Positions 1 through 64,000 of a DNA stretch of 64,000 nt are shown here, in pieces (positions within the stretch are counted from its first letter, which is position 1; each line of letters opens with the position of its first letter). A model generated the notes under the pieces. The model was not told the DNA's origin. It saw only the letters and a list, made by a program, of their open reading frames with translations, and searched no databases. This DNA comes from Chloroflexota bacterium. Lineage in GTDB: Bacteria > Chloroflexota > Anaerolineae > 4572-78 > J111. The DNA lies in assembly GCA_016860845.1 (NCBI GenBank), contig BOKF01000010.1, positions 124,001-188,000 of the forward strand. Reading direction: 5' to 3'. A program made the translations under genes and the position numbers.

Positions 1-1518
1 CATTACGTTCTGTTCTCGCCGGCACACGTCGCGCACTTCGTTCAAGGCGGCCTCCACTTCCACTGCATCGCGCGCTTGCTTGACCTGGGCCAGCCGTTGC
101 AACTGTTCGTCCCTGGCCTCGGTGCGGTAGGGGTGAAGTTCAACCTCCGGAATTTTCTGATCACTTTCCTCCACCCGATACTTGTTGACGCCCACTTTGA
201 CAATCTCGCCGCGCTGCAACTTGCGCTCGTATTCATAAGCCTGGCGGGCTACCTTTTGCTGGATCAACCCCGCACTGACCGCCTGCACAATGCCGCCCCA
301 CTCCTGGTCAACCTGGCGCATCTCAGCCACGATGCGCTGCTCCATCTCGGCGGTCAGCCGTTCAATGTAGTACGAGCCGGCCAGCGGGTCTACCGTGTCG
401 GACAGGCCGATCTCCTCGGCCAGGATTTGCATGGTGCGCAGGGAAATGAGCTGCGCCTTGGGAGTTGGAATGGTATAGGCTTCATCATAACAACATAGGG
501 CGCTGGTTTGTGTCCCGCTCAGGGCAGCAATGAGGGCGTAATAAGCCCCTCGGACAATGTTATTCTCCGGTTCCTCGATGGTCAGGCCGCTGCCGCCGCC
601 CCCGGCAATCATCTTCATCTGCATGGTGCTCGCTTTTTTGGCCCCAAACTCTTCCTTCATCAACCGCGCCCACAAGCGGCGGGCGGCCCGAAACTTGGCC
701 ACCTGCTCCCACAGGTTGCCGTAGATGTTAAAATTAAACGAAATCCGCCCGGCAAAATCATCCACCCCCAGACCCCGCCCGTTGACCTCTTGAATGTAGG
801 CTCTGGCGATGCCATAGGCGTAGGCAATCTCCTGGGCCGGGGTAGCGCCGGACTCGCGGATGTGATAGCCGCAAACGCTGACCGGGTAATAGTGCGGCGC
901 TGCTTTGGCGCAAAACTCCATCGTATCCCCGGTCAGCCGCAGCGACGGCTCGACCGGAAAAATCCAGGCCCCCCGGCCAATGTACTCCTTGAGGATATCG
1001 TTTTGCGTAGTGCCGCGCACCTGCCCTCGCGGCACGCCGTACTTCTCGGCCATGCTCAGGTACATGGCTAGGATGACCGGCGTAACCGCATTGACCGTCA
1101 ACGAGACGCTAATCTGGTCAATGGGAATATCTTTGAAGGCCACCTCCATATCGCGCAGGGTATCTACCGCCATCCCCACCCGCCCCACCTCCCCCTCGGC
1201 CAGCGGGTCATCCGAATCCAACCCCATTTGGGTGGGCAGGTCAAAGGCCACGTTGAGGGCATTTTGGCCGTGCTCGATCAAAAAATGGAAGCGCCGGTTG
1301 GTTTCATCAGGGCTGCCAAAGCCAGTGTACTGGCGCATGGTCCAGGGTCGGGCGCGGTACATGTGGCGGTGGATGCCCCGCGTAAAGGGATACTCCCCCG
1401 GCTGGCCGACTGTCTGCTCCAGGTCGAGGCCGGCAACATCCTCCGGGCCGTAAACCGGCTTAACTTCAATCCCCGATTCCAGGATGACCGGGCGTAACTC
1501 GTTTTCATGGATAGCCAT
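1..1518 (-). CDS. Adenosylcobalamin-dependent acyl-CoA mutase, large (catalytic) subunit, 3' end cut by window edge
   Basis: This is the TIM-barrel chain of a two-subunit B12 mutase that interconverts branched and linear CoA esters, most likely methylmalonyl-CoA and succinyl-CoA. Translation starts MAIHENELRP behind a GAGGAG ribosome site, and 506 codons are visible before the gene leaves the window. It carries MRQYTGF (Tyr64) and IGRGAWIFP (Arg182). From memory, Tyr and Arg at these places mark methylmalonyl-type enzymes, whereas isobutyryl-type has Phe/Gln and 2-hydroxyisobutyryl-type has Ile/Gln. There is no B12 domain here; it is the next gene upstream. Family assignment is firm, exact substrate is inferred. 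Confidence 0.93.
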   Translation of the reverse strand, partial: MAIHENELRPVILESGIEVKPVYGPEDVAGLDLEQTVGQPGEYPFTRGIHRHMYRARPWTMRQYTGFGSPDETNRRFHFLIEHGQNALNVAFDLPTQMGLDSDDPLAEGEVGRVGMAVDTLRDMEVAFKDIPIDQISVSLTVNAVTPVILAMYLSMAEKYGVPRGQVRGTTQNDILKEYIGRGAWIFPVEPSLRLTGDTMEFCAKAAPHYYPVSVCGYHIRESGATPAQEIAYAYGIARAYIQEVNGRGLGVDDFAGRISFNFNIYGNLWEQVAKFRAARRLWARLMKEEFGAKKASTMQMKMIAGGGGSGLTIEEPENNIVRGAYYALIAALSGTQTSALCCYDEAYTIPTPKAQLISLRTMQILAEEIGLSDTVDPLAGSYYIERLTAEMEQRIVAEMRQVDQEWGGIVQAVSAGLIQQKVARQAYEYERKLQRGEIVKVGVNKYRVEESDQKIPEVELHPYRTEARDEQLQRLAQVKQARDAVEVEAALNEVRDVCRREQNVM

Positions 1519-1534
1519 TTTTATCTCCTCGAAT

Positions 1535-1600
1535 ACCAGTGATCAGTAACCAGTGACCCGTGATCAGTAACCAGTCTGACTACTGACTACTGATTACTGA
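1535..1600. repeat. CAGTAGTCAGTAATCAG-type dispersed repeat
   Basis: Degenerate tandem copies of CAGTAATCAG/CAGTGATCAG fill the gap between the two mutase genes. The left part overlaps the end of the small-subunit gene and supplies its last residues (FSNQ) and TAG stop. The same family recurs at 2016, 3226, 25498 and 41312. Confidence 0.8.
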
Positions 1601-1997
1601 AAGATGCCACACTTCTCACAAACGCGACAATATCATCTAGCGGCGAAGCGGTAGGAAAAACCGCGCTCGCGCCTAATTCGAGCAGCCGGGGGCGGTCCCG
1701 GTGGGGGATGTTGCCGCCGACCAGCACCACTACGTCAGGCAGTCCCTCTTCCCGCAAACGGTATATCAGCTTCTCGGTCAGCTCCAGGTGCGCCCCTGAC
1801 AGCATAGACAGCCCGATGATATCCACATCCTCCTGCAAGGCTGCTTCAACAATTTGGTCAATGGTTTTGTGCAGCCCGGTGTAAATAACCTCACAGCCGG
1901 CGTCGCGCAGAGCATGAGCCACCACTTTAGCCCCTTTATCGTGCCCATCCAGCCCCGGTTTGCCAATCAGAACCCGCAGCGGGCGTTGTTGGGTCAT
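1587..1997 (-). CDS. Cobalamin-binding small subunit of acyl-CoA mutase
   Basis: A 136-residue stand-alone B12-binding domain that pairs with the downstream catalytic subunit. It has the DxHxxG signature as GLDGHDKG (Asp17, His19 lower ligand, Gly22), followed by GLSMLSGAH and VLVGGNIP, which line the nucleotide-loop pocket in this family. The separate large and small genes are the arrangement of archaeal-type methylmalonyl-CoA mutase and of isobutyryl- and 2-hydroxyisobutyryl-CoA mutases. The C-terminus (FSNQ and the TAG stop) is made by an intergenic repeat that runs into the gene. Confidence 0.93.
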   Translation of the reverse strand: MTQQRPLRVLIGKPGLDGHDKGAKVVAHALRDAGCEVIYTGLHKTIDQIVEAALQEDVDIIGLSMLSGAHLELTEKLIYRLREEGLPDVVVLVGGNIPHRDRPRLLELGASAVFPTASPLDDIVAFVRSVASFSNQ

Positions 1998-2015
1998 AAG
2001 TTTCTCCTTACAAAA

Positions 2016-2040
2016 TAGTAGACAGTAGACAGTAGACAGG
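2016..2040. repeat. Short AGTAGACAGTAGACAG repeat
   Basis: Three tandem 8-bp units (GTAGACA) lie between the acyl-CoA dehydrogenase and the mutase small subunit. They belong to the CAGTAGTCAG family. Confidence 0.6.
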
Positions 2041-2071
2041 GAATTCGTGCGACCTTGCTACCCTGCTACCT

Positions 2072-3208
2072 TTAAAGCTCCCTGGCAATTATATTCTTCA
2101 AAATCTCTGATGTGCCGCCGCCGTAAAGCAGAAAGCGAGCGTCGCGGAAGTAGCGCTGTGCATCAAATTCCATGGCAAAACCGTACGCGCCAAAGATGCG
2201 GGTCGCTTCGTCGGCCACATAATTGGCCATCTCCGAGGCAAACAGTTTGGCCATGGCTGAAATTTTGCTGTCCGGCTGGCCCTGGTCAATTAGCCAGGCC
2301 GCCCGATAGACCAGCGTTCGGGACGCTTCAAGCCGGGTAGCCATCTCGGCCAATTTATGCTGGATGACCTGGAATTTGATGATCGGCTGGCCAAAGGCTT
2401 CCCGCTCCTGGGCATAACGCAGCGAGCTGTCCAGCGCCGCCCGCGCGAGGCCTATGCTCAAAGCCCCAGTCATCACCCGGATTTGGTCCAAAATGCCGCG
2501 CAGCAGCCGCATGCCCTGCCCTTCCTGCTCGCCCAGCAGATTTTCAATGGGTATCCAGACATCCTCCAGCACTACTTCCGACGTTTCCGCAGCCCGCGTG
2601 CCCAGCTTTTTGATCTGCCGGCCCACCCGAACGCCTGCCCGGTCGGTCTCAACCAGGAATAAATCTACCCCTTTAAAACCGGCATCAGGCCGGGTTTTGG
2701 CGGCGACGGTGAAGAAGTTGGCTACCGTCGCGCTGGTGATCCACATCTTGGTCCCGTTGAGCCGATAGCCTGCGCCCTCACGTACCGCCGTGGTGCGAAT
2801 TGCGCCTAGGTCGGAGCCGGCTCCCGGCTCGGTCATACAGATGCCGCCGATTTTTTCTCCGGCTAGGGCCGGGATCAGCAGCCGCTGTTTCTGTTCCTCG
2901 CTGCCAAAACGGTAGATGAAATCCGTGCCCATCAGAGCTTGCATAGCAACCGTGGCCGCCAGGGCCAGGGAACCGCGGGCCAACTCTTCGCACATCAGAT
3001 TGAAGGTGATGGCGTCGGCTCCGCTGCCGCCGTAGCTTTCGGGGTAGCGCAGGCCCAGCCAGCCCAGCCCGGCAATCTGGCGAAAAAGTTCCCAGGGGAA
3101 CTCCTCGCGCTCGTCCACGCTCGCCGCCGCCGGAATGACCTCCTTCTCCACAAAATCGGCCACCGCGCGGCGAAACATCTCTTGCTCTTCGCTGAAATGA
3201 AAGTCCAT
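2072..3208 (-). CDS. Acyl-CoA dehydrogenase family flavoprotein (atypical active site)
   Basis: A 378-residue FAD-dependent acyl-CoA dehydrogenase of full length, expected to pass electrons to ETF. Family motifs are clear: MTEPGAGSD, KMWITSA, QIKKLGTRA, EREAFGQPI and the C-terminal GGTSEI stretch. Two catalytic-base positions look empty: the short-chain-type YEGTSEI is YGGGTSEI here, and the isovaleryl-type Glu in the LDLERLVLAG helix aligns with Ile in LDQIRVMTGA. It may use another base or act on an unusual substrate. It lies just upstream of the mutase genes in the same run, so a role between an acyl-CoA and the mutase is plausible. Confidence 0.9.
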   Translation of the reverse strand: MDFHFSEEQEMFRRAVADFVEKEVIPAAASVDEREEFPWELFRQIAGLGWLGLRYPESYGGSGADAITFNLMCEELARGSLALAATVAMQALMGTDFIYRFGSEEQKQRLLIPALAGEKIGGICMTEPGAGSDLGAIRTTAVREGAGYRLNGTKMWITSATVANFFTVAAKTRPDAGFKGVDLFLVETDRAGVRVGRQIKKLGTRAAETSEVVLEDVWIPIENLLGEQEGQGMRLLRGILDQIRVMTGALSIGLARAALDSSLRYAQEREAFGQPIIKFQVIQHKLAEMATRLEASRTLVYRAAWLIDQGQPDSKISAMAKLFASEMANYVADEATRIFGAYGFAMEFDAQRYFRDARFLLYGGGTSEILKNIIAREL

Positions 3209-3225
3209 AATTGCTCCTTGAATAG

Positions 3226-3296
3226 AGTAATCAGTAGTCAGATGTCAGTAGTCAGACAATAGACGTTTATCTGGCTACTGGCTACTGACTACTGCT
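3226..3296. repeat. CAGTAGTCAG-type dispersed repeat
   Basis: Copies of TCAGTAGTCAG and GGCTACTGGCTACTG lie between the dehydrogenase and the V4R gene. The right end gives the V4R gene its final Gln codon and TAG stop. Confidence 0.75.
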
Positions 3297-3792
3297 TCCC
3301 CACCTCAAACCGGCAGCAAGCATCACCTTTGGCTGCGCAGGCCGTCTCGACGGCGGAGACGGGGCCGCCAAAAATGCCGCTGCCCAACCCAGCCAGCACC
3401 CCTCGAATTAGGTGGCAGACGCTAGACTGGACCGGGCCGTAGGCAGCGGCAAAGGGGGAGCCGCTAATCTCGACCACCATCTGCCCCTGCTCCAGGTCCA
3501 ACCGGGCCAGGCGAAAGACGCCCCAGCCGATTTCGCCACCCATTTTGCACATAAATTCGACAATCTGCTGCTCGTTATAACCAAAAATCTCTTTGAATCG
3601 CTGCGACGATTTCGCCCCGCCCACACTGCCCGCCGCCATCATAATCTCGGCGCACTTCTCCGGCCCCACTTCCGCTGCGATACCTTTGTGCAAGGCCGCG
3701 ATGACCTCAGGCCGGATCAGGATATATCGCACCTCTTTAAAGGTCAACCGTCCCGGTTCAAAAGCCAATTGGGTCAGAATTGAATTTTCCAT
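3289..3792 (-). CDS. V4R (4-vinyl-reductase) domain protein
   Basis: A 167-residue protein starting MENSILTQLAFEPG, chosen because a GGAGTAGGGAG site sits just upstream and an earlier in-frame start would lie inside the leucine dehydrogenase gene. The C-terminal half shows the V4R signature: a Gly-rich segment, then a Cys-rich end with CAAKGDACCRFEV. V4R domains bind small hydrophobic ligands in bacteriochlorophyll enzymes and in ligand-sensing regulators of aromatic degradation. No DNA-binding domain is attached, so it may be a sensor or a carrier. The last residues come from a repeat. Confidence 0.8.
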   Translation of the reverse strand: MENSILTQLAFEPGRLTFKEVRYILIRPEVIAALHKGIAAEVGPEKCAEIMMAAGSVGGAKSSQRFKEIFGYNEQQIVEFMCKMGGEIGWGVFRLARLDLEQGQMVVEISGSPFAAAYGPVQSSVCHLIRGVLAGLGSGIFGGPVSAVETACAAKGDACCRFEVGKQ

Positions 3793-3805
3793 ACTCCCTA
3801 CTCCC

Positions 3806-4855
3806 TTACTTCGCGAGCCGCCGATGCGCAAGGTGGAGGGCGGCAGAATGAGTATCCAGGCCCTCAGCAGCGGCCAGGGCATAAACCTGGCGCAAGGTGC
3901 AGTCAACCGTCCGGCTGACCCGCTCAAACGCCTCCGCCCGCGACCAACCCTGCGCCTCCATGCCGATAATACTCATCAACCCGCCAATGTTAACGGCGAT
4001 ATCGGGCGCGTACAGGATTCCCCTTTCTTGCAGCCGCTCCGCTTCGGCGGGGCAGGCCAACTGGTTATTAGCCGAGCCGACCACTGCCCGGCACTGCAGG
4101 CGGGAAATCGTCTGCGGGTTGAGAATCCCACCCAGAGCGCAGGGCGAAAAAATATCGCAGGACGTGTCGTACACTTGGTTAGCCGGGATAAAGGGCAGAC
4201 CCAGTTCATCCCGCCAGCGCCGAATCGCCCGTTCATCCACCTCGCTGAACAGCACTTCGGCCCCGGCTTGGCGCAGCATGTCAATGAGGGCGCTGCCAAC
4301 ACTGCCTGTCCCCTGCACCAGGATGCGCCGGCCGGCCAGGTTGCCGCCGCCAAAAAGCTGCTCGCAGGTAACGCGGATACCGGCCAGCACCCCGACAGCC
4401 GTGCCCGATCCGGAATCGCCTGCGCCGCCGGCCTCCGGGGTGCGGCTAAACACGTAAGGAGCGCCGGTTTCGGCGATAATATTCATATCCTCTGGCGATG
4501 TGCCCACATCCGGCCCGGTCAGAAACAGGCCGCCCAACTGCTTGAGCAGAAGGCCGTAACGCCGCAGCAGGCCGGGGCGTTGGGCCGGATCAAAATCGGG
4601 CGGCAGGGCGATAACTGTCTTGCCCCCGCCGTGAGCAATCCCGGCCAGGGCCAGCTTCATCGTCATCGCCGCCGAGAGTTTCAGCGCATCCAGCAGTCCG
4701 GCCTTGGCATCAGAGTAAACCTTCATCCGCGTCCCGCCCGACACCGGCGGCCCCGGCCGGGTGGAGTGGATGGTCATAAAAATCCAGGCTCCAGTAACAT
4801 GATCAAAACGAGTGATAACGGTTTCGCCGTCCCATTGTTTGAGTAAAGATTCCAT
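3806..4855 (-). CDS. Leucine/phenylalanine/valine dehydrogenase (NAD-dependent)
   Basis: A 349-residue amino acid dehydrogenase that oxidatively deaminates branched-chain or aromatic amino acids to 2-oxo acids with NAD. The two catalytic lysines of the family are present at Lys67 (AMTMKLAL) and Lys79 (HGGGKTVI), almost exactly where leucine dehydrogenase has them (68 and 80). The NAD-binding fold is marked by VQGTGSVGSAL, and CDIFSPCALGGIL follows. It ends 14 bp before the V4R gene, so the two are probably co-transcribed. It would feed the many 2-oxoacid:ferredoxin oxidoreductases in the island. Leucine versus phenylalanine preference cannot be read from sequence. Confidence 0.92.
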   Translation of the reverse strand: MESLLKQWDGETVITRFDHVTGAWIFMTIHSTRPGPPVSGGTRMKVYSDAKAGLLDALKLSAAMTMKLALAGIAHGGGKTVIALPPDFDPAQRPGLLRRYGLLLKQLGGLFLTGPDVGTSPEDMNIIAETGAPYVFSRTPEAGGAGDSGSGTAVGVLAGIRVTCEQLFGGGNLAGRRILVQGTGSVGSALIDMLRQAGAEVLFSEVDERAIRRWRDELGLPFIPANQVYDTSCDIFSPCALGGILNPQTISRLQCRAVVGSANNQLACPAEAERLQERGILYAPDIAVNIGGLMSIIGMEAQGWSRAEAFERVSRTVDCTLRQVYALAAAEGLDTHSAALHLAHRRLAK

Positions 4856-4862
4856 ACGTTTC

Positions 4863-4945
4863 CCAAGAGTAAAAGCGCCGCTCGCCGAGGGCTGGAAGCC
4901 CCCAGCTACAATAAGTGGAAGCCGCTTTTAAGCGGCTCCTCAGCT
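4863..4945. repeat. Palindromic intergenic repeat with strong hairpin
   Basis: AGCCGCTT-TT-AAGCGGCT at 4922-4939 is a perfect 8-bp inverted repeat, inside a GGCTGGAAGCCCCCAGCTACAA-like context. It lies in a 206-bp gap between the esterase and leucine dehydrogenase. It could act as a terminator or RNA-stability element, but it lacks a clean T run, so a dispersed repeat is more likely. No gene is seen in the rest of the gap. Confidence 0.65.
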
Positions 4946-5061
4946 CGCTTCAGCCGGCTTGCACCTAAGGTAGCCGGGTGTTTCCCTGGCCTACCCGGCA
5001 GGGCAGGCAACGCTCGACGGCCTGGCTGAACGCCCGCGCCAATTACCAAATATTCTCCGTC

Positions 5062-6282
5062 TCACTTATCCTTATCGCCTGGATCTTTTCCAAGCAGCGC
5101 CAGCAGGCCGTCTGCCAGGTCCCAGTTCATCGGATTATGGCCGCCGCTGAACTCACGATAATGGACTTCATAGCCCCTGGCCCGCAGCACGTCGCGCATA
5201 CGCCGGCTGGCGGCCAAAAAATTCTGCTCGCCGCCAAAATCCGTCTCGATAGCGGTTTCAAACAAGCCGGCTTCCAGGTAAAAGCGCAGCGGGAGCCGCG
5301 GGCTGGCGGCGTATTGGCGCGGCAGCCAGTTGAACTCGCTCTCACCTTCCGGCTTCCAACTGAAGGCCCCGGATTGGGCCAGCACATGCCCAAAAAGCTC
5401 CGGGTGCTTGAAGCCAAGATGGGCGGCGGCTAACCCGCCCCGGCTTGCCCCGACCACGCCGGTCTGGGCCGGATCCTCAGCCAGATGATACCTCGCCCGC
5501 GCCCAGGGCAGTAACTCCTGGGTCACGAACTCTACAAAGGGTGGATAACAGGCCAGGTCGCGCTGGCGGGTTGGGTCCCACGGATGGCCGACCATGAGGG
5601 CGACCAGCGGCGGCAGCAACCCGTCCGCCAAGAGGTTATCAAGAATGGTAGGCGTGCGCATTAAGTCAACGTAAAACCAGCCATCCAGCATGAGGAGAAA
5701 GCCGTAGGCTGCGCCGTCCACGGTATAGCCCGGCGGCGTGTAGACCCAGACCCGGTATTCATTATCAAGAAGCTCGCTGCGCACCCGGTGCAGCGTGACT
5801 TGACCCTGGGGGACGTTGGGGCGAGGGCTGCTCCAGGGCTGCGGTGGGGTGTCCGGCAGTTCAAACACCGATGACACCCAACCGGTGAACCCGATTTCCG
5901 CATCGCCGGGAAAGATATGCTGGCGTGGGTTGAACGGGTCGGTTACATTATTGCCCGCTACGGCGAATTGATAGGACTCGCGGGTGTCGTTGGGTAACTT
6001 GTAAGTTTTATACCAGAGGTCGGTGGCCGGCAGACGGGTCATGGCTTCGCTGGCCCCCATCTGCCCGCTCAAGTTGCTCACCAGCGCGACGTTTTGGGTT
6101 TTGTCCGTAGCCCGCCAGAGGAATGTCACCAGCGAGTACTTTTCTTCGCCGGCAATCGGCTCAATCAAGGGTGTTCCCTGTTGGCCAACCTCTTGCCAGA
6201 AGGCGTCGAGCGCGGCAGCGGTTCCCGCTGCTAACTCCTGCTGTAAGGTGCTCAGTCTGGGGCTGACCAGTAACATGGCCAT
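5062..6282 (-). CDS. Enterochelin-esterase-like alpha/beta hydrolase
   Basis: A 406-residue two-domain esterase of the Fes/IroD type. Residues 1-170 form an early-set (Ig-like) domain with FLWRATDK and a DPFNPR stretch. The rest is an alpha/beta hydrolase with the nucleophile in GASRGG and the catalytic His in FSGGHNPMNW. The family hydrolyses ferric siderophore esters and other esters. No signal peptide is visible and no iron-uptake genes are nearby, so a siderophore role is not supported by context. It sits at the edge of the lower-GC insertion that holds the next gene. Confidence 0.87.
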   Translation of the reverse strand: MAMLLVSPRLSTLQQELAAGTAAALDAFWQEVGQQGTPLIEPIAGEEKYSLVTFLWRATDKTQNVALVSNLSGQMGASEAMTRLPATDLWYKTYKLPNDTRESYQFAVAGNNVTDPFNPRQHIFPGDAEIGFTGWVSSVFELPDTPPQPWSSPRPNVPQGQVTLHRVRSELLDNEYRVWVYTPPGYTVDGAAYGFLLMLDGWFYVDLMRTPTILDNLLADGLLPPLVALMVGHPWDPTRQRDLACYPPFVEFVTQELLPWARARYHLAEDPAQTGVVGASRGGLAAAHLGFKHPELFGHVLAQSGAFSWKPEGESEFNWLPRQYAASPRLPLRFYLEAGLFETAIETDFGGEQNFLAASRRMRDVLRARGYEVHYREFSGGHNPMNWDLADGLLALLGKDPGDKDK

Positions 6283-6355
6283 TTGATTGCCTCCTTTTGA
6301 AATGTATCAGTAACAACAGGCAATTGAGTGGTGCGTCCGAAAATCTGATTATCAG

Positions 6356-7090
6356 TTAGGCCCGACCTTGATCAGTAAGATAACCCGCCTTAAGAAGATG
6401 CCTTGTGTGGCGTCGGTAATCTTGCACAGTATCATACCATATAATCACCCAACATCTCTGCCAACCTTTTAATCGCATCGCCTCATGCCGAGCATTGCCA
6501 TCGCGAATGCTCAAAAAAAAGCCTGTTCCACAATGGACAATCAGCGGAGGTATGTCAAGCGGCTGGGTAAAAGTTTTCGCCATCTCCGTCGTATGCCTGG
6601 TCCAGTCATAGGGATCAACTTTATACTCCATGTAATCTTCGGGTCCTGTGCAACGATTAAGATCTGTAAGTTTAATCTCAAGAGGGCCATTCCACCACCG
6701 TTTCTTCATCTGAAGACCTACAGAGAGTCCCAGATTCGCTCTCTTGTCGGGCCTATTCAAGTAGGTATGAACCCACTCTTCCAGTCGGCCTTCACGGGCA
6801 CACTGTTGAGCAGTTGGAACATCAAATTGGGGCATACCCGTGAAGTGGCTATCCGCTCCACCTGACGGCCCCGTTGCTAGCCTCGGCTGTATAGGTTCTC
6901 TATCCGTTAAAACAGTGGTAATAGCCTCCAGTTCGGCTTTCAGGTTCATAATCTCTGCTTCTATGTTCTCTATCTCCGTCAAAACTGCAATCGGTGTATC
7001 CAACCCGTATAGCGCTTGGCGTTCTTTTAGTGCCTGTAAGCGGCGGTTATAATTGACAAGGAGTTTTTTTATATCATTTTCGCGCCACAT
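6356..7090 (-). CDS. Coiled-coil adaptor plus ParB-like domain protein, possible conflict-system component
   Basis: A 244-residue protein without an obvious catabolic role. Residues about 5-55 form a helical hairpin with the pattern RRLQALKERQALYGLDTP then EIENIEAEIMNLKAEL. I remember this kind of segment as a small effector-associated adaptor at the N-termini of conflict-system proteins in Chloroflexota and Cyanobacteria. The C-terminal third (IPPLIVHC, then IRDGNARHEAMRLKGW) resembles the ParB/sulfiredoxin fold with its DGxxR box. The DNA is visibly more AT-rich than the flanking genes, which suggests transfer. Function is unknown; domain calls need a profile search. Confidence 0.7.
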   Translation of the reverse strand: MWRENDIKKLLVNYNRRLQALKERQALYGLDTPIAVLTEIENIEAEIMNLKAELEAITTVLTDREPIQPRLATGPSGGADSHFTGMPQFDVPTAQQCAREGRLEEWVHTYLNRPDKRANLGLSVGLQMKKRWWNGPLEIKLTDLNRCTGPEDYMEYKVDPYDWTRHTTEMAKTFTQPLDIPPLIVHCGTGFFLSIRDGNARHEAMRLKGWQRCWVIIWYDTVQDYRRHTRHLLKAGYLTDQGRA

Positions 7091-7128
7091 TCTAAATCCC
7101 GTTTGGTAACTGCTCGGTTTAAAAGGTG

Positions 7129-8871
7129 TTACATCCTGCTACCTTTTCGCTTCTTTCGCCACTCCCGCGTCGCTGCCTCATCCACCGCCAGCGTTGCCGG
7201 GTCAATGATAACGCCATAATCCTCGCGGGCGCTCTCGATACTGACCTTGCCATCCCGCACATCGGCCAGCAGAGCCGACGGGTCGCGCTCCAGGGGGTCG
7301 CCGTAACCGCCCGCGCCGGGCAGGCGCAGGCTGACCACATCGCCGGCCTTGAGGTAATCCAGCCCTTTGGATTTGAGCGGGAGTTCCTCGGTTGTGCCGG
7401 GGTTGAGGACGAATTGGCCCTTGCTGCCGGGTTTGCCCCCAAACAGGCCAAAGGGAGCAAACTTTTGCCGGTCGCCGTAGCGGGCAAAGGAGACGTTGTC
7501 AATCAAGATGCGGATGTCACGGCGCACGGTCAGCGCGCCCCGGTAGCGACCCGCGCCGCCGGAGTCGGGGATCAATTCGTACCGCTCGATGCGAACCGGG
7601 TACTCCATCTCGACGGCCTCGATCGGGGTGTTGCGGAAGCGGGCCAGGTGGGAGTCCTGCCCGTCGCGCCCATCTTTGCCGGGCCGGGCGCCCGCGCCGC
7701 CGCCTTGAATGTCAATGTAAACAAAGCGTTTGCCGTTGTGGGGGTAAAAGCCGCTGAAGCCACAGTTGGTGATGTTGCCATGGCTGCCGGCCATGACCCG
7801 CTCCGGCGCGGCTTCCGACAGGGCCAGGAGCATAGCTTCGGTGATTTTCTGGGTGGTGTTGGTCCGCGCCCCCACCGCCCCCGGCATTTTGGGGTTGACA
7901 ATCAAACCTGCCTCGGCCTCGATGGTGAAAGGACGGTAGCAGCCGGAGTTGGGCGGCACGTGCGGGTCAACGACGGCGATGAGGGCATAATAAACGGCGG
8001 CGTGAACGGTCGCCAGGGGACAGTTGATGTTGCCCTGCACCTGTCTGGCCGTGCCCTCAAAGTCAATCTTGACTGCATCGCCCCGCTTGTGGATGTTGAC
8101 TTGCAGCTTGATCGGCTCGTCGCTGCGGCCATCGTCGTCCACGTAGTCAACACCGCGGTAGTCGCCATCGGGCAGTTCCTTTAATCCCTCGCGGATGCGC
8201 TTCTCGGAGTAGTCGAGCAGCATGTCCATGGACTTTTGCAGCACCTCGCCGCCATAGCGGGTGTAAATCTCTTTGAAGCGGCGCACCCCAACAAAATCGG
8301 CGGAAGCCTGGGCGCGGATGTCGCCCAGGGTTTTATCGGGCACGCGGATGTTGTTGGCCAGGATGCCAAAGAGTTCAGGGTCCTCCTGGCCCTTTTTGTA
8401 GAGCTTGACCATCGGCAGGCGGATGCCTTCCAGGTAAATCTCGTTAAAGCCACCGGCCACGCCGCCGGGCGCCGCGCCGCCCATATCGCTGTGGTGGGCA
8501 ATGCTGCCGACAAAGCCGACAATCTCGCCCTCAACCTTGACCGGGGCAATGGTAATCAAATCCATCACGTGCTGCCCGCCGATGTAAGGGTCGTTGAACA
8601 CAATGACATCGCCGTCATCCAACTGCTCATCGCTAAAGTGCGCCCGCAGCGAGCGCATGGGGATTTCAAAGCCGGTCAGCAGCATGGGGGCGTGGTGCGC
8701 CTGGGCGATAGTGTTGCCGCGCCGATCGAACACGGCGCAGCTAATATCCACAATCTCTTTGATCACGGTCGAACGGGCCGTGCGCACCAGGGTGCGGCCC
8801 ATCTCGTCGGCCACCTGCTCCATGGCGTAACGGATGACTTGCATGGTGATGGAATCGGCTTGGTAGGGCAT
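7129..8871 (-). CDS. hyuB: Hydantoinase/oxoprolinase B-type subunit
   Basis: A 580-residue HyuB-family subunit that works with HyuA in ATP-dependent opening of cyclic amides (N-methylhydantoin, 5-oxoproline, caprolactam) or in carboxylation of acetone and acetophenone. Characteristic stretches are HAPMLLTGFEIP, NDPYIGGQHVMD, AHHSDMGGAAPGG and the glycine-rich GGAGRYRGALTVRRD. The start MPYQADSITMQVIRY matches family N-termini. It lies 90 bp from hyuA, in the usual A-then-B order. The next genes toward the promoter are a phenylacetate-CoA ligase relative and a CoA transferase, so an aryl-ketone carboxylase is as possible as a hydantoinase. Confidence 0.92.
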   Translation of the reverse strand: MPYQADSITMQVIRYAMEQVADEMGRTLVRTARSTVIKEIVDISCAVFDRRGNTIAQAHHAPMLLTGFEIPMRSLRAHFSDEQLDDGDVIVFNDPYIGGQHVMDLITIAPVKVEGEIVGFVGSIAHHSDMGGAAPGGVAGGFNEIYLEGIRLPMVKLYKKGQEDPELFGILANNIRVPDKTLGDIRAQASADFVGVRRFKEIYTRYGGEVLQKSMDMLLDYSEKRIREGLKELPDGDYRGVDYVDDDGRSDEPIKLQVNIHKRGDAVKIDFEGTARQVQGNINCPLATVHAAVYYALIAVVDPHVPPNSGCYRPFTIEAEAGLIVNPKMPGAVGARTNTTQKITEAMLLALSEAAPERVMAGSHGNITNCGFSGFYPHNGKRFVYIDIQGGGAGARPGKDGRDGQDSHLARFRNTPIEAVEMEYPVRIERYELIPDSGGAGRYRGALTVRRDIRILIDNVSFARYGDRQKFAPFGLFGGKPGSKGQFVLNPGTTEELPLKSKGLDYLKAGDVVSLRLPGAGGYGDPLERDPSALLADVRDGKVSIESAREDYGVIIDPATLAVDEAATREWRKKRKGSRM

Positions 8872-8902
8872 GGTAAAATTCTCCCGTAAAACTAAAGAGG
8901 CG

Positions 8903-8956
8903 ATGAGGTGGGAGGCGAGGAGGCGAAAGGCGCATCATTGCCTCCCGCCTCACTTT
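8903..8956. repeat. Inverted repeat between hyuA and hyuB
   Basis: GAGGTGGGAGGC (8905-8916) pairs with GCCTCCCGCCTC (8940-8951) with one wobble. It is a purine-rich hairpin in the 90-bp hyuA-hyuB gap and may attenuate or stabilise the transcript; it may equally be a dispersed repeat. Confidence 0.55.
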
Positions 8957-8961
8957 CCCTA

Positions 8962-11013
8962 TCATCTCCACTCAATCATCAAACTACCAACCTCGTCCAC
9001 CCGGCCCCGCGCTTCCGGCGGGACGACGGTGGTCGAGGCAATTTCTTCCACCAGACAGGGGCCGGTGAAGGTTGCGCCGGGCGGCAGTTGCGCCCGGTCG
9101 AGGATTAGGCTTTCCACAAAGCCGTGCTCAAAAAAGTAGACCGGCCGCCGGTTTTTGGTTGTTTCTTTGGCGAGACCTGTCAGGTCTTGCTGCCTCGCGC
9201 CCAGCCTTACCTCCGGCGACAGGCCGATGGCCGTGACCCGCAGGTTGATAAACTCAACCTGCTCATCCACCGAGCCGTAGGCGTAAAGCTGGTAATGTAA
9301 TTTGTGGAAGGCGTCAATCACCCAGCGCACCTGCTCGGCGGTCAGCGGGCCGGGAGGAACCGGGGTGTTGAGTTCGTAGGATTGGCCCTCGTAGCGCAAA
9401 TCGGCCGAGCGCAGCAGCCGGATATTGTCGGCGGGGAGGTGTTGGGCCAACAGTTGGGCCTGGCCCTGGGTTTCCATGGCTGCAAAACGGCTTTCCAGAT
9501 CGGCGGGGACAACCGTCTTTTCGTTGGCAGCTACCGTCGCCACGTAATCGTAACGGGTGTGGGCCACCAGCAGCCCCAGCGCGGAAAAAACCCCCGGATA
9601 GGGCGGCACAATGACCCGCTTCATGCCCAGCTCGCGGGCCAGGTCTACGGCATGCAACGGCCCGGCCCCACCGTACGGCAGCAGGGAGAAGTCGCGCGCG
9701 TCCAGCCCTTTTTCGATGGTATTGGTGCTGATGCCACGGACCATATTGGCGTTGACCACGCGAATAATCCCGGCCGCGGCCTCTTCGACCGGCAGGCCCA
9801 GGGGCCCGGCCACGTGTTCCTGGATGGCCCGCCTGGCCCGCTGCGCGTCCAGCTTCATTGTCCCGCCCAGGAAATAGGCCGGGTTGAGGCGGCCCAGCAC
9901 CAAATTGGCGTCGGTCACGGTGGGCCGGTCGCCCTGGCCGTAGCAGGCTGGGCCAGGATCGGCCCCGGCGCTTTCCGGCCCCACGTTGAGCGCGCCTCCC
10001 CGGTCAATCCAGGCCAGGCTGCCCCCGCCTGCGCCGATGGCGTGCACGTCAATCATAGGGATTTTGACCGGGTAGCCCTCAAACTGCCCTTCCGACGAAG
10101 TGTGAGGCTGGCCGCCAATAATCAAGCCGATGTCAAAGCTGGTCCCCCCCATATCCACGCCCACAATCTGCTCGTCGCCGCTCAGCTGGCCCACAAAGGC
10201 CGCCGCCAGCGCCCCGCCCGCCGGCCCGGAGTTGACCATATTGACCGCCCGCCCTTTGGCATCGGCCACGCTCATCGAGCCGCCATTGGCCTGCATGATG
10301 CGCAGATCAAGCTGGCCGTAGCGCTGCGCCACCGCTTTGGTCAGGTTATCGAGGTAGCGGGTGATGACCGGCTGTAAGTAGGCGTTGATGACCACCGTCG
10401 AGGTGCGCTCATACTCACGGAACTCCGGGGCGATTTCCGAGGAGAGCGAGACGACCGCCTCCGGGAAAAGCTGGCCGCACAGCTCGCGCACCCGGCGCTC
10501 GTGTTGAGGGTTGCGAAAGCTAAAGATGAGGCTGACGGCAATCGCCTCGACTTGCTGCGCTTTGAGGGCGGCGATGGCGCAGCGGGCGCTTTCTTCATCC
10601 AGCGGGTGGACCACCTGCCCATCGGCGGCCACCCGTTCGCCGACTTCGGCGCGCAGGTAGCGCGGGACGAGTGGGGCCGGTAGGTCTACAAAGATGTCGT
10701 ACAGGCCGGCGTCGGGACGCTCGATGCGGGCAATTTCAAGCACGTCCCGGAAGCCGGCGGTGGTAATCAGGCCGGTGCGCGCCCCCTTGCGCTCGATCAG
10801 GGCGTTGGTGCCGGTGGTGGTGCCATGCACAATGTAGTCAATCTGGCCGGCGTCGGCAGCGGCCAGCTCCAAAATCTGGGCCAGGCCATTCATTACGCCG
10901 ATGGCTCGGTTGGTCGGGGTGGTTAGAGTTTTGGTGTAGTGGATTTGACCGGATTGGTCGTCAATAAGCACTACGTCGGTAAAGGTACCGCCCACGTCAA
11001 TTCCAATACGCAT
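8962..11013 (-). CDS. hyuA: Hydantoinase/oxoprolinase A-type (ATP-binding) subunit
   Basis: A 683-residue acetate/sugar-kinase-fold subunit. The phosphate loops are MRIGIDVGGTFTDVVLID at the N-terminus and VGVDMGGTSFDIG near residue 290, with HGTTTGTNALIERKG between them. It phosphorylates or activates the substrate for the partner HyuB. Around 9171-9190 the gene contains the palindrome GACCTGTCAGGTC, read as QDLTGLA just before the C-terminal barrel; this looks like an in-frame copy of a dispersed repeat. It starts 5 bp after the neighbouring CoA ligase gene, so it is in one operon with it. Confidence 0.92.
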   Translation of the reverse strand: MRIGIDVGGTFTDVVLIDDQSGQIHYTKTLTTPTNRAIGVMNGLAQILELAAADAGQIDYIVHGTTTGTNALIERKGARTGLITTAGFRDVLEIARIERPDAGLYDIFVDLPAPLVPRYLRAEVGERVAADGQVVHPLDEESARCAIAALKAQQVEAIAVSLIFSFRNPQHERRVRELCGQLFPEAVVSLSSEIAPEFREYERTSTVVINAYLQPVITRYLDNLTKAVAQRYGQLDLRIMQANGGSMSVADAKGRAVNMVNSGPAGGALAAAFVGQLSGDEQIVGVDMGGTSFDIGLIIGGQPHTSSEGQFEGYPVKIPMIDVHAIGAGGGSLAWIDRGGALNVGPESAGADPGPACYGQGDRPTVTDANLVLGRLNPAYFLGGTMKLDAQRARRAIQEHVAGPLGLPVEEAAAGIIRVVNANMVRGISTNTIEKGLDARDFSLLPYGGAGPLHAVDLARELGMKRVIVPPYPGVFSALGLLVAHTRYDYVATVAANEKTVVPADLESRFAAMETQGQAQLLAQHLPADNIRLLRSADLRYEGQSYELNTPVPPGPLTAEQVRWVIDAFHKLHYQLYAYGSVDEQVEFINLRVTAIGLSPEVRLGARQQDLTGLAKETTKNRRPVYFFEHGFVESLILDRAQLPPGATFTGPCLVEEIASTTVVPPEARGRVDEVGSLMIEWR

Positions 11014-11018
11014 ATCTC

Positions 11019-12290
11019 CTACCTTTCATCTTTTACCCGGACTGCTTTGCCGGGTGAGCGTTCAATCGAGCCGACCGGAACCAGGTCAATATGGTCGGCG
11101 TGCAGGCCAATCAGGTCGAAAATCTCTTCGCGCAGCCGGGTCATTAAGCTGTCGCTGCCCGGTTCAACCGTCTCCACCGTCAGCCAGACCTGGTCTTTGC
11201 CGGCCTGTTTGGTCAGGCGGATCAGGTAATCGGTGGCGATATCCTGGTGGCGCATGAGAATGTTCTCGATTTGGGCCGGATAAAAGTTGACTCCTTTGAC
11301 CTTGAGCATATCATCGGTGCGGTGCTGGATGCGCTCGACCCGCAGGTGGGTGCGCCCGCAGGCGCAGAGTTCGCGGCTGCGGATGGCGGTCAAATCACGG
11401 GTGCGGAAGCGGATCAAGGGCAGCGCCTCGCGGGTCAGAGTGGTGACGACCATCTCGCCTTTTTGACCGTCAGGCAGCGGTTGACCCGTCTCCGGGTCAA
11501 CAATTTCAACCAGATAGTGATCTTCCCAGACGTGGATGCCGTCACGGGCCGGGCAGTCAATGCCCATGCCGACCCCAGCCGTTTCGGTCATGCCGATGAT
11601 GTCAAAGGCGGTAATACCCATCTCGGCCTCGATTCGCCCGCGCAGGCCCTCACTCCAGACCTCTGCTCCAAAAATACCGACCCGCAGGCAGGTTTCTTGG
11701 CGGAAATCAAAGCCCTCCTGGTGAGCGACCTCCATCAAGCGCAGCGGGTAAGAGGCGATGGCGGCCAAGGCGGTCGCGCCCAGCTCCTTCATCAACTGCA
11801 ACTGCAGGCTGCTGCGGCCCGCGCCAATGGGAATAATCATAGCTTTGAGGGCCGATGCGCCATAATGAAAGCCAAAGCCGCCGTTAAATAGACCAAAAGA
11901 TGGGGTGATTTGCAGCACATCCTCAGAGGTCAGGCCGGCGACGGTCAGGCAGCGGGCCACGATTTCGCCCCACTGGTTGAGATCGGTCTCGGTGTGGGGG
12001 CAGATAACTGGAACGCCGGTAGTGCCGGAACTCATGTGCATCCGCATAAATTTGCAGCGAGGGGCGCAGGTATAAAAGTACGGATACCCTTCGCGCAGGT
12101 GATCTTTGGTGATAAAAGGAAATTTTTGCAGATCCGACAGCGAGGCCACATCATCCGGGCCGAGGCCGCCCAGGTGTTTCACATAGGCCGGGTTGTGGTT
12201 ATGGATGTAGGCCAGGGTGTTGCGCAGACGGGTAAGCTGCAGGGCTGCCAGTTCAGTTTGGGGAAGGGTTTCTAGATTGGGTTGATACAT
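11019..12290 (-). CDS. Phenylacetate-CoA ligase family adenylate-forming enzyme
   Basis: A 423-residue AMP-forming ligase of the PaaK family, with the P-loop SSGTTGVPV, the adenylate motif FDIIGMTETAG and the C-terminal hinge VERIQHRTDDMLKVKG. It joins an aryl or acyl acid to CoA with ATP. It is clearly diverged from the second PaaK-type enzyme at 28151, with replacements such as FGLFNGGFGFHYG, so the substrate may differ. Being 5 bp from hyuA, it may activate the acid formed by the HyuAB complex, as happens for benzoylacetate after acetophenone carboxylation; that is inference. Confidence 0.88.
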   Translation of the reverse strand: MYQPNLETLPQTELAALQLTRLRNTLAYIHNHNPAYVKHLGGLGPDDVASLSDLQKFPFITKDHLREGYPYFYTCAPRCKFMRMHMSSGTTGVPVICPHTETDLNQWGEIVARCLTVAGLTSEDVLQITPSFGLFNGGFGFHYGASALKAMIIPIGAGRSSLQLQLMKELGATALAAIASYPLRLMEVAHQEGFDFRQETCLRVGIFGAEVWSEGLRGRIEAEMGITAFDIIGMTETAGVGMGIDCPARDGIHVWEDHYLVEIVDPETGQPLPDGQKGEMVVTTLTREALPLIRFRTRDLTAIRSRELCACGRTHLRVERIQHRTDDMLKVKGVNFYPAQIENILMRHQDIATDYLIRLTKQAGKDQVWLTVETVEPGSDSLMTRLREEIFDLIGLHADHIDLVPVGSIERSPGKAVRVKDER

Positions 12291-12317
12291 CGTTGCCTCC
12301 TGCGTAAATAACCCGTG

Positions 12318-12347
12318 GGAACTCAGGGGAACTTGTGGGGGAGTTCC
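12318..12347. repeat. Small hairpin GGAACTC/GAGTTCC
   Basis: A perfect 7-bp inverted repeat with a 16-nt loop, 10 bp beyond the stop of the M28 peptidase. Possibly a weak terminator; no T run follows. Confidence 0.4.
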
Positions 12348-12356
12348 GAGGAGGTC

Positions 12357-13559
12357 CTATGATTTTCCCAGATAAGAGCCACTTTCATCAAGCATCTGCA
12401 TCATCGCCAGGGCAAAGCGGGCAGCGCGTTCAAGACCGGATGGCTCAATATGATTGAAGTTATCGTTGTATTGATGCCAATTCGCCAGCCAGCCATCTTC
12501 GCCCACACCGACCAGGCATATTCCTCGGTAACCGCGTCCGCGCAAGCTACCCACCTCTTCGGTGATTATCATGGGGCGGCCAGAGACGTTCAACTCGGGG
12601 TGTTGTTGGCTCACGGCTTCAGCCAAGGCTATAGATTCTTTATCAGGTGTGTAAGCACCCAGGTAAGACAGGCTGCTGTGGCGGGTCACGTAAGCTACAT
12701 CTTTTGCCCCAACCATCTCAAAGTCAATTAACCAGGCATCGGCAAGTTGGCGACCATAAGCATCTAACAACTGATGCATTCCCAAACAGCCCACTTCTTC
12801 GGCGCTGGTAAAGGCCAGCCAGACTTCCGTCTGGTCGAGCGGGTTTTGCTTCAAATGCGCGCCCAAACCTAATAAGCAGGCTACCGCGCTGGCGTTATCG
12901 TTGGCCCCTTCAATGTAGCCTTCCTTCTCGTCGTACATCACAACAAACAGCAAAGACATCAATCCCATCAGGCTGGCCTGCTGGAGAAGGGTGGCCTTTT
13001 TCCCTGGCCTGGCTGCTTGGGCTAATTGAGCCAGCCCATTAACCAGCGGCAGTAACATGCCCAGTGTCGTCGAGGCCTGCAAGAAATGTTTAGTAGCCGG
13101 GCTAAACATGGCCCGGTGCTTGTTGGTATCGGTGTGGCCAATGAGGACAACTCTATGCCGCCGCCGGGTTTTTGGGGGAATCCGAACTAACAAGTTGGCG
13201 GTAGGGCGTTTGGGAAAAAGAGGAGACAGTGGCTGGCGGTTGGCGACTGAGGCGCGCCATAGATGGTAGGCGCTCAGCAGGGCGGTTAACGCCCCGATTA
13301 TATTGGCGGTTCGCCCCATCTTGCCCAGCAAGTTGCCCCCCAGGGTCAGGGCCACCGGCACAAAAAGCGAGTAGCCCCAGGTATCCCAGGTATAAAAGGG
13401 CATTGCCTCAATTTCAGAGAAGCCAGCCTCGGCCAAAGCACACCGAATGTATTCCCGCGCTTGAGCCTCGGCTGAATGACCGGCGGGGCGTGGCCCAATT
13501 TGCTGCGATAAAACCCGGACATGGTTTAACAACTGGTCGGCTAATAAAAAATCGGTCAT
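12357..13559 (-). CDS. M28-family metallopeptidase with membrane segments
   Basis: A 400-residue zinc aminopeptidase-like protein. Metal and catalytic motifs of family M28 are visible: IGHTDTNKH, GANDNASA with the bridging Asp, and TSAEEVG. Unlike soluble M28 enzymes it has hydrophobic stretches near residues 68-100 and 170-205 (LLPLVNGLAQL, LMGLMSLLFVVM), so it may be membrane-attached. It may release amino acids for the adjacent liv importer and deaminating enzymes. It begins 4 bp after the CoA transferase stop, indicating co-transcription. Confidence 0.88.
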   Translation of the reverse strand: MTDFLLADQLLNHVRVLSQQIGPRPAGHSAEAQAREYIRCALAEAGFSEIEAMPFYTWDTWGYSLFVPVALTLGGNLLGKMGRTANIIGALTALLSAYHLWRASVANRQPLSPLFPKRPTANLLVRIPPKTRRRHRVVLIGHTDTNKHRAMFSPATKHFLQASTTLGMLLPLVNGLAQLAQAARPGKKATLLQQASLMGLMSLLFVVMYDEKEGYIEGANDNASAVACLLGLGAHLKQNPLDQTEVWLAFTSAEEVGCLGMHQLLDAYGRQLADAWLIDFEMVGAKDVAYVTRHSSLSYLGAYTPDKESIALAEAVSQQHPELNVSGRPMIITEEVGSLRGRGYRGICLVGVGEDGWLANWHQYNDNFNHIEPSGLERAARFALAMMQMLDESGSYLGKS

Positions 13560-13562
13560 CGT

Positions 13563-14732
13563 TCAAATAATCCCCTGTTCTTGCCAGGCAGCGAAGGTTT
13601 CGGCGGCGTAGCCCATTTCTTCGATGTAGACCTGCCGATTATGTTCGCCCAGGCGAGGAGGGAAACGCAATGAAGGAGTTTCGCCCACCGGCGGTCCGGG
13701 CAGCGCCACCATCAGGCCGGAACGGGGGTCGCTGAGGTGGATGAGGTGAGCGACCACCAGCGGGTCGGCCACCACATCCGCCATCGTATTAACGCGCGAT
13801 ACTGGCACGCCAATGCCCTGGAAAAGCTCAATCGCGGCGGCAGTAGTCAAACCTTTAAAGGTTTCGGTCAGTTGACGATTGAGGGCTGACACATCGGCGA
13901 TGCGACCGGTGTTGCGGGCGTACTCCGGCCGGGCCAGGGCGGCAAAGGCGGGCAGTTCGGAAATGGCGGCCCACTGCCGGTCGTTGCCGACGGCCATATA
14001 CACGTAGCCGTCGCGAGTGGGGTAAACCGAGGCCGGGGCGAAAAATTGGTGGATGTTGCCCCGCCGGGCTGCCGTCTCGTTCAGGCTGTGGGTCAACATG
14101 ACCGGGGAGACCATCCATGATACGGCGCTGCGAAACATCGAGATATCCAGCCGCATCCCCTCGCCGGTAACAGCGCGATGGTACAGCGCCTTCATAATCT
14201 GGCCGTAGCCGTGCTCGCCCGCGCCCAGGTCAACCATTGGCAGACCAAAAACGAGGGGTGGGCCATCCGGGTCACCAGTCAAATCCATAAAGCCGGCGCG
14301 AGCCTGCAAAATGGGGTCGTAGGCAGCCTCATCGCTGTCGGGGCCAAAGCCGCTAATGCCGACCCAGATCAGGTCGGGTTTGACGGCTCGCAGGGTGTCG
14401 TAATCAATGCCCAGGCGGGTGTAGCTGCGGGGGCGTTGGTTGCAGGCAAAGACGTCCACCTTGAGCCGGGCGATGAGTTGATGCAAGATGACCTGGCCCT
14501 TGGCGCTGCCCAGGTTGAGGGTAATGGCTTCCTTGCCGCAGTTGTTGGGCAGGAAATAGCTGTTCATGCCCTCTTCGTCCAACACCTTGCGCCCCACAAA
14601 GCGGTTGGGGTCGGGCCGCTGCGGGTTTTCCACCCGGATAATCCGCGCCCCATCACAGGCCAGGTGGTAGGTGAGAAAGGGCAGGGTGGTGGCTTGTTCC
14701 AGGCTTAAGACGGTAATGTTTTTTAGAATCAT
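13563..14732 (-). CDS. Class III (CaiB/BaiF) CoA transferase
   Basis: A 389-residue family III CoA transferase, which moves CoA between acids through an aspartyl-CoA thioester. The nucleophile is the Asp of GLPMVDLGAG, preceded by the usual acyl-CoA binding region WVGISGFGPDS and followed by the VTGEGMRLDISM stretch. Relatives act on benzylsuccinate, phenyllactate, carnitine, formate/oxalate and mesaconate. The aryl-acid setting makes an aryl or branched acid a fair guess. It overlaps livF by 4 bp, so the importer and the transferase are translationally coupled, which hints that the transferase may act on imported material. Confidence 0.9.
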   Translation of the reverse strand: MILKNITVLSLEQATTLPFLTYHLACDGARIIRVENPQRPDPNRFVGRKVLDEEGMNSYFLPNNCGKEAITLNLGSAKGQVILHQLIARLKVDVFACNQRPRSYTRLGIDYDTLRAVKPDLIWVGISGFGPDSDEAAYDPILQARAGFMDLTGDPDGPPLVFGLPMVDLGAGEHGYGQIMKALYHRAVTGEGMRLDISMFRSAVSWMVSPVMLTHSLNETAARRGNIHQFFAPASVYPTRDGYVYMAVGNDRQWAAISELPAFAALARPEYARNTGRIADVSALNRQLTETFKGLTTAAAIELFQGIGVPVSRVNTMADVVADPLVVAHLIHLSDPRSGLMVALPGPPVGETPSLRFPPRLGEHNRQVYIEEMGYAAETFAAWQEQGII

Positions 14733-15499
14733 AAGCTCACAGTAATTTGCGTATTAGAGTTGGGTGGGTGATGGTTGCTCCCTGGGACTCGGCCCAGGTA
14801 GGCTTGCTGCACACCCTCATTCGCCAGCAGTGCTTTGGCCGTATCACTCAACACGATCAGCCCGGTTTCCAAAACGTAGCCCCGATCAGAAATCTCCAGC
14901 GCGGCTCGTGCGTTTTGCTCCACAAGCAAGATCATGACGTTGGCAGCCCGCAACTGTTGAATGATCTGAAAAATCTCCTGCGCCAGAATTGGGGCCAGGC
15001 CCAGGGAAGGTTCATCCAGTAACAATACTTTTGGCCGGGCCATCAGCCCTCGACCCATCGCCAGCATCTGCTGTTCTCCCCCGGAAAGCGTGCCGGCCAA
15101 TTGCTTGGGGCGTTCTTTGAGCCGGGGAAAGAGCCTGAAAATGCCGTCCATATCCTGGGCTACGGCCCGGCCTTCGCCTCGCCGCAAACGCAAATAGGCT
15201 CCCAACAACAGGTTATCTTGCACCGTCAAAACCCCAAACACCTGGCGCCGCTCCGGTACATGGCTGACACCCAGGCCCACGATGGCTTCGGGCGAATGAG
15301 AAGTGATCTCCTGCCCATTCAGCACGATCTGCCCCTGGCGGGGAGGAACAACGCCCGAAATGCTATTGAGCAGGGTGGTTTTACCCGCGCCGTTGGCCCC
15401 AATCAGCGAGATAATCTCACCGGCCCGGACCTCTAGCGAGACTTTGTTGAGGGCCTGAATGTGCCCATAAAAGGTTGAAATACCTCTTATCTCAAGCAT
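14729..15499 (-). CDS. livF: Branched-chain amino acid ABC transporter ATP-binding protein LivF
   Basis: A 256-residue ABC ATPase. It has Walker A GANGAGKTT, signature LSGGEQQMLAMGRGL, Walker B VLLLDEPSLGL and the H-loop position replaced in LLVEQNARAA, as is normal for LivF. It drives uptake with LivG at the inner face of the membrane. It is the last of the five importer genes and overlaps the following CoA transferase by 4 bp. Confidence 0.96.
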   Translation of the reverse strand: MLEIRGISTFYGHIQALNKVSLEVRAGEIISLIGANGAGKTTLLNSISGVVPPRQGQIVLNGQEITSHSPEAIVGLGVSHVPERRQVFGVLTVQDNLLLGAYLRLRRGEGRAVAQDMDGIFRLFPRLKERPKQLAGTLSGGEQQMLAMGRGLMARPKVLLLDEPSLGLAPILAQEIFQIIQQLRAANVMILLVEQNARAALEISDRGYVLETGLIVLSDTAKALLANEGVQQAYLGRVPGSNHHPPNSNTQITVSL

Positions 15500-15510
15500 C
15501 TTTCCATATT

Positions 15511-15551
15511 TGAATTTAAATCGTAAATCTAAAATCTAAAATCGTAAATCG
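15511..15551. repeat. AT-rich repeat (TAAATCTAAAATC units)
   Basis: Copies of CTAAAATC and GTAAATC bridge livG and livF. They form the final codons of livG (YDFRF) and its TAG stop. Member of the SKIQN-coding AT-rich repeat family. Confidence 0.75.
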
Positions 15552-16374
15552 GTTGCTGCCAATCTACGCCCAGGTAGGCCTGGACTACTTCCGGGCTGGA
15601 CTGCACTTCAGCCGGTGTGCCTTCGGCGATTTTCTGCCCGTAATGTAATACGACAATCCGGTCAGCCAACCCCATGACCAGGTTCATGTCATGCTCCACC
15701 AGCAAAATGGCGACGCCCCGCTCTCGGATACGACCGATCAAGACGTCGAGGGCTGCTGCTTCTACCCGCGTCAGCCCGGCGGCCGGCTCATCAAGCAGCA
15801 ACAGTTTAGGGGTGGCGGCCAGAGCACGGGCAATTTCAACCAGGCGTTGCTGTCCGTAGGATAACGATGAAGCCGAATCTCCAGCCCGGTGGGTCAGCCC
15901 GACCATAGCCAGATACTCCAGCGCCCGCGCTTGCAAATGAGTTTCTTCGGCGGCTACCCCCGGCCAGCGCAGCGCAGCAGCCAAGAATCCGACCCGGCCT
16001 TGCCGGTGACAGCCAACCATTACATTTTCCAGAACAGTCATGGTCTCAAAAATTTGTAGATTTTGAAACGTGCGCACCACCCCCATGGCCGCAACTTCGT
16101 GCATAGGTAAACCCGAAATACACTTACCTTCAAAAACGACCTGTCCTTTGTCCGGGCGATGCACGCCGGAGATAAGATTGAACATGGTCGTCTTACCGGC
16201 CCCATTAGGGCCAATCAAAGCCATAATTTCGCCGGAACGGACCGATAAATCTACCTGATTGACTGCCATCAGCCCCCCGAAGCTTTTGACCAGCTGCCTG
16301 GCTTCGAGCAAAGTTGAGGGTGGGACAAAATCCGGTGGGTTAGATGACTTGGTAGACGGCAAGCTTTCGATCAT
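15529..16374 (-). CDS. livG: Branched-chain amino acid ABC transporter ATP-binding protein LivG
   Basis: A 281-residue ABC ATPase with Walker [10 protein letters not shown], signature [15 protein letters not shown], Walker [12 protein letters not shown] and the LivG-type tail ([15 protein letters not shown]). The first 22 residues before [13 protein letters not shown] are rich in Ser and Pro and not conserved. The C-terminus YDFRF and the stop codon are supplied by an AT-rich repeat. It overlaps livM by 4 bp. Confidence 0.95.
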
Positions 16375-17444
16375 CTATCCTGCACCGGCCTGAGCAGCCA
16401 TTGTCTTAAATACCATCTTCGCCCGGCCTTGACCAGACCGGTGAACAGTCCTTCAGGCAAGAAAATCATGATGACCATCAAGATAAGACCAAAAGCGATA
16501 ATCTCTTGCTCACCCGAAGCGTTGGGGATAATGGCTTTCACGGCCGTCCGCAAGTATTGTTCAATCATCATGACGAGACCGGCCCCAAAGAGAGGCCCCC
16601 ACACACTGGCCAGTCCGCCCACCACCGCCATGACGACCAGTTCAATAGAAACGCCGATGCCAAAAGAAGATGGACTGATAAAACCGAGATAGGCGGCATG
16701 TAATCCTCCAGCCAACCCACCATAAGCGGCGCTGAGGACAAATACCTTGATCTTGAAGGCATTTGTGTCAATGCCCAAGGCTTCGGCGGCGACCTGGCTG
16801 GCATGTAAAGCCCGCATGGCCCGTCCTACCCGCGAGTTGACAATGTTCAGCGAGGCGGCAATGACCAGCAGGGCAAAAAACCAGAACAGGTAAAAATAAT
16901 AGGTATCGCCGGCAAACATCAATGGCCCCAAGCTCAGGTCGGGGATGCCCCGCAAACCGGATGGTCCGCCGGTCCACTCAACCTCCTGAGTTAGGGTGAG
17001 AAACAAAATGGTATTCATGCCCAACGTAGCCATGGCTAGGTAATGACCATGCAGCCGGAAGATTAAGCCGCCAACGAGATAAGCTATTCCGGCTGAGAGT
17101 AGAACTCCCGCCAGAAAAGCCAGCCAGGGAGAAACGTGAAAACGAGTCGCCAGGATGGCCGTGGTATAAGCCCCAATCCCAAAAAATGTCGCTTGTCCCA
17201 GCGAAATCTGACCGGCATAGCCCATCAAGAGGGAGAGGCCAATCGTGAGGATGGTGAACTGGGCTACAAAGATCAAAATCGTCAGAATATAGTTATTCTG
17301 AATGGTGAGCGGCAGCAGGGCCAGGACCAGCGCCAGCGTGGCCAAACCGGCCAGATTTTGGACATCGTGCCCTTTGGGTATTTTAGATTTTAGATTTTGG
17401 ATTTTGGATTGCCCGACTAACGGGTGTGGATTTCGGATTTCCAT
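16371..17444 (-). CDS. livM: Branched-chain amino acid ABC transporter permease LivM, N-terminus derived from a repeat
   Basis: A 357-residue permease with about nine membrane segments beginning at LAGLATLALVLALLPL (residue 31). It carries the typical YAGQISLGQATFFGIGAY and GLHAAYLGFISPSSF regions. Residues 1-30, read as RNPHPLVGQSKIQNLKSKI and then PKGHDVQN, are entirely coded by a dispersed AT-rich repeat module (17361-17440), not by family sequence. No other good start exists before the first helix, so the extension is probably translated. The same DNA module is found in leuC and the molybdenum hydroxylase gene. Confidence 0.94.
   Translation of the reverse strand: MEIRNPHPLVGQSKIQNLKSKIPKGHDVQNLAGLATLALVLALLPLTIQNNYILTILIFVAQFTILTIGLSLLMGYAGQISLGQATFFGIGAYTTAILATRFHVSPWLAFLAGVLLSAGIAYLVGGLIFRLHGHYLAMATLGMNTILFLTLTQEVEWTGGPSGLRGIPDLSLGPLMFAGDTYYFYLFWFFALLVIAASLNIVNSRVGRAMRALHASQVAAEALGIDTNAFKIKVFVLSAAYGGLAGGLHAAYLGFISPSSFGIGVSIELVVMAVVGGLASVWGPLFGAGLVMMIEQYLRTAVKAIIPNASGEQEIIAFGLILMVIMIFLPEGLFTGLVKAGRRWYLRQWLLRPVQDR
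17361..17440. repeat. AT-rich/palindromic repeat module inside livM 5' end
   Basis: Contains the core GACATCGTGCCCTTTGGGTA (17361-17380), three GATTTTRGATT units, then a short palindrome GCCCGACTAACGGGT. The identical 20-bp core recurs at 24142 and 44198. Confidence 0.85.
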
Positions 17445-17463
17445 CAGGTACTTATTCTTTCAC

Positions 17464-17525
17464 TCACCATTTACAATTCACCATTCAGAGCCGCAGGCCC
17501 CCTGTGGGCAATTCACAATTAATTT
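17464..17525. repeat. CAATTCACAATT-type dispersed repeat
   Basis: Contains TTTACAATTCACCATTC, a CCGCAGG/CCTGTGG partial hairpin and CAATTCACAATTAATT, between livH and livM. A related copy lies at 60801-60879 in the plus-strand operon. Confidence 0.7.
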
Positions 17526-17527
17526 GC

Positions 17528-18457
17528 TTATAATCCAGCTTGTTCAAAAGTAACTGTCCGGCCTCGGAGCAGCCCGCCCAAGCGCACAGCTAAAACAATG
17601 AAAAGGACAAAGAAGGCCACAGCATCTTTATAGCCGGATGAAATCAATCCGGCGCTAAACGACTCCAGAATCCCCAGCAGCAGACCACCCACAACAGCGC
17701 CAACCGGACTGGACATCCCGCCCATAATTGCGGCCACAAATCCTTTAAGCGAGAGGATCAGCCCCCGGTCGTAAGTCATAAAGGTAGCCGGAGCAATCAC
17801 GATACCGGCGATGGCCGTGACAGCGGCGCTCAGACCGAACGCCAACAGAGCCATGCGGCGGGTGTTAATTCCCATCAGTCGCGCTGCCGTCGAGTTAACC
17901 GCGCAAGCCTGCAATGCTTTGCCGGTGAGTGTATAGTTAAAGAATAGATAAAGCATTGCCAGGACCAGGAAGATTGTTGCTATCACCCATATCCCTTGTA
18001 GAGTAAGGATAGCCCCAAAAAGTTTAAGGGGTGCTCCCTGGGTAAAAGCCGGCAGCCGGAAGGGATCAGTACCCCAAATCAGCAAAGCCAGGCCGCGAAA
18101 GACAAAAGCAGCGCCAATGGTAATGATAATTTGACTGAGAATGGAGGCCCGGCGCGCTGGCTGGATGCCCACCCAATACAGTAACATGCCCAACCCGACA
18201 GCGATAGTTACGCCAAAGAGGGCTGCTACCGGCAAAGGCCAACCCAGATCGAGCTGCAAGTTGCCGCTCAACAATCTGATTTTCTGGAAGACGGTGATGG
18301 CCATAAGTGCCCCGTAGACGGCGAACTCACCCTGGGCAAAGTTAATGATGCCGGTAACGTTGTAAATGGTTACAAAGCCCAGCGCAATCAGGGCATAAAT
18401 ACTGCCGAGGGTAATGCCCGAAACCAGAAATTGGACGAGTTGATCCTGGAGAGTCAA
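17528..18457 (-). CDS. livH: Branched-chain amino acid ABC transporter permease LivH
   Basis: A permease of 309 residues with about eight membrane helices and the family stretch GFVTIYNVTGIINFAQGEF near the N-terminus. I place the start at a TTG (LTLQDQLVQFLV) because AGAAGGAT sits about 8 nt upstream and this gives the usual LivH length. A GTG at 18535 would add 26 residues coded by a palindromic repeat. The pore-lining loop GGMSSPVGAVVGGLLLG is intact. Confidence 0.93.
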   Translation of the reverse strand: MTLQDQLVQFLVSGITLGSIYALIALGFVTIYNVTGIINFAQGEFAVYGALMAITVFQKIRLLSGNLQLDLGWPLPVAALFGVTIAVGLGMLLYWVGIQPARRASILSQIIITIGAAFVFRGLALLIWGTDPFRLPAFTQGAPLKLFGAILTLQGIWVIATIFLVLAMLYLFFNYTLTGKALQACAVNSTAARLMGINTRRMALLAFGLSAAVTAIAGIVIAPATFMTYDRGLILSLKGFVAAIMGGMSSPVGAVVGGLLLGILESFSAGLISSGYKDAVAFFVLFIVLAVRLGGLLRGRTVTFEQAGL

Positions 18458-18484
18458 AGTGGTATCCTTCTTTAATAACGGGTT

Positions 18485-18541
18485 CGTAGTGACGACTTCA
18501 GTCGTTCTTGGACCATAAGCGACTAAAGTCGCCACTACGTA
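18485..18541. repeat. Large palindromic repeat upstream of livH
   Basis: CGTAGTGACGACTTCAGTCG (18485-18504) faces CGACTAAAGTCGCCACTACG (18520-18539), giving a long imperfect stem with a 15-nt loop. It lies between livK and livH and could set the high LivK to low permease expression ratio usual in such operons. Confidence 0.8.
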
Positions 18542-18566
18542 TTTCTAAGGGCAATGAAGGCTTCAA

Positions 18567-19838
18567 CTACTGAACACTGGCATACGCTTCGGGTGTTACG
18601 TAAACCCACTTGCCATCTTTAATCTGAACCATCACCAGCGATTCCTTGCCAATACCATTATGGTCTTTTGAGGACAGATTGAAGACGCCGGAGATACCGG
18701 CAAAGTTGTGAATGCTCTCCAAATAGTCACGAATGGCCGCCGGATCAGGCCCTACCTCTTGCAGGGCCATAATGGTCATCTGCATCGCGTCCCAGGCATG
18801 CCCACCAAAGGTGCTGGGCGCACCTCCACCTGTGTGTTTGCTATAATCGGCGATATACTTCACCAGCATCGTCTTTTGCGGATCACTGTCAGGCAGGCCC
18901 TCAGCCACCAGCAGCTTGCCAATCGGGAAGAGGACACCCTCAGCCGCCTCCCCGGCCAGCTCGATAAAGGCTTTGTTGCCAATACCGTGATTGTGAACTA
19001 GCGGCATCTCCAGGCCCAAATCGCGGAATTGTACGGTTAGCGGCGCACCCTCGCCGGGTGTGGCATGCACGATCAATGCCTCAGCCCCCGAACCGGCTAC
19101 CTGGGTCAACTGGGCGGAAAAGTCGGTGTCGCCTGGTTCAAACGTACCTTCGTAGGCAATCTCAATACCTAGCTCTTTAACCACCCCGCGCAGCGCCTCC
19201 ATCGAATCGGCCCCAAAGGCGTTGTTCACCCCCAACGAAGCAATCTTGGTGACTTTGTTGGCCGTCAGCCAGTCGCCCTGCACTTGAGCCACCACCAGAT
19301 TTTGCTGCGGCGTCTTGAAAATCCACTGCCGCTCCTCGACCGGTACCACAATCCCGCTGGCCGAAGCATTGGAGATGAAAGGCAGTTTAGCCTGGGTTAC
19401 GGTGTCAATCACCGCCATGCTGGCGGGGCTGCCCGTACCGCCCACAATAATCGGTACTTTTTCCTGCTCAATGAACTTCTTGACAATCAGCACCGCTTCG
19501 TCAGGGTTGCTCTGGTCATCCTCAAAAATCCCCTCCAGGGGATGCAGCTTACCGTCCGGCCCCTTAATCCCGCCGGCTTCATTCACCTGCTCGATAACCA
19601 TTTGGGCTGTGTCCCGCTCCGGGACACCCAACGACGAAGCCGGCCCTGTTATCGAAAAGAATAGACCGATTTTATATGGCTCTCCCGCCGCTTCTTTATT
19701 AGCGACGGGTGCTTCGGTAGCAGCCGGAGCCTGGGCCGGAGCTTGAGCGGCCGGCGGCGCTGCCCCGCCACAGGCCGTTGTTAACAACGCTATAGCTGTC
19801 AATAGAACTAAGACTAAAAATCCTCTTCGATTCATCAT
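18567..19838 (-). CDS. livK: Periplasmic/lipoprotein amino-acid-binding protein LivK
   Basis: A 423-residue substrate-binding protein and first gene of the importer set. A signal peptide (NRRGFLVLVLLTAIALL) ends in a lipobox-like TTAC with Cys23, followed by an Ala/Pro-rich linker and the Periplasmic-binding fold I domain starting YKIGLFFSITGP. It captures amino acids or other small carboxylates outside the membrane for LivHMGF. Such proteins next to aromatic genes sometimes bind aromatic acids, so the ligand is not certain. Confidence 0.95.
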   Translation of the reverse strand: MMNRRGFLVLVLLTAIALLTTACGGAAPPAAQAPAQAPAATEAPVANKEAAGEPYKIGLFFSITGPASSLGVPERDTAQMVIEQVNEAGGIKGPDGKLHPLEGIFEDDQSNPDEAVLIVKKFIEQEKVPIIVGGTGSPASMAVIDTVTQAKLPFISNASASGIVVPVEERQWIFKTPQQNLVVAQVQGDWLTANKVTKIASLGVNNAFGADSMEALRGVVKELGIEIAYEGTFEPGDTDFSAQLTQVAGSGAEALIVHATPGEGAPLTVQFRDLGLEMPLVHNHGIGNKAFIELAGEAAEGVLFPIGKLLVAEGLPDSDPQKTMLVKYIADYSKHTGGGAPSTFGGHAWDAMQMTIMALQEVGPDPAAIRDYLESIHNFAGISGVFNLSSKDHNGIGKESLVMVQIKDGKWVYVTPEAYASVQ

Positions 19839-19938
19839 CTACCTCCCTTTCGATTTTGGACCCTTCGACTTTGCTCAGGACAAGTTTTGAATTTTAGATC
19901 TTGATTTTCGGCCCGGAGTTGGGCCTGTTTAAGGTAGG

Positions 19939-21072
19939 TCAGTCCATATCCTCCCTCCTATACTGATGATAATCCATTTCCGTTACCACCATATCGCCGA
20001 CTTGATTCGTAGCCAGGCCGCTGCGAGCGTCCAGCGAGGGGATACGCCGGCTGACCAGCAGTGATTCAATGGCTCGTTCGATCCGGCAGGCGGCCTGTTT
20101 TTCGCCCAGAAAATCGAGCATCATCGCAGCAGCGGCAATCGCTCCCACAGGACTGGCTACGTTTTTGCCGCCGTATTTGGGCGCAGAGCCGTGTATCGGC
20201 TCAAACATCGAGGTCCGGCCAGGGTGAATATTGCCCGAAGCGGCAATGCCCAGGCCGCCTTGAATCATCGCCCCCAAGTCGGTGATGATGTCGCCAAACA
20301 GGTTGGGCGTTACAATTACGTCGAACCACTGCGGGCTTTTGACCAGCCACATACAAGCGGCATCTATATAAGCATGGTCCCGTTCGATATCCGGGTACTC
20401 CTGGCCCACTTCATTGAAGACGCGGACCCACAGGTCTTGGGGGCGGATGGCGTTGGATTTGTCCACCAGCGTAACCTTACGCTGCTTGTCGCGTTGGCGA
20501 GCCAGTTCAAAGGCGTAGCGTACTGCCCGCTCCACGCCCTTGCGGGTGTAGACGCCGTTCACCAGGGCGACTTCGTCGGGTGTGCCTTTTTTGAAAATGC
20601 CGCCAATTTGGGCGTACACATCTTCGGTGTTCTCCCGGACCACCACCATATCCACGTCCTTCGGTTGAACGCCCTTCAAGGGGCAGAGATGCTCGGCGTA
20701 GAGCTTGATGGGGCGCAGGTTCACGTATAAATCAAGTCCAAAGCGCAGCCCCATAATCACCGCCCGTTCGACCAGCCCCGGTTCCACCTCGGGGTGGCCG
20801 ATGGCTCCCAGGTAAACAGCGTCCAGAGTCTTCCACTCCTCAATGGCCGAGTCGGGCACTAATTCGCCGGTTTTCAGGTAGTGCTCGCTGCCGTAAGGGT
20901 ATTCGATCAATTCATAACTAAAGCTCTCGTCAGCCGCCGCTTTCAACACCTTCAGCCCCTCACGGACTACCTCTGGGCCAATCCCATCGCCGCCAATCAC
21001 GCCAAACCGGTAACGATTTTGGACTGCCCCTTTGGGCGTGGATTTTAGATTTTGGATTTGTGCGTCTGTCAC
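19939..21072 (-). CDS. Isocitrate/isopropylmalate dehydrogenase family enzyme (LeuB/DmlA-like)
   Basis: A 377-residue beta-decarboxylating dehydrogenase that oxidises a 2-hydroxy-3-alkyl diacid with NAD to a 2-oxo acid and CO2. Motifs are [41 protein letters not shown] and [19 protein letters not shown]. The RENTE box is typical of the isocitrate, tartrate and D-malate dehydrogenase group rather than LeuB, where this region usually reads differently. Residues 1-19 ([17 protein letters not shown]) are coded by a dispersed repeat. It shares the operon with LeuC, LeuD and an isopropylmalate-synthase-like enzyme. Confidence 0.9.
21016..21062. repeat. Repeat module inside the 5' end of the LeuB/DmlA-like gene
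   Basis: Core GACTGCCCCTTTGGGCGTGG (21022-21041) plus GATTTTAGATTTTGGATT. The same core at 27396 lies inside iorA but is read there in another frame. Confidence 0.85.
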
Positions 21073-21148
21073 GTTAACACTCCTTGCTGTGGAAGAGGTA
21101 AAAAGGCGGACGGCGTATTTCTTATTTGTGGCTTTACCGTGTTACATT

Positions 21149-22315
21149 TCACACTTTACGCTGCCGTTCCTTTTCCAACTGCCGGGCGATGATGAGCCGT
21201 TGAATTTGGGCTGTGCCTTCATAGATTTGCATAATTTTGGCGTCGCGCATCCACTTTTCCACCGGAAAGTCACGCATGTAGCCGTAGCCGCCCAGGATTT
21301 GCACCGCGTCGGTGGTCACCCGCACGGCCGTATCGGCGGCAAAGGCTTTGGCCATGCTTGACTCTTTGGTGCAGGGCTGGCCCCGGTCATAGAGCCAGGC
21401 CGCTTTCCAGACCAACAAACGAGCGGCCTCAATGGCCGTGGCCATATCGGCCAGCATAAAGGCAATGGACTGGAAGCGACCAATGGGCTGGCCAAACTGC
21501 TCACGCTCCTGGGCATAGGCATAAGCGTACTCATAGGCAGCCTGGGCCACGCCGACGGCTCCAGCGCCGATCAGCGTCCGGCTGGAGTCGAAGGTTTGCA
21601 TGGCAATCTTGAAGCCCTCTCCTTCTTCCCCCAGGCGATTTTCAGGCGGCACCTCCACATTTTCCAGGATGATACTGGCCGTATGGGAGGTGCGGATACC
21701 CAGCTTCTTTTCCTTTTTACCCATTGACAAGCCCGGCCGGTCGCCCTCGACAATAAAGGCGCTGATCCCGTGTGTTCCCTGTTCACGATTAGTCATGGCA
21801 AAGACCACGTGAATATCGGCGATACCGCCATTGGAGATGAAGGCTTTGGTTCCGTTAAGGAGGTAACAACTCCCCTGGTGTTTGGCTGTCGTGCGCATGG
21901 CCGCCGAGTCAGAGCCGGAATCAGGCTCGGTCAGGGCAAACGCGCCCAGCGGCACCTCGTCCTTTTGGCAGAAGCGGCGAATGGCGCGCTCCTTTTGCTC
22001 CTCCGTTCCGGCTAATAAAATGGGCGTAGCAGCCAGGTCAATCCCACCAACCGTCGTCCCAACTCCGGCGCAGCCCCAGAAGATTTGCTCTTTAACCAGG
22101 CAGCGGGTCAGCAGGCTTTCGACTCCCCCGCCGCCGTACTTCTCTGGGTACATGTAGCTGAGCAGCCCCATCTGGGCCGCCTTAAGCAGGACTTCCCAAG
22201 GGATTTCCTCTTTTTCATCAGCTTCCGGGGCAGCGGGCCGGATGACTTCCTCGGCAAACTGGCGGGCCAGGTTGCGGAACATGTGCTGTTCTTCGGTCAG
22301 TTCAAAGGCGATCAT
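21149..22315 (-). CDS. Acyl-CoA dehydrogenase
   Basis: A 388-residue acyl-CoA dehydrogenase with all expected features: ALTEPDSGSD, GTKAFISNGGIAD, KEKKLGIRTSHTA, EREQFGQPIGRFQ, GYMRDFPVEKWMRD, and the catalytic Glu in MQIYEGTAQIQR. It forms an enoyl-CoA and passes electrons to ETF; no etf genes are in the window. It lies between the LeuB-like gene and leuD, so it probably belongs to the same route, for example on an acyl-CoA made from the chain-extended 2-oxo acid. Confidence 0.94.
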   Translation of the reverse strand: MIAFELTEEQHMFRNLARQFAEEVIRPAAPEADEKEEIPWEVLLKAAQMGLLSYMYPEKYGGGGVESLLTRCLVKEQIFWGCAGVGTTVGGIDLAATPILLAGTEEQKERAIRRFCQKDEVPLGAFALTEPDSGSDSAAMRTTAKHQGSCYLLNGTKAFISNGGIADIHVVFAMTNREQGTHGISAFIVEGDRPGLSMGKKEKKLGIRTSHTASIILENVEVPPENRLGEEGEGFKIAMQTFDSSRTLIGAGAVGVAQAAYEYAYAYAQEREQFGQPIGRFQSIAFMLADMATAIEAARLLVWKAAWLYDRGQPCTKESSMAKAFAADTAVRVTTDAVQILGGYGYMRDFPVEKWMRDAKIMQIYEGTAQIQRLIIARQLEKERQRKV

Positions 22316-22321
22316 AGGATT

Positions 22322-22349
22322 TCCATTTTAGATTTTAGATTTTGGATTG
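22322..22349. repeat. AT-rich repeat at the end of leuD
   Basis: ATTTTAGATTTTAGATTTTGGATTG bridges leuD and the dehydrogenase gene; it gives leuD its last residues SQSKI and TAG stop. Confidence 0.75.
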
Positions 22350-22847
22350 GGAGGCGGTTTTGAGCTTGTTTTCTACCCAGTAGCGGAGGCCACCCAGTCG
22401 AATCATTTCCTGTAAAAATTCGGGGAAGGGTTCGAGGGGGTAGGCTACGTCCTGGGTATGATTGGTCAGGATCCCTGCCGCCGGGTCAATGCTGATCTCG
22501 TCGCCCTCGGTGATGCCGTCCACTGCTGCCGCGCTCTCGAAGATAGGCAGGCCGATATTGATACTGTTGCGAAAGAAGATACGGGCAAATGACTTGGCCA
22601 CTACCGCCGACACTCCCGCCGCCTTGAGGGTAATCGGCGCAACCTCCCGTGAGCTGCCACAGCCAAAATTTTCATCGGCCACCACCACATCACCCGGCGA
22701 CATCTTGCTCACAAAGGTGGGGTCGGCATCCTCCAGGCAGTGAGGGGCCAACCTGGCAGGGTCGGCGGTGTTGCAGTACCGGGCAGGGATGATGGCGTCG
22801 GTGTCAATATTTTTGCCAAATTTCCAGGCTTTGCCTTGTATTCGCAT
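22335..22847 (-). CDS. leuD: 3-isopropylmalate dehydratase-type small subunit LeuD
   Basis: A 170-residue aconitase-family swivel domain. GKNIDTDAIIPARY, the substrate-binding NFGCGSSREVAP and KSFARIFFRNSINIGLP are all present. With LeuC it isomerises a 2-alkylmalate to a 3-alkylmalate. The final residues (SQSKI) come from a repeat rather than family sequence. It follows leuC after 24 bp. Confidence 0.93.
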   Translation of the reverse strand: MRIQGKAWKFGKNIDTDAIIPARYCNTADPARLAPHCLEDADPTFVSKMSPGDVVVADENFGCGSSREVAPITLKAAGVSAVVAKSFARIFFRNSINIGLPIFESAAAVDGITEGDEISIDPAAGILTNHTQDVAYPLEPFPEFLQEMIRLGGLRYWVENKLKTASQSKI

Positions 22848-22871
22848 AAGCCGTTCCTCGCTACATCTTTA

Positions 22872-24194
22872 CTAATTCAAGACCTCTTGAGGGCTGACAA
22901 TGTGCCCGGCAACCGCCGTCGCCGCAGCCACTGCCGGGTTGGCCAGGTAGATTTTGCTTTCCGGATGGCCCATGCGTCCCACAAAGTTGCGATTGCTGGT
23001 GGAGAGACAACTCTCGCCAGCGGCCAGTACGCCCATATGCCCGCCGATGCAGGGGCCGCAGGTGGGGGTGCTGACGGCGCAATCGGCCTCGGCAAAAATG
23101 TCTATCAGCCCTTCTTTCAGCGCCTGCTTGTACACCTGCTGCGAGCCGGGAATGACCACCGCCCGCGTTCTGGGATGAATTTTGCGCCCCCGCAACACCT
23201 CCGCCGCCTGCCGCAAATCATGCACCGAACCGTTGGTACAGAAGCCAATCACCACCTGGTCAATTTGAATATCGCCTGCCTCGGAAACCGGGTGGCTGTT
23301 TTCCGGCAAGTAGGGGAAAGCTACCTGCGGCTCAAGCCGGCTGACCTCAAACTCAATCACCTGGCTGAACTCGGCGTCGGGGTCGCTCTGGTAGACCACG
23401 CCGGGCCGCCCTCCATGCCGGGTCACAAAATCAAGGGTTTTCTCGTCGGCGGCAAAAATACCGGCTTTGCCGCCGCCCTCAATGGCCATGTTAGCCATAG
23501 TCAGCCGGTCATAAATAGTCAGGGCGTCTATAGTCTCGCCGCTGAACTCCATGCTCTGGTAAAGCGCCCCCGAGACGCTGATGCGGTTGAGGGTGTGCAG
23601 AATCAAATCCTTGCCGCCCACCCATTGAGGCGGCTGGCCGTGATAAACCAGTTTGAGGGTTGGGGGAACCTTAAGCCAAACCTTGCCCAGGGCCATGGCC
23701 GCGGCCACATCGGAGGAGCCGACGCCGGTGGCAAAGGCGCCCAACGCTCCGTGCGTGCAGCTATGGGAGTCGCCACCAATCACCAGGTCGCCTGGCGCAA
23801 TAAAACCCATCTCCGGCAGCATGACGTGTTCGATGCCGTTCCGTCCCGACTCATAATATTTGACACCGTAGCAGTCCAGCTCGGCTTTTAACTCCTTGAC
23901 AATCATGGCCGTAGAGATATCTTTGCTGGGGGTAAAGTGGTCAAAGATGAAGATCACCTTGCTGGGGTCAAACACCCGCTTAAAGCCCTGCCATTCTCGC
24001 AGCACACGCAAGGTGACAATGCCCGATAATTCATTGGCAAAAACCAGGTCTACTTTAGCCGTAATAAATTCACCGGCATGCACCTCATCCCGGCCACTGT
24101 GTGCGGCCAGGATTTTTTCGGTCAATGTCATGCCGGTTTTGGACATCGTGCCCTTTGGGTATTTCTGCTTTCTAATTTTGGATTGTCCATTCAT
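22872..24194 (-). CDS. leuC: 3-isopropylmalate dehydratase-type large subunit LeuC, N-terminal repeat insertion
   Basis: The large [4Fe-4S] aconitase-family subunit (about 440 residues). Cluster ligands are Cys in GFCTNGSV and the CxxC of TPTCGPCIGGHMG; GDSHSCTHGALG and SNRNFVGRMG are also present. The start at 24194 is supported by AAAGGAG 8 nt upstream. Between that start and the true domain start (MTLTEKILAAHSGRDEV, from 24131) lie about 20 residues coded by a dispersed repeat. An ATG inside the repeat (24146) is an alternative start. Placement with the synthase-like gene just upstream suggests one chain-extension unit. Confidence 0.93.
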   Translation of the reverse strand: MNGQSKIRKQKYPKGTMSKTGMTLTEKILAAHSGRDEVHAGEFITAKVDLVFANELSGIVTLRVLREWQGFKRVFDPSKVIFIFDHFTPSKDISTAMIVKELKAELDCYGVKYYESGRNGIEHVMLPEMGFIAPGDLVIGGDSHSCTHGALGAFATGVGSSDVAAAMALGKVWLKVPPTLKLVYHGQPPQWVGGKDLILHTLNRISVSGALYQSMEFSGETIDALTIYDRLTMANMAIEGGGKAGIFAADEKTLDFVTRHGGRPGVVYQSDPDAEFSQVIEFEVSRLEPQVAFPYLPENSHPVSEAGDIQIDQVVIGFCTNGSVHDLRQAAEVLRGRKIHPRTRAVVIPGSQQVYKQALKEGLIDIFAEADCAVSTPTCGPCIGGHMGVLAAGESCLSTSNRNFVGRMGHPESKIYLANPAVAAATAVAGHIVSPQEVLN

Positions 24195-24250
24195 TGACCT
24201 TACTCCTTTGATTTTGGATGATAAAAAATCCAAAATCCAAAACCTAAAAT
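24141..24250. repeat. AT-rich repeat cluster at leuC 5' end
   Basis: Includes the core GACATCGTGCCCTTTGGGTA (24142-24161), shared with livM and the molybdenum hydroxylase gene, then TAATTTTGGATTG, and beyond the leuC start a set of CCAAAATC units facing the other way. It supplies the stop of the upstream gene (QRF then TAG). Confidence 0.85.
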
Positions 24251-25483
24251 CTAAAATCGTTGGATGAGGTCCATAATCTCCTCAGTGGTCAAAAGGCGGT
24301 TGGAGCGTTTGGCCGCCTGCAAGATCTCTTGCTGGCATTGGTCGCTGGCCCACAGGCCATTTTGTTCCAGCCAGAAACGGACATTGTGCAAGCCGCTCAT
24401 CGGTCCCACCTCGATGCGCTGGTGACGGCCCACCATATCGGCCGGCACGCCGCTGTAGACAACGTTGCCTAACCAGTCATCGTGCAGTTTCATAGCCTTG
24501 GCTACCGCCGCCGCGTGGACACCGGTGGCGGTGCGGAAGGCATCAGGGCCAACGATAGGTTTGTTGTAAGGCAAGGGAGTACGGGTAGATTCCGACACCA
24601 GTTGGGTGTAATCTTTGAGCTTGGTCAAGTTGTTGTCAATCAGCCCCAGCAGGCGCAAATTAACCAGCAGCAGTTCCATGGCTGTATTGCCCGAACGCTC
24701 GCCCACACCCAAAGCGCAGGCGTGAACCCGGTCAGCCCCTCCGCTTAAGGCGGCCAGCGAGTTAGCGATATCCAGCCCCCGGTCCCGGTGGCCGTGCCAG
24801 TCAATCCCCACCTCGACGCCTAGCTCATCCACGAATTTTTTAATGAACTTGACCAGGGCATAAGCGCCGTGCGGAATAGCGTGACCGACGGTATCGGCCA
24901 GGCAGATGCGGTGCGCCCCGGCTTCTATGGCCGTTTGGTAAAGGGCCTGTAAATCCTCCGGTTTGGCCCGGGTGGTATCTTCAGTCACAAACATCACCGG
25001 CAGGCCGTGACTCACGGCAAAGCCGACTGCTTCTTCGACCAAGTGGCGGAGTTGGTCAATTGTCCAGCCTTCCACATATTGGCGAATGGGGCTGGAGCCA
25101 ACAAAGAGAGCGGCTTCGATGGCAATGCCCGCTTCCTGCGAGGCGCTGACAATCGGCTCGATATCGGCAATCAAGGTCCGCGCCGCCGCCTGGGGTTGGA
25201 TGTTCAAATGTTGATTGGCAATCTCCTTGGCCATAATGGCTACTTCATCCCTAAAACGTGCTCCCGCTCCCGGCAACCCTAAATCGGCGCAGGCGATGCC
25301 CAGATCATTCATGAGAAAGAGCAAGCTCACCTTGTCTTCCAGGTCGGGCCGGGTGATAGAAGGCGATTGCAGGCCATCGCGGAGCGTTTCATCGGTAATC
25401 ATAATTTTTGCGGGAAAGTGAACGCGCTGCTCGGCCATCCGATTCCAATCATAGATTAGCTCTTCGACCTTTAAATCAGACAT
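24251..25483 (-). CDS. HMGL-type aldol enzyme, 2-isopropylmalate/homocitrate/benzylmalate synthase-like
   Basis: About 410 residues of the DRE-TIM family, which joins acetyl-CoA to a 2-oxo acid or does the reverse. Signatures are DETLRDGLQSP with the metal Asp, IDWHGHRDRGLDIANS with the HxH metal ligands, and GVGERSGNTAME. The C-terminal allosteric domain of LeuA is absent, so it is not an ordinary feedback-controlled LeuA. The start MSDLKVEELIYDWN is preferred; an earlier ATG (25510) lies inside a repeat. With LeuC, LeuD and the LeuB-like enzyme it could lengthen a 2-oxo acid by one carbon. Confidence 0.85.
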   Translation of the reverse strand: MSDLKVEELIYDWNRMAEQRVHFPAKIMITDETLRDGLQSPSITRPDLEDKVSLLFLMNDLGIACADLGLPGAGARFRDEVAIMAKEIANQHLNIQPQAAARTLIADIEPIVSASQEAGIAIEAALFVGSSPIRQYVEGWTIDQLRHLVEEAVGFAVSHGLPVMFVTEDTTRAKPEDLQALYQTAIEAGAHRICLADTVGHAIPHGAYALVKFIKKFVDELGVEVGIDWHGHRDRGLDIANSLAALSGGADRVHACALGVGERSGNTAMELLLVNLRLLGLIDNNLTKLKDYTQLVSESTRTPLPYNKPIVGPDAFRTATGVHAAAVAKAMKLHDDWLGNVVYSGVPADMVGRHQRIEVGPMSGLHNVRFWLEQNGLWASDQCQQEILQAAKRSNRLLTTEEIMDLIQRF

Positions 25484-25497
25484 ATCGCACCTTTTCC

Positions 25498-25570
25498 AGT
25501 CATCAGTCATCAGTTATCAGTCCAACTGTTCACTGATTACTGTTCCTGTTCACTGTTCACTGATGACTGA
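25498..25570. repeat. CAGTCATCAGTTATCAG-type dispersed repeat
   Basis: Copies of TCATCAGT and CACTGATTACTGTTC lie between iorB and the synthase-like gene and run into iorB, providing its C-terminal residues (SVISEQ) and stop. Confidence 0.75.
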
Positions 25571-26188
25571 CAATTTCTCATGTTCCCCCGCCAGTTCTCG
25601 TCCTAGGGCAAAGCTGCGCCGGTTGATGGTCAGAACATGGGCCGGGATACGCTGCTCAAAAACCTCTAACCAGATATGTTCGGGCAGAGGTAGATAGAAA
25701 CTGAGCGCGCCGAGCAGGGCTGTATTCGTCAGGCGAACATTGTCGAGTTCGGTTGCCAGTTTGGTGGCTGGTAGGTCAACAACGCGGATGCCCTTGCCCT
25801 GGAGATACTTAATCGCCTGGTGGGGGTAGTGGTTGGCGGCGCTGCCGGCGGAGCGAGGGATAACTTCATAATCATTGACGAGGCACAGCCCGGCCGGTTT
25901 TAGATAGGGGGCAAAGCGAAGCGCTTCCAGTTTTTCCAATCCCAAAATAACATCGGCTTCGCCGGGAGTGATAAGCGGCGAATAGATCCGCGTCCCAAAA
26001 CGAACGTGGCTGTAAACGCTGCCGCCTCGCTGCGAAACGCCGTGAATCTCCGTTTGCTTGGCGTCGCAGCCAGCGGCGATGGCCGCCCGGGCCAGCAGTT
26101 CGCTGATAAGCAAAACGCCCTGCCCGCCCACCCCGGCGATAATAACATTCCATTTTCGATTTTCGATTTTCGATTTTGGATTATTCAT
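25550..26188 (-). CDS. iorB: Indolepyruvate:ferredoxin oxidoreductase beta subunit (copy 1)
   Basis: About 212 residues of the gamma-domain fold found in 2-oxoacid:ferredoxin oxidoreductases; it binds part of the CoA and completes IorA. The core starts VIIAGVGGQGVLLISELLARAA and includes GVSQRGGSVYSHVRFG. The start at 26188 (MNNPKSKIENRKW) is favoured by AGAAGG upstream; its first ten residues are coded by an AT-rich repeat. A longer reading to 26377 would overlap iorA and contains repeat-coded sequence, so I reject it. It forms an AB pair with the next upstream gene. Confidence 0.92.
   Translation of the reverse strand: MNNPKSKIENRKWNVIIAGVGGQGVLLISELLARAAIAAGCDAKQTEIHGVSQRGGSVYSHVRFGTRIYSPLITPGEADVILGLEKLEALRFAPYLKPAGLCLVNDYEVIPRSAGSAANHYPHQAIKYLQGKGIRVVDLPATKLATELDNVRLTNTALLGALSFYLPLPEHIWLEVFEQRIPAHVLTINRRSFALGRELAGEHEKLSVISEQ
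26149..26185. repeat. AT-rich repeat in iorB 5' end
   Basis: Three ATTTTCGATT units and GATTTTGGATT code for NPKSKIENRK right after the iorB start codon. Confidence 0.75.
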
Positions 26189-26215
26189 GGAACGATAGCC
26201 TTCTGAAAAACAATG

Positions 26216-26293
26216 GTTACACAGAACCACACAGAGAGGAAGTGTTTCTACTCTCTGCGTTGCGCTGTGTCTGCTCTGCGTCTCTCCGTGGTC
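26216..26293. repeat. ACCACACAGAGAG...CTCTCCGTGGT palindromic repeat
   Basis: ACCACACAGAGAG (26226-26238) faces CTCTCCGTGGT (26282-26292), with GTTGCGCTGTGTCTGCTCTGCG in between. It fills most of the 122-bp gap between iorA and iorB. Confidence 0.7.
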
Positions 26294-26310
26294 CCCACTT
26301 TCATTAACCC

Positions 26311-28107
26311 TCACACAGGTATCTGCAAAATTGCTGTCTCCGGGCAGTATTCCACACAAACCGTACAGGCGACGCAATCATTGGCGATGATGGTTGGCAG
26401 ACCCTTATCGCCGGTGACGATGGCCGGGCAGTGACTGCGATAACACGCCCCGCAGTTGGTGCAGAGGTTGTAATCAATCGAGAAAGGAGTCAGTTTGCGC
26501 CGGCGCATCTCCGGCAATAACTGGCACGGGCCGCGAGCGATCACTACCGCCGGACCCGCAAAACTCATAGCCGCCCGAATGGCCTTGGCCAGGGCGCGCC
26601 GGTCCCAGGTGTCCACCACTTCCACCTGCTCTACCCCAACCGCCTTGACCAATTTTTCCAGGTCGAGCCGGGTGGTGGGCTGGCCCTGCAAGGTGTAATC
26701 TACGCCGGGATGAGATTGTCCGCCGGTCATGCCGGTAGTGCTGTTGTCGAGAATAATGATGGCGGTATCGCCCCGGTTGTAAACCGTGTCAATCAGGCTG
26801 GGAATACCGCCGTGAATAAAAGTACTGTCGCCGATGATAGCCACCGTTTTGTCTTGTCCGGCCCGGCGAAAGCCAAAGGCGTTGCCGATACTGGCCCCCA
26901 TGCAAAAGGTAGTATGTTCGGCTTCGTAGGGCGGCAGCGCTCCCATACTATAACAGCCGATGTCGCCCGCCACATGAAGTTTGAGCTGGCGCAGCACATC
27001 GAATACGGTGCGGTGGCCGCAGCCTACGCAGAACATCGGTGGGCGCACCACCAGGGTGATGTCATTGTCAAGGGTGACAGCCGGGACGGGCCGGGTCAGG
27101 TCGAGGCCGTCGGCAATCAAGCCCGCAGCAATCCGCTCCGGGGTATACTCGCCGATGACTCCAAACAGGGTCTTGCCGATTATACGGGTTAGACCAAAAC
27201 TGGTTAGTTGATCTTCGATAAAGGCTTCCCCTTCTTCAACTACATAAATGCGCTGGTACTGGCTGCAAAAATCAATGAGAGCCTGGCGGGGGAGAGGATA
27301 AATCATGCCCAGCTTAAAAACAGGCGCGCTGGGCAAAAGCTCTTTGACATACTGGTAGCAGATGCCGCTGGTAACAAATCCGATTTTAGATTTTAGACTG
27401 CCCCTTTGGGCGTGGATTTTGGATTTTGCTTGTGTCTCTGGTTCTATCCGGTTTAGGGGGTAGGTTTCGGCAAAGGTGGTCAGGTCGGCCAGTTTTTTTT
27501 CTAATTCGGGCCGGCGCAGGTGGCGATAGATGGGGATGGCATATTGTTGAGCGTTGGGCTGGTAGGCTTTAACCGCAACCTCCTGACGTTCGCCCACCAT
27601 CACCACCCCTTTGGAGTGGGCCGAACGGGTGGTGGTGCGCACCATCACCGGCGTTTTGAATTGTTCGCTGAGCGCATAAGCGGCCAGGATAAAATCATGA
27701 CATTCCTGCGGGTCGCTCGGCTCCAAAACCGGAACCTTGGCCATCCGGGCCAGGTAACGATTATCTTGCTCATTTTGGGAGCTGTGCATGCCTGGATCGT
27801 CGGCAGAGATGAGTACAAAACCGCCGTTGGTGCCGGCATAGGGGAAGACCATAAAGGCGTCGGCAGCTACATTGAGGCCGACATGTTTCATCGTCACCAG
27901 CGTCCGCAGCCCGCCCAGGGCCGCGCCGATACCCTCGTCAAAGGCCACCTTTTCGTTGGCCGACCACTGCGCCTCGACGCCTTCATAACCGGCCAGGTTT
28001 TCCAAGATTTCGGTGCTTGGTGTGCCGGGATATCCGGCTGCAAAGCGTACCCCCGCTTCCCAGGCTCCCCGTGCAATGGCCTCGTTGCCCGACATAAATT
28101 CTTTCAT
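26311..28107 (-). CDS. iorA: Indolepyruvate:ferredoxin oxidoreductase alpha subunit (copy 1)
   Basis: A 598-residue thiamine-diphosphate enzyme that decarboxylates arylpyruvates to arylacetyl-CoA and reduces ferredoxin. Order: pyrimidine domain (GYPGTPSTEILENL), middle domain, TPP domain (GDIGCYSMGALPPY, IIGDSTFIHGGIPSLID, DNSTTGMTGGQSHPG), and a C-terminal ferredoxin domain with CTNCGACYRSHC and CVACTVCVEYC. Near residue 235 the stretch [18 protein letters not shown] is coded by an in-frame dispersed repeat in the linker before the middle domain. It lies directly after a phenylacetate-CoA ligase gene. Confidence 0.95.
   Translation of the reverse strand: MKEFMSGNEAIARGAWEAGVRFAAGYPGTPSTEILENLAGYEGVEAQWSANEKVAFDEGIGAALGGLRTLVTMKHVGLNVAADAFMVFPYAGTNGGFVLISADDPGMHSSQNEQDNRYLARMAKVPVLEPSDPQECHDFILAAYALSEQFKTPVMVRTTTRSAHSKGVVMVGERQEVAVKAYQPNAQQYAIPIYRHLRRPELEKKLADLTTFAETYPLNRIEPETQAKSKIHAQRGSLKSKIGFVTSGICYQYVKELLPSAPVFKLGMIYPLPRQALIDFCSQYQRIYVVEEGEAFIEDQLTSFGLTRIIGKTLFGVIGEYTPERIAAGLIADGLDLTRPVPAVTLDNDITLVVRPPMFCVGCGHRTVFDVLRQLKLHVAGDIGCYSMGALPPYEAEHTTFCMGASIGNAFGFRRAGQDKTVAIIGDSTFIHGGIPSLIDTVYNRGDTAIIILDNSTTGMTGGQSHPGVDYTLQGQPTTRLDLEKLVKAVGVEQVEVVDTWDRRALAKAIRAAMSFAGPAVVIARGPCQLLPEMRRRKLTPFSIDYNLCTNCGACYRSHCPAIVTGDKGLPTIIANDCVACTVCVEYCPETAILQIPV
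27381..27428. repeat. In-frame repeat module inside iorA
   Basis: Core GACTGCCCCTTTGGGCGTGG (27396-27415) with flanking GATTTTAGATTTTA and GATTTTGGATTTT. It is read as [14 protein letters not shown], a different frame from the identical core in the LeuB/DmlA-like gene. Confidence 0.85.
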
Positions 28108-28150
28108 GGCTAGACCCCATTGTCTTTAAGATTCGTAGTAAACCTACCCT

Positions 28151-29467
28151 TTAATTCTGAAGCTGCCGCTTATCCACCACCCGCACGGCTTTGCCCATAC
28201 TACGTTCTAGACTACGCTGCTTCATGAGTTTGACCGAGCAGTTGATAATCAGCGCCTCGTGCAAGCGAATTTTGATCTTCTGTTCCAATTCTTGGATGAG
28301 TTGGGTTTCAACCGGCATAAAGAGGCTGTCAGCCCCCTCCACCCACACTTCCAGCGTGTCGAGTTCATGGCGGCCCCGGTCAACAATGATTTGATAGTGG
28401 GGTTCCAGTTCACCGAACTCAAGCAGCACCCGCTCAATTTGCGAGGGGAAGACGTTGACCCCGCGCACGATGAGCATATCATCGGTGCGGCCCAGTACTT
28501 TTTCCATGCGCACCAGCGTCCGCCCACAGGCGCATGGTTCGGCGTGGAGCGTGGTTCGATCGCGGGTGCGATAGCGGATCAGCGGCATGGCCTCTTTGGT
28601 CAGACTGGTAAAGACCAGTTCGCCCTCCACGCCATAGCCTAACGGCTCGCCGCTGGAAGGGTCAATGATTTCGGGGTAAAAGTAATCTTCAAAAATGTGC
28701 AGGCCGCAGTGATGCTCGCACTCCACCGAGACGCCTGGCCCAATGATTTCTGTTAAGCCGTAAATATCGTAAGCATCCAGGTTGAGCGCCGCTTCGATTT
28801 CCTCGCGCATCTTCTCGGTCCAGGGTTCGGCCCCGAAAACCCCCACCCGCAGCTTGAGCCGTTCTCTGATGTCAATCCCTTCTGCCGCCGCCTCCTCCGC
28901 AATCACTAGAGAGTAGGAGGGGGTGCAGGTCAGGACGGTGGCCCCAAAATCCTCCATCAGCATCAATTGTCGCCGGGTCAGCCCTGCCGAAGCAGGTACG
29001 ACTGTTGCACCGACTGCCTCGGCCCCCAAATGAAAGCCCAACCCGCCGGTGAAAAGGCCGTAGCCGTAGCCGTTATGCACAATGTCGTCGGCGGTGATGC
29101 CCGCCGCGGTAACAGTGCGGGCCATCACTTCTGCCCATAACTTTAAATCAGCCCGGCTGTAGCCGCCGACAATCGGCTTGCCGGTAGTTCCACTGGAAGC
29201 GTGAATCCGCACGACCTCTTTAAGCGGGACGGTGAACATGCCCCAGGGATAGTTGCAGCGCAGCTCTTCTTTGGTGGTGAAGGGCAGGGTGGCGATGTCG
29301 GTCAGGGATTTGAGATCACCCGCACTAACGCCGGCCTCGGCCAGCTTCTTCCTATAATAAGGCGAGGTCTGGCCAGCCCGCTCAACCAACGCCTTTAGCC
29401 GCTCAAATTGCAGCTTGCTTAAATCCTCTCGCGGCATCGTTTCAAATTCTTTATTCCAGATTGCCAT
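28151..29467 (-). CDS. paaK: Phenylacetate-CoA ligase
   Basis: A 438-residue AMP-forming ligase making phenylacetyl-CoA (or indoleacetyl-CoA) from acid, ATP and Co[33 protein letters not shown] and [20 protein letters not shown] are classical PaaK signatures, as is the N-terminus [17 protein letters not shown]. Placed immediately before iorAB and after the korC gene. In anaerobes this pairing either activates aryl-acetates or, run in reverse, allows salvage of aryl-acetates into aromatic amino acids. Confidence 0.94.
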
Positions 29468-29491
29468 AATCCCCTCCCGATTTTGGACTTC

Positions 29492-30058
29492 TTATTTTCC
29501 CATCATTTCCGAGCCAACTTGAAAGCCCAGCTCCATGGCCCGCCGGTTCAAGTCAAGGTATTTTTGGGGAACGCGGGCAGCGATGGCTTGCCAGAGGGCT
29601 TCGGGCGAGACCACGCCGGTCAGTTTGACCAGCGCCGCCAAGGCGATGATGTTAGACAGCACCACATTGCCCAGCTCATTCTTGGCTGCCTCGACAAAGG
29701 GGTAACGGTAGACCGGATGGTGGTGGTCGGCGACGTTTGGTACGAGATTTTTGTCTACCATAATCAGGGCATCATCGGCCAGCTCGGCGCAGAATTTGTC
29801 ATACGACATCTGGGCCAGCGACATGAAAAAGTTGATATTGGCGGCGCGAGGATAGATAATCTCTTCGTCGCTGACAATCACATCCACTTTGGTTGGACCG
29901 CCGCGCACGCGGGAGCCGTACATGGGGCTTTGCACGGCAAAACGCCCTTCATGCAAAATGGCCGCTTCGGCTAATATTGCGCCGCCCAGTACGACCCCCT
30001 GGCCGCCTTCCCCGCTCAAACGAACCTCGAACCGATTTTGGACTTTGTTTGTAAGCAT
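29492..30058 (-). CDS. korC: 2-oxoacid:ferredoxin oxidoreductase gamma subunit (KorC type)
   Basis: A 188-residue gamma-domain protein (EVRLSGEGGQGVVLGGAILAEAA, YGSRVRGGPTKVDVIVSDEEI) completing a three-subunit Kor-type oxidoreductase with KorA and KorB. It begins 5 bp after korB. The first eight residues are not conserved and precede an FEVRLSG core. Kor enzymes usually act on 2-oxoglutarate, but catabolic relatives use other 2-oxo acids. Confidence 0.92.
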   Translation of the reverse strand: MLTNKVQNRFEVRLSGEGGQGVVLGGAILAEAAILHEGRFAVQSPMYGSRVRGGPTKVDVIVSDEEIIYPRAANINFFMSLAQMSYDKFCAELADDALIMVDKNLVPNVADHHHPVYRYPFVEAAKNELGNVVLSNIIALAALVKLTGVVSPEALWQAIAARVPQKYLDLNRRAMELGFQVGSEMMGK

Positions 30059-30063
30059 AAAAT

Positions 30064-30924
30064 CTAAAATCCACGGAGTTGATTGGCCTTTTGATAATAG
30101 CTGGCGACATATTCGGGTTGGCTCTCAAGGTGTTGGAGCACGCCAACGGTTAATCGCCCGTTTAACTCTGCTGCGCTCATATATTGAGCAATATCGGGCG
30201 AAATGGTTTGCCGGGCAATCCAGGCAATCATCTCTTCCGGTTCGGCGCTGACATTGCGCCGGCCAAAGTTGACGTGGCAGTTGGAAATGACCTCAACCAC
30301 CGCCATACCCTGATGAGCCAAACCACCCCGTATCATTTCGCTAATGTGGCGCGGATTGGACACGGCCGAACGAGCCACGTAGGTAGCCCCGGCGGCAATA
30401 GCGACTTTGGCCGTATCAAAGGTCGGTTCCATCGAGCCATCCGGCGAGGTTTGGGCAAAAGAGCCGGGCGGTGTCGTCGGGGAGAACTGGCCGCCGGTCA
30501 GCCCGTAGATAAAGTTATTGATAATGATCAGGGTCAAATCAATATTGCGGCGGCAGGCGTGCAGAAAGTGATTGCCGCCGATGGCCAGGGCGTCGCCATC
30601 GCCGGCAATGATAATCACGTGGGCGTCGGGTTTGGCCAGCTTGAGGCCGGTGGCAAAAGGCAAGGTCCGTCCGTGCGGGGTGTGTAGGGTGTTGAAATCG
30701 AGATAGCTGGACATGCGCCCGGAGCAGCCAATCCCGGAAACAACGGCCACGCTGTCTTTGTCCCAGCCCAACTCATCCACTGCCCGGATGAGCGCCTTCA
30801 TCACCAGGCCATCCCCGCAGCCGGAGCACCACAGGGTCGGCATTTTGTCGTTGCGAAGATAGTCGTTGTAATTAACCACCGGCTTTAGACGATTCTGCGG
30901 AATAAAAGTGGTTGTTGTTACCAT
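30064..30924 (-). CDS. korB: 2-oxoacid:ferredoxin oxidoreductase beta subunit (KorB type)
   Basis: A 286-residue TPP-binding subunit with LWCSGCGDGLVMKAL, IGCSGRMSSY, GDGDALAIGGNHFLHACRR and the metal-binding NNFIYGLTGGQFSPTTP. It should pair with KorA, which lies 1.37 kb away because a TnpB element has been inserted exactly between the two genes. Its present upstream sequence contains the element's end hairpin rather than a clear ribosome site, so expression may be lowered. Confidence 0.94.
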   Translation of the reverse strand: MVTTTTFIPQNRLKPVVNYNDYLRNDKMPTLWCSGCGDGLVMKALIRAVDELGWDKDSVAVVSGIGCSGRMSSYLDFNTLHTPHGRTLPFATGLKLAKPDAHVIIIAGDGDALAIGGNHFLHACRRNIDLTLIIINNFIYGLTGGQFSPTTPPGSFAQTSPDGSMEPTFDTAKVAIAAGATYVARSAVSNPRHISEMIRGGLAHQGMAVVEVISNCHVNFGRRNVSAEPEEMIAWIARQTISPDIAQYMSAAELNGRLTVGVLQHLESQPEYVASYYQKANQLRGF

Positions 30925-30934
30925 ATTATTGAAC

Positions 30935-32294
30935 GCCCCGTAAAACCCAAAGTTTTCAACTTTGGGATATAAGGGGCTAAACTCCTTTTTTTGTCTATTG
31001 TGTTGGTCGTCCAGGCGGGACTCTGTCCTGCCTGGCTGAAACAGTTGCTTAAACAGAACATTTGTGCTAAAATTCGGACATGCGCATCCAAAAAGCCTTT
31101 CGCTATCGCCTCTATCCCAACCAGTCCCAACAAGCGGCCCTGGCGGTCCAGTTCGGCCATGCCAGATTTGTGTACAACTTCGGTCTGGCGGCGCGGAAGG
31201 CCCACTTCTTCGAACACGGCAAAGGGATCAATTACAACGACACGGCCTATATGCTGACCGTCATCAAACGCTTTGTGCCCTGGCTCAAGGAGGCTGACAG
31301 CCAGGTCTTGCAGCAGGTGCTGCGCGATCTGGACGGGGCTTACGCCACCTACTTTAAGAAAGCCAAAGAAGGCACCCTGCCCAAACCCCAACCCGGCCAG
31401 AAGCCTCGCAAAGACGGTATGCCGCTGGGCTATCCCCGCTTTAGAAGTAAATACGAGGAGCAGTCCATTCGCTACCCGGAGCGTTTCAGCATTCAGGGCA
31501 GCCGCATTGTTCTGCCCAAGATCGGCCCGGTTCGGGCGGTCTTGCACCGGCCTATTGAAGGCAAGATGAAGAATGTGACCATTACAAAAACCAAGAGTGG
31601 TCAGTACTTCATCTCGATCCAATGTGAGCTGGAGATTAAAGAGCCAGTCCTGAAGCCGGGCACAGTCGGCATTGACCTGGGCCTGAAGACCTTTGCCGTG
31701 CTGTCCACCGCTGAAAAGATTGAGCATCCGCAGTATCTCAGGAAGTCCGAACGCCGCCTGAAACGCTTGCAGCGGGCTTTGAGCCGGACCCAGAAAGGCA
31801 GTCAGGGTCGGGAGAAAGCCCGCTTGCGGCTGGCTCGCCAGCATCAGAAGGTGGTCAACCAGCGCCAGGACTTCCTGCACCAGACCAGCCGCCAGATCGT
31901 CAACCGCTTTGGCCTCATCAAGATTGAGAACCTCAATGTCTGCGGGATGCTCAAGAATCACCATCTGGCCAAGTCCATCGCTGACTCCGGCTGGAGCTGC
32001 TTTGGGACCTTCCTTGAGTACAAAGGCCAGTGGAGCGGCAGCCGCGTCGAGCGGGTCGACCGTTTCTTTCCCAGTTCCAAGAGCTGTTCGGTTTGTGGCT
32101 GGCTCAATCAAGACCTGCAACTGCATCACCGTTTCTGGGTTTGTGAAGGCTGCAACACGCTGCACGACCGGGATTTGAATGCAGCCGTGAACCTCGAACG
32201 AAATGTACCGGCGGAGCGCCGGGAACCTAAAACGCCGGTGGACAACCTCATGGGTTGGACGAAACCGGAAGCCCAAAGATTTATCTTTGGGTAG
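30935..32294 (+). mobile_element. IS200/IS605-group TnpB-only element inserted between korA and korB
   Basis: A lone tnpB gene without tnpA. The left end has a hairpin CCCAAAG-TTTTCAA-CTTTGGG nested in CCCC/GGGG (about 30937-30983); the right end has CCCAAAGA-TTTA-TCTTTGGG overlapping the tnpB stop. The element therefore starts within about 15-20 bp of the korB start and ends 1 bp from the korA stop. Outer boundaries are estimated to within some 10 bp. The region at the tnpB 3' end is where a guide (omega) RNA would be expected; I cannot define its ends. Confidence 0.85.
31080..32294 (+). CDS. tnpB: TnpB, RNA-guided nuclease of IS200/IS605 elements
   Basis: A 404-residue TnpB beginning MRIQKAFRYRLYPNQSQQ. 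The RuvC residues appear intact: Asp199 (GIDLGLKTF), Glu283 (KIENLNV) and Asp365 (HDRDLNAAV). A zinc ribbon is formed by Cys336, Cys339, Cys355 and Cys358. So the gene looks functional even though the transposase gene is missing. It is the only plus-strand gene left of 53 kb. It is either mobilised by a TnpA elsewhere or a recently stranded copy. Confidence 0.96.
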   Translation: MRIQKAFRYRLYPNQSQQAALAVQFGHARFVYNFGLAARKAHFFEHGKGINYNDTAYMLTVIKRFVPWLKEADSQVLQQVLRDLDGAYATYFKKAKEGTLPKPQPGQKPRKDGMPLGYPRFRSKYEEQSIRYPERFSIQGSRIVLPKIGPVRAVLHRPIEGKMKNVTITKTKSGQYFISIQCELEIKEPVLKPGTVGIDLGLKTFAVLSTAEKIEHPQYLRKSERRLKRLQRALSRTQKGSQGREKARLRLARQHQKVVNQRQDFLHQTSRQIVNRFGLIKIENLNVCGMLKNHHLAKSIADSGWSCFGTFLEYKGQWSGSRVERVDRFFPSSKSCSVCGWLNQDLQLHHRFWVCEGCNTLHDRDLNAAVNLERNVPAERREPKTPVDNLMGWTKPEAQRFIFG

Positions 32295-32295
32295 C

Positions 32296-33450
32296 TCACT
32301 TCAGTTCCTCCAGCATCCGGCTCAAGGCCAGGTGGATTTCGGTAGGCGTAATCGGCTGGCCGTTGGCCTTATTGAGTGGTGTAACCGGGGTTAAACCGGC
32401 CACTCGCTCCACTTCGCCGACAAGCTGGCCCATGTTCAGCTCCGGGACCAGGATGCCTTTCACCTGCTGGGCCAGTTCGGCCACACGCCGGCTGGGAAAG
32501 GGCCACAAGGTGACGGGTCTAAAAAGACCGATTTTGAGACCTGCTGCCCGCGCCTGAGCTATAACTACCTGCGCCGAACGAGCCACTGAACCATAAGCCA
32601 GCACCATGATCTCCGCATCCGCCAGGCCGATTTCCTCGTTTTTGAGGATGTCGTCCAGGTTGTCCATAATCTTAGCCGTCAGGCGCTCAATCAACGCCTG
32701 GGAAGTGGCCGGTTCCTCGGTCGGGAAGCCGGTGACATCGTGGGTCAGACCGGTGACGTGATAGCGGTAGCCGCTAAAAAAATCGGCCATCGGCGGCACG
32801 TAGCTGCCGTTGGTGGCGTAAGGCAGATATTCTTCCGGCGGGACCTCAGGCTTAGCTCGATTGACAATCTCCACTTCGGCGGGATCAGGTAACTCAACCC
32901 GCTCACTCATGTGGCCCAGGATTTCATCCAGCAGCAGTACGACCGGGGTGCGGTACCGTTCCGCCAGATTGAAAGCGCGGATGGTTTCCCAATAAACTTC
33001 GGTCAGGGTGGCGGGAGCCAGGGCAATAATGGAGTGGTCACCGTGCGTGCCCCAGCGGGTCTGCATGACGTCGCCCTGGGAAGGCAGGGTAGGCAGGCCG
33101 GTACTGGGACCGCCGCGCATGACGTTGACAATCACGCACGGCACTTCGGCGATACAGGCAAAACCAATATTCTCCTGTTTTAAGGAGAAACCCGGCCCTG
33201 AGGTGGCAGTCATCGCTTTCAACCCGGCCAGCGATGCGCCAATCACCGCGCCCATGCTGGCAATCTCATCCTCCATCTGGATAAAGACCCCACCCACGCG
33301 GGGCATCGAGCGCGACATATCGGCGGCGATTTCGGAAGAAGGCGTGATGGGATAGCCGGCGTAAAAGCGGCAGCCCGCATCTACCGCCGCTTCAGCGACC
33401 ACCGCATTGCCTGATAAAGAACGGATCTGCCCTGTTGTGGGTGAGGTCAT
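32296..33450 (-). CDS. korA: 2-oxoacid:ferredoxin oxidoreductase alpha subunit (KorA type)
   Basis: A 384-residue alpha subunit: GYPITPSSEIAADM, QMEDEIASMGAVIGASLAG, TSGPGFSLKQENIGFA and VMRGGPSTGLPTLPSQGD are standard, as is the C-terminal VPELNMGQLVGEVER. It binds the pyrimidine ring of TPP and contacts the substrate. It starts 2 bp after the stop of the Por-type beta gene, and its stop is 1 bp from the end of the inserted TnpB element. Confidence 0.94.
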   Translation of the reverse strand: MTSPTTGQIRSLSGNAVVAEAAVDAGCRFYAGYPITPSSEIAADMSRSMPRVGGVFIQMEDEIASMGAVIGASLAGLKAMTATSGPGFSLKQENIGFACIAEVPCVIVNVMRGGPSTGLPTLPSQGDVMQTRWGTHGDHSIIALAPATLTEVYWETIRAFNLAERYRTPVVLLLDEILGHMSERVELPDPAEVEIVNRAKPEVPPEEYLPYATNGSYVPPMADFFSGYRYHVTGLTHDVTGFPTEEPATSQALIERLTAKIMDNLDDILKNEEIGLADAEIMVLAYGSVARSAQVVIAQARAAGLKIGLFRPVTLWPFPSRRVAELAQQVKGILVPELNMGQLVGEVERVAGLTPVTPLNKANGQPITPTEIHLALSRMLEELK

Positions 33451-33452
33451 CT

Positions 33453-34430
33453 TTAGTTCCTCCAGCGTTCACCGCCAACCGGACCGGCAAAATCTGGCAG
33501 AGCGTCTCCGGCCCGGTTAAGCAGCTTTTGCCAGTTGTGGTCCACCTCGGCCTGAATCCGGTCAATCACGCCTTCGTTGTCCGGCGTAAAAAGGTGGCGG
33601 AAGCGCCCCTGCCGTTTTAACCACTCCACCACCGGCTTTTTTTCCAGCGGCAGATACGTCAGCGAAAATTTACCTTCGGCAATTTCAAATAAGGGCCAGA
33701 TGCAGGTATCGGCGGCCAGGCGAGCCAGAACCAGGGTGTCGCCCGGCTCGCTCACCCATCCCAAGGGGCAGGGACTCAGCACGTTCAGAAAGGCCGGCCC
33801 TCTGGTCTCGAAGGCGCGTTTGGCTTTAACCATCAAGTCCATATAGTAGCCGGGCGAGGTTTGGGCAATGTAGGGAATGCCATGCGCCTCGGCAATAGCG
33901 GTCAAATCTTTACGCAGTTCCGACTTGCCATAGGCCAGGCTTCCAGCCGGACTGGTAGTAGTATTGGCCCCAATGGGGGTGGCGCTGGAACGCTGGACGC
34001 CGGTATTCATATAAGCGCCGTTGTCGTAGCAAACATAGACCAGGTCATGCCCTCGCTCCAGCGCCCCAGACAGGCTTTGCAGGCCGATGTCGTAGGTTCC
34101 GCCATCGCCGCCAAAAGCGACAAATTTGATCTCCCGCTCTGGGATCTCGCCGCGCTTGCGCAGGGCGCGATAGGCGGTCTCGATGCCGCTGAGCGTGGCG
34201 GCCGTATTGGCAAAAGCATTGTGAATCCAGGAAACGTTCCACGAGGTGGTCGGATAGACGCCGGTGCAGACTTCCAGGCAGCCAGTGGCGTTGGCTACTA
34301 CCACGGGATGCTCGGTGGACATGATGACCTGGCGGACAATGATGCTGGCGGCACAGCCGGTACACAGGCTGTGGCCGCTGGCCAGCGGTTCGGCATGATG
34401 GGCGGCAAAAACTAACTGTTCATTGGGCAT
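33453..34430 (-). CDS. porB: 2-oxoacid:ferredoxin oxidoreductase beta subunit (Por/Vor type)
   Basis: A 325-residue TPP- and [4Fe-4S]-binding subunit of a pyruvate/2-oxoisovalerate/phenylglyoxylate-type enzyme. Cluster ligands are in LCTGCAAS and NATGCLEVCTG, with a later Cys in LSPCPLGW. TPP binding is marked by GGDGGTYDIG and YDNGAYMNTG. It is distinct from KorB and belongs to the neighbouring porGDA genes, from which it is separated by 11 bp. Confidence 0.93.
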   Translation of the reverse strand: MPNEQLVFAAHHAEPLASGHSLCTGCAASIIVRQVIMSTEHPVVVANATGCLEVCTGVYPTTSWNVSWIHNAFANTAATLSGIETAYRALRKRGEIPEREIKFVAFGGDGGTYDIGLQSLSGALERGHDLVYVCYDNGAYMNTGVQRSSATPIGANTTTSPAGSLAYGKSELRKDLTAIAEAHGIPYIAQTSPGYYMDLMVKAKRAFETRGPAFLNVLSPCPLGWVSEPGDTLVLARLAADTCIWPLFEIAEGKFSLTYLPLEKKPVVEWLKRQGRFRHLFTPDNEGVIDRIQAEVDHNWQKLLNRAGDALPDFAGPVGGERWRN

Positions 34431-34441
34431 TGGCTAAGTCC

Positions 34442-35782
34442 CTAAACGATTTTAGATTTTAGATTTGGATTTACGATTGATTTTATCCTGTTGGGTTCTG
34501 ACATCTCCAGCGGCCGGAGTTCCTGCCAGGTGGGAGATTGTTCCCCACGTAAGCCTACCATCCGAATCAGGGGCACAGTTTCGTCTCCACGAGCCAGCGC
34601 TCCCAGTTCGGCAAAGATGTGCTGTACGTCGGCATTGCGTAATTCGCGCCCACCTAAACCATAGATACGATTGATGATGGACGGCGCACTGCCGCGATAA
34701 TCGTACAGAGCAGAGCGAATTTCATGAAACATCGGCGCGCCCACTGCACCGGGGGCGTAGGAGCGATCCATCACCGCTACGGCCCGCAAACCCAACAACT
34801 GCCGTGCCACTTGCTCATCGGGGAAGGGCCGCACTACTCGCAGCCGCAGCAAACCAACTTTTTGGCCGGACTGGCGCAGTTGATCAATGACATCCTTCAC
34901 CCGGCCCGCCTCCGAACCCAAAATCACGATGGCAGTTTCGGCGTCTTCGAGCCGATAGGTATCTACCAACCCATAGCGGCGGCCAAAACGCTGCCCAAAT
35001 TCCGCCCCCACCTCCTCGACGACGTCGCGAGCACGTTCCATCCCGGCCTGCTGGCGCATCTTGTGTTCCATATAATAGGTCGGCGGATCGCTCAGGCCGT
35101 GACTTACCGGGTGATCCGGGTCAAGCAGCGTATATTCGGCTCGACACGGCCCAACGAAATCTTTAACCGCCTGATCATCTTCCAGGATCACATTTTCGCT
35201 GGTATGGGTCAGCAAAAAGCCATCCAGGCAGACCATAACCGGCAGCCGCACCCGTTCATCCTCGCCAATCCGAAACGCCTGGATAATATTGTCGTAGGCT
35301 TCCTGCACGCTTTCGCTGTAAAGTTGAATCCAACTGGCGTCACGCGCCCCCATCGCCTCGCCGTGGTCGGCAAAACCGTTGATCGGCGTGCTCAAAGCGC
35401 GATTGCCCACGGCCAGCACAATCGGCAGTTGTGAGCCGGAAGCAATGTAAAGCACCTCCCACATAAAAGCGAGGCCGTTGGCTGAGGTGGCGCTGACCAC
35501 CCGCGCCCCCGCCGCCGCGGCGCCCACCGCCGCACTCATGGCGCTGTGCTCGCTCTCCACGGCAATTAATTCGCACTGCATTTCGCCGTTGGCAATAAAA
35601 CCGGCCACCATTTCCATAATCTTGGTGGAAGGCGTGATGGGATAGCCCGGATAAACGTGCGGGTCCACCTGGCGCAGCGCATGTGCCACCGCCCCATTCC
35701 CACTCAAAACAACGTGCCGATTTTGGATTGACGATTGTGAATTTTGGATTGCGTCTTCTATAGGTGCTGATGTATTTACCAT
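34442..35782 (-). CDS. porA: 2-oxoacid:ferredoxin oxidoreductase alpha subunit (Por/Vor type), both ends repeat-derived
   Basis: A 446-residue alpha subunit with GYPITPSTKIMEMV, ESEHSAMSAAVGAAAAGA, SATSANGLAFMWEVLY and LRVVRPFPDEQVARQL. Both termini are unusual: residues about 8-22 (EDAIQNSQSSIQNRH) and the last ten (NPNLKSKIV) are coded by AT-rich dispersed repeats at 35716 and 34448. The catalytic core is intact. Substrate could be 2-oxoisovalerate, pyruvate or phenylglyoxylate. Confidence 0.93.
   Translation of the reverse strand: MVNTSAPIEDAIQNSQSSIQNRHVVLSGNGAVAHALRQVDPHVYPGYPITPSTKIMEMVAGFIANGEMQCELIAVESEHSAMSAAVGAAAAGARVVSATSANGLAFMWEVLYIASGSQLPIVLAVGNRALSTPINGFADHGEAMGARDASWIQLYSESVQEAYDNIIQAFRIGEDERVRLPVMVCLDGFLLTHTSENVILEDDQAVKDFVGPCRAEYTLLDPDHPVSHGLSDPPTYYMEHKMRQQAGMERARDVVEEVGAEFGQRFGRRYGLVDTYRLEDAETAIVILGSEAGRVKDVIDQLRQSGQKVGLLRLRVVRPFPDEQVARQLLGLRAVAVMDRSYAPGAVGAPMFHEIRSALYDYRGSAPSIINRIYGLGGRELRNADVQHIFAELGALARGDETVPLIRMVGLRGEQSPTWQELRPLEMSEPNRIKSIVNPNLKSKIV
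34448..34486. repeat. AT-rich repeat at porA 3' end
   Basis: CGATTTTAGATTTTAGATTTGGATTTACGATTG codes for the last residues of PorA (VNPNLKSKIV); the stop follows directly. Confidence 0.75.
35716..35757. repeat. AT-rich repeat in porA 5' end
   Basis: CCGATTTTGGATTGACGATTGTGAATTTTGG-type sequence coding for IQNSQSSIQNR near the PorA N-terminus. Confidence 0.7.
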
Positions 35783-35805
35783 AATAAAACATATCCCTTT
35801 ATTCA

Positions 35806-35885
35806 GTTTTGGATTTTAGATTGTGGTTTTCAGAAGGGGCGTCAATTCAAAAAATCTAAAATCCAAAATCGCAAATCTAAAATCA
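35806..35885. repeat. AT-rich repeat cluster between porD and porA
   Basis: TTTTGGATTTTAGATTGTGG on one side and several AAATCTAAAATCCAAAATC units on the other, in opposite orientation, fill the 100-bp porD-porA gap. Confidence 0.75.
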
Positions 35886-36221
35886 GGTAAAGCGCCGCTC
35901 TTCAATCAACACCAAGGCGTTGACCATAGGGGGGCACTCTTTGACGCAAATACCACAGCCTTTGCAGTGGTCGTAATCAATGGCGGTCACCAGACCATTC
36001 TGCAAAATAAAGCAGGCGTCTGGGCAAGAAATCCAACAGTGCAAACACTGCACGCAGAGATTCAGGTCAAGCAGAGGGCGTTTGCCGCCGCCTCGCCAGT
36101 TCCCGGTATTGCGTGAGGCGGTGCTGCCGGCATCGGTTGATACCCCGCCGGGAGGTATTTCGTGCCAGAGCGGTAAATCCTCGTTTATCAGCAAATCTGC
36201 CGGTAAGCCGCCGCTAGACAT
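35883..36221 (-). CDS. porD: 2-oxoacid:ferredoxin oxidoreductase delta subunit (2x[4Fe-4S])
   Basis: A 112-residue ferredoxin-like subunit. Cluster motifs are CVQCLHCWISCPDAC and CKGCGICVKECP, preceded by a 45-residue variable N-terminus with WHEIPPGG. It carries electrons from the TPP centre to soluble ferredoxin. It overlaps porG by 8 bp, so the order G-D-A-B is one translationally coupled set. Confidence 0.93.
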   Translation of the reverse strand: MSSGGLPADLLINEDLPLWHEIPPGGVSTDAGSTASRNTGNWRGGGKRPLLDLNLCVQCLHCWISCPDACFILQNGLVTAIDYDHCKGCGICVKECPPMVNALVLIEERRFT

Positions 36222-36798
36222 AGGCCACCTCCTGGTAAGCCCGCCGCACTGCTTCGAGATTACCGGTCACTACTTTGGGCGAAAGTTTTTTACCGAGGGT
36301 CTCTTCCACTTCAGCGAGCAAGGTATCGAGGCTAATCAGGCTGGTCGCCCGCGCCACCGCGCCCAACATCGGGGTGTTGGGTTTGGCCAGGCCAAAACAA
36401 GCTACGGCAATCTGGGTTGCATCCACGCAAGCAATCCGCTGCCCATTGAGGCTTAATATTCGCCGCACTTCGGTTGGGGAATGAGTGGTATTGGCCAAGA
36501 TAATGCCATCCACAGCCACATTGGCCTCTACCGGAACTGCCCCCAGCAGAGAAGGATCAACCACAATGACCACGCTGGCTTCTTCCACCACGCCGTGAAC
36601 TCGAATAGGATAGGGACTAATTCGGTTAAAAGCTCGCAGCGGCGCCCCCATTCGTTCCGGCCCAAATTCGGGAAAGGCCTGCACATGTTTGCCTTCGCGC
36701 AGGGCCGCCGCCGCCAACATTTCGGCCGCAGTGACCGCGCCCTGCCCGGCACGGGAATGCCACCTGACCTCGACCATTCGCTCCATGACTCTTTCCAT
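36214..36798 (-). CDS. porG: 2-oxoacid:ferredoxin oxidoreductase gamma subunit (Por type)
   Basis: A 194-residue gamma subunit: EVRWHSRAGQGAVTAAEMLAAAAL, AFPEFGPERMGAPLRAFNRIS and the C-terminal KKLSPKVVTGNLEAVRRAY. Start codons at 36798 and 36777 (MVEVRWHSRAGQG) are both possible; AGGGGAG upstream favours the first. It is the first gene of the porGDAB set and lies 8 bp after the ferredoxin gene. Confidence 0.92.
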   Translation of the reverse strand: MERVMERMVEVRWHSRAGQGAVTAAEMLAAAALREGKHVQAFPEFGPERMGAPLRAFNRISPYPIRVHGVVEEASVVIVVDPSLLGAVPVEANVAVDGIILANTTHSPTEVRRILSLNGQRIACVDATQIAVACFGLAKPNTPMLGAVARATSLISLDTLLAEVEETLGKKLSPKVVTGNLEAVRRAYQEVAYV

Positions 36799-36806
36799 AA
36801 AAATAG

Positions 36807-37121
36807 TTATCTCCCCTCCCTCACGGTGATACAGAAATCAGGACAGACATCTTCACATTGGCGGCAGGCGGTGCAGAGTGCGGGATTATAGACCACCGCC
36901 ACCAGGCCCTCCAGACGATGGACATCAGGTATCGCTTTTAGCACCGCCTGGGGGCAGGCGTAGATGCACAGCTCACAGCCCGTGCAGAGATTATGATCAA
37001 TCACTACCGGCGTGCGCTTTTGCACAGCTTCAAACGGCTCCAACATACCCCCATTAAGAGCAAGGGTTGGCAAGACTTCTATCACCATAGTTTGCTTCCC
37101 CACATCAAAATCCCTGCCCAA
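36807..37121 (-). CDS. Ferredoxin-type 2x[4Fe-4S] protein (KorD/PorD-like)
   Basis: A 104-residue protein with CTGCELCIYACP and CTACRQCEDVCP motifs and a GGMLEPFEAVQKR N-terminal segment. A start at 37088 (MVIEVLPTLAL) would remove 11 residues. It stands in front of porG although PorD already exists, so it is probably the delta subunit for KorABC or a dedicated electron acceptor for the oxidoreductases of this cluster. Confidence 0.88.
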   Translation of the reverse strand: MGRDFDVGKQTMVIEVLPTLALNGGMLEPFEAVQKRTPVVIDHNLCTGCELCIYACPQAVLKAIPDVHRLEGLVAVVYNPALCTACRQCEDVCPDFCITVREGR

Positions 37122-37130
37122 AAGACCAAT

Positions 37131-37162
37131 CTAAAATCCAAAATCTAAAATCCAAAATCGGC
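37131..37162. repeat. AT-rich repeat before crotonase gene 1 stop
   Basis: CTAAAATCCAAAATCTAAAATCCAAAATC fills the gap to the ferredoxin gene. A matching copy lies at 37945, at the same position relative to crotonase gene 2, as expected if the gene and its flank were duplicated together. Confidence 0.8.
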
Positions 37163-37939
37163 TCACTGCCACTGCGGTTCACGTTTAGCCAGGTAAGCTC
37201 GCTTGCCTTCCTCGGCATCCAGGCTGTACTGGGTCTGTTCCTGCAATTCCAGGTAATATTGAAGGATAGCTTCATAATCCAGGTCGAAAGCCTGGTTCAG
37301 GACCAATTTACTCATGCGCGTCCCGGTGGAGCAAGCCCTGAGATAGCCCCGCGCCACTTCATCCAAATGGGCAAAGAAATCCTCCACCGGGGCCAGGTGA
37401 TCCACCAACCCAATTCGCTCCGCTTCCTCTCCGCTGAGATTGTGGCCGCCCAGGATGAGCTTTTTGGCCCGGCCCCAACCCACATAGCGCGGCAGCCGCC
37501 ATACGCTCAGCCCCGGAATGAGCGACTCTTTGATCGCTGGCAGGCCCAGTTGACAATCGGGCGTACTGACTCGAATATCGGCGGCCAGGGCCAGTTGCAG
37601 CGCCCCGCCCAGGCAGTAGCCGTGCATGCCCACCACCACAATTTTCTCCATCGTTTCAAAAAGGCGGAGGGCCTTTTCCCAACGTTGATGGTAGGTCATA
37701 TCAATCTCGTCGGCGGATAACTGTTTGAGATCAATCCCGGTTGAAAAAGCCCGGCCCTGGCCGCGAATAACCACCACCCGCACATCAGGATCGGCGTCCA
37801 GAGCCAGCGCCACCCGATTGAGTTGCACCGTGGCCTCATTATTCATCGCATTGAGGTAACGTTCCCGCGTGAACGTAACCCAGGCGAGCTTACCCTCTTT
37901 TTCCAGCCGCATAAATTCAAATTCAAGCAAAAGTTCCAT
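37163..37939 (-). CDS. Crotonase-fold (enoyl-CoA hydratase/isomerase family) protein 1
   Basis: A 258-residue crotonase-superfamily protein with the oxyanion-hole segments AFSTGIDLKQL and GYCLGGALQLALAADIRV. The two hydratase glutamates (Glu144 and Glu164 in the rat enzyme) appear replaced: the region reads STPDCQLGLPAIKES, with Pro and Ala at those places. Water addition by the classical mechanism is therefore unlikely; hydrolase, isomerase or C-C-cleaving activity is possible. It is a close paralogue of the next gene, including an identical C-terminal LDAEEGKRAYLAKREPQWQ. Confidence 0.88.
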   Translation of the reverse strand: MELLLEFEFMRLEKEGKLAWVTFTRERYLNAMNNEATVQLNRVALALDADPDVRVVVIRGQGRAFSTGIDLKQLSADEIDMTYHQRWEKALRLFETMEKIVVVGMHGYCLGGALQLALAADIRVSTPDCQLGLPAIKESLIPGLSVWRLPRYVGWGRAKKLILGGHNLSGEEAERIGLVDHLAPVEDFFAHLDEVARGYLRACSTGTRMSKLVLNQAFDLDYEAILQYYLELQEQTQYSLDAEEGKRAYLAKREPQWQ

Positions 37940-37944
37940 CTTCC

Positions 37945-37981
37945 ATCATCCAAAATCCAAAATCTAAAATCCAAAATTGGC
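37945..37981. repeat. AT-rich repeat between the two crotonase genes
   Basis: TCCAAAATCCAAAATCTAAAATCCAAAATTG, corresponding to the copy at 37131. Confidence 0.8.
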
Positions 37982-38758
37982 TCACTGCCACTGCGGTTCA
38001 CGTTTAGCCAGGTAAGCTCGCTTGCCTTCCTCGGCATCCAGGCTGTATTGGGTCTGTTCCTGCAAATCTAGATAATACTGAAGGCCGGACGAGTAATCCC
38101 GCGTAAATGCTTCGTTCAGCACCCGCTTGCTCATGCGCGTCCCGGTCGAGCAAGCCTTGAGGTATTCCCGCGCTACTTCATCCAGGTGGGCCAAGAAGTT
38201 CTCTGCCGGAGCCAGGTGATCCACCAACCCAATTCGCAGCGCCTCTTCGCCGTTGATATTCTGGCCGCCCAAAATCATCTTTTTGGCTCGTCCCCACCCG
38301 ATGTACTTGGGCAAGCGCCACGGACCTAAACCGGGAATGAGCGACTCCTTGATGGCAGGCAGGCCCATCTGGCAATCGGGCGTGCTCACCCGAATATCAG
38401 CGGCGATAGCCAGTTGCAAGCCGCCGCCCAGGCAGTAGCCGTGCATGCCGACCACCACAATTTTCTCCATCGTTTCAAAAAGATGGAGCGCCTTTTCCCA
38501 CAGTTTGAAGTAAGTCATGTTGATTTCGTCGGCGGCCAGCTCTTTCAGGTCAATGCCGGTACAAAACGCCCGCCCCTGACCGCGAATAACCACCACCCGC
38601 ACATCAGGATCGGCGTCCAGGGCCAGCCCCACCCGATTGAGTTGCCCCACGGCCGCATTGTTCATGGCGTTCAGGTAGCGTTCCCGCGTGAACGTAATCC
38701 AGGCCAGTTTGCCCTCTTTTTCCAGGCGCATGTGGTCAAATTCAAGCAAAAGTCCCAT
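37982..38758 (-). CDS. Crotonase-fold (enoyl-CoA hydratase/isomerase family) protein 2
   Basis: About 258 residues and a tandem duplicate of the gene above. It has AFCTGIDLKELAADE, GYCLGGGLQLAIAADIRV and the same STPDCQMGLPAIKES region lacking both hydratase glutamates. I prefer the start at 38758 (MGLLLEFDHMRLEKEG), which matches its paralogue and has GAGAGG upstream; an ATG at 38770 overlaps the thiolase stop as TGATG and is also possible. The 3' 90 bp are nearly identical to gene 1, suggesting recent duplication or gene conversion, while the middle has diverged. Confidence 0.88.
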   Translation of the reverse strand: MGLLLEFDHMRLEKEGKLAWITFTRERYLNAMNNAAVGQLNRVGLALDADPDVRVVVIRGQGRAFCTGIDLKELAADEINMTYFKLWEKALHLFETMEKIVVVGMHGYCLGGGLQLAIAADIRVSTPDCQMGLPAIKESLIPGLGPWRLPKYIGWGRAKKMILGGQNINGEEALRIGLVDHLAPAENFLAHLDEVAREYLKACSTGTRMSKRVLNEAFTRDYSSGLQYYLDLQEQTQYSLDAEEGKRAYLAKREPQWQ

Positions 38759-38769
38759 TTTGCCTCTCA

Positions 38770-39993
38770 TCAGCTCACTTTCACCACGAGGGCGGCAGCG
38801 GTATCGCCGGCGGCACAGCCGGTGAACAGGCCGTAGCCGCCGCCCAGCAGAGTCAACTCTTCAATCAGCTCGATGATGAGCCGCAGCCCGGTCGGCCCCT
38901 GGGGATGGCCCCAGATGAGCGAACAGCCGTAGTTGTTCATTCCTTCCAGGGGAATACCCAATTCCCGGCTGAGATAGCAATCATTCACCGCAAAAGGGTT
39001 GTGCGTTTTGATTGCCTTGATGTCCGACAGTCGCAGCCCGGCCCATTCCAGAGCGCGGCGGGCGGCAGGGACAGTTGCCTGGGGCATATAGCCTCTGGCC
39101 GCCCGGCCCTCGGCAAAGGCCAGCAGTTGAATCTCAAGCGACGGGTTGCGGCTCAGAGCGCGGGCCTGCTCCCGTGTGGCAACGATCAGCCCGGCGTTAC
39201 CGTCGGCGGGGTAGGTTTGCCCCCCAAAGGTAACGATTCCTTCCGGCAAAACCGGCTTGAGGCGCGCCAACCCCTCGGCGGTGGTGGGAAAAACGCCTTC
39301 GTCATCGGTTACTACCACTCCCCCCTTTGACCCCCCTTTAAGGGGGGGGTAGGGGGGGGTCTTGACCTCAATCGGTGTAACCATATATCGTTTGTGAAAG
39401 GCCGCGTCACCAGCCAACGCCTGCTGGTACTGGTTATAACGTATCAGCACCACCTCGTTCTGCTCCGCTGTAGAAATATTTGCTGCGCGGGCTACATTTT
39501 CCGCCGTTTCGAGCATACTGTTGCCGGCCAGGGGGTCGCAGTTAAAGTTGTCCCAGACCCAATCTTCGGCCTCGCCACGCCCGCCGGGACCCAGCGGGTT
39601 AGGATACAGGAGGTGCGGGCCGTTCGAGGTGCGGTCGGCGGCGAGGCAGAGAATAACCGGGGCAGCGTCCTGTTCCGTTTCGACCGCCTGGGCTGCGCTA
39701 CCCAGCACGCGGGCCGAGGTCGCGCAGGCCTGGGCAAAGGTTGGCCCGGTGATACCATCGGCTCCAATTAGCCCGGCCAGCCAGGGCGCACCGTAGAATG
39801 AACCTTTGGCCGGTACAGTTGTGCCAAAATATAGGTTTGTGAATACCTCCGGCGAAATATCTCGCGCCTGTAGAGCACGACGGGCAATCTCGGCGGCAAA
39901 GGTGAGCGGGTGTAGATTAGCAAAATTGCCCTGCCATTTAACAAAAGGGGTAGACCAGTAGCCACCGTAGGGGATGTAGGCTGCTTGAAACAT
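38770..39993 (-). CDS. Thiolase family protein with an in-frame palindromic repeat
   Basis: A 407-residue thiolase that cleaves or forms a 3-oxoacyl-CoA. The nucleophile Cys is in AQACATSARVL, the His in IWGHPQGPTGLR, and a late Cys in FTGCAAGDTAAAL; HNPFAVND replaces the usual NEAFA. Near residue 210 the sequence TPPYPPLKGGSKGGVV is coded by a CCCCTTAAAGGGG palindrome of a dispersed repeat family, probably forming a surface loop. With the SDR, MaoC and crotonases it makes up a beta-oxidation-like module. Confidence 0.9.
   Translation of the reverse strand: MFQAAYIPYGGYWSTPFVKWQGNFANLHPLTFAAEIARRALQARDISPEVFTNLYFGTTVPAKGSFYGAPWLAGLIGADGITGPTFAQACATSARVLGSAAQAVETEQDAAPVILCLAADRTSNGPHLLYPNPLGPGGRGEAEDWVWDNFNCDPLAGNSMLETAENVARAANISTAEQNEVVLIRYNQYQQALAGDAAFHKRYMVTPIEVKTPPYPPLKGGSKGGVVVTDDEGVFPTTAEGLARLKPVLPEGIVTFGGQTYPADGNAGLIVATREQARALSRNPSLEIQLLAFAEGRAARGYMPQATVPAARRALEWAGLRLSDIKAIKTHNPFAVNDCYLSRELGIPLEGMNNYGCSLIWGHPQGPTGLRLIIELIEELTLLGGGYGLFTGCAAGDTAAALVVKVS
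39318..39361. repeat. CCCCCCTTTAAGGGGGG palindromic repeat within thiolase gene
   Basis: A run of C/G blocks: CTCCCCCCTTTGACCCCCC, TTTAA, then GGGGGGGGTAGGGGGGGGT. It remains in frame and adds about 15 residues to the thiolase. Confidence 0.85.
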
Positions 39994-40004
39994 CGCTCAA
40001 CTCC

Positions 40005-40772
40005 TTAGACCCCAATGGTCATGCCGCCATCCACAAAAATAACCTGGCCGGTAATATAGGAGGCTTGGTCGCTGGCCAGAAAGGCGTGAACGGCGCCAAT
40101 CTCGTCGGCTTCAGCCAGTCTGCGATAGGGGATCTTTTCCAACAGGCCGGCCATCATCGCTTCGGGAATCGCGGCAGTCATGCGGGTTTTGACTCCACCC
40201 GGCGCAATGCAGTTGACGGCAATACCAAAACGAGCCCATTCCAGGGCCAGGGTACGGGTTAAGCCAATCAGACCGGCCTTTGAGGCGGCATAGTTGGCCT
40301 GGCCCACATTCCCCCGCACCGCCACCGATGCCGTGTTGACGATCCGGCCATATTTTTGGCGCATCATAGGAATGGCCGCCGCCTGAGCACAGAGCCAGGC
40401 CCCTTTCAGATTGACCTCTAAAACGGTGTCCCACTGCTCATCGCGCATCAATTTGACCTCGCCCTCTTTGAGCCGGGTGGTCAAGCCGTCGCGGGCGATG
40501 CCGGCGTTGTTGATGAGAATATCCAGCCGGCCAAACTGCTCCAGCGCCGTCTCGACCATCCGCTGGGCGTCTGCCCGTTCGGCCACGCTGCCTTCCACTA
40601 CCCTGGCCTTCCCGCCGACTTCACCAATTTCACGCTGTGTGGCTGCCAACCCCTCTGGGTCGAGGTCGCTCAACACCAGTTGTGCCCCCTCACGAACAAA
40701 GCGCAGCGCCGTTGCCCGTCCGATCCCATTGCCCGCACCGGTAATCAAAGCTACTTTTTCGGCTAACAACAT
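40005..40772 (-). CDS. SDR-family 3-hydroxyacyl-CoA/3-oxoacyl reductase (FabG-like)
   Basis: A 255-residue short-chain dehydrogenase. It shows the cofactor motif TGAGNGIG, NNAG, the catalytic Ser (NTASVAV), YAASK, and the C-terminal GQVIFVDGG. An Asp at the end of the second strand (LVLSDLDPEG) suggests NAD rather than NADP. Together with the adjacent thiolase and MaoC hydratase it would oxidise a 3-hydroxyacyl-CoA to the 3-oxo form. Confidence 0.92.
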   Translation of the reverse strand: MLLAEKVALITGAGNGIGRATALRFVREGAQLVLSDLDPEGLAATQREIGEVGGKARVVEGSVAERADAQRMVETALEQFGRLDILINNAGIARDGLTTRLKEGEVKLMRDEQWDTVLEVNLKGAWLCAQAAAIPMMRQKYGRIVNTASVAVRGNVGQANYAASKAGLIGLTRTLALEWARFGIAVNCIAPGGVKTRMTAAIPEAMMAGLLEKIPYRRLAEADEIGAVHAFLASDQASYITGQVIFVDGGMTIGV

Positions 40773-40782
40773 GACCCTCTCC

Positions 40783-40816
40783 GATTTTGGATTTTAGATT
40801 TTAGATTTTGGATTTG
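40783..40816. repeat. AT-rich repeat between SDR and MaoC genes
   Basis: CGATTTTGGATTTTAGATTTTAGATTTTGGATTTG, a plain copy of the main AT-rich family. Confidence 0.8.
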
Positions 40817-40841
40817 ATTCAGTCTTCTATTCGCCATTAGC

Positions 40842-41294
40842 TTATTTATCCCGCTTCATCAGCAGAGTCCACTCTCCATCAATGACCACTTCATCCCGTT
40901 GATTGCGCACCCGCGAGGCAAAAATCACCACGCCCCGGTCGGGTTTGGAACTCTCTTTTTTTTCCAAGACTTCCTGCTCCAGGTGGATCGTGTCGCCAAA
41001 CTTGACCGCGCCCTTGTAGCGGATTACCTGTTCCAACAGGGCCAGAGTGGTACCCTCAAAGATGCCGGTCCAATTGGCCATTCCGGTGGCCATAGATACA
41101 ATCAGCATGCCGTGGGCAATGCGCTCACCAAAGGGTGTCTCTTTACAAAACTCGGCGTTGGTGTGCAGCGGGTTGAAATCGCCGGAGAGGCCGGCAAAAG
41201 CCACCACATCGGCCTCGGTGACGGTGCGAGCCGCCGAGATGTATTTGGCCCCTATTTCAAATTGATCAAAGCTCAAGCCGCATGTATGGCTCAT
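40842..41294 (-). CDS. MaoC-type (R)-specific enoyl-CoA hydratase
   Basis: A 150-residue hot-dog-fold hydratase with the Asp/His active site in AGLSGDFNPLHTN and the RIAHGMLIVSMATG helix. It hydrates enoyl-CoA to (R)-3-hydroxyacyl-CoA. Since the two crotonases nearby seem to lack hydratase residues, this may be the real hydratase of the set. ACCTCC-type ribosome site lies just upstream of the start. Confidence 0.9.
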   Translation of the reverse strand: MSHTCGLSFDQFEIGAKYISAARTVTEADVVAFAGLSGDFNPLHTNAEFCKETPFGERIAHGMLIVSMATGMANWTGIFEGTTLALLEQVIRYKGAVKFGDTIHLEQEVLEKKESSKPDRGVVIFASRVRNQRDEVVIDGEWTLLMKRDK

Positions 41295-41311
41295 AGGTAT
41301 ACCTCCTGAGG

Positions 41312-41398
41312 GCAGTAATCAGTAGTCAGATTTCAGTAGCCAGTAACCAGATACCAGTAGTCAGATACCAGTAATCAGCAGCCAGATCAAAGTAGCAA
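41312..41398. repeat. CAGTAGTCAGATACCAG-type dispersed repeat
   Basis: At least seven degenerate CAGTARNCAG units in tandem between maoC and the PaaX-type gene; the longest copy of this family in the window. Confidence 0.8.
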
Positions 41399-41417
41399 GT
41401 GTCCTTTTGCGACCTTG

Positions 41418-42332
41418 CTACCTGCTACTCTGCAACTCTGCTATCTTTTGGGGCAAGGCGGTTTCTGGCTTTTCTGCTGTTGCTGTGTCTCTCTTCCCTT
41501 TAACTACTTCGTCCACAAACTGATTGGCGTAAGTTCCCAGTAATTGGCGGTAGGCTTCAAAAAGCTGGCGCGCCTGAAAGCCCAGCCAATCGGGTAATAA
41601 TAAGGCTGTCGGCAAGCCAGGGTCTTTCAGCGGGAAGGGTTGGAAATTGTAGGTGAGCCAGAAGCGGCGCACAAAGCACACCTCCGGCGATAAATGCACC
41701 CGGCCGTTACCCTGTCCCTGGCATTGTTCATATTCTGACTGGTAGCGGGCAATAAAATCTCGATACTCCGCCTCCAGGCCGGGTAAATCCCAACATTTCT
41801 GGATAAGTTCCTGCTCCGAGGTTAGCTCCATGCGCATACCCGAAAAAACCTCAACATATTTGCGCACATTCAACTCGTTAAAGATATTTTCCAACTCCAG
41901 CTTGCGATTGTGGGGCGACACCCAGGTTCCTGGGGCCAGGCGGCCAAAGCCCAACCAGATCAGCCGCTGGCGCAGGGCATGCCGCAGATTTTGTTCTTCT
42001 TCGGGCAAAGAGAAGACCACCACATGCCACAAACCGTCCCAATCGGTAAAGGGCGGCTCAAAGATGCGCCGCCCGCCTTCTTCCAGCAGCGCCCAACCGC
42101 GCGCCGTGAGGGAGTATTGGCTGCGCCGACCCTGCCGCCGGGCAATCAACCAGCCTTTGCGCGTCATCCGGGAGAGGGCCGAGCGGGCCGCCCGTTCGGT
42201 CACGCCTAACAGTTCCAGTAGATAGAGCAAATCGCTCATCCAAATAGCCCCGCCCCGCGGCAAAATGTAATCGCCAAATAGGGTGAACACCAGAAATTGG
42301 GTACGTACCACAGGTCGTTTCATCTCATCCAT
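41418..42332 (-). CDS. paaX: PaaX-type transcriptional repressor
   Basis: A 304-residue PaaX-family regulator. The N-terminal winged helix (FTLFGDYILPRGGAIWMSDLLYLLELLGV then SALSRMTRKGWL) is followed by the PaaX middle and C-terminal domains (FSLPEEEQNLRHALRQRL, GFGRLAPGTWVSPHN). Known PaaX proteins bind phenylacetyl-CoA and release the phenylacetate operon. No aerobic paaABCE oxygenase genes are here, so this one probably controls an anaerobic aryl-acetate cluster and may respond to the product of the nearby ligases or IorAB. Confidence 0.92.
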   Translation of the reverse strand: MDEMKRPVVRTQFLVFTLFGDYILPRGGAIWMSDLLYLLELLGVTERAARSALSRMTRKGWLIARRQGRRSQYSLTARGWALLEEGGRRIFEPPFTDWDGLWHVVVFSLPEEEQNLRHALRQRLIWLGFGRLAPGTWVSPHNRKLELENIFNELNVRKYVEVFSGMRMELTSEQELIQKCWDLPGLEAEYRDFIARYQSEYEQCQGQGNGRVHLSPEVCFVRRFWLTYNFQPFPLKDPGLPTALLLPDWLGFQARQLFEAYRQLLGTYANQFVDEVVKGKRDTATAEKPETALPQKIAELQSSR

Positions 42333-42349
42333 TTCTTCTCCAAGCTCCC

Positions 42350-43492
42350 TTAAATCGCCTTTTCAAGCACAGCCTGTGCTACCAGGATCGTTCTTAAAGC
42401 TTCGATAAACTTCATATTCTCCCCATGACTCCCAACCGTTACCCGGATGCCGTTGGGCAGCCCAAAGCCGGCCATAGGCCGGACGATAATGCCCTGCCAC
42501 AACAACTGTTCGGCCAGGGTCGTAGGAGCCAGGGGCGGATCAAGAAAGGTGACAAAATTGGACTGGCTGGGCAGGTATTTCAACCCCAATTCGTCCAGAG
42601 CCGTGTATAAATAGGCTTGCTCCGCCAGCACCACCTCACGGTGCCGGGTGTGATAGGCGGTGTCGTCCAGGCTAGCCGCCGCCGCCGCGAGGGCAATTGC
42701 CCCGGTGTGGAACGGCGACTGGGTGTGTTGCAGGTAGTCGGCCATTTCGGTTCGCCCGATAGCATAGCCAACCCGCAAATTGGCCAGCCCAGCATACTTG
42801 GAAAAACTGCGCACCACCAGCACATTGCGTCCCCCTTTAACATAGGCTATGGTATCGGGATAAGCCGGGTCGGTTACAAAGTCGGCATACGATTCATCAA
42901 AGATGACAACGACATGGGCGGGCACACTCGCCAAAAATTCATCCGCCTCGCCCTGGGTAATGATATCGCCGGTTGGGTTGTTAGGGGAGCAGAGGTAGAT
43001 CAGGCGGGTATCATCGTCAATCTGGGCGGCCATCGCTGCCAGGTTGTGCCGGTAGTCGGGCCTGGAGTCAACCGGTCTGGGCGCGCCGCCAAACATGGTG
43101 GTAAAGATGTGATACATGGGGAAGGTAGCCCGGCACATAATCGTGTTACCGCCCTCAAAGACAAAGGCCTGGGTAATCAGGCGCAAAATATCGGTGCCTC
43201 CGTTGCCGATAACGATGTTTCCTTCGTCCAGTCCCGGGCCTAGCCGGGCGGCCAGTTTGCGGCGCAGCGCTAATTCGGTGATACCCGGATAGCGATGAGC
43301 TTCGCTCAACATCTGCCGGGCAGCCTCCACCGCCAGCGGCGACGGGCCAATCGGGCTTTCGTTAGAGGCTAATTTAACCACCTCTTCAAAACCAAACTGT
43401 GCTTTGATTTCCTCAATAGATTTGCCGCCGATGTAGAGCGGCACATTGAGGAGATGTGGGTTGAAGCGGGGTCCGTTCGTTTTTAGCGTCAT
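42350..43492 (-). CDS. HisC-like aminotransferase (histidinol-phosphate/aromatic amino acid)
   Basis: A 380-residue fold-type I PLP enzyme. KLASNESPIGPSPLAVEA, YLCSPNNPTGDII and the PLP Lys in RSFSKYAGLANLRVGY are all HisC-like. No other histidine genes are near. Many catabolic HisC homologues transaminate phenylalanine, tyrosine or tryptophan, which would deliver arylpyruvates to the IorAB enzymes on both sides. The gene lies 17 bp from paaX. Confidence 0.88.
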   Translation of the reverse strand: MTLKTNGPRFNPHLLNVPLYIGGKSIEEIKAQFGFEEVVKLASNESPIGPSPLAVEAARQMLSEAHRYPGITELALRRKLAARLGPGLDEGNIVIGNGGTDILRLITQAFVFEGGNTIMCRATFPMYHIFTTMFGGAPRPVDSRPDYRHNLAAMAAQIDDDTRLIYLCSPNNPTGDIITQGEADEFLASVPAHVVVIFDESYADFVTDPAYPDTIAYVKGGRNVLVVRSFSKYAGLANLRVGYAIGRTEMADYLQHTQSPFHTGAIALAAAAASLDDTAYHTRHREVVLAEQAYLYTALDELGLKYLPSQSNFVTFLDPPLAPTTLAEQLLWQGIIVRPMAGFGLPNGIRVTVGSHGENMKFIEALRTILVAQAVLEKAI

Positions 43493-43519
43493 CAGCTATT
43501 TTACCCTTATTTAAGCCGA

Positions 43520-43572
43520 GATTAGGGGATTGGGGGATTTTTCTTAACTTTTCATCTCCTAGTCCCCTAATC
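43520..43572. repeat. GATTAGGGGA hairpin repeat
   Basis: GATTAGGGGATTGGGGG faces CTCCTAGTCCCCTAATC across an AT-rich loop; ten bp of the stem are perfect. It lies in the 99-bp gap between the molybdenum hydroxylase gene and hisC and might end transcription, though it resembles a dispersed repeat. Confidence 0.65.
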
Positions 43573-43591
43573 CCGGCAGAAGCTTTTTTGT

Positions 43592-46087
43592 TCAGCTATA
43601 TTCAGCGTGTTGAGCTTTCTGATCCAAAGCGGCCAGAACACGCTCCGGCGTCATGGGCAGTTCGGTCAGGCGTACACCGACGGCGTCATAGATGGCATTG
43701 GCGATGGCGGCGGCGGTCGGGGTGCCGCCCATCTCCCCCACGCCCTTGGCCCCAAACGGCCCCTGGGGGTCGTCCGTTTCGATCAGGCAGGTTTCAATTT
43801 GGGGCATATCCGCAACGGTGAACAGCCGGTACAGCCGAAAATCGGGATTCAACACCTGCCCCTCCCGCACGATTAGCTCTTCGCTTAGAGCGTAGCCCAG
43901 CCCCATCTGCGCCCCGCCTTCAATCTGGCCCTCCACTGCCAGGGGATTGATGGCCCGGCCCACATCGTTGGCGCAGGCCAGCCGCAGGACCCGCACGATG
44001 CCCGTTTCGGTATCAACCTCGACTTCCGCCATTTGCGCCCCAAAGCCATACGTGGCCGAGATGTTACCTTTGTAGGTATCTTTGTCCACCAGTTTGGTCG
44101 GTGGGTCATACCAACCCTCACCCATGATGACCTGGCCGCCCTCACGGTAGTGCCGGCTGCGGACAACCTTGGCCAAAGCAACCGATTTTGGATTTTGGAC
44201 ATCGTGCCCTTTGGGTATTTTAGGTTTTAGATTTTTTTCTTTACTCCCCTGCTCCTCTGCTCCTCTGCTCCTCTGCTCCCCTGCGACTTCTATTTTACCG
44301 TTATGAGTAACCAACTCTTCCGGATTGACACCGAGCATCTCGGCGGCGGTTTCAAAAATCTGGCGGCGAGCCGCCAAGGCGGCCTGGTGCGCGGCATTCC
44401 CGGCGATGAAGGTGGTCCGGCTGGCATGCACCCCCACATCCCACGGCTTGACGTCGGTGTCGCTGTTGAGCACGGTCACATCACTCACCGGCACTCCCAG
44501 CACATCAGCCACAATCTGGGCCAGCACCGTTTCTGACCCCTGGCCGATTTCGCTGGAGCCGCTAATCAGGGTGACATGCCCAAAATCGTCCACTTTGACG
44601 ATGGCCCCGCAGCCATCGCTGCGATAAATCCGCGCCCCTCCGCCCACGTTCAAGGTTGAAGCAAAGCCGATACCGACTTTGGATTTTGGATTTTGGATTT
44701 TGGATTTTGGATTATTGGCAGCATCGTCCTGGCTGGGTCCAAAATCGGCCATCGAAAATCTAAAATCGGCTGCTCCTCTGCTCCCCTGCCCCTCTGCTCC
44801 CCTGTCCGCCGCGGCTGCTACCGCTTCAAGGCACTCCTTTAGCCCGCACGAGGTAATGATTAGACCCTGGGGCGTTTCGGTATTGGGCCGGTTGGCGTTG
44901 AGGATACGGAAGGCAGCCTGGTCCATCTGCAAGGCTTCGGCCAGCCGGTCCATGATGGTTTCGGTGAAAAAGGTGGACTGCGGGTTGCCGTAGCCACGCA
45001 CCGCGCCGGTCACCGGGTTGTTGGTGTAGACGCACTCGGCTTTGAAGCGCACATGCGGCACTTCATATAATGAAGCAGCGGTTTCCATCATGACCAGCGG
45101 CGTGACCGAGCCCCAGGAAACGTAGGCCCCAATATCCAGCACCGCCGCCACATCGCGGAAGGTGAGCTTGCCGTTTTTACGCGCTCCGGCCCGCACCGAA
45201 ACCTGGCAAGGCTGGCGAGCCGGCCCTGCTGTAAACTCTTCCTGCCGGGAGAAAGCCAGCCGCACCGGCCGGCCGGTTTTGCGTGACATCAGCGCGGCGA
45301 TCGGTTCAAAGGGGTAGATGTCTAACCCCCGGCCAAACGCGCCACCGATGGCCGTCTGGATAATCCGAATCTGGCTGCCGGGGATGCCCAGGGCTTCGGC
45401 CAGGTCGCGCTGTAATAAGAAGGGAATCTGGGTGAGGCTCCACAGCGTCAGATGGCCGCGTGGGTCAAACTGAGCAACGACCACGCTGGTTTCCATCGCC
45501 GCAGCATTCACGTAAGGCAGCCGGTAGCTGGCCTCAACGATCACGTCGGACTCGGCCTCGCCAGTGGCGAGGTCGCCATGCTGGTAATGATAGGTGGTGA
45601 AGTGGTTGCTGCTTCGCTCCAGGTGAATGAGCGGCGCACCGGGAGCCAGGGCCTCTTCCACCGAAAAAATGGGGGGTAGCGGCTCGTAGTCAACCTCGAT
45701 TAGGGCGAGGGCTTCTTCGGCGGTATCGCTGTCTATAGCAACCACTCCGGCCACTTCGTCGCGCCGGCTGCGGACGATCTCGCCTTTGAAGGGGGTGTTA
45801 TCCTTGCCGTAGCCGAACTTGGTGGGCGGGTTGTCGGCGGCGGTCAGCACCGCCTTGACCCCCGGCAGACGCTCAGCCCGCGAGGCATCAACCTTGAGGA
45901 TGCGGGCATGGGGGTAGCGTGAGTACAGGATACGACCATGCAGCATACCGGGGAGGCGGACATCGTGGCCATAGATCATGCGGCCCATCACCTTGGCCGG
46001 GGCATCGAGTTTGGGGATACGCTGGCCAATGAGGGGTTTTGGATTTTGGACTGCCCTTTCGGGCGTGGATTTTGGATTTTCTGTCAT
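43592..46087 (-). CDS. Molybdenum hydroxylase large subunit (xanthine dehydrogenase/aldehyde oxidase family) with three repeat-coded segments
   Basis: An 831-residue Mo-cytosine-dinucleotide or pterin-binding subunit. Cofactor motifs are GGAFGRGLDIYPFEP, AVRGYGNPQSTFFTE, SSEIGQGSETVLAQI and the active-site Glu in GVGEMGGTPTAAAIANAI near residue 785. It hydroxylates an aromatic ring, aldehyde or acyl-CoA using water. Three stretches are repeat-coded: the N-terminus (NPKSTPERAVQNPKP), a block near residues 430-475 and a block near 610-640. The latter two each combine an AT-rich repeat with a CTCCTCTGCTCC repeat. Substrate unknown. Confidence 0.92.
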   Translation of the reverse strand: MTENPKSTPERAVQNPKPLIGQRIPKLDAPAKVMGRMIYGHDVRLPGMLHGRILYSRYPHARILKVDASRAERLPGVKAVLTAADNPPTKFGYGKDNTPFKGEIVRSRRDEVAGVVAIDSDTAEEALALIEVDYEPLPPIFSVEEALAPGAPLIHLERSSNHFTTYHYQHGDLATGEAESDVIVEASYRLPYVNAAAMETSVVVAQFDPRGHLTLWSLTQIPFLLQRDLAEALGIPGSQIRIIQTAIGGAFGRGLDIYPFEPIAALMSRKTGRPVRLAFSRQEEFTAGPARQPCQVSVRAGARKNGKLTFRDVAAVLDIGAYVSWGSVTPLVMMETAASLYEVPHVRFKAECVYTNNPVTGAVRGYGNPQSTFFTETIMDRLAEALQMDQAAFRILNANRPNTETPQGLIITSCGLKECLEAVAAAADRGAEGQGSRGAADFRFSMADFGPSQDDAANNPKSKIQNPKSKVGIGFASTLNVGGGARIYRSDGCGAIVKVDDFGHVTLISGSSEIGQGSETVLAQIVADVLGVPVSDVTVLNSDTDVKPWDVGVHASRTTFIAGNAAHQAALAARRQIFETAAEMLGVNPEELVTHNGKIEVAGEQRSRGAEEQGSKEKNLKPKIPKGHDVQNPKSVALAKVVRSRHYREGGQVIMGEGWYDPPTKLVDKDTYKGNISATYGFGAQMAEVEVDTETGIVRVLRLACANDVGRAINPLAVEGQIEGGAQMGLGYALSEELIVREGQVLNPDFRLYRLFTVADMPQIETCLIETDDPQGPFGAKGVGEMGGTPTAAAIANAIYDAVGVRLTELPMTPERVLAALDQKAQHAEYS
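44190..44290. repeat. Composite in-frame repeat insertion 2 of the molybdenum hydroxylase gene
   Basis: GATTTTGG units, the core GACATCGTGCCCTTTGGGTA (44198-44217), AT-rich units and then four CTCCTCTGCTCC units. It codes for the stretch RSRGAEEQGSKEKN followed by LKPKIPKGHDVQNPKS. Confidence 0.85.
44672..44815. repeat. Composite in-frame repeat insertion 1 of the molybdenum hydroxylase gene
   Basis: Four tandem TTTTGGATT units (44679-44712), further AATCGGCCATCGAAAATC sequence, then CTCCTCTGCTCCCCTGCC units. It codes for DRGAEGQGSRGAADFRF, then NNPKSKIQNPKSK, ahead of the conserved GIGFASTLNVGG. Confidence 0.85.
46034..46082. repeat. Repeat module at the 5' end of the molybdenum hydroxylase gene
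   Basis: GGTTTTGGATTTTGGACTGCCC then a CTTTCGGGCG palindrome and GATTTTGGATTTT. It codes for ENPKSTPERAVQNPKPL. Confidence 0.85.
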
Positions 46088-46088
46088 C

Positions 46089-46562
46089 TTATTCGCTCAT
46101 TCGCCATTCGCCCACACTCAGCACCGCTTCAACAATTTTGACATAGCCGGTGCAGCGGCATAGATTACCTGACAGGGCGGCCCGCACGTCAGCCTCGCTG
46201 GGCCGGGGGTTATCTTGCAGCAGGGCCAGGGCGCTCATCACGAAGCCGGGGGTGCAAAAACCACACTGAATCCCGCCCTTTTCGACAAAGGCTTTTTGCA
46301 AGGGGTGCATCTGGCCGTCTTTGGCCAGCCCTTCGATAGTCAGAATTTCCGCCCCATCCAGGTCAACGGCCAGGCGCAGGCACGAGTTCATCGGCAGGCC
46401 ATCTACGTGGACGGTGCAAGCGCCACACTCTCCCTCATCGCAGCCTCGATGCGCCCCCATCAGGCCCAATTCATTCCGCAGCACATCCAGCAGGGTACGG
46501 CGGGTATCAAGATACAGTTCGTGAGCGTCGCCGTTTACGGTCAGGGTAATAAGTTTTTTCAT
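46089..46562 (-). CDS. Molybdenum hydroxylase [2Fe-2S] small subunit
   Basis: About 157 residues. The plant-type ferredoxin cluster is bound by [15 protein letters not shown] and a later Cys in NSCLRLA; the second, all-helical cluster by IQCGFCTPG and NLCRCTGY. It passes electrons from molybdenum to FAD. The ATG at 46562 is preferred over a TTG two codons earlier. It ends 1 bp before the large subunit start. Confidence 0.95.
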
Positions 46563-46576
46563 CCGCAATCACCCTT

Positions 46577-47512
46577 TTACGATTCTAGATTTTGGATTGA
46601 ATGGCAATCCAAAATCCGATGCAGGCTGCGTCGTGTCGCCACTTCCACCATCCTGCGGCGGTACCAGGCTGAGCCGCCGACATCGGTGATGGGTTTTGCC
46701 TCGCCGGCGGCGAGTTTGGCCGCCTGCTCGACCAGTTCCGGGGTAAGGGTCTGGTCAAGCAAAACGGCTTCGGCCTGCGTGGCTCGTAGTGGCGTTGGGG
46801 CGACGGCGCCCAGCACAATCCGAGCCAACTGGCAGCATCTCTCCGCTATTTTTAAACGCACACAGACTCCCACCAGCGAAATATCCATGAAGGCGCGGGG
46901 GGTATGTTTATGGTAGACGGTCTGGCCGTCTGGCGGCGGAACGTCAATCCATTGGAGCAGCTCCCCCGGCGCGAGGGCGGTCTGGCCCGGCCCCAGGAAG
47001 AAATCTTCCAGCGGCAGGTCGCGCTCTCCCTGGGAGCTGACCAAATGCACAGTCGCGCCAAAGGCGATGAGCGGTGGGGCCGAGTCGGCGGAAGGGGAGG
47101 CGTTGCATAAGTTGCCGCCGATAGTGGCAAAGTTGCGAATTTGCCGGGAAGCCATCAATGCGGCGGTTTCGGCCAGGCAGGGATAGTGCCGGCGGATAAG
47201 AGGCGAACGGGTCAGCTCACCCAGCGTGGTTAACGCGCCCAGGCGTAGACCGCTCTGGTCGTCGTAAGCTAGCCCTTTTAATTCCGGCAGGCGCTTGATG
47301 TTGATGATCGTCTTCGGCGCAGCCAATCCCTTTTTCAGCTTTATCACCAAATCTGAACCACCGGCAACCGGCTGGATTTTAGACTGCCCGTCAGACGGGC
47401 GTGGATTTTCGATTGCCGATTTGTCTTCAGCCGGGAGCTGACCGTTCAGATGGCGCAGCAAATCCAGGGCGTCCGGCAGTGAGGTTGGCGTATAATGATC
47501 AAATGCCTGCAT
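46577..47512 (-). CDS. Molybdenum hydroxylase FAD-binding middle subunit with in-frame repeat
   Basis: About 311 residues of CO-dehydrogenase-flavoprotein type. FAD loops are PVAGGSDLVIKLKKG and FATIGGNLCNASPSADSAPPL. The start MQAFDHYTPTSLPDAL is the family start; an ORF extension upstream is repeat-coded. Just before the first FAD loop, residues about 30-42 (AIENPRPSDGQSKIQ) come from an in-frame repeat. The C-terminus (HSIQNLES) is also repeat-derived. Gene order FAD-2Fe2S-Mo is normal for this family. Confidence 0.93.
   Translation of the reverse strand: MQAFDHYTPTSLPDALDLLRHLNGQLPAEDKSAIENPRPSDGQSKIQPVAGGSDLVIKLKKGLAAPKTIINIKRLPELKGLAYDDQSGLRLGALTTLGELTRSPLIRRHYPCLAETAALMASRQIRNFATIGGNLCNASPSADSAPPLIAFGATVHLVSSQGERDLPLEDFFLGPGQTALAPGELLQWIDVPPPDGQTVYHKHTPRAFMDISLVGVCVRLKIAERCCQLARIVLGAVAPTPLRATQAEAVLLDQTLTPELVEQAAKLAAGEAKPITDVGGSAWYRRRMVEVATRRSLHRILDCHSIQNLES
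46578..46618. repeat. AT-rich repeat at the FAD subunit 3' end
   Basis: CTAGATTTTGGATTGAATGGCAATCCAAAATCC, an inverted pair of units that codes for the final residues IQNLES and the stop. Confidence 0.75.
47372..47420. repeat. In-frame repeat module in the FAD subunit gene
   Basis: Core GACTGCCCGTCAGACGGGCG (47382-47401) with ATTTTAG and GATTTTCGATTG flanks; it codes for ENPRPSDGQSKI. The same module, differing by one base in the core, is in iorA copy 2 at 49374. Confidence 0.88.
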
Positions 47513-47513
47513 C

Positions 47514-47588
47514 TTCCGATTTCCAAATTCCGATTTTGGATTTTGGATTTTCTTTTTCAATCTAAAATCCAAAATCTAAAATCCAAAA
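47514..47588. repeat. AT-rich repeat cluster between the FAD subunit and iorB copy 2
   Basis: CCGATTTTGGATTTTGGATTTTC followed by inverted CTAAAATCCAAAATC units; it ends in the iorB stop (YFGF then TAG). Confidence 0.8.
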
Positions 47589-48124
47589 TAGTCGTGTCCT
47601 GCTTCCAACGCCTGCAGATTCAACTCCCGGCCGCGGGGGGCGATGGTAGCAAGGGTCTGGCGCAAGGTCTCAAAAGGCAGCGGCAGGGTGGGGTGGGCCG
47701 CCGCAAATCCGGCCAGGATGACATTGGCTACCGCCGGAGCGCCGAGGGACACCGCCATCTGGCTGGCCGGCAGCGAAAGCACTTGCAGACCGAACTGCTC
47801 CAGCCGTCCGGCGACTTCCGGCCGCAGGCCGTTCTTGGCGTCAACAAAGGCCAGCCCGCCCCGCCGCAAAAAGGGCAGGTTCCGCACCGCTTCGTCCGCT
47901 TCCAGAGCCAGCAGTACATCGGCAGTCCCGCGCTGAATCAAGGGAGCCTCGTCGCCACCAATCTTGAGATGCGAGATCACCGAGCCGCCGCGCTGGCTCA
48001 TGCCATGCGTTTCAGACACCATGACGGCGTGCCCCAGCGCCACCGCCGTTTGCGCCAGCAGCCGGGTGAGGAAAACGACCCCCTGCCCGCCAAGTCCGGC
48101 TAGAATTAGTTTGAGTTCGTTCAT
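47576..48124 (-). CDS. iorB: Indolepyruvate:ferredoxin oxidoreductase beta subunit (copy 2)
   Basis: About 182 residues with LILAGLGGQGVVFLTRLLAQTA and GMSQRGGSVISHLKIGG. The start MNELKLILAGLGGQG is chosen because sequence further upstream belongs to a palindromic repeat. It is only moderately similar to copy 1, so the two iorAB pairs are not a recent duplication. It follows iorA copy 2 after about 50 bp. Confidence 0.92.
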   Translation of the reverse strand: MNELKLILAGLGGQGVVFLTRLLAQTAVALGHAVMVSETHGMSQRGGSVISHLKIGGDEAPLIQRGTADVLLALEADEAVRNLPFLRRGGLAFVDAKNGLRPEVAGRLEQFGLQVLSLPASQMAVSLGAPAVANVILAGFAAAHPTLPLPFETLRQTLATIAPRGRELNLQALEAGHDYFGF

Positions 48125-48135
48125 AACAGTCAAGT

Positions 48136-48181
48136 CCATAATTACGTAGTGCGTGGTACGTTTACGCACCACGTATTACGC
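48136..48181. repeat. TACGTAGTGCGT/ACGCACCACGTA palindromic repeat
   Basis: Left arm 48144-48155 and right arm 48165-48176 pair with one mismatch. It separates iorA and iorB copy 2 and supplies the iorA TAA stop. A related element lies at 58984-59040. Confidence 0.75.
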
Positions 48182-50125
48182 TGTTTCTATCAACGCTGGG
48201 GACATCTCCGCCACTGCCTTCCGCACAATAAAGCCTTTGTAACAGGCGTCAATACACTGGCCGCAGTCTATACAAATCTTGTAATCTATATCTACCCGGC
48301 TCTTATCGGGGCGCAGGACGAGGGCCGGGCACTCAAAGGCTTCGATACAGTAGCGGCAGCCGTCACACTCTTCAGTAATGATGACCGGCAGTGGAGTCTC
48401 TCTTACTGGCGCTGCATCGTAAAGTACGCATGGCCGGTCGGCGATGATAACGGCCACGCCCCCATCCTCGGCCTGGGTATAGGTGTGTGCTTCACGCAGG
48501 AGCGTGTGGAAGTTTGGCTGGTCGTAGGGATCAGCTTCTTTTACAAAATTCACACCGCAGGCGCGCACCAGATTGGGAATGGAGATCACACGGGCAGCCT
48601 CACTGCCGTCGGCCAGATACGTATTGGCGGCGGTGGGCTGGAAGCCGGTCATAGCGGTGGTGTGGTTGTCGAGGATGAGGAGCACGAAGCGCGCCCCGGT
48701 GTGAACAGCGTTAATGAGCGGTACGATACCGGAATGGAGGAACGTAGAATCGCCAATGGTGGCGATGATCGGACGGTTATCGCCCACCAGCCGATTAGCC
48801 TGGTAAAAGCCATCGGCCATAGTGATGGATGCGCCCATATCCACAAAGGTATCTACCGCCCGCAGGTTAGTACCCAACGTGTAGCAGCCAATATCGCCCG
48901 GATAGATGGCGCTGGCCCCAAAGGTGTGCTTGAGAGTGTAAAAGGCGGAACGGTGGGAGCAGCCCGGACATAGGCGCGGCTTGCGGACCGGCAGCGCTAG
49001 AGAGTTGACCAGGGCCAGTAGTTCCGAGTTATCTGGGGGCGGGTTAACCGCATAGCCCGCCTCGGTCAGCACCCCGGCCAAAACGGCGGCAACCACTTCC
49101 GGCGAAAGTTCACCGGCAGCCGGGACCGTACCATCCATCCGCCCTCGCACCCGGCTGCGCTCCGGTAGTTGCAGTTCGATGCATGCGTCTGGCTCTTCGA
49201 GAATGAGCACTGTTTGGAATCTAGCCATAAACTCCTGCACCATTTTTTGCGGCAGCGGGTACGGCGTGCCGATTTTGAGCAGAGAAAGCTGCACCCCCAA
49301 CTCCGACAAAGCTTGCTGGGCCGTGTGGAAGGCAACACCGGAGGCGATAACGCCAAGGCGATTTTTGATTTTAGACTGCCCGTCTGACGGGCGTGGATTT
49401 TCGATTGGCTCTAGGGCGTAGTTGAGCGAAGATTGGTTAAATTCTGACTCAATCTGAGCCAGCTTTTGGTTGAGTTCGACGTGTAGCTTGTAGCGGAATT
49501 TGGGCGTGGCGGTCCAGCGGGGCGGGTCGCGCCGGAATTTGACTGCGGGAACGGCGTCAGCGGCGAGCGGCTGGTCAACTATAGCAATACTCTGGACGGC
49601 ATGGCACAGCCGGGTGGTCGGGCGGAGGATAACCGGGAGACCGTATCGCTCGGACAGGGTAAGGGCCTGTTCGACCATAAGCCGGGCTTCAGCCGGGGTA
49701 GCTGGGTCAAAGACCGGTACTTTGGCGGTCAGGGCCAGCAGCCGGGAGTCCTGTTCGGTTTGGGAAGAATGGGGGCCAGGGTCGTCGGCAGGGATAATGA
49801 TAAAACCACCTTTAACCCCGGTGTAAGCGGCGCTAAAAAGCGGATCGGAGGCCACGTTCAGGCCGACTTGCTTCATCGCGACAGCAGCCCGCAGGCCGGT
49901 CCAACTGGCGGCCAGGGCTACTTCAAAGGCCACTTTTTCATTGGCCGACCATTCGGTGTAAATCTGGCGGGCCAATTCCTTCTTGTACTTAATAACCCCG
50001 GCCAGGATTTCAGAACTGGGCGTGCCCGGATAAGCCGTCACAACCCGGCAGCCTTGCTCGACCAACCCCAGGGCGATGGCGTCATTGCCTGGCAACATTT
50101 TCAGAGGCATCTTTGCCTCGGTCAT
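48176..50125 (-). CDS. iorA: Indolepyruvate:ferredoxin oxidoreductase alpha subunit (copy 2)
   Basis: About 649 residues, same domain order as copy 1: AYPGTPSSEILAGVI, GDIGCYTLGTNLRAVD, IGDSTFLHSGIVPLIN, DNHTTAMTGFQPT, and a C-terminal ferredoxin domain with CDGCRYCIEAFECP and CIDCGQCIDACYKG. The first ferredoxin motif has an altered spacing (CxxCxxCxxxxxC). The start at 50125 (MTEAKMPLKMLPGND) has GAGGAG upstream. An in-frame repeat gives ENPRPSDGQSKIKNR around residue 250, at the same linker where copy 1 carries its own insertion. Confidence 0.94.
   Translation of the reverse strand: MTEAKMPLKMLPGNDAIALGLVEQGCRVVTAYPGTPSSEILAGVIKYKKELARQIYTEWSANEKVAFEVALAASWTGLRAAVAMKQVGLNVASDPLFSAAYTGVKGGFIIIPADDPGPHSSQTEQDSRLLALTAKVPVFDPATPAEARLMVEQALTLSERYGLPVILRPTTRLCHAVQSIAIVDQPLAADAVPAVKFRRDPPRWTATPKFRYKLHVELNQKLAQIESEFNQSSLNYALEPIENPRPSDGQSKIKNRLGVIASGVAFHTAQQALSELGVQLSLLKIGTPYPLPQKMVQEFMARFQTVLILEEPDACIELQLPERSRVRGRMDGTVPAAGELSPEVVAAVLAGVLTEAGYAVNPPPDNSELLALVNSLALPVRKPRLCPGCSHRSAFYTLKHTFGASAIYPGDIGCYTLGTNLRAVDTFVDMGASITMADGFYQANRLVGDNRPIIATIGDSTFLHSGIVPLINAVHTGARFVLLILDNHTTAMTGFQPTAANTYLADGSEAARVISIPNLVRACGVNFVKEADPYDQPNFHTLLREAHTYTQAEDGGVAVIIADRPCVLYDAAPVRETPLPVIITEECDGCRYCIEAFECPALVLRPDKSRVDIDYKICIDCGQCIDACYKGFIVRKAVAEMSPALIETA
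49362..49407. repeat. In-frame repeat module in iorA copy 2
   Basis: Core GACTGCCCGTCTGACGGGCG (49374-49393) with TTTTTGATTTTA and GATTTTCGATTG flanks. Confidence 0.88.
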
Positions 50126-50152
50126 TGTACTCTCCTCAAACAACTACAAGCT

Positions 50153-51130
50153 TTACCCAGAGATGGCTACCATGGGTTTAGCCGTCACGACTTCGTAATG
50201 GTTTTTTTGACCCTGCAAGAGGTCAATGACTCCCCAGGCCACATCCACCGCCGCTTTGGTTTGAGCCTCACGGGTGAGCGCGCCCAAGTGAGGCGTGCTG
50301 ATGACCCGGTTGTGACTTAAGAGCGACTGCTGGTCGGGTGGTTCGCATTCAAAAACGTCGAGGGCCGCGCCGGCCAGCCGATGGGCTTGCAGGGCTTCCA
50401 GCAAGTCGCTTTCGTTCACAATCCCACCCCGGGCGCAGCAGATTAAATAAGCGCTCCGCTTCATTAAGGCCAAAGCCTGGTGGTTGATCATGTCCCTGGT
50501 TTCAGGCAACAGCGGTACGTGGATCGAGATAAAGTCTGAATTGGTGAGCAGTTCGGGCAGGTGGGCTAATTTAATCGAGTACAATTCCGGCGGCAGGGTC
50601 GTCACAAAGGGGTCATAAGCGATGAGGTGCAGACCAAAGGCCATCGCTCGGACTGCCACTTCGCGTCCGATACGACCCAGACCGATGATGCCCAACGTTT
50701 TACCCGCCAATTCAACCCCGCGATACTGCCTGGGCGTCCAATACCCCTCTTTGACCGAAGTATTGGCCTGGGGAATATGGCGGGCCAGGGCAATCATTAA
50801 CCCCAACGTCAGTTCTGCTACGGCCACACTGGAAGCTAGGGGCGTATTGACCACTGTGATATTTCGCTCACGCGCGGCCTGCACGTCAATGTTATCTATC
50901 CCCACCCCGGCCCGGCCAATGACCCGCAGTCGCTGCCCGGCGCTAATTATTCGGGCCGAAACCCTGGTCCGGCTGCGCACAATCAGGGCATCGTACTCGC
51001 CGATGATCTCCTCAAGCCGCTCTGACGTCAGTTTCACTTCAACGGTCAGGTCTGTCCACATGCGCAGAATGATGAGTCCCTCTTCCGAGATCGGGTCTGC
51101 CACCAGGACTTTGCCCACTTTAGGCAGCAT
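50153..51130 (-). CDS. D-isomer-specific 2-hydroxyacid dehydrogenase (SerA-like, no ACT domain)
   Basis: A 325-residue NAD-dependent dehydrogenase. NAD fold GIIGLGRIGREVA, catalytic Arg (CARGGIVNE), Glu (FECEPP) and His (TPHLGALT) are all present. It lacks the C-terminal regulatory domains of 3-phosphoglycerate dehydrogenase. In this setting it may reduce an arylpyruvate to an aryl-lactate or make 3-phosphohydroxypyruvate for serine, which the adjacent TrpB-like enzyme would need to form tryptophan from indole. Both are inferences. Confidence 0.9.
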   Translation of the reverse strand: MLPKVGKVLVADPISEEGLIILRMWTDLTVEVKLTSERLEEIIGEYDALIVRSRTRVSARIISAGQRLRVIGRAGVGIDNIDVQAARERNITVVNTPLASSVAVAELTLGLMIALARHIPQANTSVKEGYWTPRQYRGVELAGKTLGIIGLGRIGREVAVRAMAFGLHLIAYDPFVTTLPPELYSIKLAHLPELLTNSDFISIHVPLLPETRDMINHQALALMKRSAYLICCARGGIVNESDLLEALQAHRLAGAALDVFECEPPDQQSLLSHNRVISTPHLGALTREAQTKAAVDVAWGVIDLLQGQKNHYEVVTAKPMVAISG

Positions 51131-51167
51131 GAGTGCCCCCTCCTAAGCCTCGCAACTGGTATACACG

Positions 51168-51232
51168 GGAAGGTTGGAAGGCTGGAGGGCTGGGGCAGGC
51201 GATAGTTAACCTTCCAATCCTCCAACTTTCCA
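51168..51232. repeat. GGAAGGTTGGAAG/CTTCCAATCCTCC inverted repeat
   Basis: Purine-rich and pyrimidine-rich halves face each other in the 106-bp gap between the TrpB-like and SerA-like genes; probably another dispersed repeat able to form a hairpin. Confidence 0.65.
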
Positions 51233-51236
51233 GATT

Positions 51237-52622
51237 TCAGGCCAAACTCACTTCCGGCAGATGGGTCATGGCTTCTTTGACCAGATCTTCAGGGTATGCG
51301 TAATCTTCCAGCTTACCCTGCAAGTACGCCTCGTAAGCCGAGAGGTCAAAGTGGCCGTGCCCGGACAGATTAAAGGCGATGACTTTACTAACGCCCTCGG
51401 CCTTGCACTTGAGGGCTTCGTCTATGGCGACTTTGATCGCGTGGGCCGATTCAGGGGCCGGAATGATGCATTCGGCCTGGGCAAAGCGCTGGGCGGCGTC
51501 AAACGTGCCAACTTGATGCACCGCTACGGCCTCGATATCGCCATGGTCCACCAGGGCGCTGACATGTGGAGCCATGCCGTGGTAGCGCAAGCCTCCGGCG
51601 TGGATGCCGGCCGGCACAAAGGTGTGGCCCAGGGTATGCATCTTGACAATCGGGGCCATGGCTGCCGTGTCGCCATAATCAAAGGTGTATTTGCCTTTGG
51701 TCAGGGTCGGGCAGGCCATTGGCTCGACTGCTACCACGCGGGTTTTCCGACCCGCGGTAAAGTTTTGATGGAGGAAGGGAAAGGAAAAGCCGGCAAAGTT
51801 GCTGCCACCGCCCACACTGCCGATGACCACATCGGGGTATTCGCCGGCCATGTCAAACTGCTTCAAGGCTTCCAGCCCAATCACGGTTTGATGCATCAGC
51901 ACCGGCCCCAACACCGAACCCAGCGAATATTTGTATTTGCCGTTGGAGGTCGCAGCGGCCTCAACCGCTTCCGAGATGGCGATACCAAGCGAACCAGGGC
52001 TGTCGGGGTCTTCAGCTAATACCTGCTGCCCGTAGCGAGTTTTGTCCGAGGGACTGGGCGTAACCGATGCCCCAAAGCTTTCCATCAGGATGCGGCGGTA
52101 GGGCTTTTGCTGGTATGACACTTTGACCATGTAAACGTGACATTCCAGACCAAAGAGATTGCAGGCCATCGAGAGGGCGCTGCCCCACTGCCCCGCTCCA
52201 GTTTCGGTAGTGAAGCCGGTCACGCCTTCTTCTTTGGCGTAAAAAGCCTGAACGACCGATGTATTGGATTTGTGCGAACCCACCGGGGAGACGCCTTCGT
52301 ATTTGTAATAAATGTGGGCCGGTGTATCCAAAGCTTTTTCCAGGCGGCGGGCGCGATACAGCGGCGAGGGCCGCCAGAGTTTGTAAACCTCGCGCACCGG
52401 CTGCGGAATCTCAACCCAGCGCTCCAGGCTCATCGCCTCGCCGATGAAACGCATGGGAAAAAGCACGGCCAGGAAGTCGGGCGTGATTGGCTCCTTAGTC
52501 GCCGGATGCAGCACCGCATTCCAGGCAGTTTGGCCGGGATCAACCGGCATATCCGGGTTGATGTTGTACCAGGCTTCGGGAATATCTTGCTCGGCCAGGA
52601 CATATTTGTATTGTTCGCCCAT
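51237..52622 (-). CDS. trpB: TrpB2-type tryptophan-synthase-beta-like enzyme
   Basis: About 461 residues of the TrpB2 class, longer than classical TrpB at its N-terminus (WYNINPDMPVDP). The PLP lysine is in GSHKSNTS, cofactor phosphate is held by GSVGGGSNFAGF, and ETGAGQWGSALSMA is the substrate loop. The start MGEQYKYVLAEQD follows GGAGGAAA. TrpB2 proteins make tryptophan from indole and serine or O-phosphoserine, or handle related substrates, often without TrpA. It heads the long minus-strand run. Confidence 0.92.
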   Translation of the reverse strand: MGEQYKYVLAEQDIPEAWYNINPDMPVDPGQTAWNAVLHPATKEPITPDFLAVLFPMRFIGEAMSLERWVEIPQPVREVYKLWRPSPLYRARRLEKALDTPAHIYYKYEGVSPVGSHKSNTSVVQAFYAKEEGVTGFTTETGAGQWGSALSMACNLFGLECHVYMVKVSYQQKPYRRILMESFGASVTPSPSDKTRYGQQVLAEDPDSPGSLGIAISEAVEAAATSNGKYKYSLGSVLGPVLMHQTVIGLEALKQFDMAGEYPDVVIGSVGGGSNFAGFSFPFLHQNFTAGRKTRVVAVEPMACPTLTKGKYTFDYGDTAAMAPIVKMHTLGHTFVPAGIHAGGLRYHGMAPHVSALVDHGDIEAVAVHQVGTFDAAQRFAQAECIIPAPESAHAIKVAIDEALKCKAEGVSKVIAFNLSGHGHFDLSAYEAYLQGKLEDYAYPEDLVKEAMTHLPEVSLA

Positions 52623-53059
52623 CGTTGTTTCCTCCCCCATTGGTGGATTTATATTAATTTATAACTCAATTTTTAGATATAGCGTGGAAAAAGTGAGACA
52701 TATCTAAATTACAATACTTTTTTTCATTTGTCAACATTGTGTTATTTTTCACCAGAATCAGCGCCGGAAGGCCCAGACTTGGATGGATTTTCTCAAAAAA
52801 CCTCCCAAGAAACATCCTGTTTCTGACTGGACGAAGACCCTAAAAGGCTTAAAGACCTTTAGAGGCTGGCTGTTTCTTGAAGTATGAAGACCTTACAGGT
52901 TTTTGAACCCTGTGGTAAGGTCTGGATTAAGCCATAAATGTGCGTCACTATTTGAGATACTTGTCACAAAAGTGAGACATTTGTGATATTTTAAACAATG
53001 CCGAGATTTTTGGGAGATGGATGTGGTACAAAAGGACAGCAGCATCACAGGAGGGGGCC
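52623..53059. promoter_or_regulatory. Divergent control region between the minus-strand island and the amine operon
   Basis: A 437-bp AT-rich gap separates two divergent genes and holds no gene. AAAAGTGAGACAT occurs twice (52689-52701 and 52968-52980). The second copy lies within an inverted repeat TCACAAA-n9-TTTGTGA (52964-52986), a good operator candidate. GACCTTACAGG facing CCTGTGGTAAGGTC (52891-52922) resembles a dispersed repeat. TATTTTAAACAAT at 52987-52999 could be a -10 region for the plus-strand operon. Confidence 0.6.
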
Positions 53060-54394
53060 ATGAAAGAAAAAGTTCTTGAACAAATCAAAACGTTGGGCCT
53101 ACGCTCGGTCAAAGTCACCTTTCCCGACCTGTTTGGCATTGCCCGAGCCAAAGTGGTCCCGGCTCGCCACTTTGCCCATGCCATTGAGCATGGCGTCCAC
53201 TTTGCCATCCCCACTTTTTCACTCGACCTGGCGGGCAATCCGGCCGGCGGCACTGGCGTAGCCGAAGAAGTGGGTTATGCCGACATGGTGGCTATGCCGG
53301 ATTTGAGCACCTTCACCGTCATTCCCTGGGAAGAGAACACCGCCGCTGTGATTGCCGATCTGTATTACCAGGGCGAGTTACTGGCCCTGGCTCCCCGCAC
53401 TATCCTCAAGCGCATGGTGGCCGAAGTGAACCGGCGGGGCTACCGGCCGGTTATCGGCAGCGAGTTGGAATTCTATCTGCTGCAACAGCTTGAGGGCGAG
53501 TGTCGCACTTATGTGAATAAACCCAGCATGGTCTATACCTGGAATGAAACCATTGACCGGCAGCGGGTTATTCACCAAATTACCGATGCCCTGGAAGCCA
53601 TGAACTTTGAAGCGACCTCCTTTTGCCACGAATTTTTCCCTGGCCAGTATGAGATCAACCTCAACCATGCTGAGGCCCTGCAAATGGCCGACCGGACCTT
53701 CTTTTTCAAGCAGGCAGTTAAGGAGATTGCCTGGAAAAATGACCTGTTGGCCACCTTTATGGCCAAACCCCGCAGCGACCTGGGTGGCAGCGGCTTCCAT
53801 CTGCACATGAGCCTGGAAGACCGGGAAACGGGCCAGAATTTGTTTGGCGACCCCAGAGACGCCCAGGGCATGTCCAAGTTGGCCTATCAATGGATTGCCG
53901 GGCATCTGGCCCATGCCCAGGGCACAGCCGCCATCTTCGCCCCCACCATTAATTCCTATAAGCGGTATGTGCCCGGTGCGTTTGCGCCCTTCCTGGTTTT
54001 GTGGGGCCTGGACAACCGCACCTGCTATCTCCGGGTGCCACCGGAGCGCGGTGGAGGGACGCGCGTTGAAAACCGCATGCCCGATGGGGTGGCCAACCCC
54101 TACCTGGTGATTGCCGCTGCCCTAGCTGCCGGCCTGGATGGCCTTGACCGTAATTTAGACCCCGGCCCCAGCTACGAGGGAGACTCCTACACCATCACCG
54201 AGCCAGGCGATATCGGGGTAGTACCCCAATACCTGCATGACGCCGTGGCTGCGCTGCAAAAGGATGAGTACCTCTGCCGGATGATGGGGCCGGCCTTTGT
54301 GCAGGCGTTCACGGCGGTCAAGACCCTGGAAGCCCAGCGCTTCCGGGCGCATGTCACCGATTGGGAATTTAATGAGTATGTATTTCATTTGTGA
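53060..54394 (+). CDS. gmaS: Gamma-glutamyl-amine ligase, glutamine-synthetase fold (GmaS/GlnT-like)
   Basis: A 444-residue ligase that would join glutamate to an amine with ATP, giving a gamma-glutamylamide. Start MKEKVLEQIK follows GGAGGGGG. Metal and ATP residues are GSELEFYL (Glu135, Glu137), FFPGQYEIN, GSGFHLHMS (His247, His249). The PDLFGIARAKVVP stretch is typical of GmaS, GlnT and PuuA. The DGSS ammonium-site motif of real glutamine synthetase is absent; the aligned region reads FSLDLAGNPAGG, which fits a larger amine. The mgsABC genes that follow support a methylamine/N-alkylglutamate route. Confidence 0.85.
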   Translation: MKEKVLEQIKTLGLRSVKVTFPDLFGIARAKVVPARHFAHAIEHGVHFAIPTFSLDLAGNPAGGTGVAEEVGYADMVAMPDLSTFTVIPWEENTAAVIADLYYQGELLALAPRTILKRMVAEVNRRGYRPVIGSELEFYLLQQLEGECRTYVNKPSMVYTWNETIDRQRVIHQITDALEAMNFEATSFCHEFFPGQYEINLNHAEALQMADRTFFFKQAVKEIAWKNDLLATFMAKPRSDLGGSGFHLHMSLEDRETGQNLFGDPRDAQGMSKLAYQWIAGHLAHAQGTAAIFAPTINSYKRYVPGAFAPFLVLWGLDNRTCYLRVPPERGGGTRVENRMPDGVANPYLVIAAALAAGLDGLDRNLDPGPSYEGDSYTITEPGDIGVVPQYLHDAVAALQKDEYLCRMMGPAFVQAFTAVKTLEAQRFRAHVTDWEFNEYVFHL

Positions 54395-54482
54395 TGAAAA
54401 GGTAGCAGGTAGTAGGTCGTATCATTTTATTTTTCGGCGGTCGGCGGTCAGCCGTCGGCGGTCTGTTTACAAGGAGGGAAAA

Positions 54483-55928
54483 ATGTCCGAGCATAACCAC
54501 AAATTAAGAGCCGATATTGTCACTTCGCTGGATGCGGCGGCCCAATCTTTTGGCTTTGTCGGGCCGGTCTTTGTCATGGCCTTTCTGACCACTTTTGTGG
54601 CTATGGGGGCCGGCCTGGCCACGCCGCTGGCAACCCTGATCAGCGGGCTGGCCAGTGTGGCCGTTGGCTATGTGGTAGCCCAGTTTGCCATTCGCCACCG
54701 AGCCGCCGGTTCGATGTATACCTATATCGCCCAGACCTTTGGTCCGATTCAGGGCTTTATGGGCGGCTGGATTTACATGTTTGCCGTTTTGATGCTGACC
54801 ATGGCCATTGTGGCCGGGGTGGCCGGTTGGACGTCGGGTTTTCTGGCCGATTTTGTGGGGATCAACATTCACTGGCTGGCGGTCCTGGTTTTTGAGTTGG
54901 TGGTGTTGTTTTTGCTGACCTATTTCGACGTGCGCTACTCGACCCGCGTTCAACTGACCATTACCGCTGTTTCGGTGGTCATTGTGCTGGCCCTGGCGCT
55001 GACCATCATCTTTACCGGCGGAGCGGAGGGTAACATGCTGGCCCCCTTCTTGCCCGGCTCAGCCGGGGGGTTGGGCAACCTAGCCTTCGGCCTGATTTTT
55101 GGTATGCTCTTGTATACCGGCTACGAGTCGGCGGCGGTGCTGGCCGAAGAGGCCAAGCATCATGAATCCATTCCCCTGGCGGTGATTGGTTCAGCCGTCC
55201 TGGCGACGGTTTTTTATGTCATTGTGACCTATGCCTACGCTATCGGCTGGGGCGCAACCAACGCCGGGGCCTGGGCTGAGGAATCAGCCGTTCTGTTTGC
55301 GATGGGGGCCATGTATTGGGGCGACTGGGCGGTGCCGCTGCTCTTTGCCATCGCCATCATTGACGCCTTTGCCGTAGCTATGGCCTGTCTTAACACCGTC
55401 GCCCGCGTGGTTTACGCCATGGCCCGTGATGGGGCGCTGCCTCGTCCCCTGGGGCGGACTCATGGCAAATATCAAACTCCCCACATTGCCAATGGCGCGG
55501 TGCTGATTTTGGGTCTGCTGGCGGCGCTGGCCTTTATCCCTATTGGCGGCGGTCTGGCTGGCAGTTGGGAATTAGAGTTTGGCTTTTTGGCCGGTACGGG
55601 TGGTATTGCGGTTGAGATTATCTACATTTACCTGGCCGTAGCCGCTATCTTTTACTTCCGGCGGATCATGCAGGCCAACTACTCTATCTTCAAACATTTA
55701 CTTGTGCCGATTATCGCTATCATTGGGCCTGCGGCGGCTTTGTACGGCTCAATTCAGCCCCAGGGCGGCCTGTTAGATGCCATGCCTTACGCCGTGTTAG
55801 GTTGGATCATCATGGGTCTTATCTTGATCAACGTGCTGCGAGCCTCACAGCCGGAGATGGTCTCTAAACTGGGGCACGATTTGGGTGTTGAGGATGTCGA
55901 GGCGGATACAGCCCCTGCGGTAAGCTGA
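54483..55928 (+). CDS. APC-superfamily amino acid/amine permease
   Basis: A 481-residue membrane protein with about twelve helices starting MSEHNHKLRADIVTSLD, behind AAGGAGGG. The first helix region (AAAQSFGFVGPVFVMAFL) and LIFGMLLYTGYESAAVLAEEAKH are typical of APC transporters. It sits between the ligase and mgsA, so it probably imports the amine or amino compound used by this operon. The 88-bp gap before it contains short CGGCGGTC repeats. Confidence 0.92.
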   Translation: MSEHNHKLRADIVTSLDAAAQSFGFVGPVFVMAFLTTFVAMGAGLATPLATLISGLASVAVGYVVAQFAIRHRAAGSMYTYIAQTFGPIQGFMGGWIYMFAVLMLTMAIVAGVAGWTSGFLADFVGINIHWLAVLVFELVVLFLLTYFDVRYSTRVQLTITAVSVVIVLALALTIIFTGGAEGNMLAPFLPGSAGGLGNLAFGLIFGMLLYTGYESAAVLAEEAKHHESIPLAVIGSAVLATVFYVIVTYAYAIGWGATNAGAWAEESAVLFAMGAMYWGDWAVPLLFAIAIIDAFAVAMACLNTVARVVYAMARDGALPRPLGRTHGKYQTPHIANGAVLILGLLAALAFIPIGGGLAGSWELEFGFLAGTGGIAVEIIYIYLAVAAIFYFRRIMQANYSIFKHLLVPIIAIIGPAAALYGSIQPQGGLLDAMPYAVLGWIIMGLILINVLRASQPEMVSKLGHDLGVEDVEADTAPAVS

Positions 55929-55945
55929 GGCATAAGGAGGTTGGT

Positions 55946-56863
55946 ATGTGTGGAATTGGCGGCGTTAAATTAGCCCGCTCCGGGCCGATTGGCCCCCACC
56001 TGGTCAATATGATGACGGCCCTGCGCCACCGCGGGGCCGATTCGACCGGCTTTGCCTTGTATGGTCCTTACCGGACAGACCGGCTGGTGGCCCGGCTGCG
56101 GGTCGAGGGGCGAGAGAGCCTGGCAGCCAAATTGCAGGCCATCGAAGCGGCTTTGCCAAAGGCCGGCGGTCGCCTGCTCAGCCCGCCCACCTGGGACGGC
56201 GACGAGACGGCCGCGGATGCCTTTGTGCGGCTGGAAGTCAGCCCGGAGGTCAACATTGAGCAGGTGACGGCGGCTTGGATTGATCTGGGCGGCGTCGAAG
56301 TGCATAGTTTCGGCCACTCGCTGGAGATTATCAAAGATGTCGGCGACGCCCGGACGGTGGCGGCCCGGCACGGTCTGCTCGACTTTCAGGGCACGCACGG
56401 GCTGGGCCACTGCCGCCTGGCCACTGAGAGCGCTGTGGACGTGGCCCACGGACACCCCTTCTGGGCCAGGCCCTTCCCCGATGTCTCCATTGTCCACAAT
56501 GGCCAGATTACCAATTACTACAAATCGCGCCGCTTGCTGGAACAGGAAGGGTACAGTTTTTGCAGCGAGAACGACTCGGAGTTGATTTCGGTTTTTATTG
56601 CCGACCGCATGAAACAGGGCCAAACTTTTGCCGAGGCGCTGCGCTACTCCATCACCGCGATGGATGGGGTCTTCACCTATCTGCTCTCCCTACCCGAAGG
56701 AATCGGCATGGCCAAAGACCGGCTGGACATCAAGCCGATGATTGTCACTCAAACCGACAAAATTGTGGCGATGGCTACTGAAGAGCAGGCCCTGCGGCAG
56801 GTGCTCCAGCAGGAGATCGAGACCATGAGCTACGGTCCGGCGGAAGTGGTCATCTGGAACTGA
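55946..56863 (+). CDS. mgsA: Class II glutamine amidotransferase subunit of an N-methylglutamate-synthase-like complex
   Basis: A 305-residue Ntn-type amidohydrolase with the nucleophile Cys2 (MCGIGGVKLA), LRHRGADSTGFAL, GHCRLATES and IVHNGQITNYY. In N-methylglutamate synthase this subunit removes the alkylamine from gamma-glutamylalkylamide and hands it to the FMN subunit. It starts behind AAGGAGG, 17 bp after the permease. The alternative is GlxB of a split glutamate synthase; the GmaS-like neighbour favours the first. Confidence 0.88.
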   Translation: MCGIGGVKLARSGPIGPHLVNMMTALRHRGADSTGFALYGPYRTDRLVARLRVEGRESLAAKLQAIEAALPKAGGRLLSPPTWDGDETAADAFVRLEVSPEVNIEQVTAAWIDLGGVEVHSFGHSLEIIKDVGDARTVAARHGLLDFQGTHGLGHCRLATESAVDVAHGHPFWARPFPDVSIVHNGQITNYYKSRRLLEQEGYSFCSENDSELISVFIADRMKQGQTFAEALRYSITAMDGVFTYLLSLPEGIGMAKDRLDIKPMIVTQTDKIVAMATEEQALRQVLQQEIETMSYGPAEVVIWN

Positions 56864-56887
56864 CGATTTTGGATTTGAGGTGAGGCG

Positions 56888-57601
56888 ATGGAACTAATTA
56901 TTATGGAAAGAGAGATGGTTAAAATTGATGCGGATGGTCAATCTGTCCGTGAGCTAAATACCCGGCTGCGGCAGATGGTGGCTGATGGCTGTGAGGTTGT
57001 GATTGAGAATCCCCGGTCCCGGCACAACCTGGGCGTGGCCCTGCCCGTCGGGGGAAAGGTTTGTTTTGAGGGCAGCGTGGGCTACTATTGCGGCGGCCTC
57101 AACAACGGGGCCATCATCGAAGTGACTCACAACGCCGGTTGGGGCGTGGGCGAGGGTATGGCCGCTGGCTTCATCCGGGTGCGCGGGCAGACCGGCCAGA
57201 GCACCGGCGCTTCGCTGCGGGGCGGGACCATTGTGGTCGAAGGCAACGCCGGGGCGCGGACCGGGGTGGCCCAAAAAGGAGGCGTGGTCGTTGTCGGCGG
57301 CAACGTTGGCTTTTTGTCTGGCTTTATGGCCCAAGCCGGCAAGCTCATTGTGCTGGGCGACGCCGCCGACGGCATTGGCGACTCGCTCTACCAGGGCAAC
57401 ATTTACGTGGCCGGGCAGATCCACGGGCTGGGGCTTGACGCCGTGATTGTCGAACCGGCCCGCAGCGAGATTGACGAAATCGAGGCCATCGTGGCCGAGG
57501 CCGGTTTTGGCCTCAGCCTGCGCTTCTGGAAAAAGGTGGTGTCCGGGCAGAAATTATGGTATTTTGACAAGCGGGAGGCAGACACATGGCTGAAAGTCTA
57601 A
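56888..57601 (+). CDS. mgsB: Glutamate-synthase C-terminal (beta-helix) domain subunit
   Basis: A 237-residue right-handed beta-helix protein with repeated Gly-rich turns: GSVGYYCGGLNNG, GASLRGGTIVVEGNAGARTG, GGVVVVGGNVGFLSG. It is the scaffold domain of glutamate synthase as a separate subunit, matching MgsB/GlxC. It shares 16 bp with the next gene. A short AT-rich repeat (GATTTTGGATTTG) lies just before its ribosome site. Confidence 0.9.
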   Translation: MELIIMEREMVKIDADGQSVRELNTRLRQMVADGCEVVIENPRSRHNLGVALPVGGKVCFEGSVGYYCGGLNNGAIIEVTHNAGWGVGEGMAAGFIRVRGQTGQSTGASLRGGTIVVEGNAGARTGVAQKGGVVVVGGNVGFLSGFMAQAGKLIVLGDAADGIGDSLYQGNIYVAGQIHGLGLDAVIVEPARSEIDEIEAIVAEAGFGLSLRFWKKVVSGQKLWYFDKREADTWLKV

Positions 57602-58926
57602 ACGGAAATCATCCTACCCCATCGCGGAGCCACATCTGGCCGCCGCACGTGATCCAAGAGATTCAAACCAAAGCGGAATTGGGCCGCTACCAAATCCGGG
57701 GCTTCTCCACCTTTTTCAACATCCCCACCCTGGACCAGCTCGTTTTTTTACCGGCAGCCATGACCCGCCTGCCGCTGGAAGGCTACCGCGAATCGTGCGA
57801 GACCAAAACCATTTTGGGTGGTTACAAAAAAGAGTTGGTCAGCCAGCCGATGGAATTGGACATCCCGGTTTACATCGCTTCGATGAGTTTTGGCGCATTG
57901 AGCCGGAACGCCAAGGTAGCCCTGGGGCGGGGCGCTACCAAGGTCGGAACCTGCACTTCCACCGGCGAAGGCGGGATGCTCGAAGATGAACGTCTTGCCT
58001 CCAAAAAGTTAATTTACCAGATGACCCCCAGCCGCTACCAGCTTGACCTGGAACATCTACGCCGGGCCGACGCCATCGAGATTGCCATTGGCCAGGGCGC
58101 GAAACCGGGCACCGGGGGCGTCCTGCTGGGCATGAAGGTGATTGATAAGGTGGTTGAGATGCGCCAGTTGCCCAAAGGGATTGACCAGCGCTCCTCGGTG
58201 CGCCATCCCGATTTTCTCGGCCCGGACGATATGCAAATAAAAATCGAGGAACTGCGCGACGCCACCGGCTACCGCGTCCCCATCTTTTGCAAAATGCCTG
58301 CCTGCCGCGTGACGCATGATGTTAAGATTGCGGCCAAAAGCGGGGTGGATGTGATTGTGATTGACGGCATGGAAGGTGCGACCGGCGCCTCGCCCGAATT
58401 TTTGCTGGATCATACCGGCATCCCCACCGTTGCCGCCATCCCGGCCGCCCGCCGCGCTTTGGAAGAGATTGGCATGTACGGTAAGGTGTCGCTGGTGGTT
58501 TCCGGCGGCCTCAAATCCGGCGCCGACGTGGCCAAAGCCCTGGCCCTGGGGGCCGATGCGGTGGCTATCGGCACGGCGGCGTTGATGGCCCTGGGCTGCA
58601 ACTCGCCTCGGTACGTTGACGAGTACCACGCCCTGGGCGCAGCGCCGGGCGCATGCTACCACTGTCACACCGGCCTCTGCCCGGTGGGTGTGGCTACCCA
58701 GGACGAAAAACTGCAACAGCGGCTCGATCCGGACGAGGCCAGTGAGCGGCTGGCGAATTTCCTGCGGGCGATCACCATGGAAGTGACCATGCTGGCCAAA
58801 GCTTGCGGCAAGGCCAACGTCCACGACCTGGAGCCGGAAGACCTGCGGGCGCTCACCCTCGAAGCCTCGGCCATTACCGGCGTGCCGCTGGTGGGAGTGG
58901 ACAAGGTGGTGCAGCCGTGGGGGTAG
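57586..58926 (+). CDS. mgsC: FMN glutamate-synthase-domain subunit of an N-methylglutamate-synthase-like complex
   Basis: A 446-residue FMN-binding barrel. TGEGGMLEDE, QGAKPGTGG, GADAVAIGTAAL and the [3Fe-4S] segment CYHCHTGLCPVGVATQ are all present. It would couple the freed amine with 2-oxoglutarate and reduce the imine, forming an N-alkylglutamate. Start is behind GGGAGG inside mgsB, showing translational coupling. Length and three-gene layout match MgsC. Confidence 0.9.
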   Translation: MAESLNGNHPTPSRSHIWPPHVIQEIQTKAELGRYQIRGFSTFFNIPTLDQLVFLPAAMTRLPLEGYRESCETKTILGGYKKELVSQPMELDIPVYIASMSFGALSRNAKVALGRGATKVGTCTSTGEGGMLEDERLASKKLIYQMTPSRYQLDLEHLRRADAIEIAIGQGAKPGTGGVLLGMKVIDKVVEMRQLPKGIDQRSSVRHPDFLGPDDMQIKIEELRDATGYRVPIFCKMPACRVTHDVKIAAKSGVDVIVIDGMEGATGASPEFLLDHTGIPTVAAIPAARRALEEIGMYGKVSLVVSGGLKSGADVAKALALGADAVAIGTAALMALGCNSPRYVDEYHALGAAPGACYHCHTGLCPVGVATQDEKLQQRLDPDEASERLANFLRAITMEVTMLAKACGKANVHDLEPEDLRALTLEASAITGVPLVGVDKVVQPWG

Positions 58927-58983
58927 GGAGTGAGAGTAAGGAGTAGGGAGTAAGGGCAAGGCAACTCCAAGGGGTAAATCAGT

Positions 58984-59040
58984 TAAATGGAATGATGCGT
59001 GATAGTTTTTACGCACCCCGCACCACGTATCACGCATCAA
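58984..59040. repeat. GATGCGTGATA/TATCACGCATC palindromic repeat
   Basis: A perfect 11-bp inverted repeat (58994-59004 and 59028-59038) with an inner partial hairpin, between mgsC and the 2Fe-2S gene; GGAGTAGGGAGTAA repeats lie just before it. It is related to the element at 48136 and may split expression within the operon. Confidence 0.8.
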
Positions 59041-59057
59041 ATTTAGGATACACTCAA

Positions 59058-59342
59058 ATGAGTGCAAAACGTCTTGAGATAATTCAACGCGGCGACCCCA
59101 TCACCATCACAGTCAACGGCAGCCCAGTGACAGCCTACCCTGGTGAAAGTGTGGCCGCGGCGCTGCTCGCTAGCGGGCGGCGCATATTTCGGTCCGCGCC
59201 CCTCAATGGCGAGGGGCGCGGCTTTTTCTGCGGCATGGGTGTCTGCTTCGATTGCCTGGTGATGGTAGACGGCGTGCCCAACGTCCGCAGTTGTATGGTC
59301 GAGGTTCGCCCCGGCTGTACAATTGAGGTGGCGGAAGCATGA
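59058..59342 (+). CDS. Small [2Fe-2S] subunit of a flavin amine dehydrogenase (HcnA/OoxA-N type)
   Basis: A 94-residue ferredoxin-like protein with Cys58, Cys63, Cys66 and Cys79 (FFCGMGVCFDC then VRSC). The start MSAKRLEIIQ is preferred to an upstream ATG inside a palindrome. This is the small subunit typical of HcnABC, opine oxidase and multi-subunit proline or sarcosine dehydrogenases. Its stop overlaps the next start as ATGA. Confidence 0.9.
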   Translation: MSAKRLEIIQRGDPITITVNGSPVTAYPGESVAAALLASGRRIFRSAPLNGEGRGFFCGMGVCFDCLVMVDGVPNVRSCMVEVRPGCTIEVAEA

Positions 59343-60799
59343 CCGAGATCGTTGTCGTCGGGGCCGGGCCAGCGGGGGTAGCAGCGGCAGTCACGGCAGC
59401 CCAGGCCGGGGCCAAAGTGACCCTTATCGAGGAGTCAGCCCGGCCCGGCGGACAATATTTCAAACAGCCGAGGGCGGATCTTGACCCGGACCATTTCCCC
59501 CCTTCACTGGCCGATAACATCCGGCAAGGCCGAGACCTGCTGGCCGGGTTGAACCAGCCCAACCTTGAGCTGCGTTGCAACACGCTGGCCTGGAATGTCA
59601 CCCCCGACCGAAAACTCAGCCTCTATCCGCTCAACGCCGCCAGTGCAGACGAAATACAAGCCCAACGGCTGATTATCGCCGCCGGGGCTTACGAGCGGGT
59701 GATGCCCTTTCCCGGCTGGACGCTGCCCGGGGTGATGACCGTCGGTGGGGCACAGTTGCTGCTCAAGGGGCAAGGTCTGCTGACCGGGCGGCGACGGCTG
59801 CTGGCCGGAACCGGCCCACTGCTGCAACTGGCCGGGGTGCAACTGCTCGAAGCCGGGGCAGAAATTGCGGCGATTGTCGAGCTACAACCCCAAAAGAAAT
59901 TTCTCTCGCTGGCCCCCAAACTGTGGGGGCATTGGGGCAAGGTGGGCCAGGGTTTGACCAACCGGCGGCGGCTGCAACAGGCCGGAGTCCCACTGAAATT
60001 TGGTTATGCCGTTGTCCGGGCGCTGGGCGAGCGAGAGGTGGAGGAGGCGGTCATTGCCAGGGTGGACGACGCTGGCCGGCCCATCGCCGGGAAGGAGGAG
60101 CGGCTGGTGGTGGACACGATTTGCCTCAACTTTGGCTTTGTTCCAGCCACCGAATTGACCCGACTGGCCGGCTGCGAGCAGCGATTTGACCCCTACTTCG
60201 GCGCTCTGGCCACCGTGACCAATGAGACGATGGAGACCAGCCAGCCGGGCATTTTTGCGGTCGGGGAGGTGCGTGGTATTGGCGGGGTGGAGGTGGCCCT
60301 GCTCGAGGGACGTATTGCCGGGGCGGCGGCGGCCCAGCAGTTGGGCTATCAAGTGGACGAGACTGCTCACAGTAGCGCGGCGTTGCGAAAAGAGTGGCAG
60401 AGGGCGCGCTCGGTGGTGGAAACATTAGGGACGATGTTTTCCATCAAGCCAGGCCTATGTGCGTTAGCCTCTGACGACGTTGTAGTCTGCCGCTGCGAAG
60501 AAGTGACCGCCGGGGCGGTGCGGGCTGCGGTAAGAGCAGGGGCCACCCACCTCAACCAGTTGAAACCCTGGGCGCGGGCCGGCATGGGCCGCTGCCAGGG
60601 CCGGGTCTGCGGACCGATTGTGGCCCACCTGGTCGCCCAGGAAACAGGGTGGGATCTGGCCGCTGTCGGAACATTCACCGCTCGCCCGCCGGTCAAGCCT
60701 ATCCCCATGGGTGTTATCGTCGGGCCGGATAAACCGGCCGAACCGGAACTGCAATGGGAAGACCACGTGACCCAGTATGGGCAAGTGAGGAGATCATAA
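59339..60799 (+). CDS. FAD/NAD-type flavoprotein subunit with C-terminal BFD-like [2Fe-2S] domain (HcnB/OoxA type)
   Basis: A 486-residue electron-transfer flavoprotein. It has the FAD fold VVVGAGPAGVAAAV, a middle pyridine-nucleotide-like domain (LAGTGPLLQLAGVQLLEAG), and a C-terminal BFD-like cluster with CRCEEVTAGAV then GRCQGRVCGP. Relatives form heteromeric dehydrogenases for opines, glycine (cyanide formation), hydroxyproline and proline. All of these oxidise an amino acid C-N bond, which suits an N-alkylglutamate. Confidence 0.9.
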   Translation: MTEIVVVGAGPAGVAAAVTAAQAGAKVTLIEESARPGGQYFKQPRADLDPDHFPPSLADNIRQGRDLLAGLNQPNLELRCNTLAWNVTPDRKLSLYPLNAASADEIQAQRLIIAAGAYERVMPFPGWTLPGVMTVGGAQLLLKGQGLLTGRRRLLAGTGPLLQLAGVQLLEAGAEIAAIVELQPQKKFLSLAPKLWGHWGKVGQGLTNRRRLQQAGVPLKFGYAVVRALGEREVEEAVIARVDDAGRPIAGKEERLVVDTICLNFGFVPATELTRLAGCEQRFDPYFGALATVTNETMETSQPGIFAVGEVRGIGGVEVALLEGRIAGAAAAQQLGYQVDETAHSSAALRKEWQRARSVVETLGTMFSIKPGLCALASDDVVVCRCEEVTAGAVRAAVRAGATHLNQLKPWARAGMGRCQGRVCGPIVAHLVAQETGWDLAAVGTFTARPPVKPIPMGVIVGPDKPAEPELQWEDHVTQYGQVRRS

Positions 60800-60800
60800 T

Positions 60801-60879
60801 TGTGAATTATTAATTGTTAACCATTCACAATTGACTATTCATACCGCAAGGGTATCCCTTTGGGACAATTCACAATTTT
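60801..60879. repeat. CAATTCACAATT-type dispersed repeat
   Basis: TTGTGAATTATTAATTG, CCATTCACAATTG, a CCGCAAGGGTATCCCTTTGGG segment and ACAATTCACAATT fill the gap before the fusion gene. A relative lies at 17464. Confidence 0.75.
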
Positions 60880-60889
60880 TTACGGGACT

Positions 60890-62662
60890 ATGGCTAACCA
60901 GCAACCCAGCTCAAATAGCGCCGATGTGGTTATCATCGGCGGCGGCATTATCGGCTGCGCGGCGGCGCACTACCTTGCTCAACACGGCGCGGAGGTGCTG
61001 CTCATCGAGCGGCGGGGGATTGGCAGCGGTGCGTCGGGGCGGTCCGGCGGCGGGGTGCGCCAGTCGGCCCGCGCCTCCGAAGAGCTGCCGCTGGCCCTGG
61101 AAAGCATCGCTCTTTTCCCCGGCTTGTCTGACGAATTGAGCCTTGACCTGGAATACACCCGCGCCGGCAACCTGCGCCTGGTCGAAATCCCCGACCATGT
61201 CCGGCCCATGCAGCTTGACATCGTCCGGCAGCAGGCCGTGGGCCTGGAGTTGCGCTGGGTGGGGCCCGAGGACGTGCGGGAACTGGTCCCAGGATTGGGT
61301 CAAGGCGAAGTGTTGGGGGCCAGTTTTTGCCCCACCGATGGACACTGCAACCCCTTTCGGTTGGTCACAGGCTTTTACCAGGCCGCCCTGCGAGCCGGAG
61401 CCAGGACATTGCTCGGCTACGAAGTCCGCGCCATCCGTCAGACCGAGGGCGGCCAGGCCATCGTCGAGGCTGGCGACCGGATCGTGACTGCGCCAACCGT
61501 GCTGATTGCTGCCGGGGCAGGATCACTCGAACTGTGTTTGAAACTCGGTTTCGACCTGCCCCTGGCGAATATGTGCTATGAATCCATGATTTCCGAGGCC
61601 CTGCCCCCACTGTTTCCCTACATGTTCGGTGTGGCCACCGGCGATTTGTTTTTTCGCCAGACCCGGCATGGCGGTGTTCACTTTGGCGGCGGGACGATTG
61701 CGCCAAGCGAGATTGAGCGGGTTACCGGGGCGAACCTCAAGCTGGCAGTTGAACATCTCACCCGGCTGCTGCCATCGCTGCGCCAGGTTTCGCTGCTGCG
61801 CACCTGGGGCGGCCTGGACCCCAATACCCCGGATGGCCTGCCGATTATTGACCGGCTGAATGAGAATGTCATTCTGGCAACCGGCTTCTGCGGCCACGGC
61901 CTGGCCATCGGCCCGGTGGTGGGGCGTTACCTGGCCGACTGGATCAGCAGCGGCGACAAGCCCGCCCCTCTCACCCCCTTCCCCCACGAGCGCTTCAAAC
62001 GCTGGCTGCGTACCCGCTGGACTCCCTCAGGCACGTTTGAAGCCGCCCTGGCTACCGGCGCTCCTTCCAGCCTCCCAACTGGCAGCAATGGTGCACAAGC
62101 CAAAATCGAAACCGGGCCACACTCCAAAATCCAAAATCTAAATTCTAAATTCCAAAATCTCTTGGTGATTGACCCTGCTCTCTGCACCGGCTGCCGCATG
62201 TGCGAGATGGCCTGCTCTATTGAGCATGAGCAAGTGGTCCTCCCAACTGACAGCCTCCGCATTCGCGTGGCCTACCCCAGCGATGATTTTTTTATGCCCA
62301 TGACCTGTATCCACTGCGAAGAAATCTACTGCATGAAATCCTGCCCTTTTGCCGCGCTGGAACTGGATGGTGACTCTGGGATTATCAAAGTTATTGACGA
62401 GAACTGCACTGGCTGCATGCTCTGCGTCAAAGCCTGCCCCTACGGCGGCATCTACTTTGTTGAAGAAAAGAAAACCGTGATCAAGTGCGACCTGTGCGGC
62501 GGCAACCCCGCCTGCGCTATTTACTGCCCCACCCAGGCTATCACCTTCGCCCCGCTGGATGGGGACACCTGGGGCCGGATGAAACAAAGGGCGGTAGACA
62601 ATCTCTGGGCGTTGGTAGAGAAGGACCAGCTTAGAACCAGAAGGAGGAAGCGCCGGAAATGA
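60890..62662 (+). CDS. DAO-type flavin amine dehydrogenase fused to a four-cluster ferredoxin (HcnC-AorA-like fusion)
   Basis: A 590-residue fusion starting MANQQPSSNSADVVIIGGG. Residues 1-400 are a glycine/sarcosine/D-amino-acid-oxidase-type FAD domain (GASGRSGGGVRQS, FDLPLANMCYES, TWGGLDPNTPDGLPIID, FCGHGLAIGPVVG). Residues 424-590 hold four cluster motifs with Cys near 432-442, 473-485, 506-516 and 533-546, like the ferredoxin subunit that serves aldehyde oxidoreductases. The linker (residues 405-423, including SKIQNLNSKFQNL) is coded by an AT-rich dispersed repeat. Electrons from amine oxidation could pass straight to the clusters. Its stop overlaps the next start. Confidence 0.9.
   Translation: MANQQPSSNSADVVIIGGGIIGCAAAHYLAQHGAEVLLIERRGIGSGASGRSGGGVRQSARASEELPLALESIALFPGLSDELSLDLEYTRAGNLRLVEIPDHVRPMQLDIVRQQAVGLELRWVGPEDVRELVPGLGQGEVLGASFCPTDGHCNPFRLVTGFYQAALRAGARTLLGYEVRAIRQTEGGQAIVEAGDRIVTAPTVLIAAGAGSLELCLKLGFDLPLANMCYESMISEALPPLFPYMFGVATGDLFFRQTRHGGVHFGGGTIAPSEIERVTGANLKLAVEHLTRLLPSLRQVSLLRTWGGLDPNTPDGLPIIDRLNENVILATGFCGHGLAIGPVVGRYLADWISSGDKPAPLTPFPHERFKRWLRTRWTPSGTFEAALATGAPSSLPTGSNGAQAKIETGPHSKIQNLNSKFQNLLVIDPALCTGCRMCEMACSIEHEQVVLPTDSLRIRVAYPSDDFFMPMTCIHCEEIYCMKSCPFAALELDGDSGIIKVIDENCTGCMLCVKACPYGGIYFVEEKKTVIKCDLCGGNPACAIYCPTQAITFAPLDGDTWGRMKQRAVDNLWALVEKDQLRTRRRKRRK
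62101..62162. repeat. AT-rich repeat forming the linker of the fusion gene
   Basis: AAAATCGAAACC, then CCAAAATCCAAAATCTAAATTC and AAATTCCAAAATC, read in frame as AKIETGPHSKIQNLNSKFQ. TTG and GTG codons just after it could allow internal initiation of the ferredoxin part, but no ribosome site is seen. Confidence 0.85.
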
Positions 62663-64000
62663 CCTACTACGGCTATGCCGGAAAAATCTTGCGGGTCAAT
62701 TTGACCGAGCGCCAAGTGACGACCGAGCCGCTCGACCTGAAGCTGGCCGAGGATTTTGTCGGCGGGCGCGGGTTGTCTTCTCGCCTGCTGTACGAGGAGT
62801 TGGACCCGGCCTCCGACGCTCTGGGACCGGATAACCAGCTCATCTTCGGGACAGGACCGCTGACCGGAACAGGCGCTCCGGCGGCTTCGCGCTACGTGGT
62901 GGTCTGTAAGTCGCCGCTGACAGGCACCATTGCCTGCTCCAACTCCGGCGGCTTTTTTGGCCCGGAGCTAAAGTTTGCCGGTTATGATGTGTTGATTTTT
63001 GAGGGCCGGGCTACTGAACCGGTCTACGTCTGGATTGAAAACGACAAAGTAGAGATTCGCCCGGCGCAGCACTTGTGGGGCAAAACCGCCCCGGAAACCG
63101 ATGCGGCGGTGCTGGCCGAAACCCACCCGGCGGCCAAAGTGGCCTGTATCGGCCCTACCGGCGAGCAGTTGTCGCCCATCGCCGGGGTGGTCAACGACCG
63201 CACTCGCTTGGCCGCTCGCTCCGGCGTGGGCGCGGTGATGGGCAGCAAAAATTTGAAAGCAGTGGCTGTGCGGGGGACTCAAAGCATCAAGCTGGCCGAC
63301 CCCAAAGCCTTCTGGTTGGCCATCCAAGAGGTCAACCGGAAAATTGTCAATGACCCAATTTCCTTTGGCAGCTTTCGCGCCTACGGCACGGCCAACCTGG
63401 TCAACCTGCTCAATGAAACCGGCGGCTACCCTACCCGCAACTTTCAGGAAGAAGTGTTTGAGGGGGCGGCGGCGGTCAGCGGCGAGGCACTCAAAGAGCG
63501 GATGACCCGTACCAACCGGGCCTGTTTTGCCTGCCCCATCGCCTGCACCCGCGTGACCGAGATTGTGGACGAGCGCTTTGCCGCCAAAGGTGAAGGACCT
63601 GAGTTTGAATCGCTCTGGGGCTTTAGCGCGCTGTGCGGCATTGACGACTTGGCGGCAGCGGTCAAAGCCAATTATCTCTGCAACGATTACGGCATAGATA
63701 CCATGTCCCTGGCCGTCACCATCGCTACGGCCATGGAGATGTATGAAAGCGACTTTCTGACTCAAGCAGTGGTCGGCTTTCCCATCGGCTTTGGTATGGC
63801 TGATGAGATGGTCCGCCTGGTCGAGCTGGCCTGCCGGAGTGAAGGATTTGGGGTCGAGTTAGCCCAGGGTTCCTACCGGCTCACCCAAAAATATGGCTGC
63901 CCCCACCTGTTTATGGGCGTTAAAAAGCAGGAGATGGCGGCGTACAGCCCCCGCGTCTTTCAGGGGATGTCGCTGCACTATGCAACCTCTAACCGGGGGG
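62659..64000 (+). CDS. aor: Tungsten aldehyde:ferredoxin oxidoreductase, 3' end cut by window edge
   Basis: The first 447 residues of an AOR-family enzyme, which oxidises aldehydes to acids with ferredoxin. MTYYGYAGKILRVNLT is the classical start, behind AAGGAGG. Pterin-binding regions GGRGLSSRLLYEEL and GVGAVMGSKNLKAV are present, as are three cluster ligands Cys289, Cys292 and Cys296 in CFACPIAC; the fourth lies beyond the window. EGPEFESLWGF and GIDTMS are also typical. It overlaps the fusion gene by 4 bp, so aldehyde oxidation and amine oxidation are translationally coupled. A true AOR is most likely; exact aldehyde unknown. Confidence 0.95.
   Translation, partial: MTYYGYAGKILRVNLTERQVTTEPLDLKLAEDFVGGRGLSSRLLYEELDPASDALGPDNQLIFGTGPLTGTGAPAASRYVVVCKSPLTGTIACSNSGGFFGPELKFAGYDVLIFEGRATEPVYVWIENDKVEIRPAQHLWGKTAPETDAAVLAETHPAAKVACIGPTGEQLSPIAGVVNDRTRLAARSGVGAVMGSKNLKAVAVRGTQSIKLADPKAFWLAIQEVNRKIVNDPISFGSFRAYGTANLVNLLNETGGYPTRNFQEEVFEGAAAVSGEALKERMTRTNRACFACPIACTRVTEIVDERFAAKGEGPEFESLWGFSALCGIDDLAAAVKANYLCNDYGIDTMSLAVTIATAMEMYESDFLTQAVVGFPIGFGMADEMVRLVELACRSEGFGVELAQGSYRLTQKYGCPHLFMGVKKQEMAAYSPRVFQGMSLHYATSNRG

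Follow-up and report, generated by a model that had tools for sequence, protein, structure and literature searches.

The N-methylglutamate route of methylotrophs, described with MgdABCD in the accessible text of PMC5023235, uses the ligase GmaS, MgsABC and MgdABCD. The DNA analyzed here (the window) is a stretch of 64,000 nucleotides from a Chloroflexota genome, and at its end a ligase gene and mgsABC-like genes stand next to a different flavoprotein dehydrogenase and a tungsten aldehyde oxidoreductase (AOR). The locus raises the question of which amine pathway, if any, these genes encode, and what happens to the aldehyde that such a pathway would form.

Gene Organization of the Operon

According to the open reading frame list and the family scans, nine plus-strand genes run from 53060 to the end of the window at 64000 in the following order.

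53060..54394, plus strand: ligase (LIG) with a glutamine-synthetase fold, candidate gamma-glutamyl-amide synthetase, in a clade of its own
54483..55928, plus strand: APC-family permease, candidate amine importer (family scans)
55946..56863, plus strand: MgsA-like class II glutamine amidotransferase in which Cys2 is retained
56888..57601, plus strand: MgsB-like GXGXG protein (family scan)
57586..58926, plus strand: MgsC-like protein with an FMN glutamate-synthase domain (Glu_synthase)
59058..59342, plus strand: 2Fe-2S protein (Fer2_4), small dehydrogenase subunit (family scans)
59339..60799, plus strand: HcnB-like FAD protein with BFD and SO_alpha_A3 domains, resembling PDH1 alpha (1y56_A)
60890..62662, plus strand: fusion of a DAO flavoprotein, a disordered linker and an AorA-type polyferredoxin with 16 conserved Cys
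62659..64000, plus strand: tungsten AOR, truncated where the window stops

The genes start with ATG at 53060, 54483, 55946, 56888, 57586, 59058, 59339, 60890, and 62659. Neighboring genes overlap at three junctions, by 16 bp at MgsB/MgsC and by 4 bp each at Fer2/HcnB and fusion/AOR, which bears out the tightly packed operon described in the sequence-only reading, and AGGAGG-like sites lie upstream of the ligase, the permease, and MgsA. Because shuffled sequence gave about as many promoters and terminators (means of 4.0 and 13.4, vs. 5 and 15 here), it is from the gene spacing alone that we infer a single transcript. A curated NCBIfam cut-off was reached by none of the nine proteins, counting the best 25 matches for two of them and an incomplete AOR.

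Conservation and Distribution

The nine-gene operon is real and not a product of chance, because the nearest relative (G001, titled Caldilineales) carries the ligase, permease, MgsA, MgsB, and MgsC genes colinear at 79–87% identity, and HcnB, fusion, and AOR on another contig at 67–81%. Among the 120 matches listed in the fusion protein search, P0001–P0055 (55–97% identity) each contained 4Fe-4S domains, while P0060–P0120 (37–43%) had no 4Fe-4S domain listed, and the remainder were a few fragments or DAO-only proteins.

A sample of 45 loci was taken from one scan of genome contigs. The full fusion was present in 14, six of them in MAGs titled Chloroflexi, Caldilineales, Anaerolineae or Anaerolineales, and eight in MAGs titled SAR324, Deltaproteobacteria, Proteobacteria, Acidiferrobacteraceae or Arenicellales. 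The other 31 loci encoded a DAO protein without the ferredoxin part, and no AOR in the stretch examined, several of these stretches being short. A single contig carried the ligase, MgsABC, dehydrogenase, and AOR genes in L007, L008, and L010; adding the upstream stretch showed the same linkage in G002, G003, and G006. G001 and G005 showed LIG-APC-MgsABC up to the contig end and the rest on another contig. The conserved co-occurrence of ligase, MgsABC, dehydrogenase fusion, and AOR that had been expected from the single sequence was thus found in Chloroflexota, SAR324, and marine proteobacteria.

The linkage varied among the fusion-bearing loci and genomes. In L011 and L012 the ligase gene immediately preceded the 2Fe-2S gene with no MgsABC between them, and L009, L014, and L016 had neither LIG nor MgsABC in the stretch examined. 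LIG was found at 44–81% identity in 11 of 13 fusion genomes, and the best matches in G009 and G014 were only 36 and 35%, so that these two have no close LIG. The arrangement in L011 and L012 and the lack of a close LIG in G009 and G014 speak against the pathway reading given below.

Models of the fusion, LIG, and MgsC were also used in a survey of one class, which covered 298 genomes. Five genomes matched the fusion model, three of them over the ferredoxin part as well and two (G013 and G015) over the DAO part only. LIG and MgsC were matched in four genomes each, and the three full-fusion genomes were in all three lists. The fourth LIG genome, G211, carried LIG-APC-MgsA-MgsB up to the contig end. 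These results indicate that the system is rare and patchy.

Residues and Phylogeny of the Ligase

The best PDB sequence match of LIG was the glutamate-methylamine ligase 9qur (249 bits), followed by an archaeal glutamine synthetase (234 bits). Active-site residues were compared in an alignment of 33 proteins, 21 of which were LIG, using E. coli glutamine synthetase numbering. The equivalents of Asp50, Ser53, Tyr179, Asn264, and Glu327 were missing in all 21 LIG proteins: Asp50 was replaced by A/C/V, Tyr179 by V/C, Asn264 by G, and Glu327 by F, and Ser53 was gone. Ten residues of the ATP, glutamate, and metal sites (E129, E131, E212, E220, H269, R321, R339, R344, E357, and R359) were intact in the same 21 proteins. 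In glutamine synthetase, the Asp of the Asp50 loop binds and deprotonates ammonium, while GmaS has Ala48 at this site, Trp300 at the flap Glu, and Asp177, which deprotonates methylamine; the same GmaS also takes ethylamine and propylamine (accessible text of PMC7948447). The ammonium-site Asp and the flap Glu of glutamine synthetase are therefore lost in LIG (21/21) as they are in GmaS. At the GmaS 300 position LIG has Phe, and the 177 column, located through the Aminobacter homolog, holds C/S/A/N and no Asp (21/21).

In the tree, for which the program gave long-branch warnings, LIG formed a separate clade (support 98/92) apart from the three glutamine synthetases included, and the GmaS/GlnT references were placed elsewhere. 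The deeper placement of LIG was poorly supported (83/47), again with a warning of long branches. Its residues mark LIG as a probable amine ligase and not a glutamine synthetase, as had been proposed, and its amine pocket is predicted to be less acidic. The name GmaS had to be given up, since LIG lies outside the GmaS/GlnT clade and lacks the equivalents of Asp177 and Trp300.

The MgsABC-Like Proteins

The window MgsC was 53–56% identical to five plasmid-borne MgsC proteins adjoining glnT/gmaS genes, and in the Aminobacter plasmid cluster MgsC is followed by four genes for mgd-type sarcosine oxidase subunits. Most sister loci were at 45–50% identity to it, a haloarchaeal relative reached 36%, and E. 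coli GltB 32%; the G001 MgsC was 88% identical. In a tree with two distant outgroups, in which archaeal split glutamate synthases were barely sampled, the window MgsC, the second set of G005 (G001's relative), and L011 fell on the methylotroph side (99/95), and the remaining sister loci made up a second lineage, unlike that of the window. G005 carries sets of both lineages in tandem. MgsA, at 30–36% identity to both sides and on a long branch, did not settle the lineage. The claim that the genes are mgsABC-like thus stood for MgsC, which grouped with methylotroph MgsC, and was left unsettled by MgsA. That the window MgsC belongs to another lineage than the MgsC of most sister loci, and that MgsA lies on a long branch, both weigh against the pathway reading. 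A 421-aa ORF in L060 was considered as a longer MgsB and rejected, as Pfam sees GXGXG only and L060 carries a further set of MgsA, MgsB, and MgsC.

These data bear on ordinary nitrogen assimilation, in which a glutamine synthetase and a split glutamate synthase would merely adjoin an unrelated amino acid dehydrogenase. The proteins do belong to the same superfamilies. However, the ammonia-handling residues are gone from 21/21 ligases, MgsC is nearer to MgsC than to GltB in its split three-gene layout and does not group with GltB (against the two distant outgroups), and the linkage is maintained across phyla. We therefore rejected this explanation as exceedingly improbable.

A Different Dehydrogenase in Place of MgdABCD

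The HcnB-like protein (486 aa) matched only part of SoxA, without the SoxA C-terminal half, and no full-length SoxA-type alpha subunit was found in the operon up to base 64000. By gene content, the operon appears to be free of a folate enzyme up to the same base. The DAO domain was closest to proline dehydrogenase beta, sarcosine oxidase beta, and glycine oxidase; these enzymes act on secondary or N-methyl amino acids. The sequence-only reading had supposed that mgd is replaced, giving the replacement an HcnABC/opine-oxidase label, and up to base 64000 a dehydrogenase resembling proline dehydrogenase and sarcosine oxidase does stand in the place of mgdABCD.

The SoxA model TIGR01372 was searched in 29 genomes. 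Matches above the cut-off were obtained in five (G008, G009, G011, G012, and G014), and near-full-length matches below it in eight (G002, G003, G013, G015, G018, G023, G024, and G028). Among the matches listed, near-full-length SoxA was not found in six fusion-bearing Chloroflexota (G001, G004, G005, G006, G007, and G010), MAGs that may be incomplete; the control genomes had below-cut-off matches in 14/14 cases. Since 7 of 13 fusion genomes hold a SoxA-type gene elsewhere in the genome, its absence from fusion genomes is not general.

The DAO part was about equally distant from MgdA-type proteins (24–27% identity) and PuuB (25.6%), and this equal distance, like the weak deep placement of LIG, counts against the pathway reading. 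A putrescine-like route can be drawn from the same enzymes, in which the ligase would protect one end of a diamine, the DAO protein would oxidize the free amine, AOR would replace PuuC, and MgsA would remove glutamate. PuuB is itself a DAO protein, and LIG is nearer to PuuA than to GmaS in the tree, with the support of just 83/47 given above. Yet MgsB and MgsC, which are conserved with the ligase, would be left without a role, and Arg303, which is found in MgdA-type proteins and missing in PuuB, was present in 10/10 aligned DAO proteins. We regard this route as improbable.

The Polyferredoxin Fusion and Its Co-occurrence With AOR

In sequence, the C-terminal domain of the fusion matched AorA (8c0z_C, 130 bits) and 9mqx_E (102 bits), and its 16 polyferredoxin Cys were conserved in 33/33 proteins aligned, suggesting an AorA-type four-cluster polyferredoxin. 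A structure model of the fusion reached a mean pLDDT of 86.2 with a deeper alignment (67.8 in the first model), and its Foldseek and VIA-align rows showed the DAO domain. The AOR protein, 447 aa to base 64000 compared with about 610 aa in relatives, contained AFOR_N and AFOR_C domains and a CxxCxxxC cluster motif that was invariant in 15/15 AOR proteins. Its best structure match was 9mqx_D (525 bits).

Across the 45 loci, which are not phylogenetically independent and include several contigs that end early, fusion and AOR genes were both present in 14 and both unseen in 31, with no mixed case. AOR directly followed the fusion in 13 of the 14 loci, three ORFs lying between them in L006, and a MoaD/ThiS-like gene (a gene cluster with one member identified) came after AOR in 8 of the 14. 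The proposal that AOR is the partner of the dehydrogenase gains from both the fused AorA-type domain and this co-variation.

An arylethylamine substrate had also been suggested, whose aldehyde AOR would oxidize to an arylacetate for activation by a PaaK-like ligase. The window holds two PaaK-like and two IOR-alpha-like genes, and the Aromatoleum AOR takes a broad range of aldehydes and is induced on phenylalanine (accessible text of PMC6365974). The nearer PaaK gene, however, is 23.6 kb away on the minus strand, and the PaaK-like scores of 528 and 377 are both below the PaaK cut-off of 646. Of the window genes searched, only those of the operon and one 35% partial match were found beside the G001 ligase, and the PaaK genes are not shared within 8.9 kb upstream of that ligase. 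The PaaK link was dropped as unsupported, and an arylethylamine substrate seems very improbable.

Distant Relatives and a Probable Aldehyde Product

The 2Fe-2S, HcnB-like, and DAO genes were kept together in distant loci, and MgsC was in the stretch in 14/29 of them (L017–L045). LIG-MgsABC was seen upstream in G022 and G028. With families assigned from one or two members per neighbor cluster, RidA-like genes were found beside 12 distant loci, PduS/RnfC-like genes beside 11, microcompartment (BMC) shell genes beside nine, and aldehyde dehydrogenase genes beside eight. The microcompartment-type loci came from MAGs with titles such as Deltaproteobacteria, Desulfobacterales, and Syntrophobacteraceae. 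On an EutE/PduP-type (acylating) model with a cut-off of 403, the L029 aldehyde dehydrogenase scored 519 bits, and its best solved-structure matches were 5jfl and 4c3s. Four Bacillota loci (L019, L020, L035, and L040) showed LIG-MgsABC-dehydrogenase, and three of them (L019, L020, and L040) had a RidA-like gene. RidA is known for imine hydrolysis, and its occurrence beside distant loci speaks for the pathway reading given below. No AOR was tagged in these four loci, and they do not belong to the shell, PduS or aldehyde-dehydrogenase clusters.

Because the microcompartment relatives carry EutE/PduP-type aldehyde dehydrogenases, they independently suggest that an aldehyde is the product of the dehydrogenase. 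The loci with AOR, with aldehyde dehydrogenase, and without AOR share ligase, Mgs, and dehydrogenase, and these thus form a constant core around which the aldehyde enzyme varies. An N-alkylglutamate pathway with exchangeable aldehyde disposal is the best reading of this pattern.

Methylamine is a possible substrate and not the favored one. A methylamine-specific pathway would split N-methylglutamate into glutamate and formaldehyde, which AOR would oxidize to formate. The methylotroph grouping of the window MgsC and the best PDB match of LIG agree with it, and a tungsten aldehyde enzyme has been predicted for formaldehyde oxidation in Methyloversatilis, although methylamine gave a lower level of its transcript than methanol did (accessible text of PMC5023235). 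The ligase, however, lacks the two GmaS residues and the GmaS clade membership, and the aldehyde dehydrogenases of the microcompartment relatives fit C2 or larger aldehydes better. We consider methylamine specificity unlikely.

Proposed Pathway

We infer, with a probability of about 60%, that the operon serves catabolic amine oxidation through an N-substituted glutamate, and its reactions, docking, electron path, acceptor, and substrate are proposed on this basis. The reading builds on what was observed: which genes are present and in what order, their conservation and domains, the missing ammonia-handling residues of the ligase, and the co-variation of fusion and AOR. The methylamine-specific pathway would be a special case of it. 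The amine would be imported by the APC permease and converted by the ligase with ATP into its gamma-glutamyl amide. MgsA would then free the amine from the amide, and MgsBC would exchange it for the alpha-amino group of glutamate, giving an N-alkylglutamate while ammonia leaves. The 2Fe-2S/FAD-BFD/FAD dehydrogenase would oxidize the N-alkylglutamate to an imine, which would hydrolyze to glutamate and an aldehyde. Finally, AOR, docked on the fused polyferredoxin domain, would oxidize the aldehyde to the acid, and both electron pairs, from amine and aldehyde, would enter one iron-sulfur/flavin system.

A more tentative proposal, rather less likely than not, is that dehydrogenase and AOR form one complex. 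The fused AorA-type domain would dock AOR, the aldehyde would be handed from one active site to the other, and a shared iron-sulfur/flavin circuit would collect the low-potential electrons of aldehyde oxidation along with those of amine oxidation (electron confurcation). Taken with the microcompartment relatives, the system would belong to a family of N-alkylglutamate amine-oxidation pathways with exchangeable aldehyde-handling modules. As a whole, the sequence-only reading kept its amine ligase, MgsC, dehydrogenase, AOR, and co-occurrence, and lost the GmaS name and the PaaK link.

Comparison With Known Systems

A search of an open-access literature library brought up no account of either the DAO-AorA fusion or the operon. 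Like the methylotroph N-methylglutamate pathway, the operon clusters a glutamine-synthetase-superfamily ligase with MgsA, MgsB, and MgsC. It differs in a ligase of another clade with other pocket residues, in a dehydrogenase without the SoxA C-terminal half instead of mgdABCD, and in the addition of AOR. If the proposed pathway is true, the N-methylglutamate route is extended to a form free of folate enzymes in Chloroflexota and marine proteobacteria.

PDH1 L-proline dehydrogenase (1y56) and heterotetrameric sarcosine oxidase differ from the operon enzyme, whose DAO subunit has the added polyferredoxin and which is without the SoxA C-terminal half. With multi-subunit tungsten AORs (AorABC of Aromatoleum; 9mqx) the operon shares the AOR catalytic subunit and the AorA-type polyferredoxin, and the MoaD/ThiS-like gene after AOR is placed as aorD is in Aromatoleum (accessible text of PMC6365974). 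In contrast to AorABC, the polyferredoxin is fused to an amine-oxidizing flavoprotein and is not a free subunit, and no gene was assigned as AorC-like by the family assignments; the HcnB-like protein might take the role of the NAD-reducing AorC flavoprotein. If the proposed pathway is true, it also defines where a tungsten AOR obtains its aldehyde.

Many metabolosome loci encode an aldehyde dehydrogenase but lack an evident signature enzyme for producing the aldehyde (accessible text of PMC8217296, which does not mention "glutam"), and glutamine synthetase and glutamate synthase are not mentioned in the accessible main text of PMC4207490. BMC loci with aldehyde dehydrogenase resemble the operon in that distant relatives of its dehydrogenase and MgsABC occur there. 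Unlike them, the window operon has no gene assigned as a shell gene, and AOR takes the place of the aldehyde dehydrogenase. The pathway would thus offer a candidate aldehyde-making module for microcompartment loci, and the ligase clade and the fused complex are directly testable with purified proteins.

Two MgsABC Lineages and DAO Relatives Without the Ferredoxin Part

The MgsABC-like proteins were split into two lineages, one containing those of the window and its nearest relative (G001) and the other containing the majority of the sister loci. Both lineages occurred side by side, in tandem, in G005, a Chloroflexota genome with the DAO-ferredoxin fusion.

Window 55946-58926, +: MgsABC-like genes
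L060 (G005) 6752-12751: tandem MgsABC sets
L013 8023-11089 (Chloroflexi MAG): DAO relative without the ferredoxin part
L015 8446-11053 (Chloroflexi MAG): DAO relative without the ferredoxin part

The DAO proteins of L013 and L015 were close relatives (59-66%), and an AOR gene was not found in the contig stretch examined around the DAO gene of either locus. These two proteins perhaps represent a pre-fusion or a post-fusion state.

Transporters Beside the Relatives

A branched-chain-type ABC transporter, in which permease and ATPase are fused, was encoded near the dehydrogenase-AOR genes in seven loci, all non-Chloroflexota (L002, L003, L008, L009, L011, L012, and L014); its occurrence was taken from protein clusters and its identity was read from the L002 member. 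The APC permease tag was confined to Chloroflexota loci, except for a weak match in L028 (39 bits).

Minus-Strand Genes of the Window

Several genes were located on the minus strand.

8962-12287, -: caprolactamase-alpha-like protein (648 bits, below the cut-off of 1000) and an adjoining second PaaK-like gene
19939-24233, -: isopropylmalate-dehydrogenase-like and dehydratase-large-subunit-like genes, separated by an acyl-CoA-dehydrogenase-sized ORF
26311-35782 and 48176-50143, -: two IOR-alpha-like and other 2-oxoacid:acceptor oxidoreductase alpha subunits, grouped in one stretch
28151-29467, -: PaaK-like gene, with the IOR-alpha-like group
43592-46087, -: molybdenum hydroxylase large subunit (top model 4-hydroxybenzoyl-CoA reductase alpha, 587 versus a cut-off of 995)

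Microcompartment Loci

MgsABC-like and 2Fe-2S/HcnB/DAO genes were also present in microcompartment loci (L018, L023, L025, L026, L028, L029, L030, L042-L045, L054, and L056). Protein clusters and family scans placed PduS/RnfC-like, shell, and EutE/PduP-type aldehyde dehydrogenase genes beside them, and part of these loci also carried RidA-like and TRAP genes. Judged from gene content, the MgsABC-like and 2Fe-2S/HcnB/DAO genes could possibly form an aldehyde-making module of an unassigned microcompartment type.
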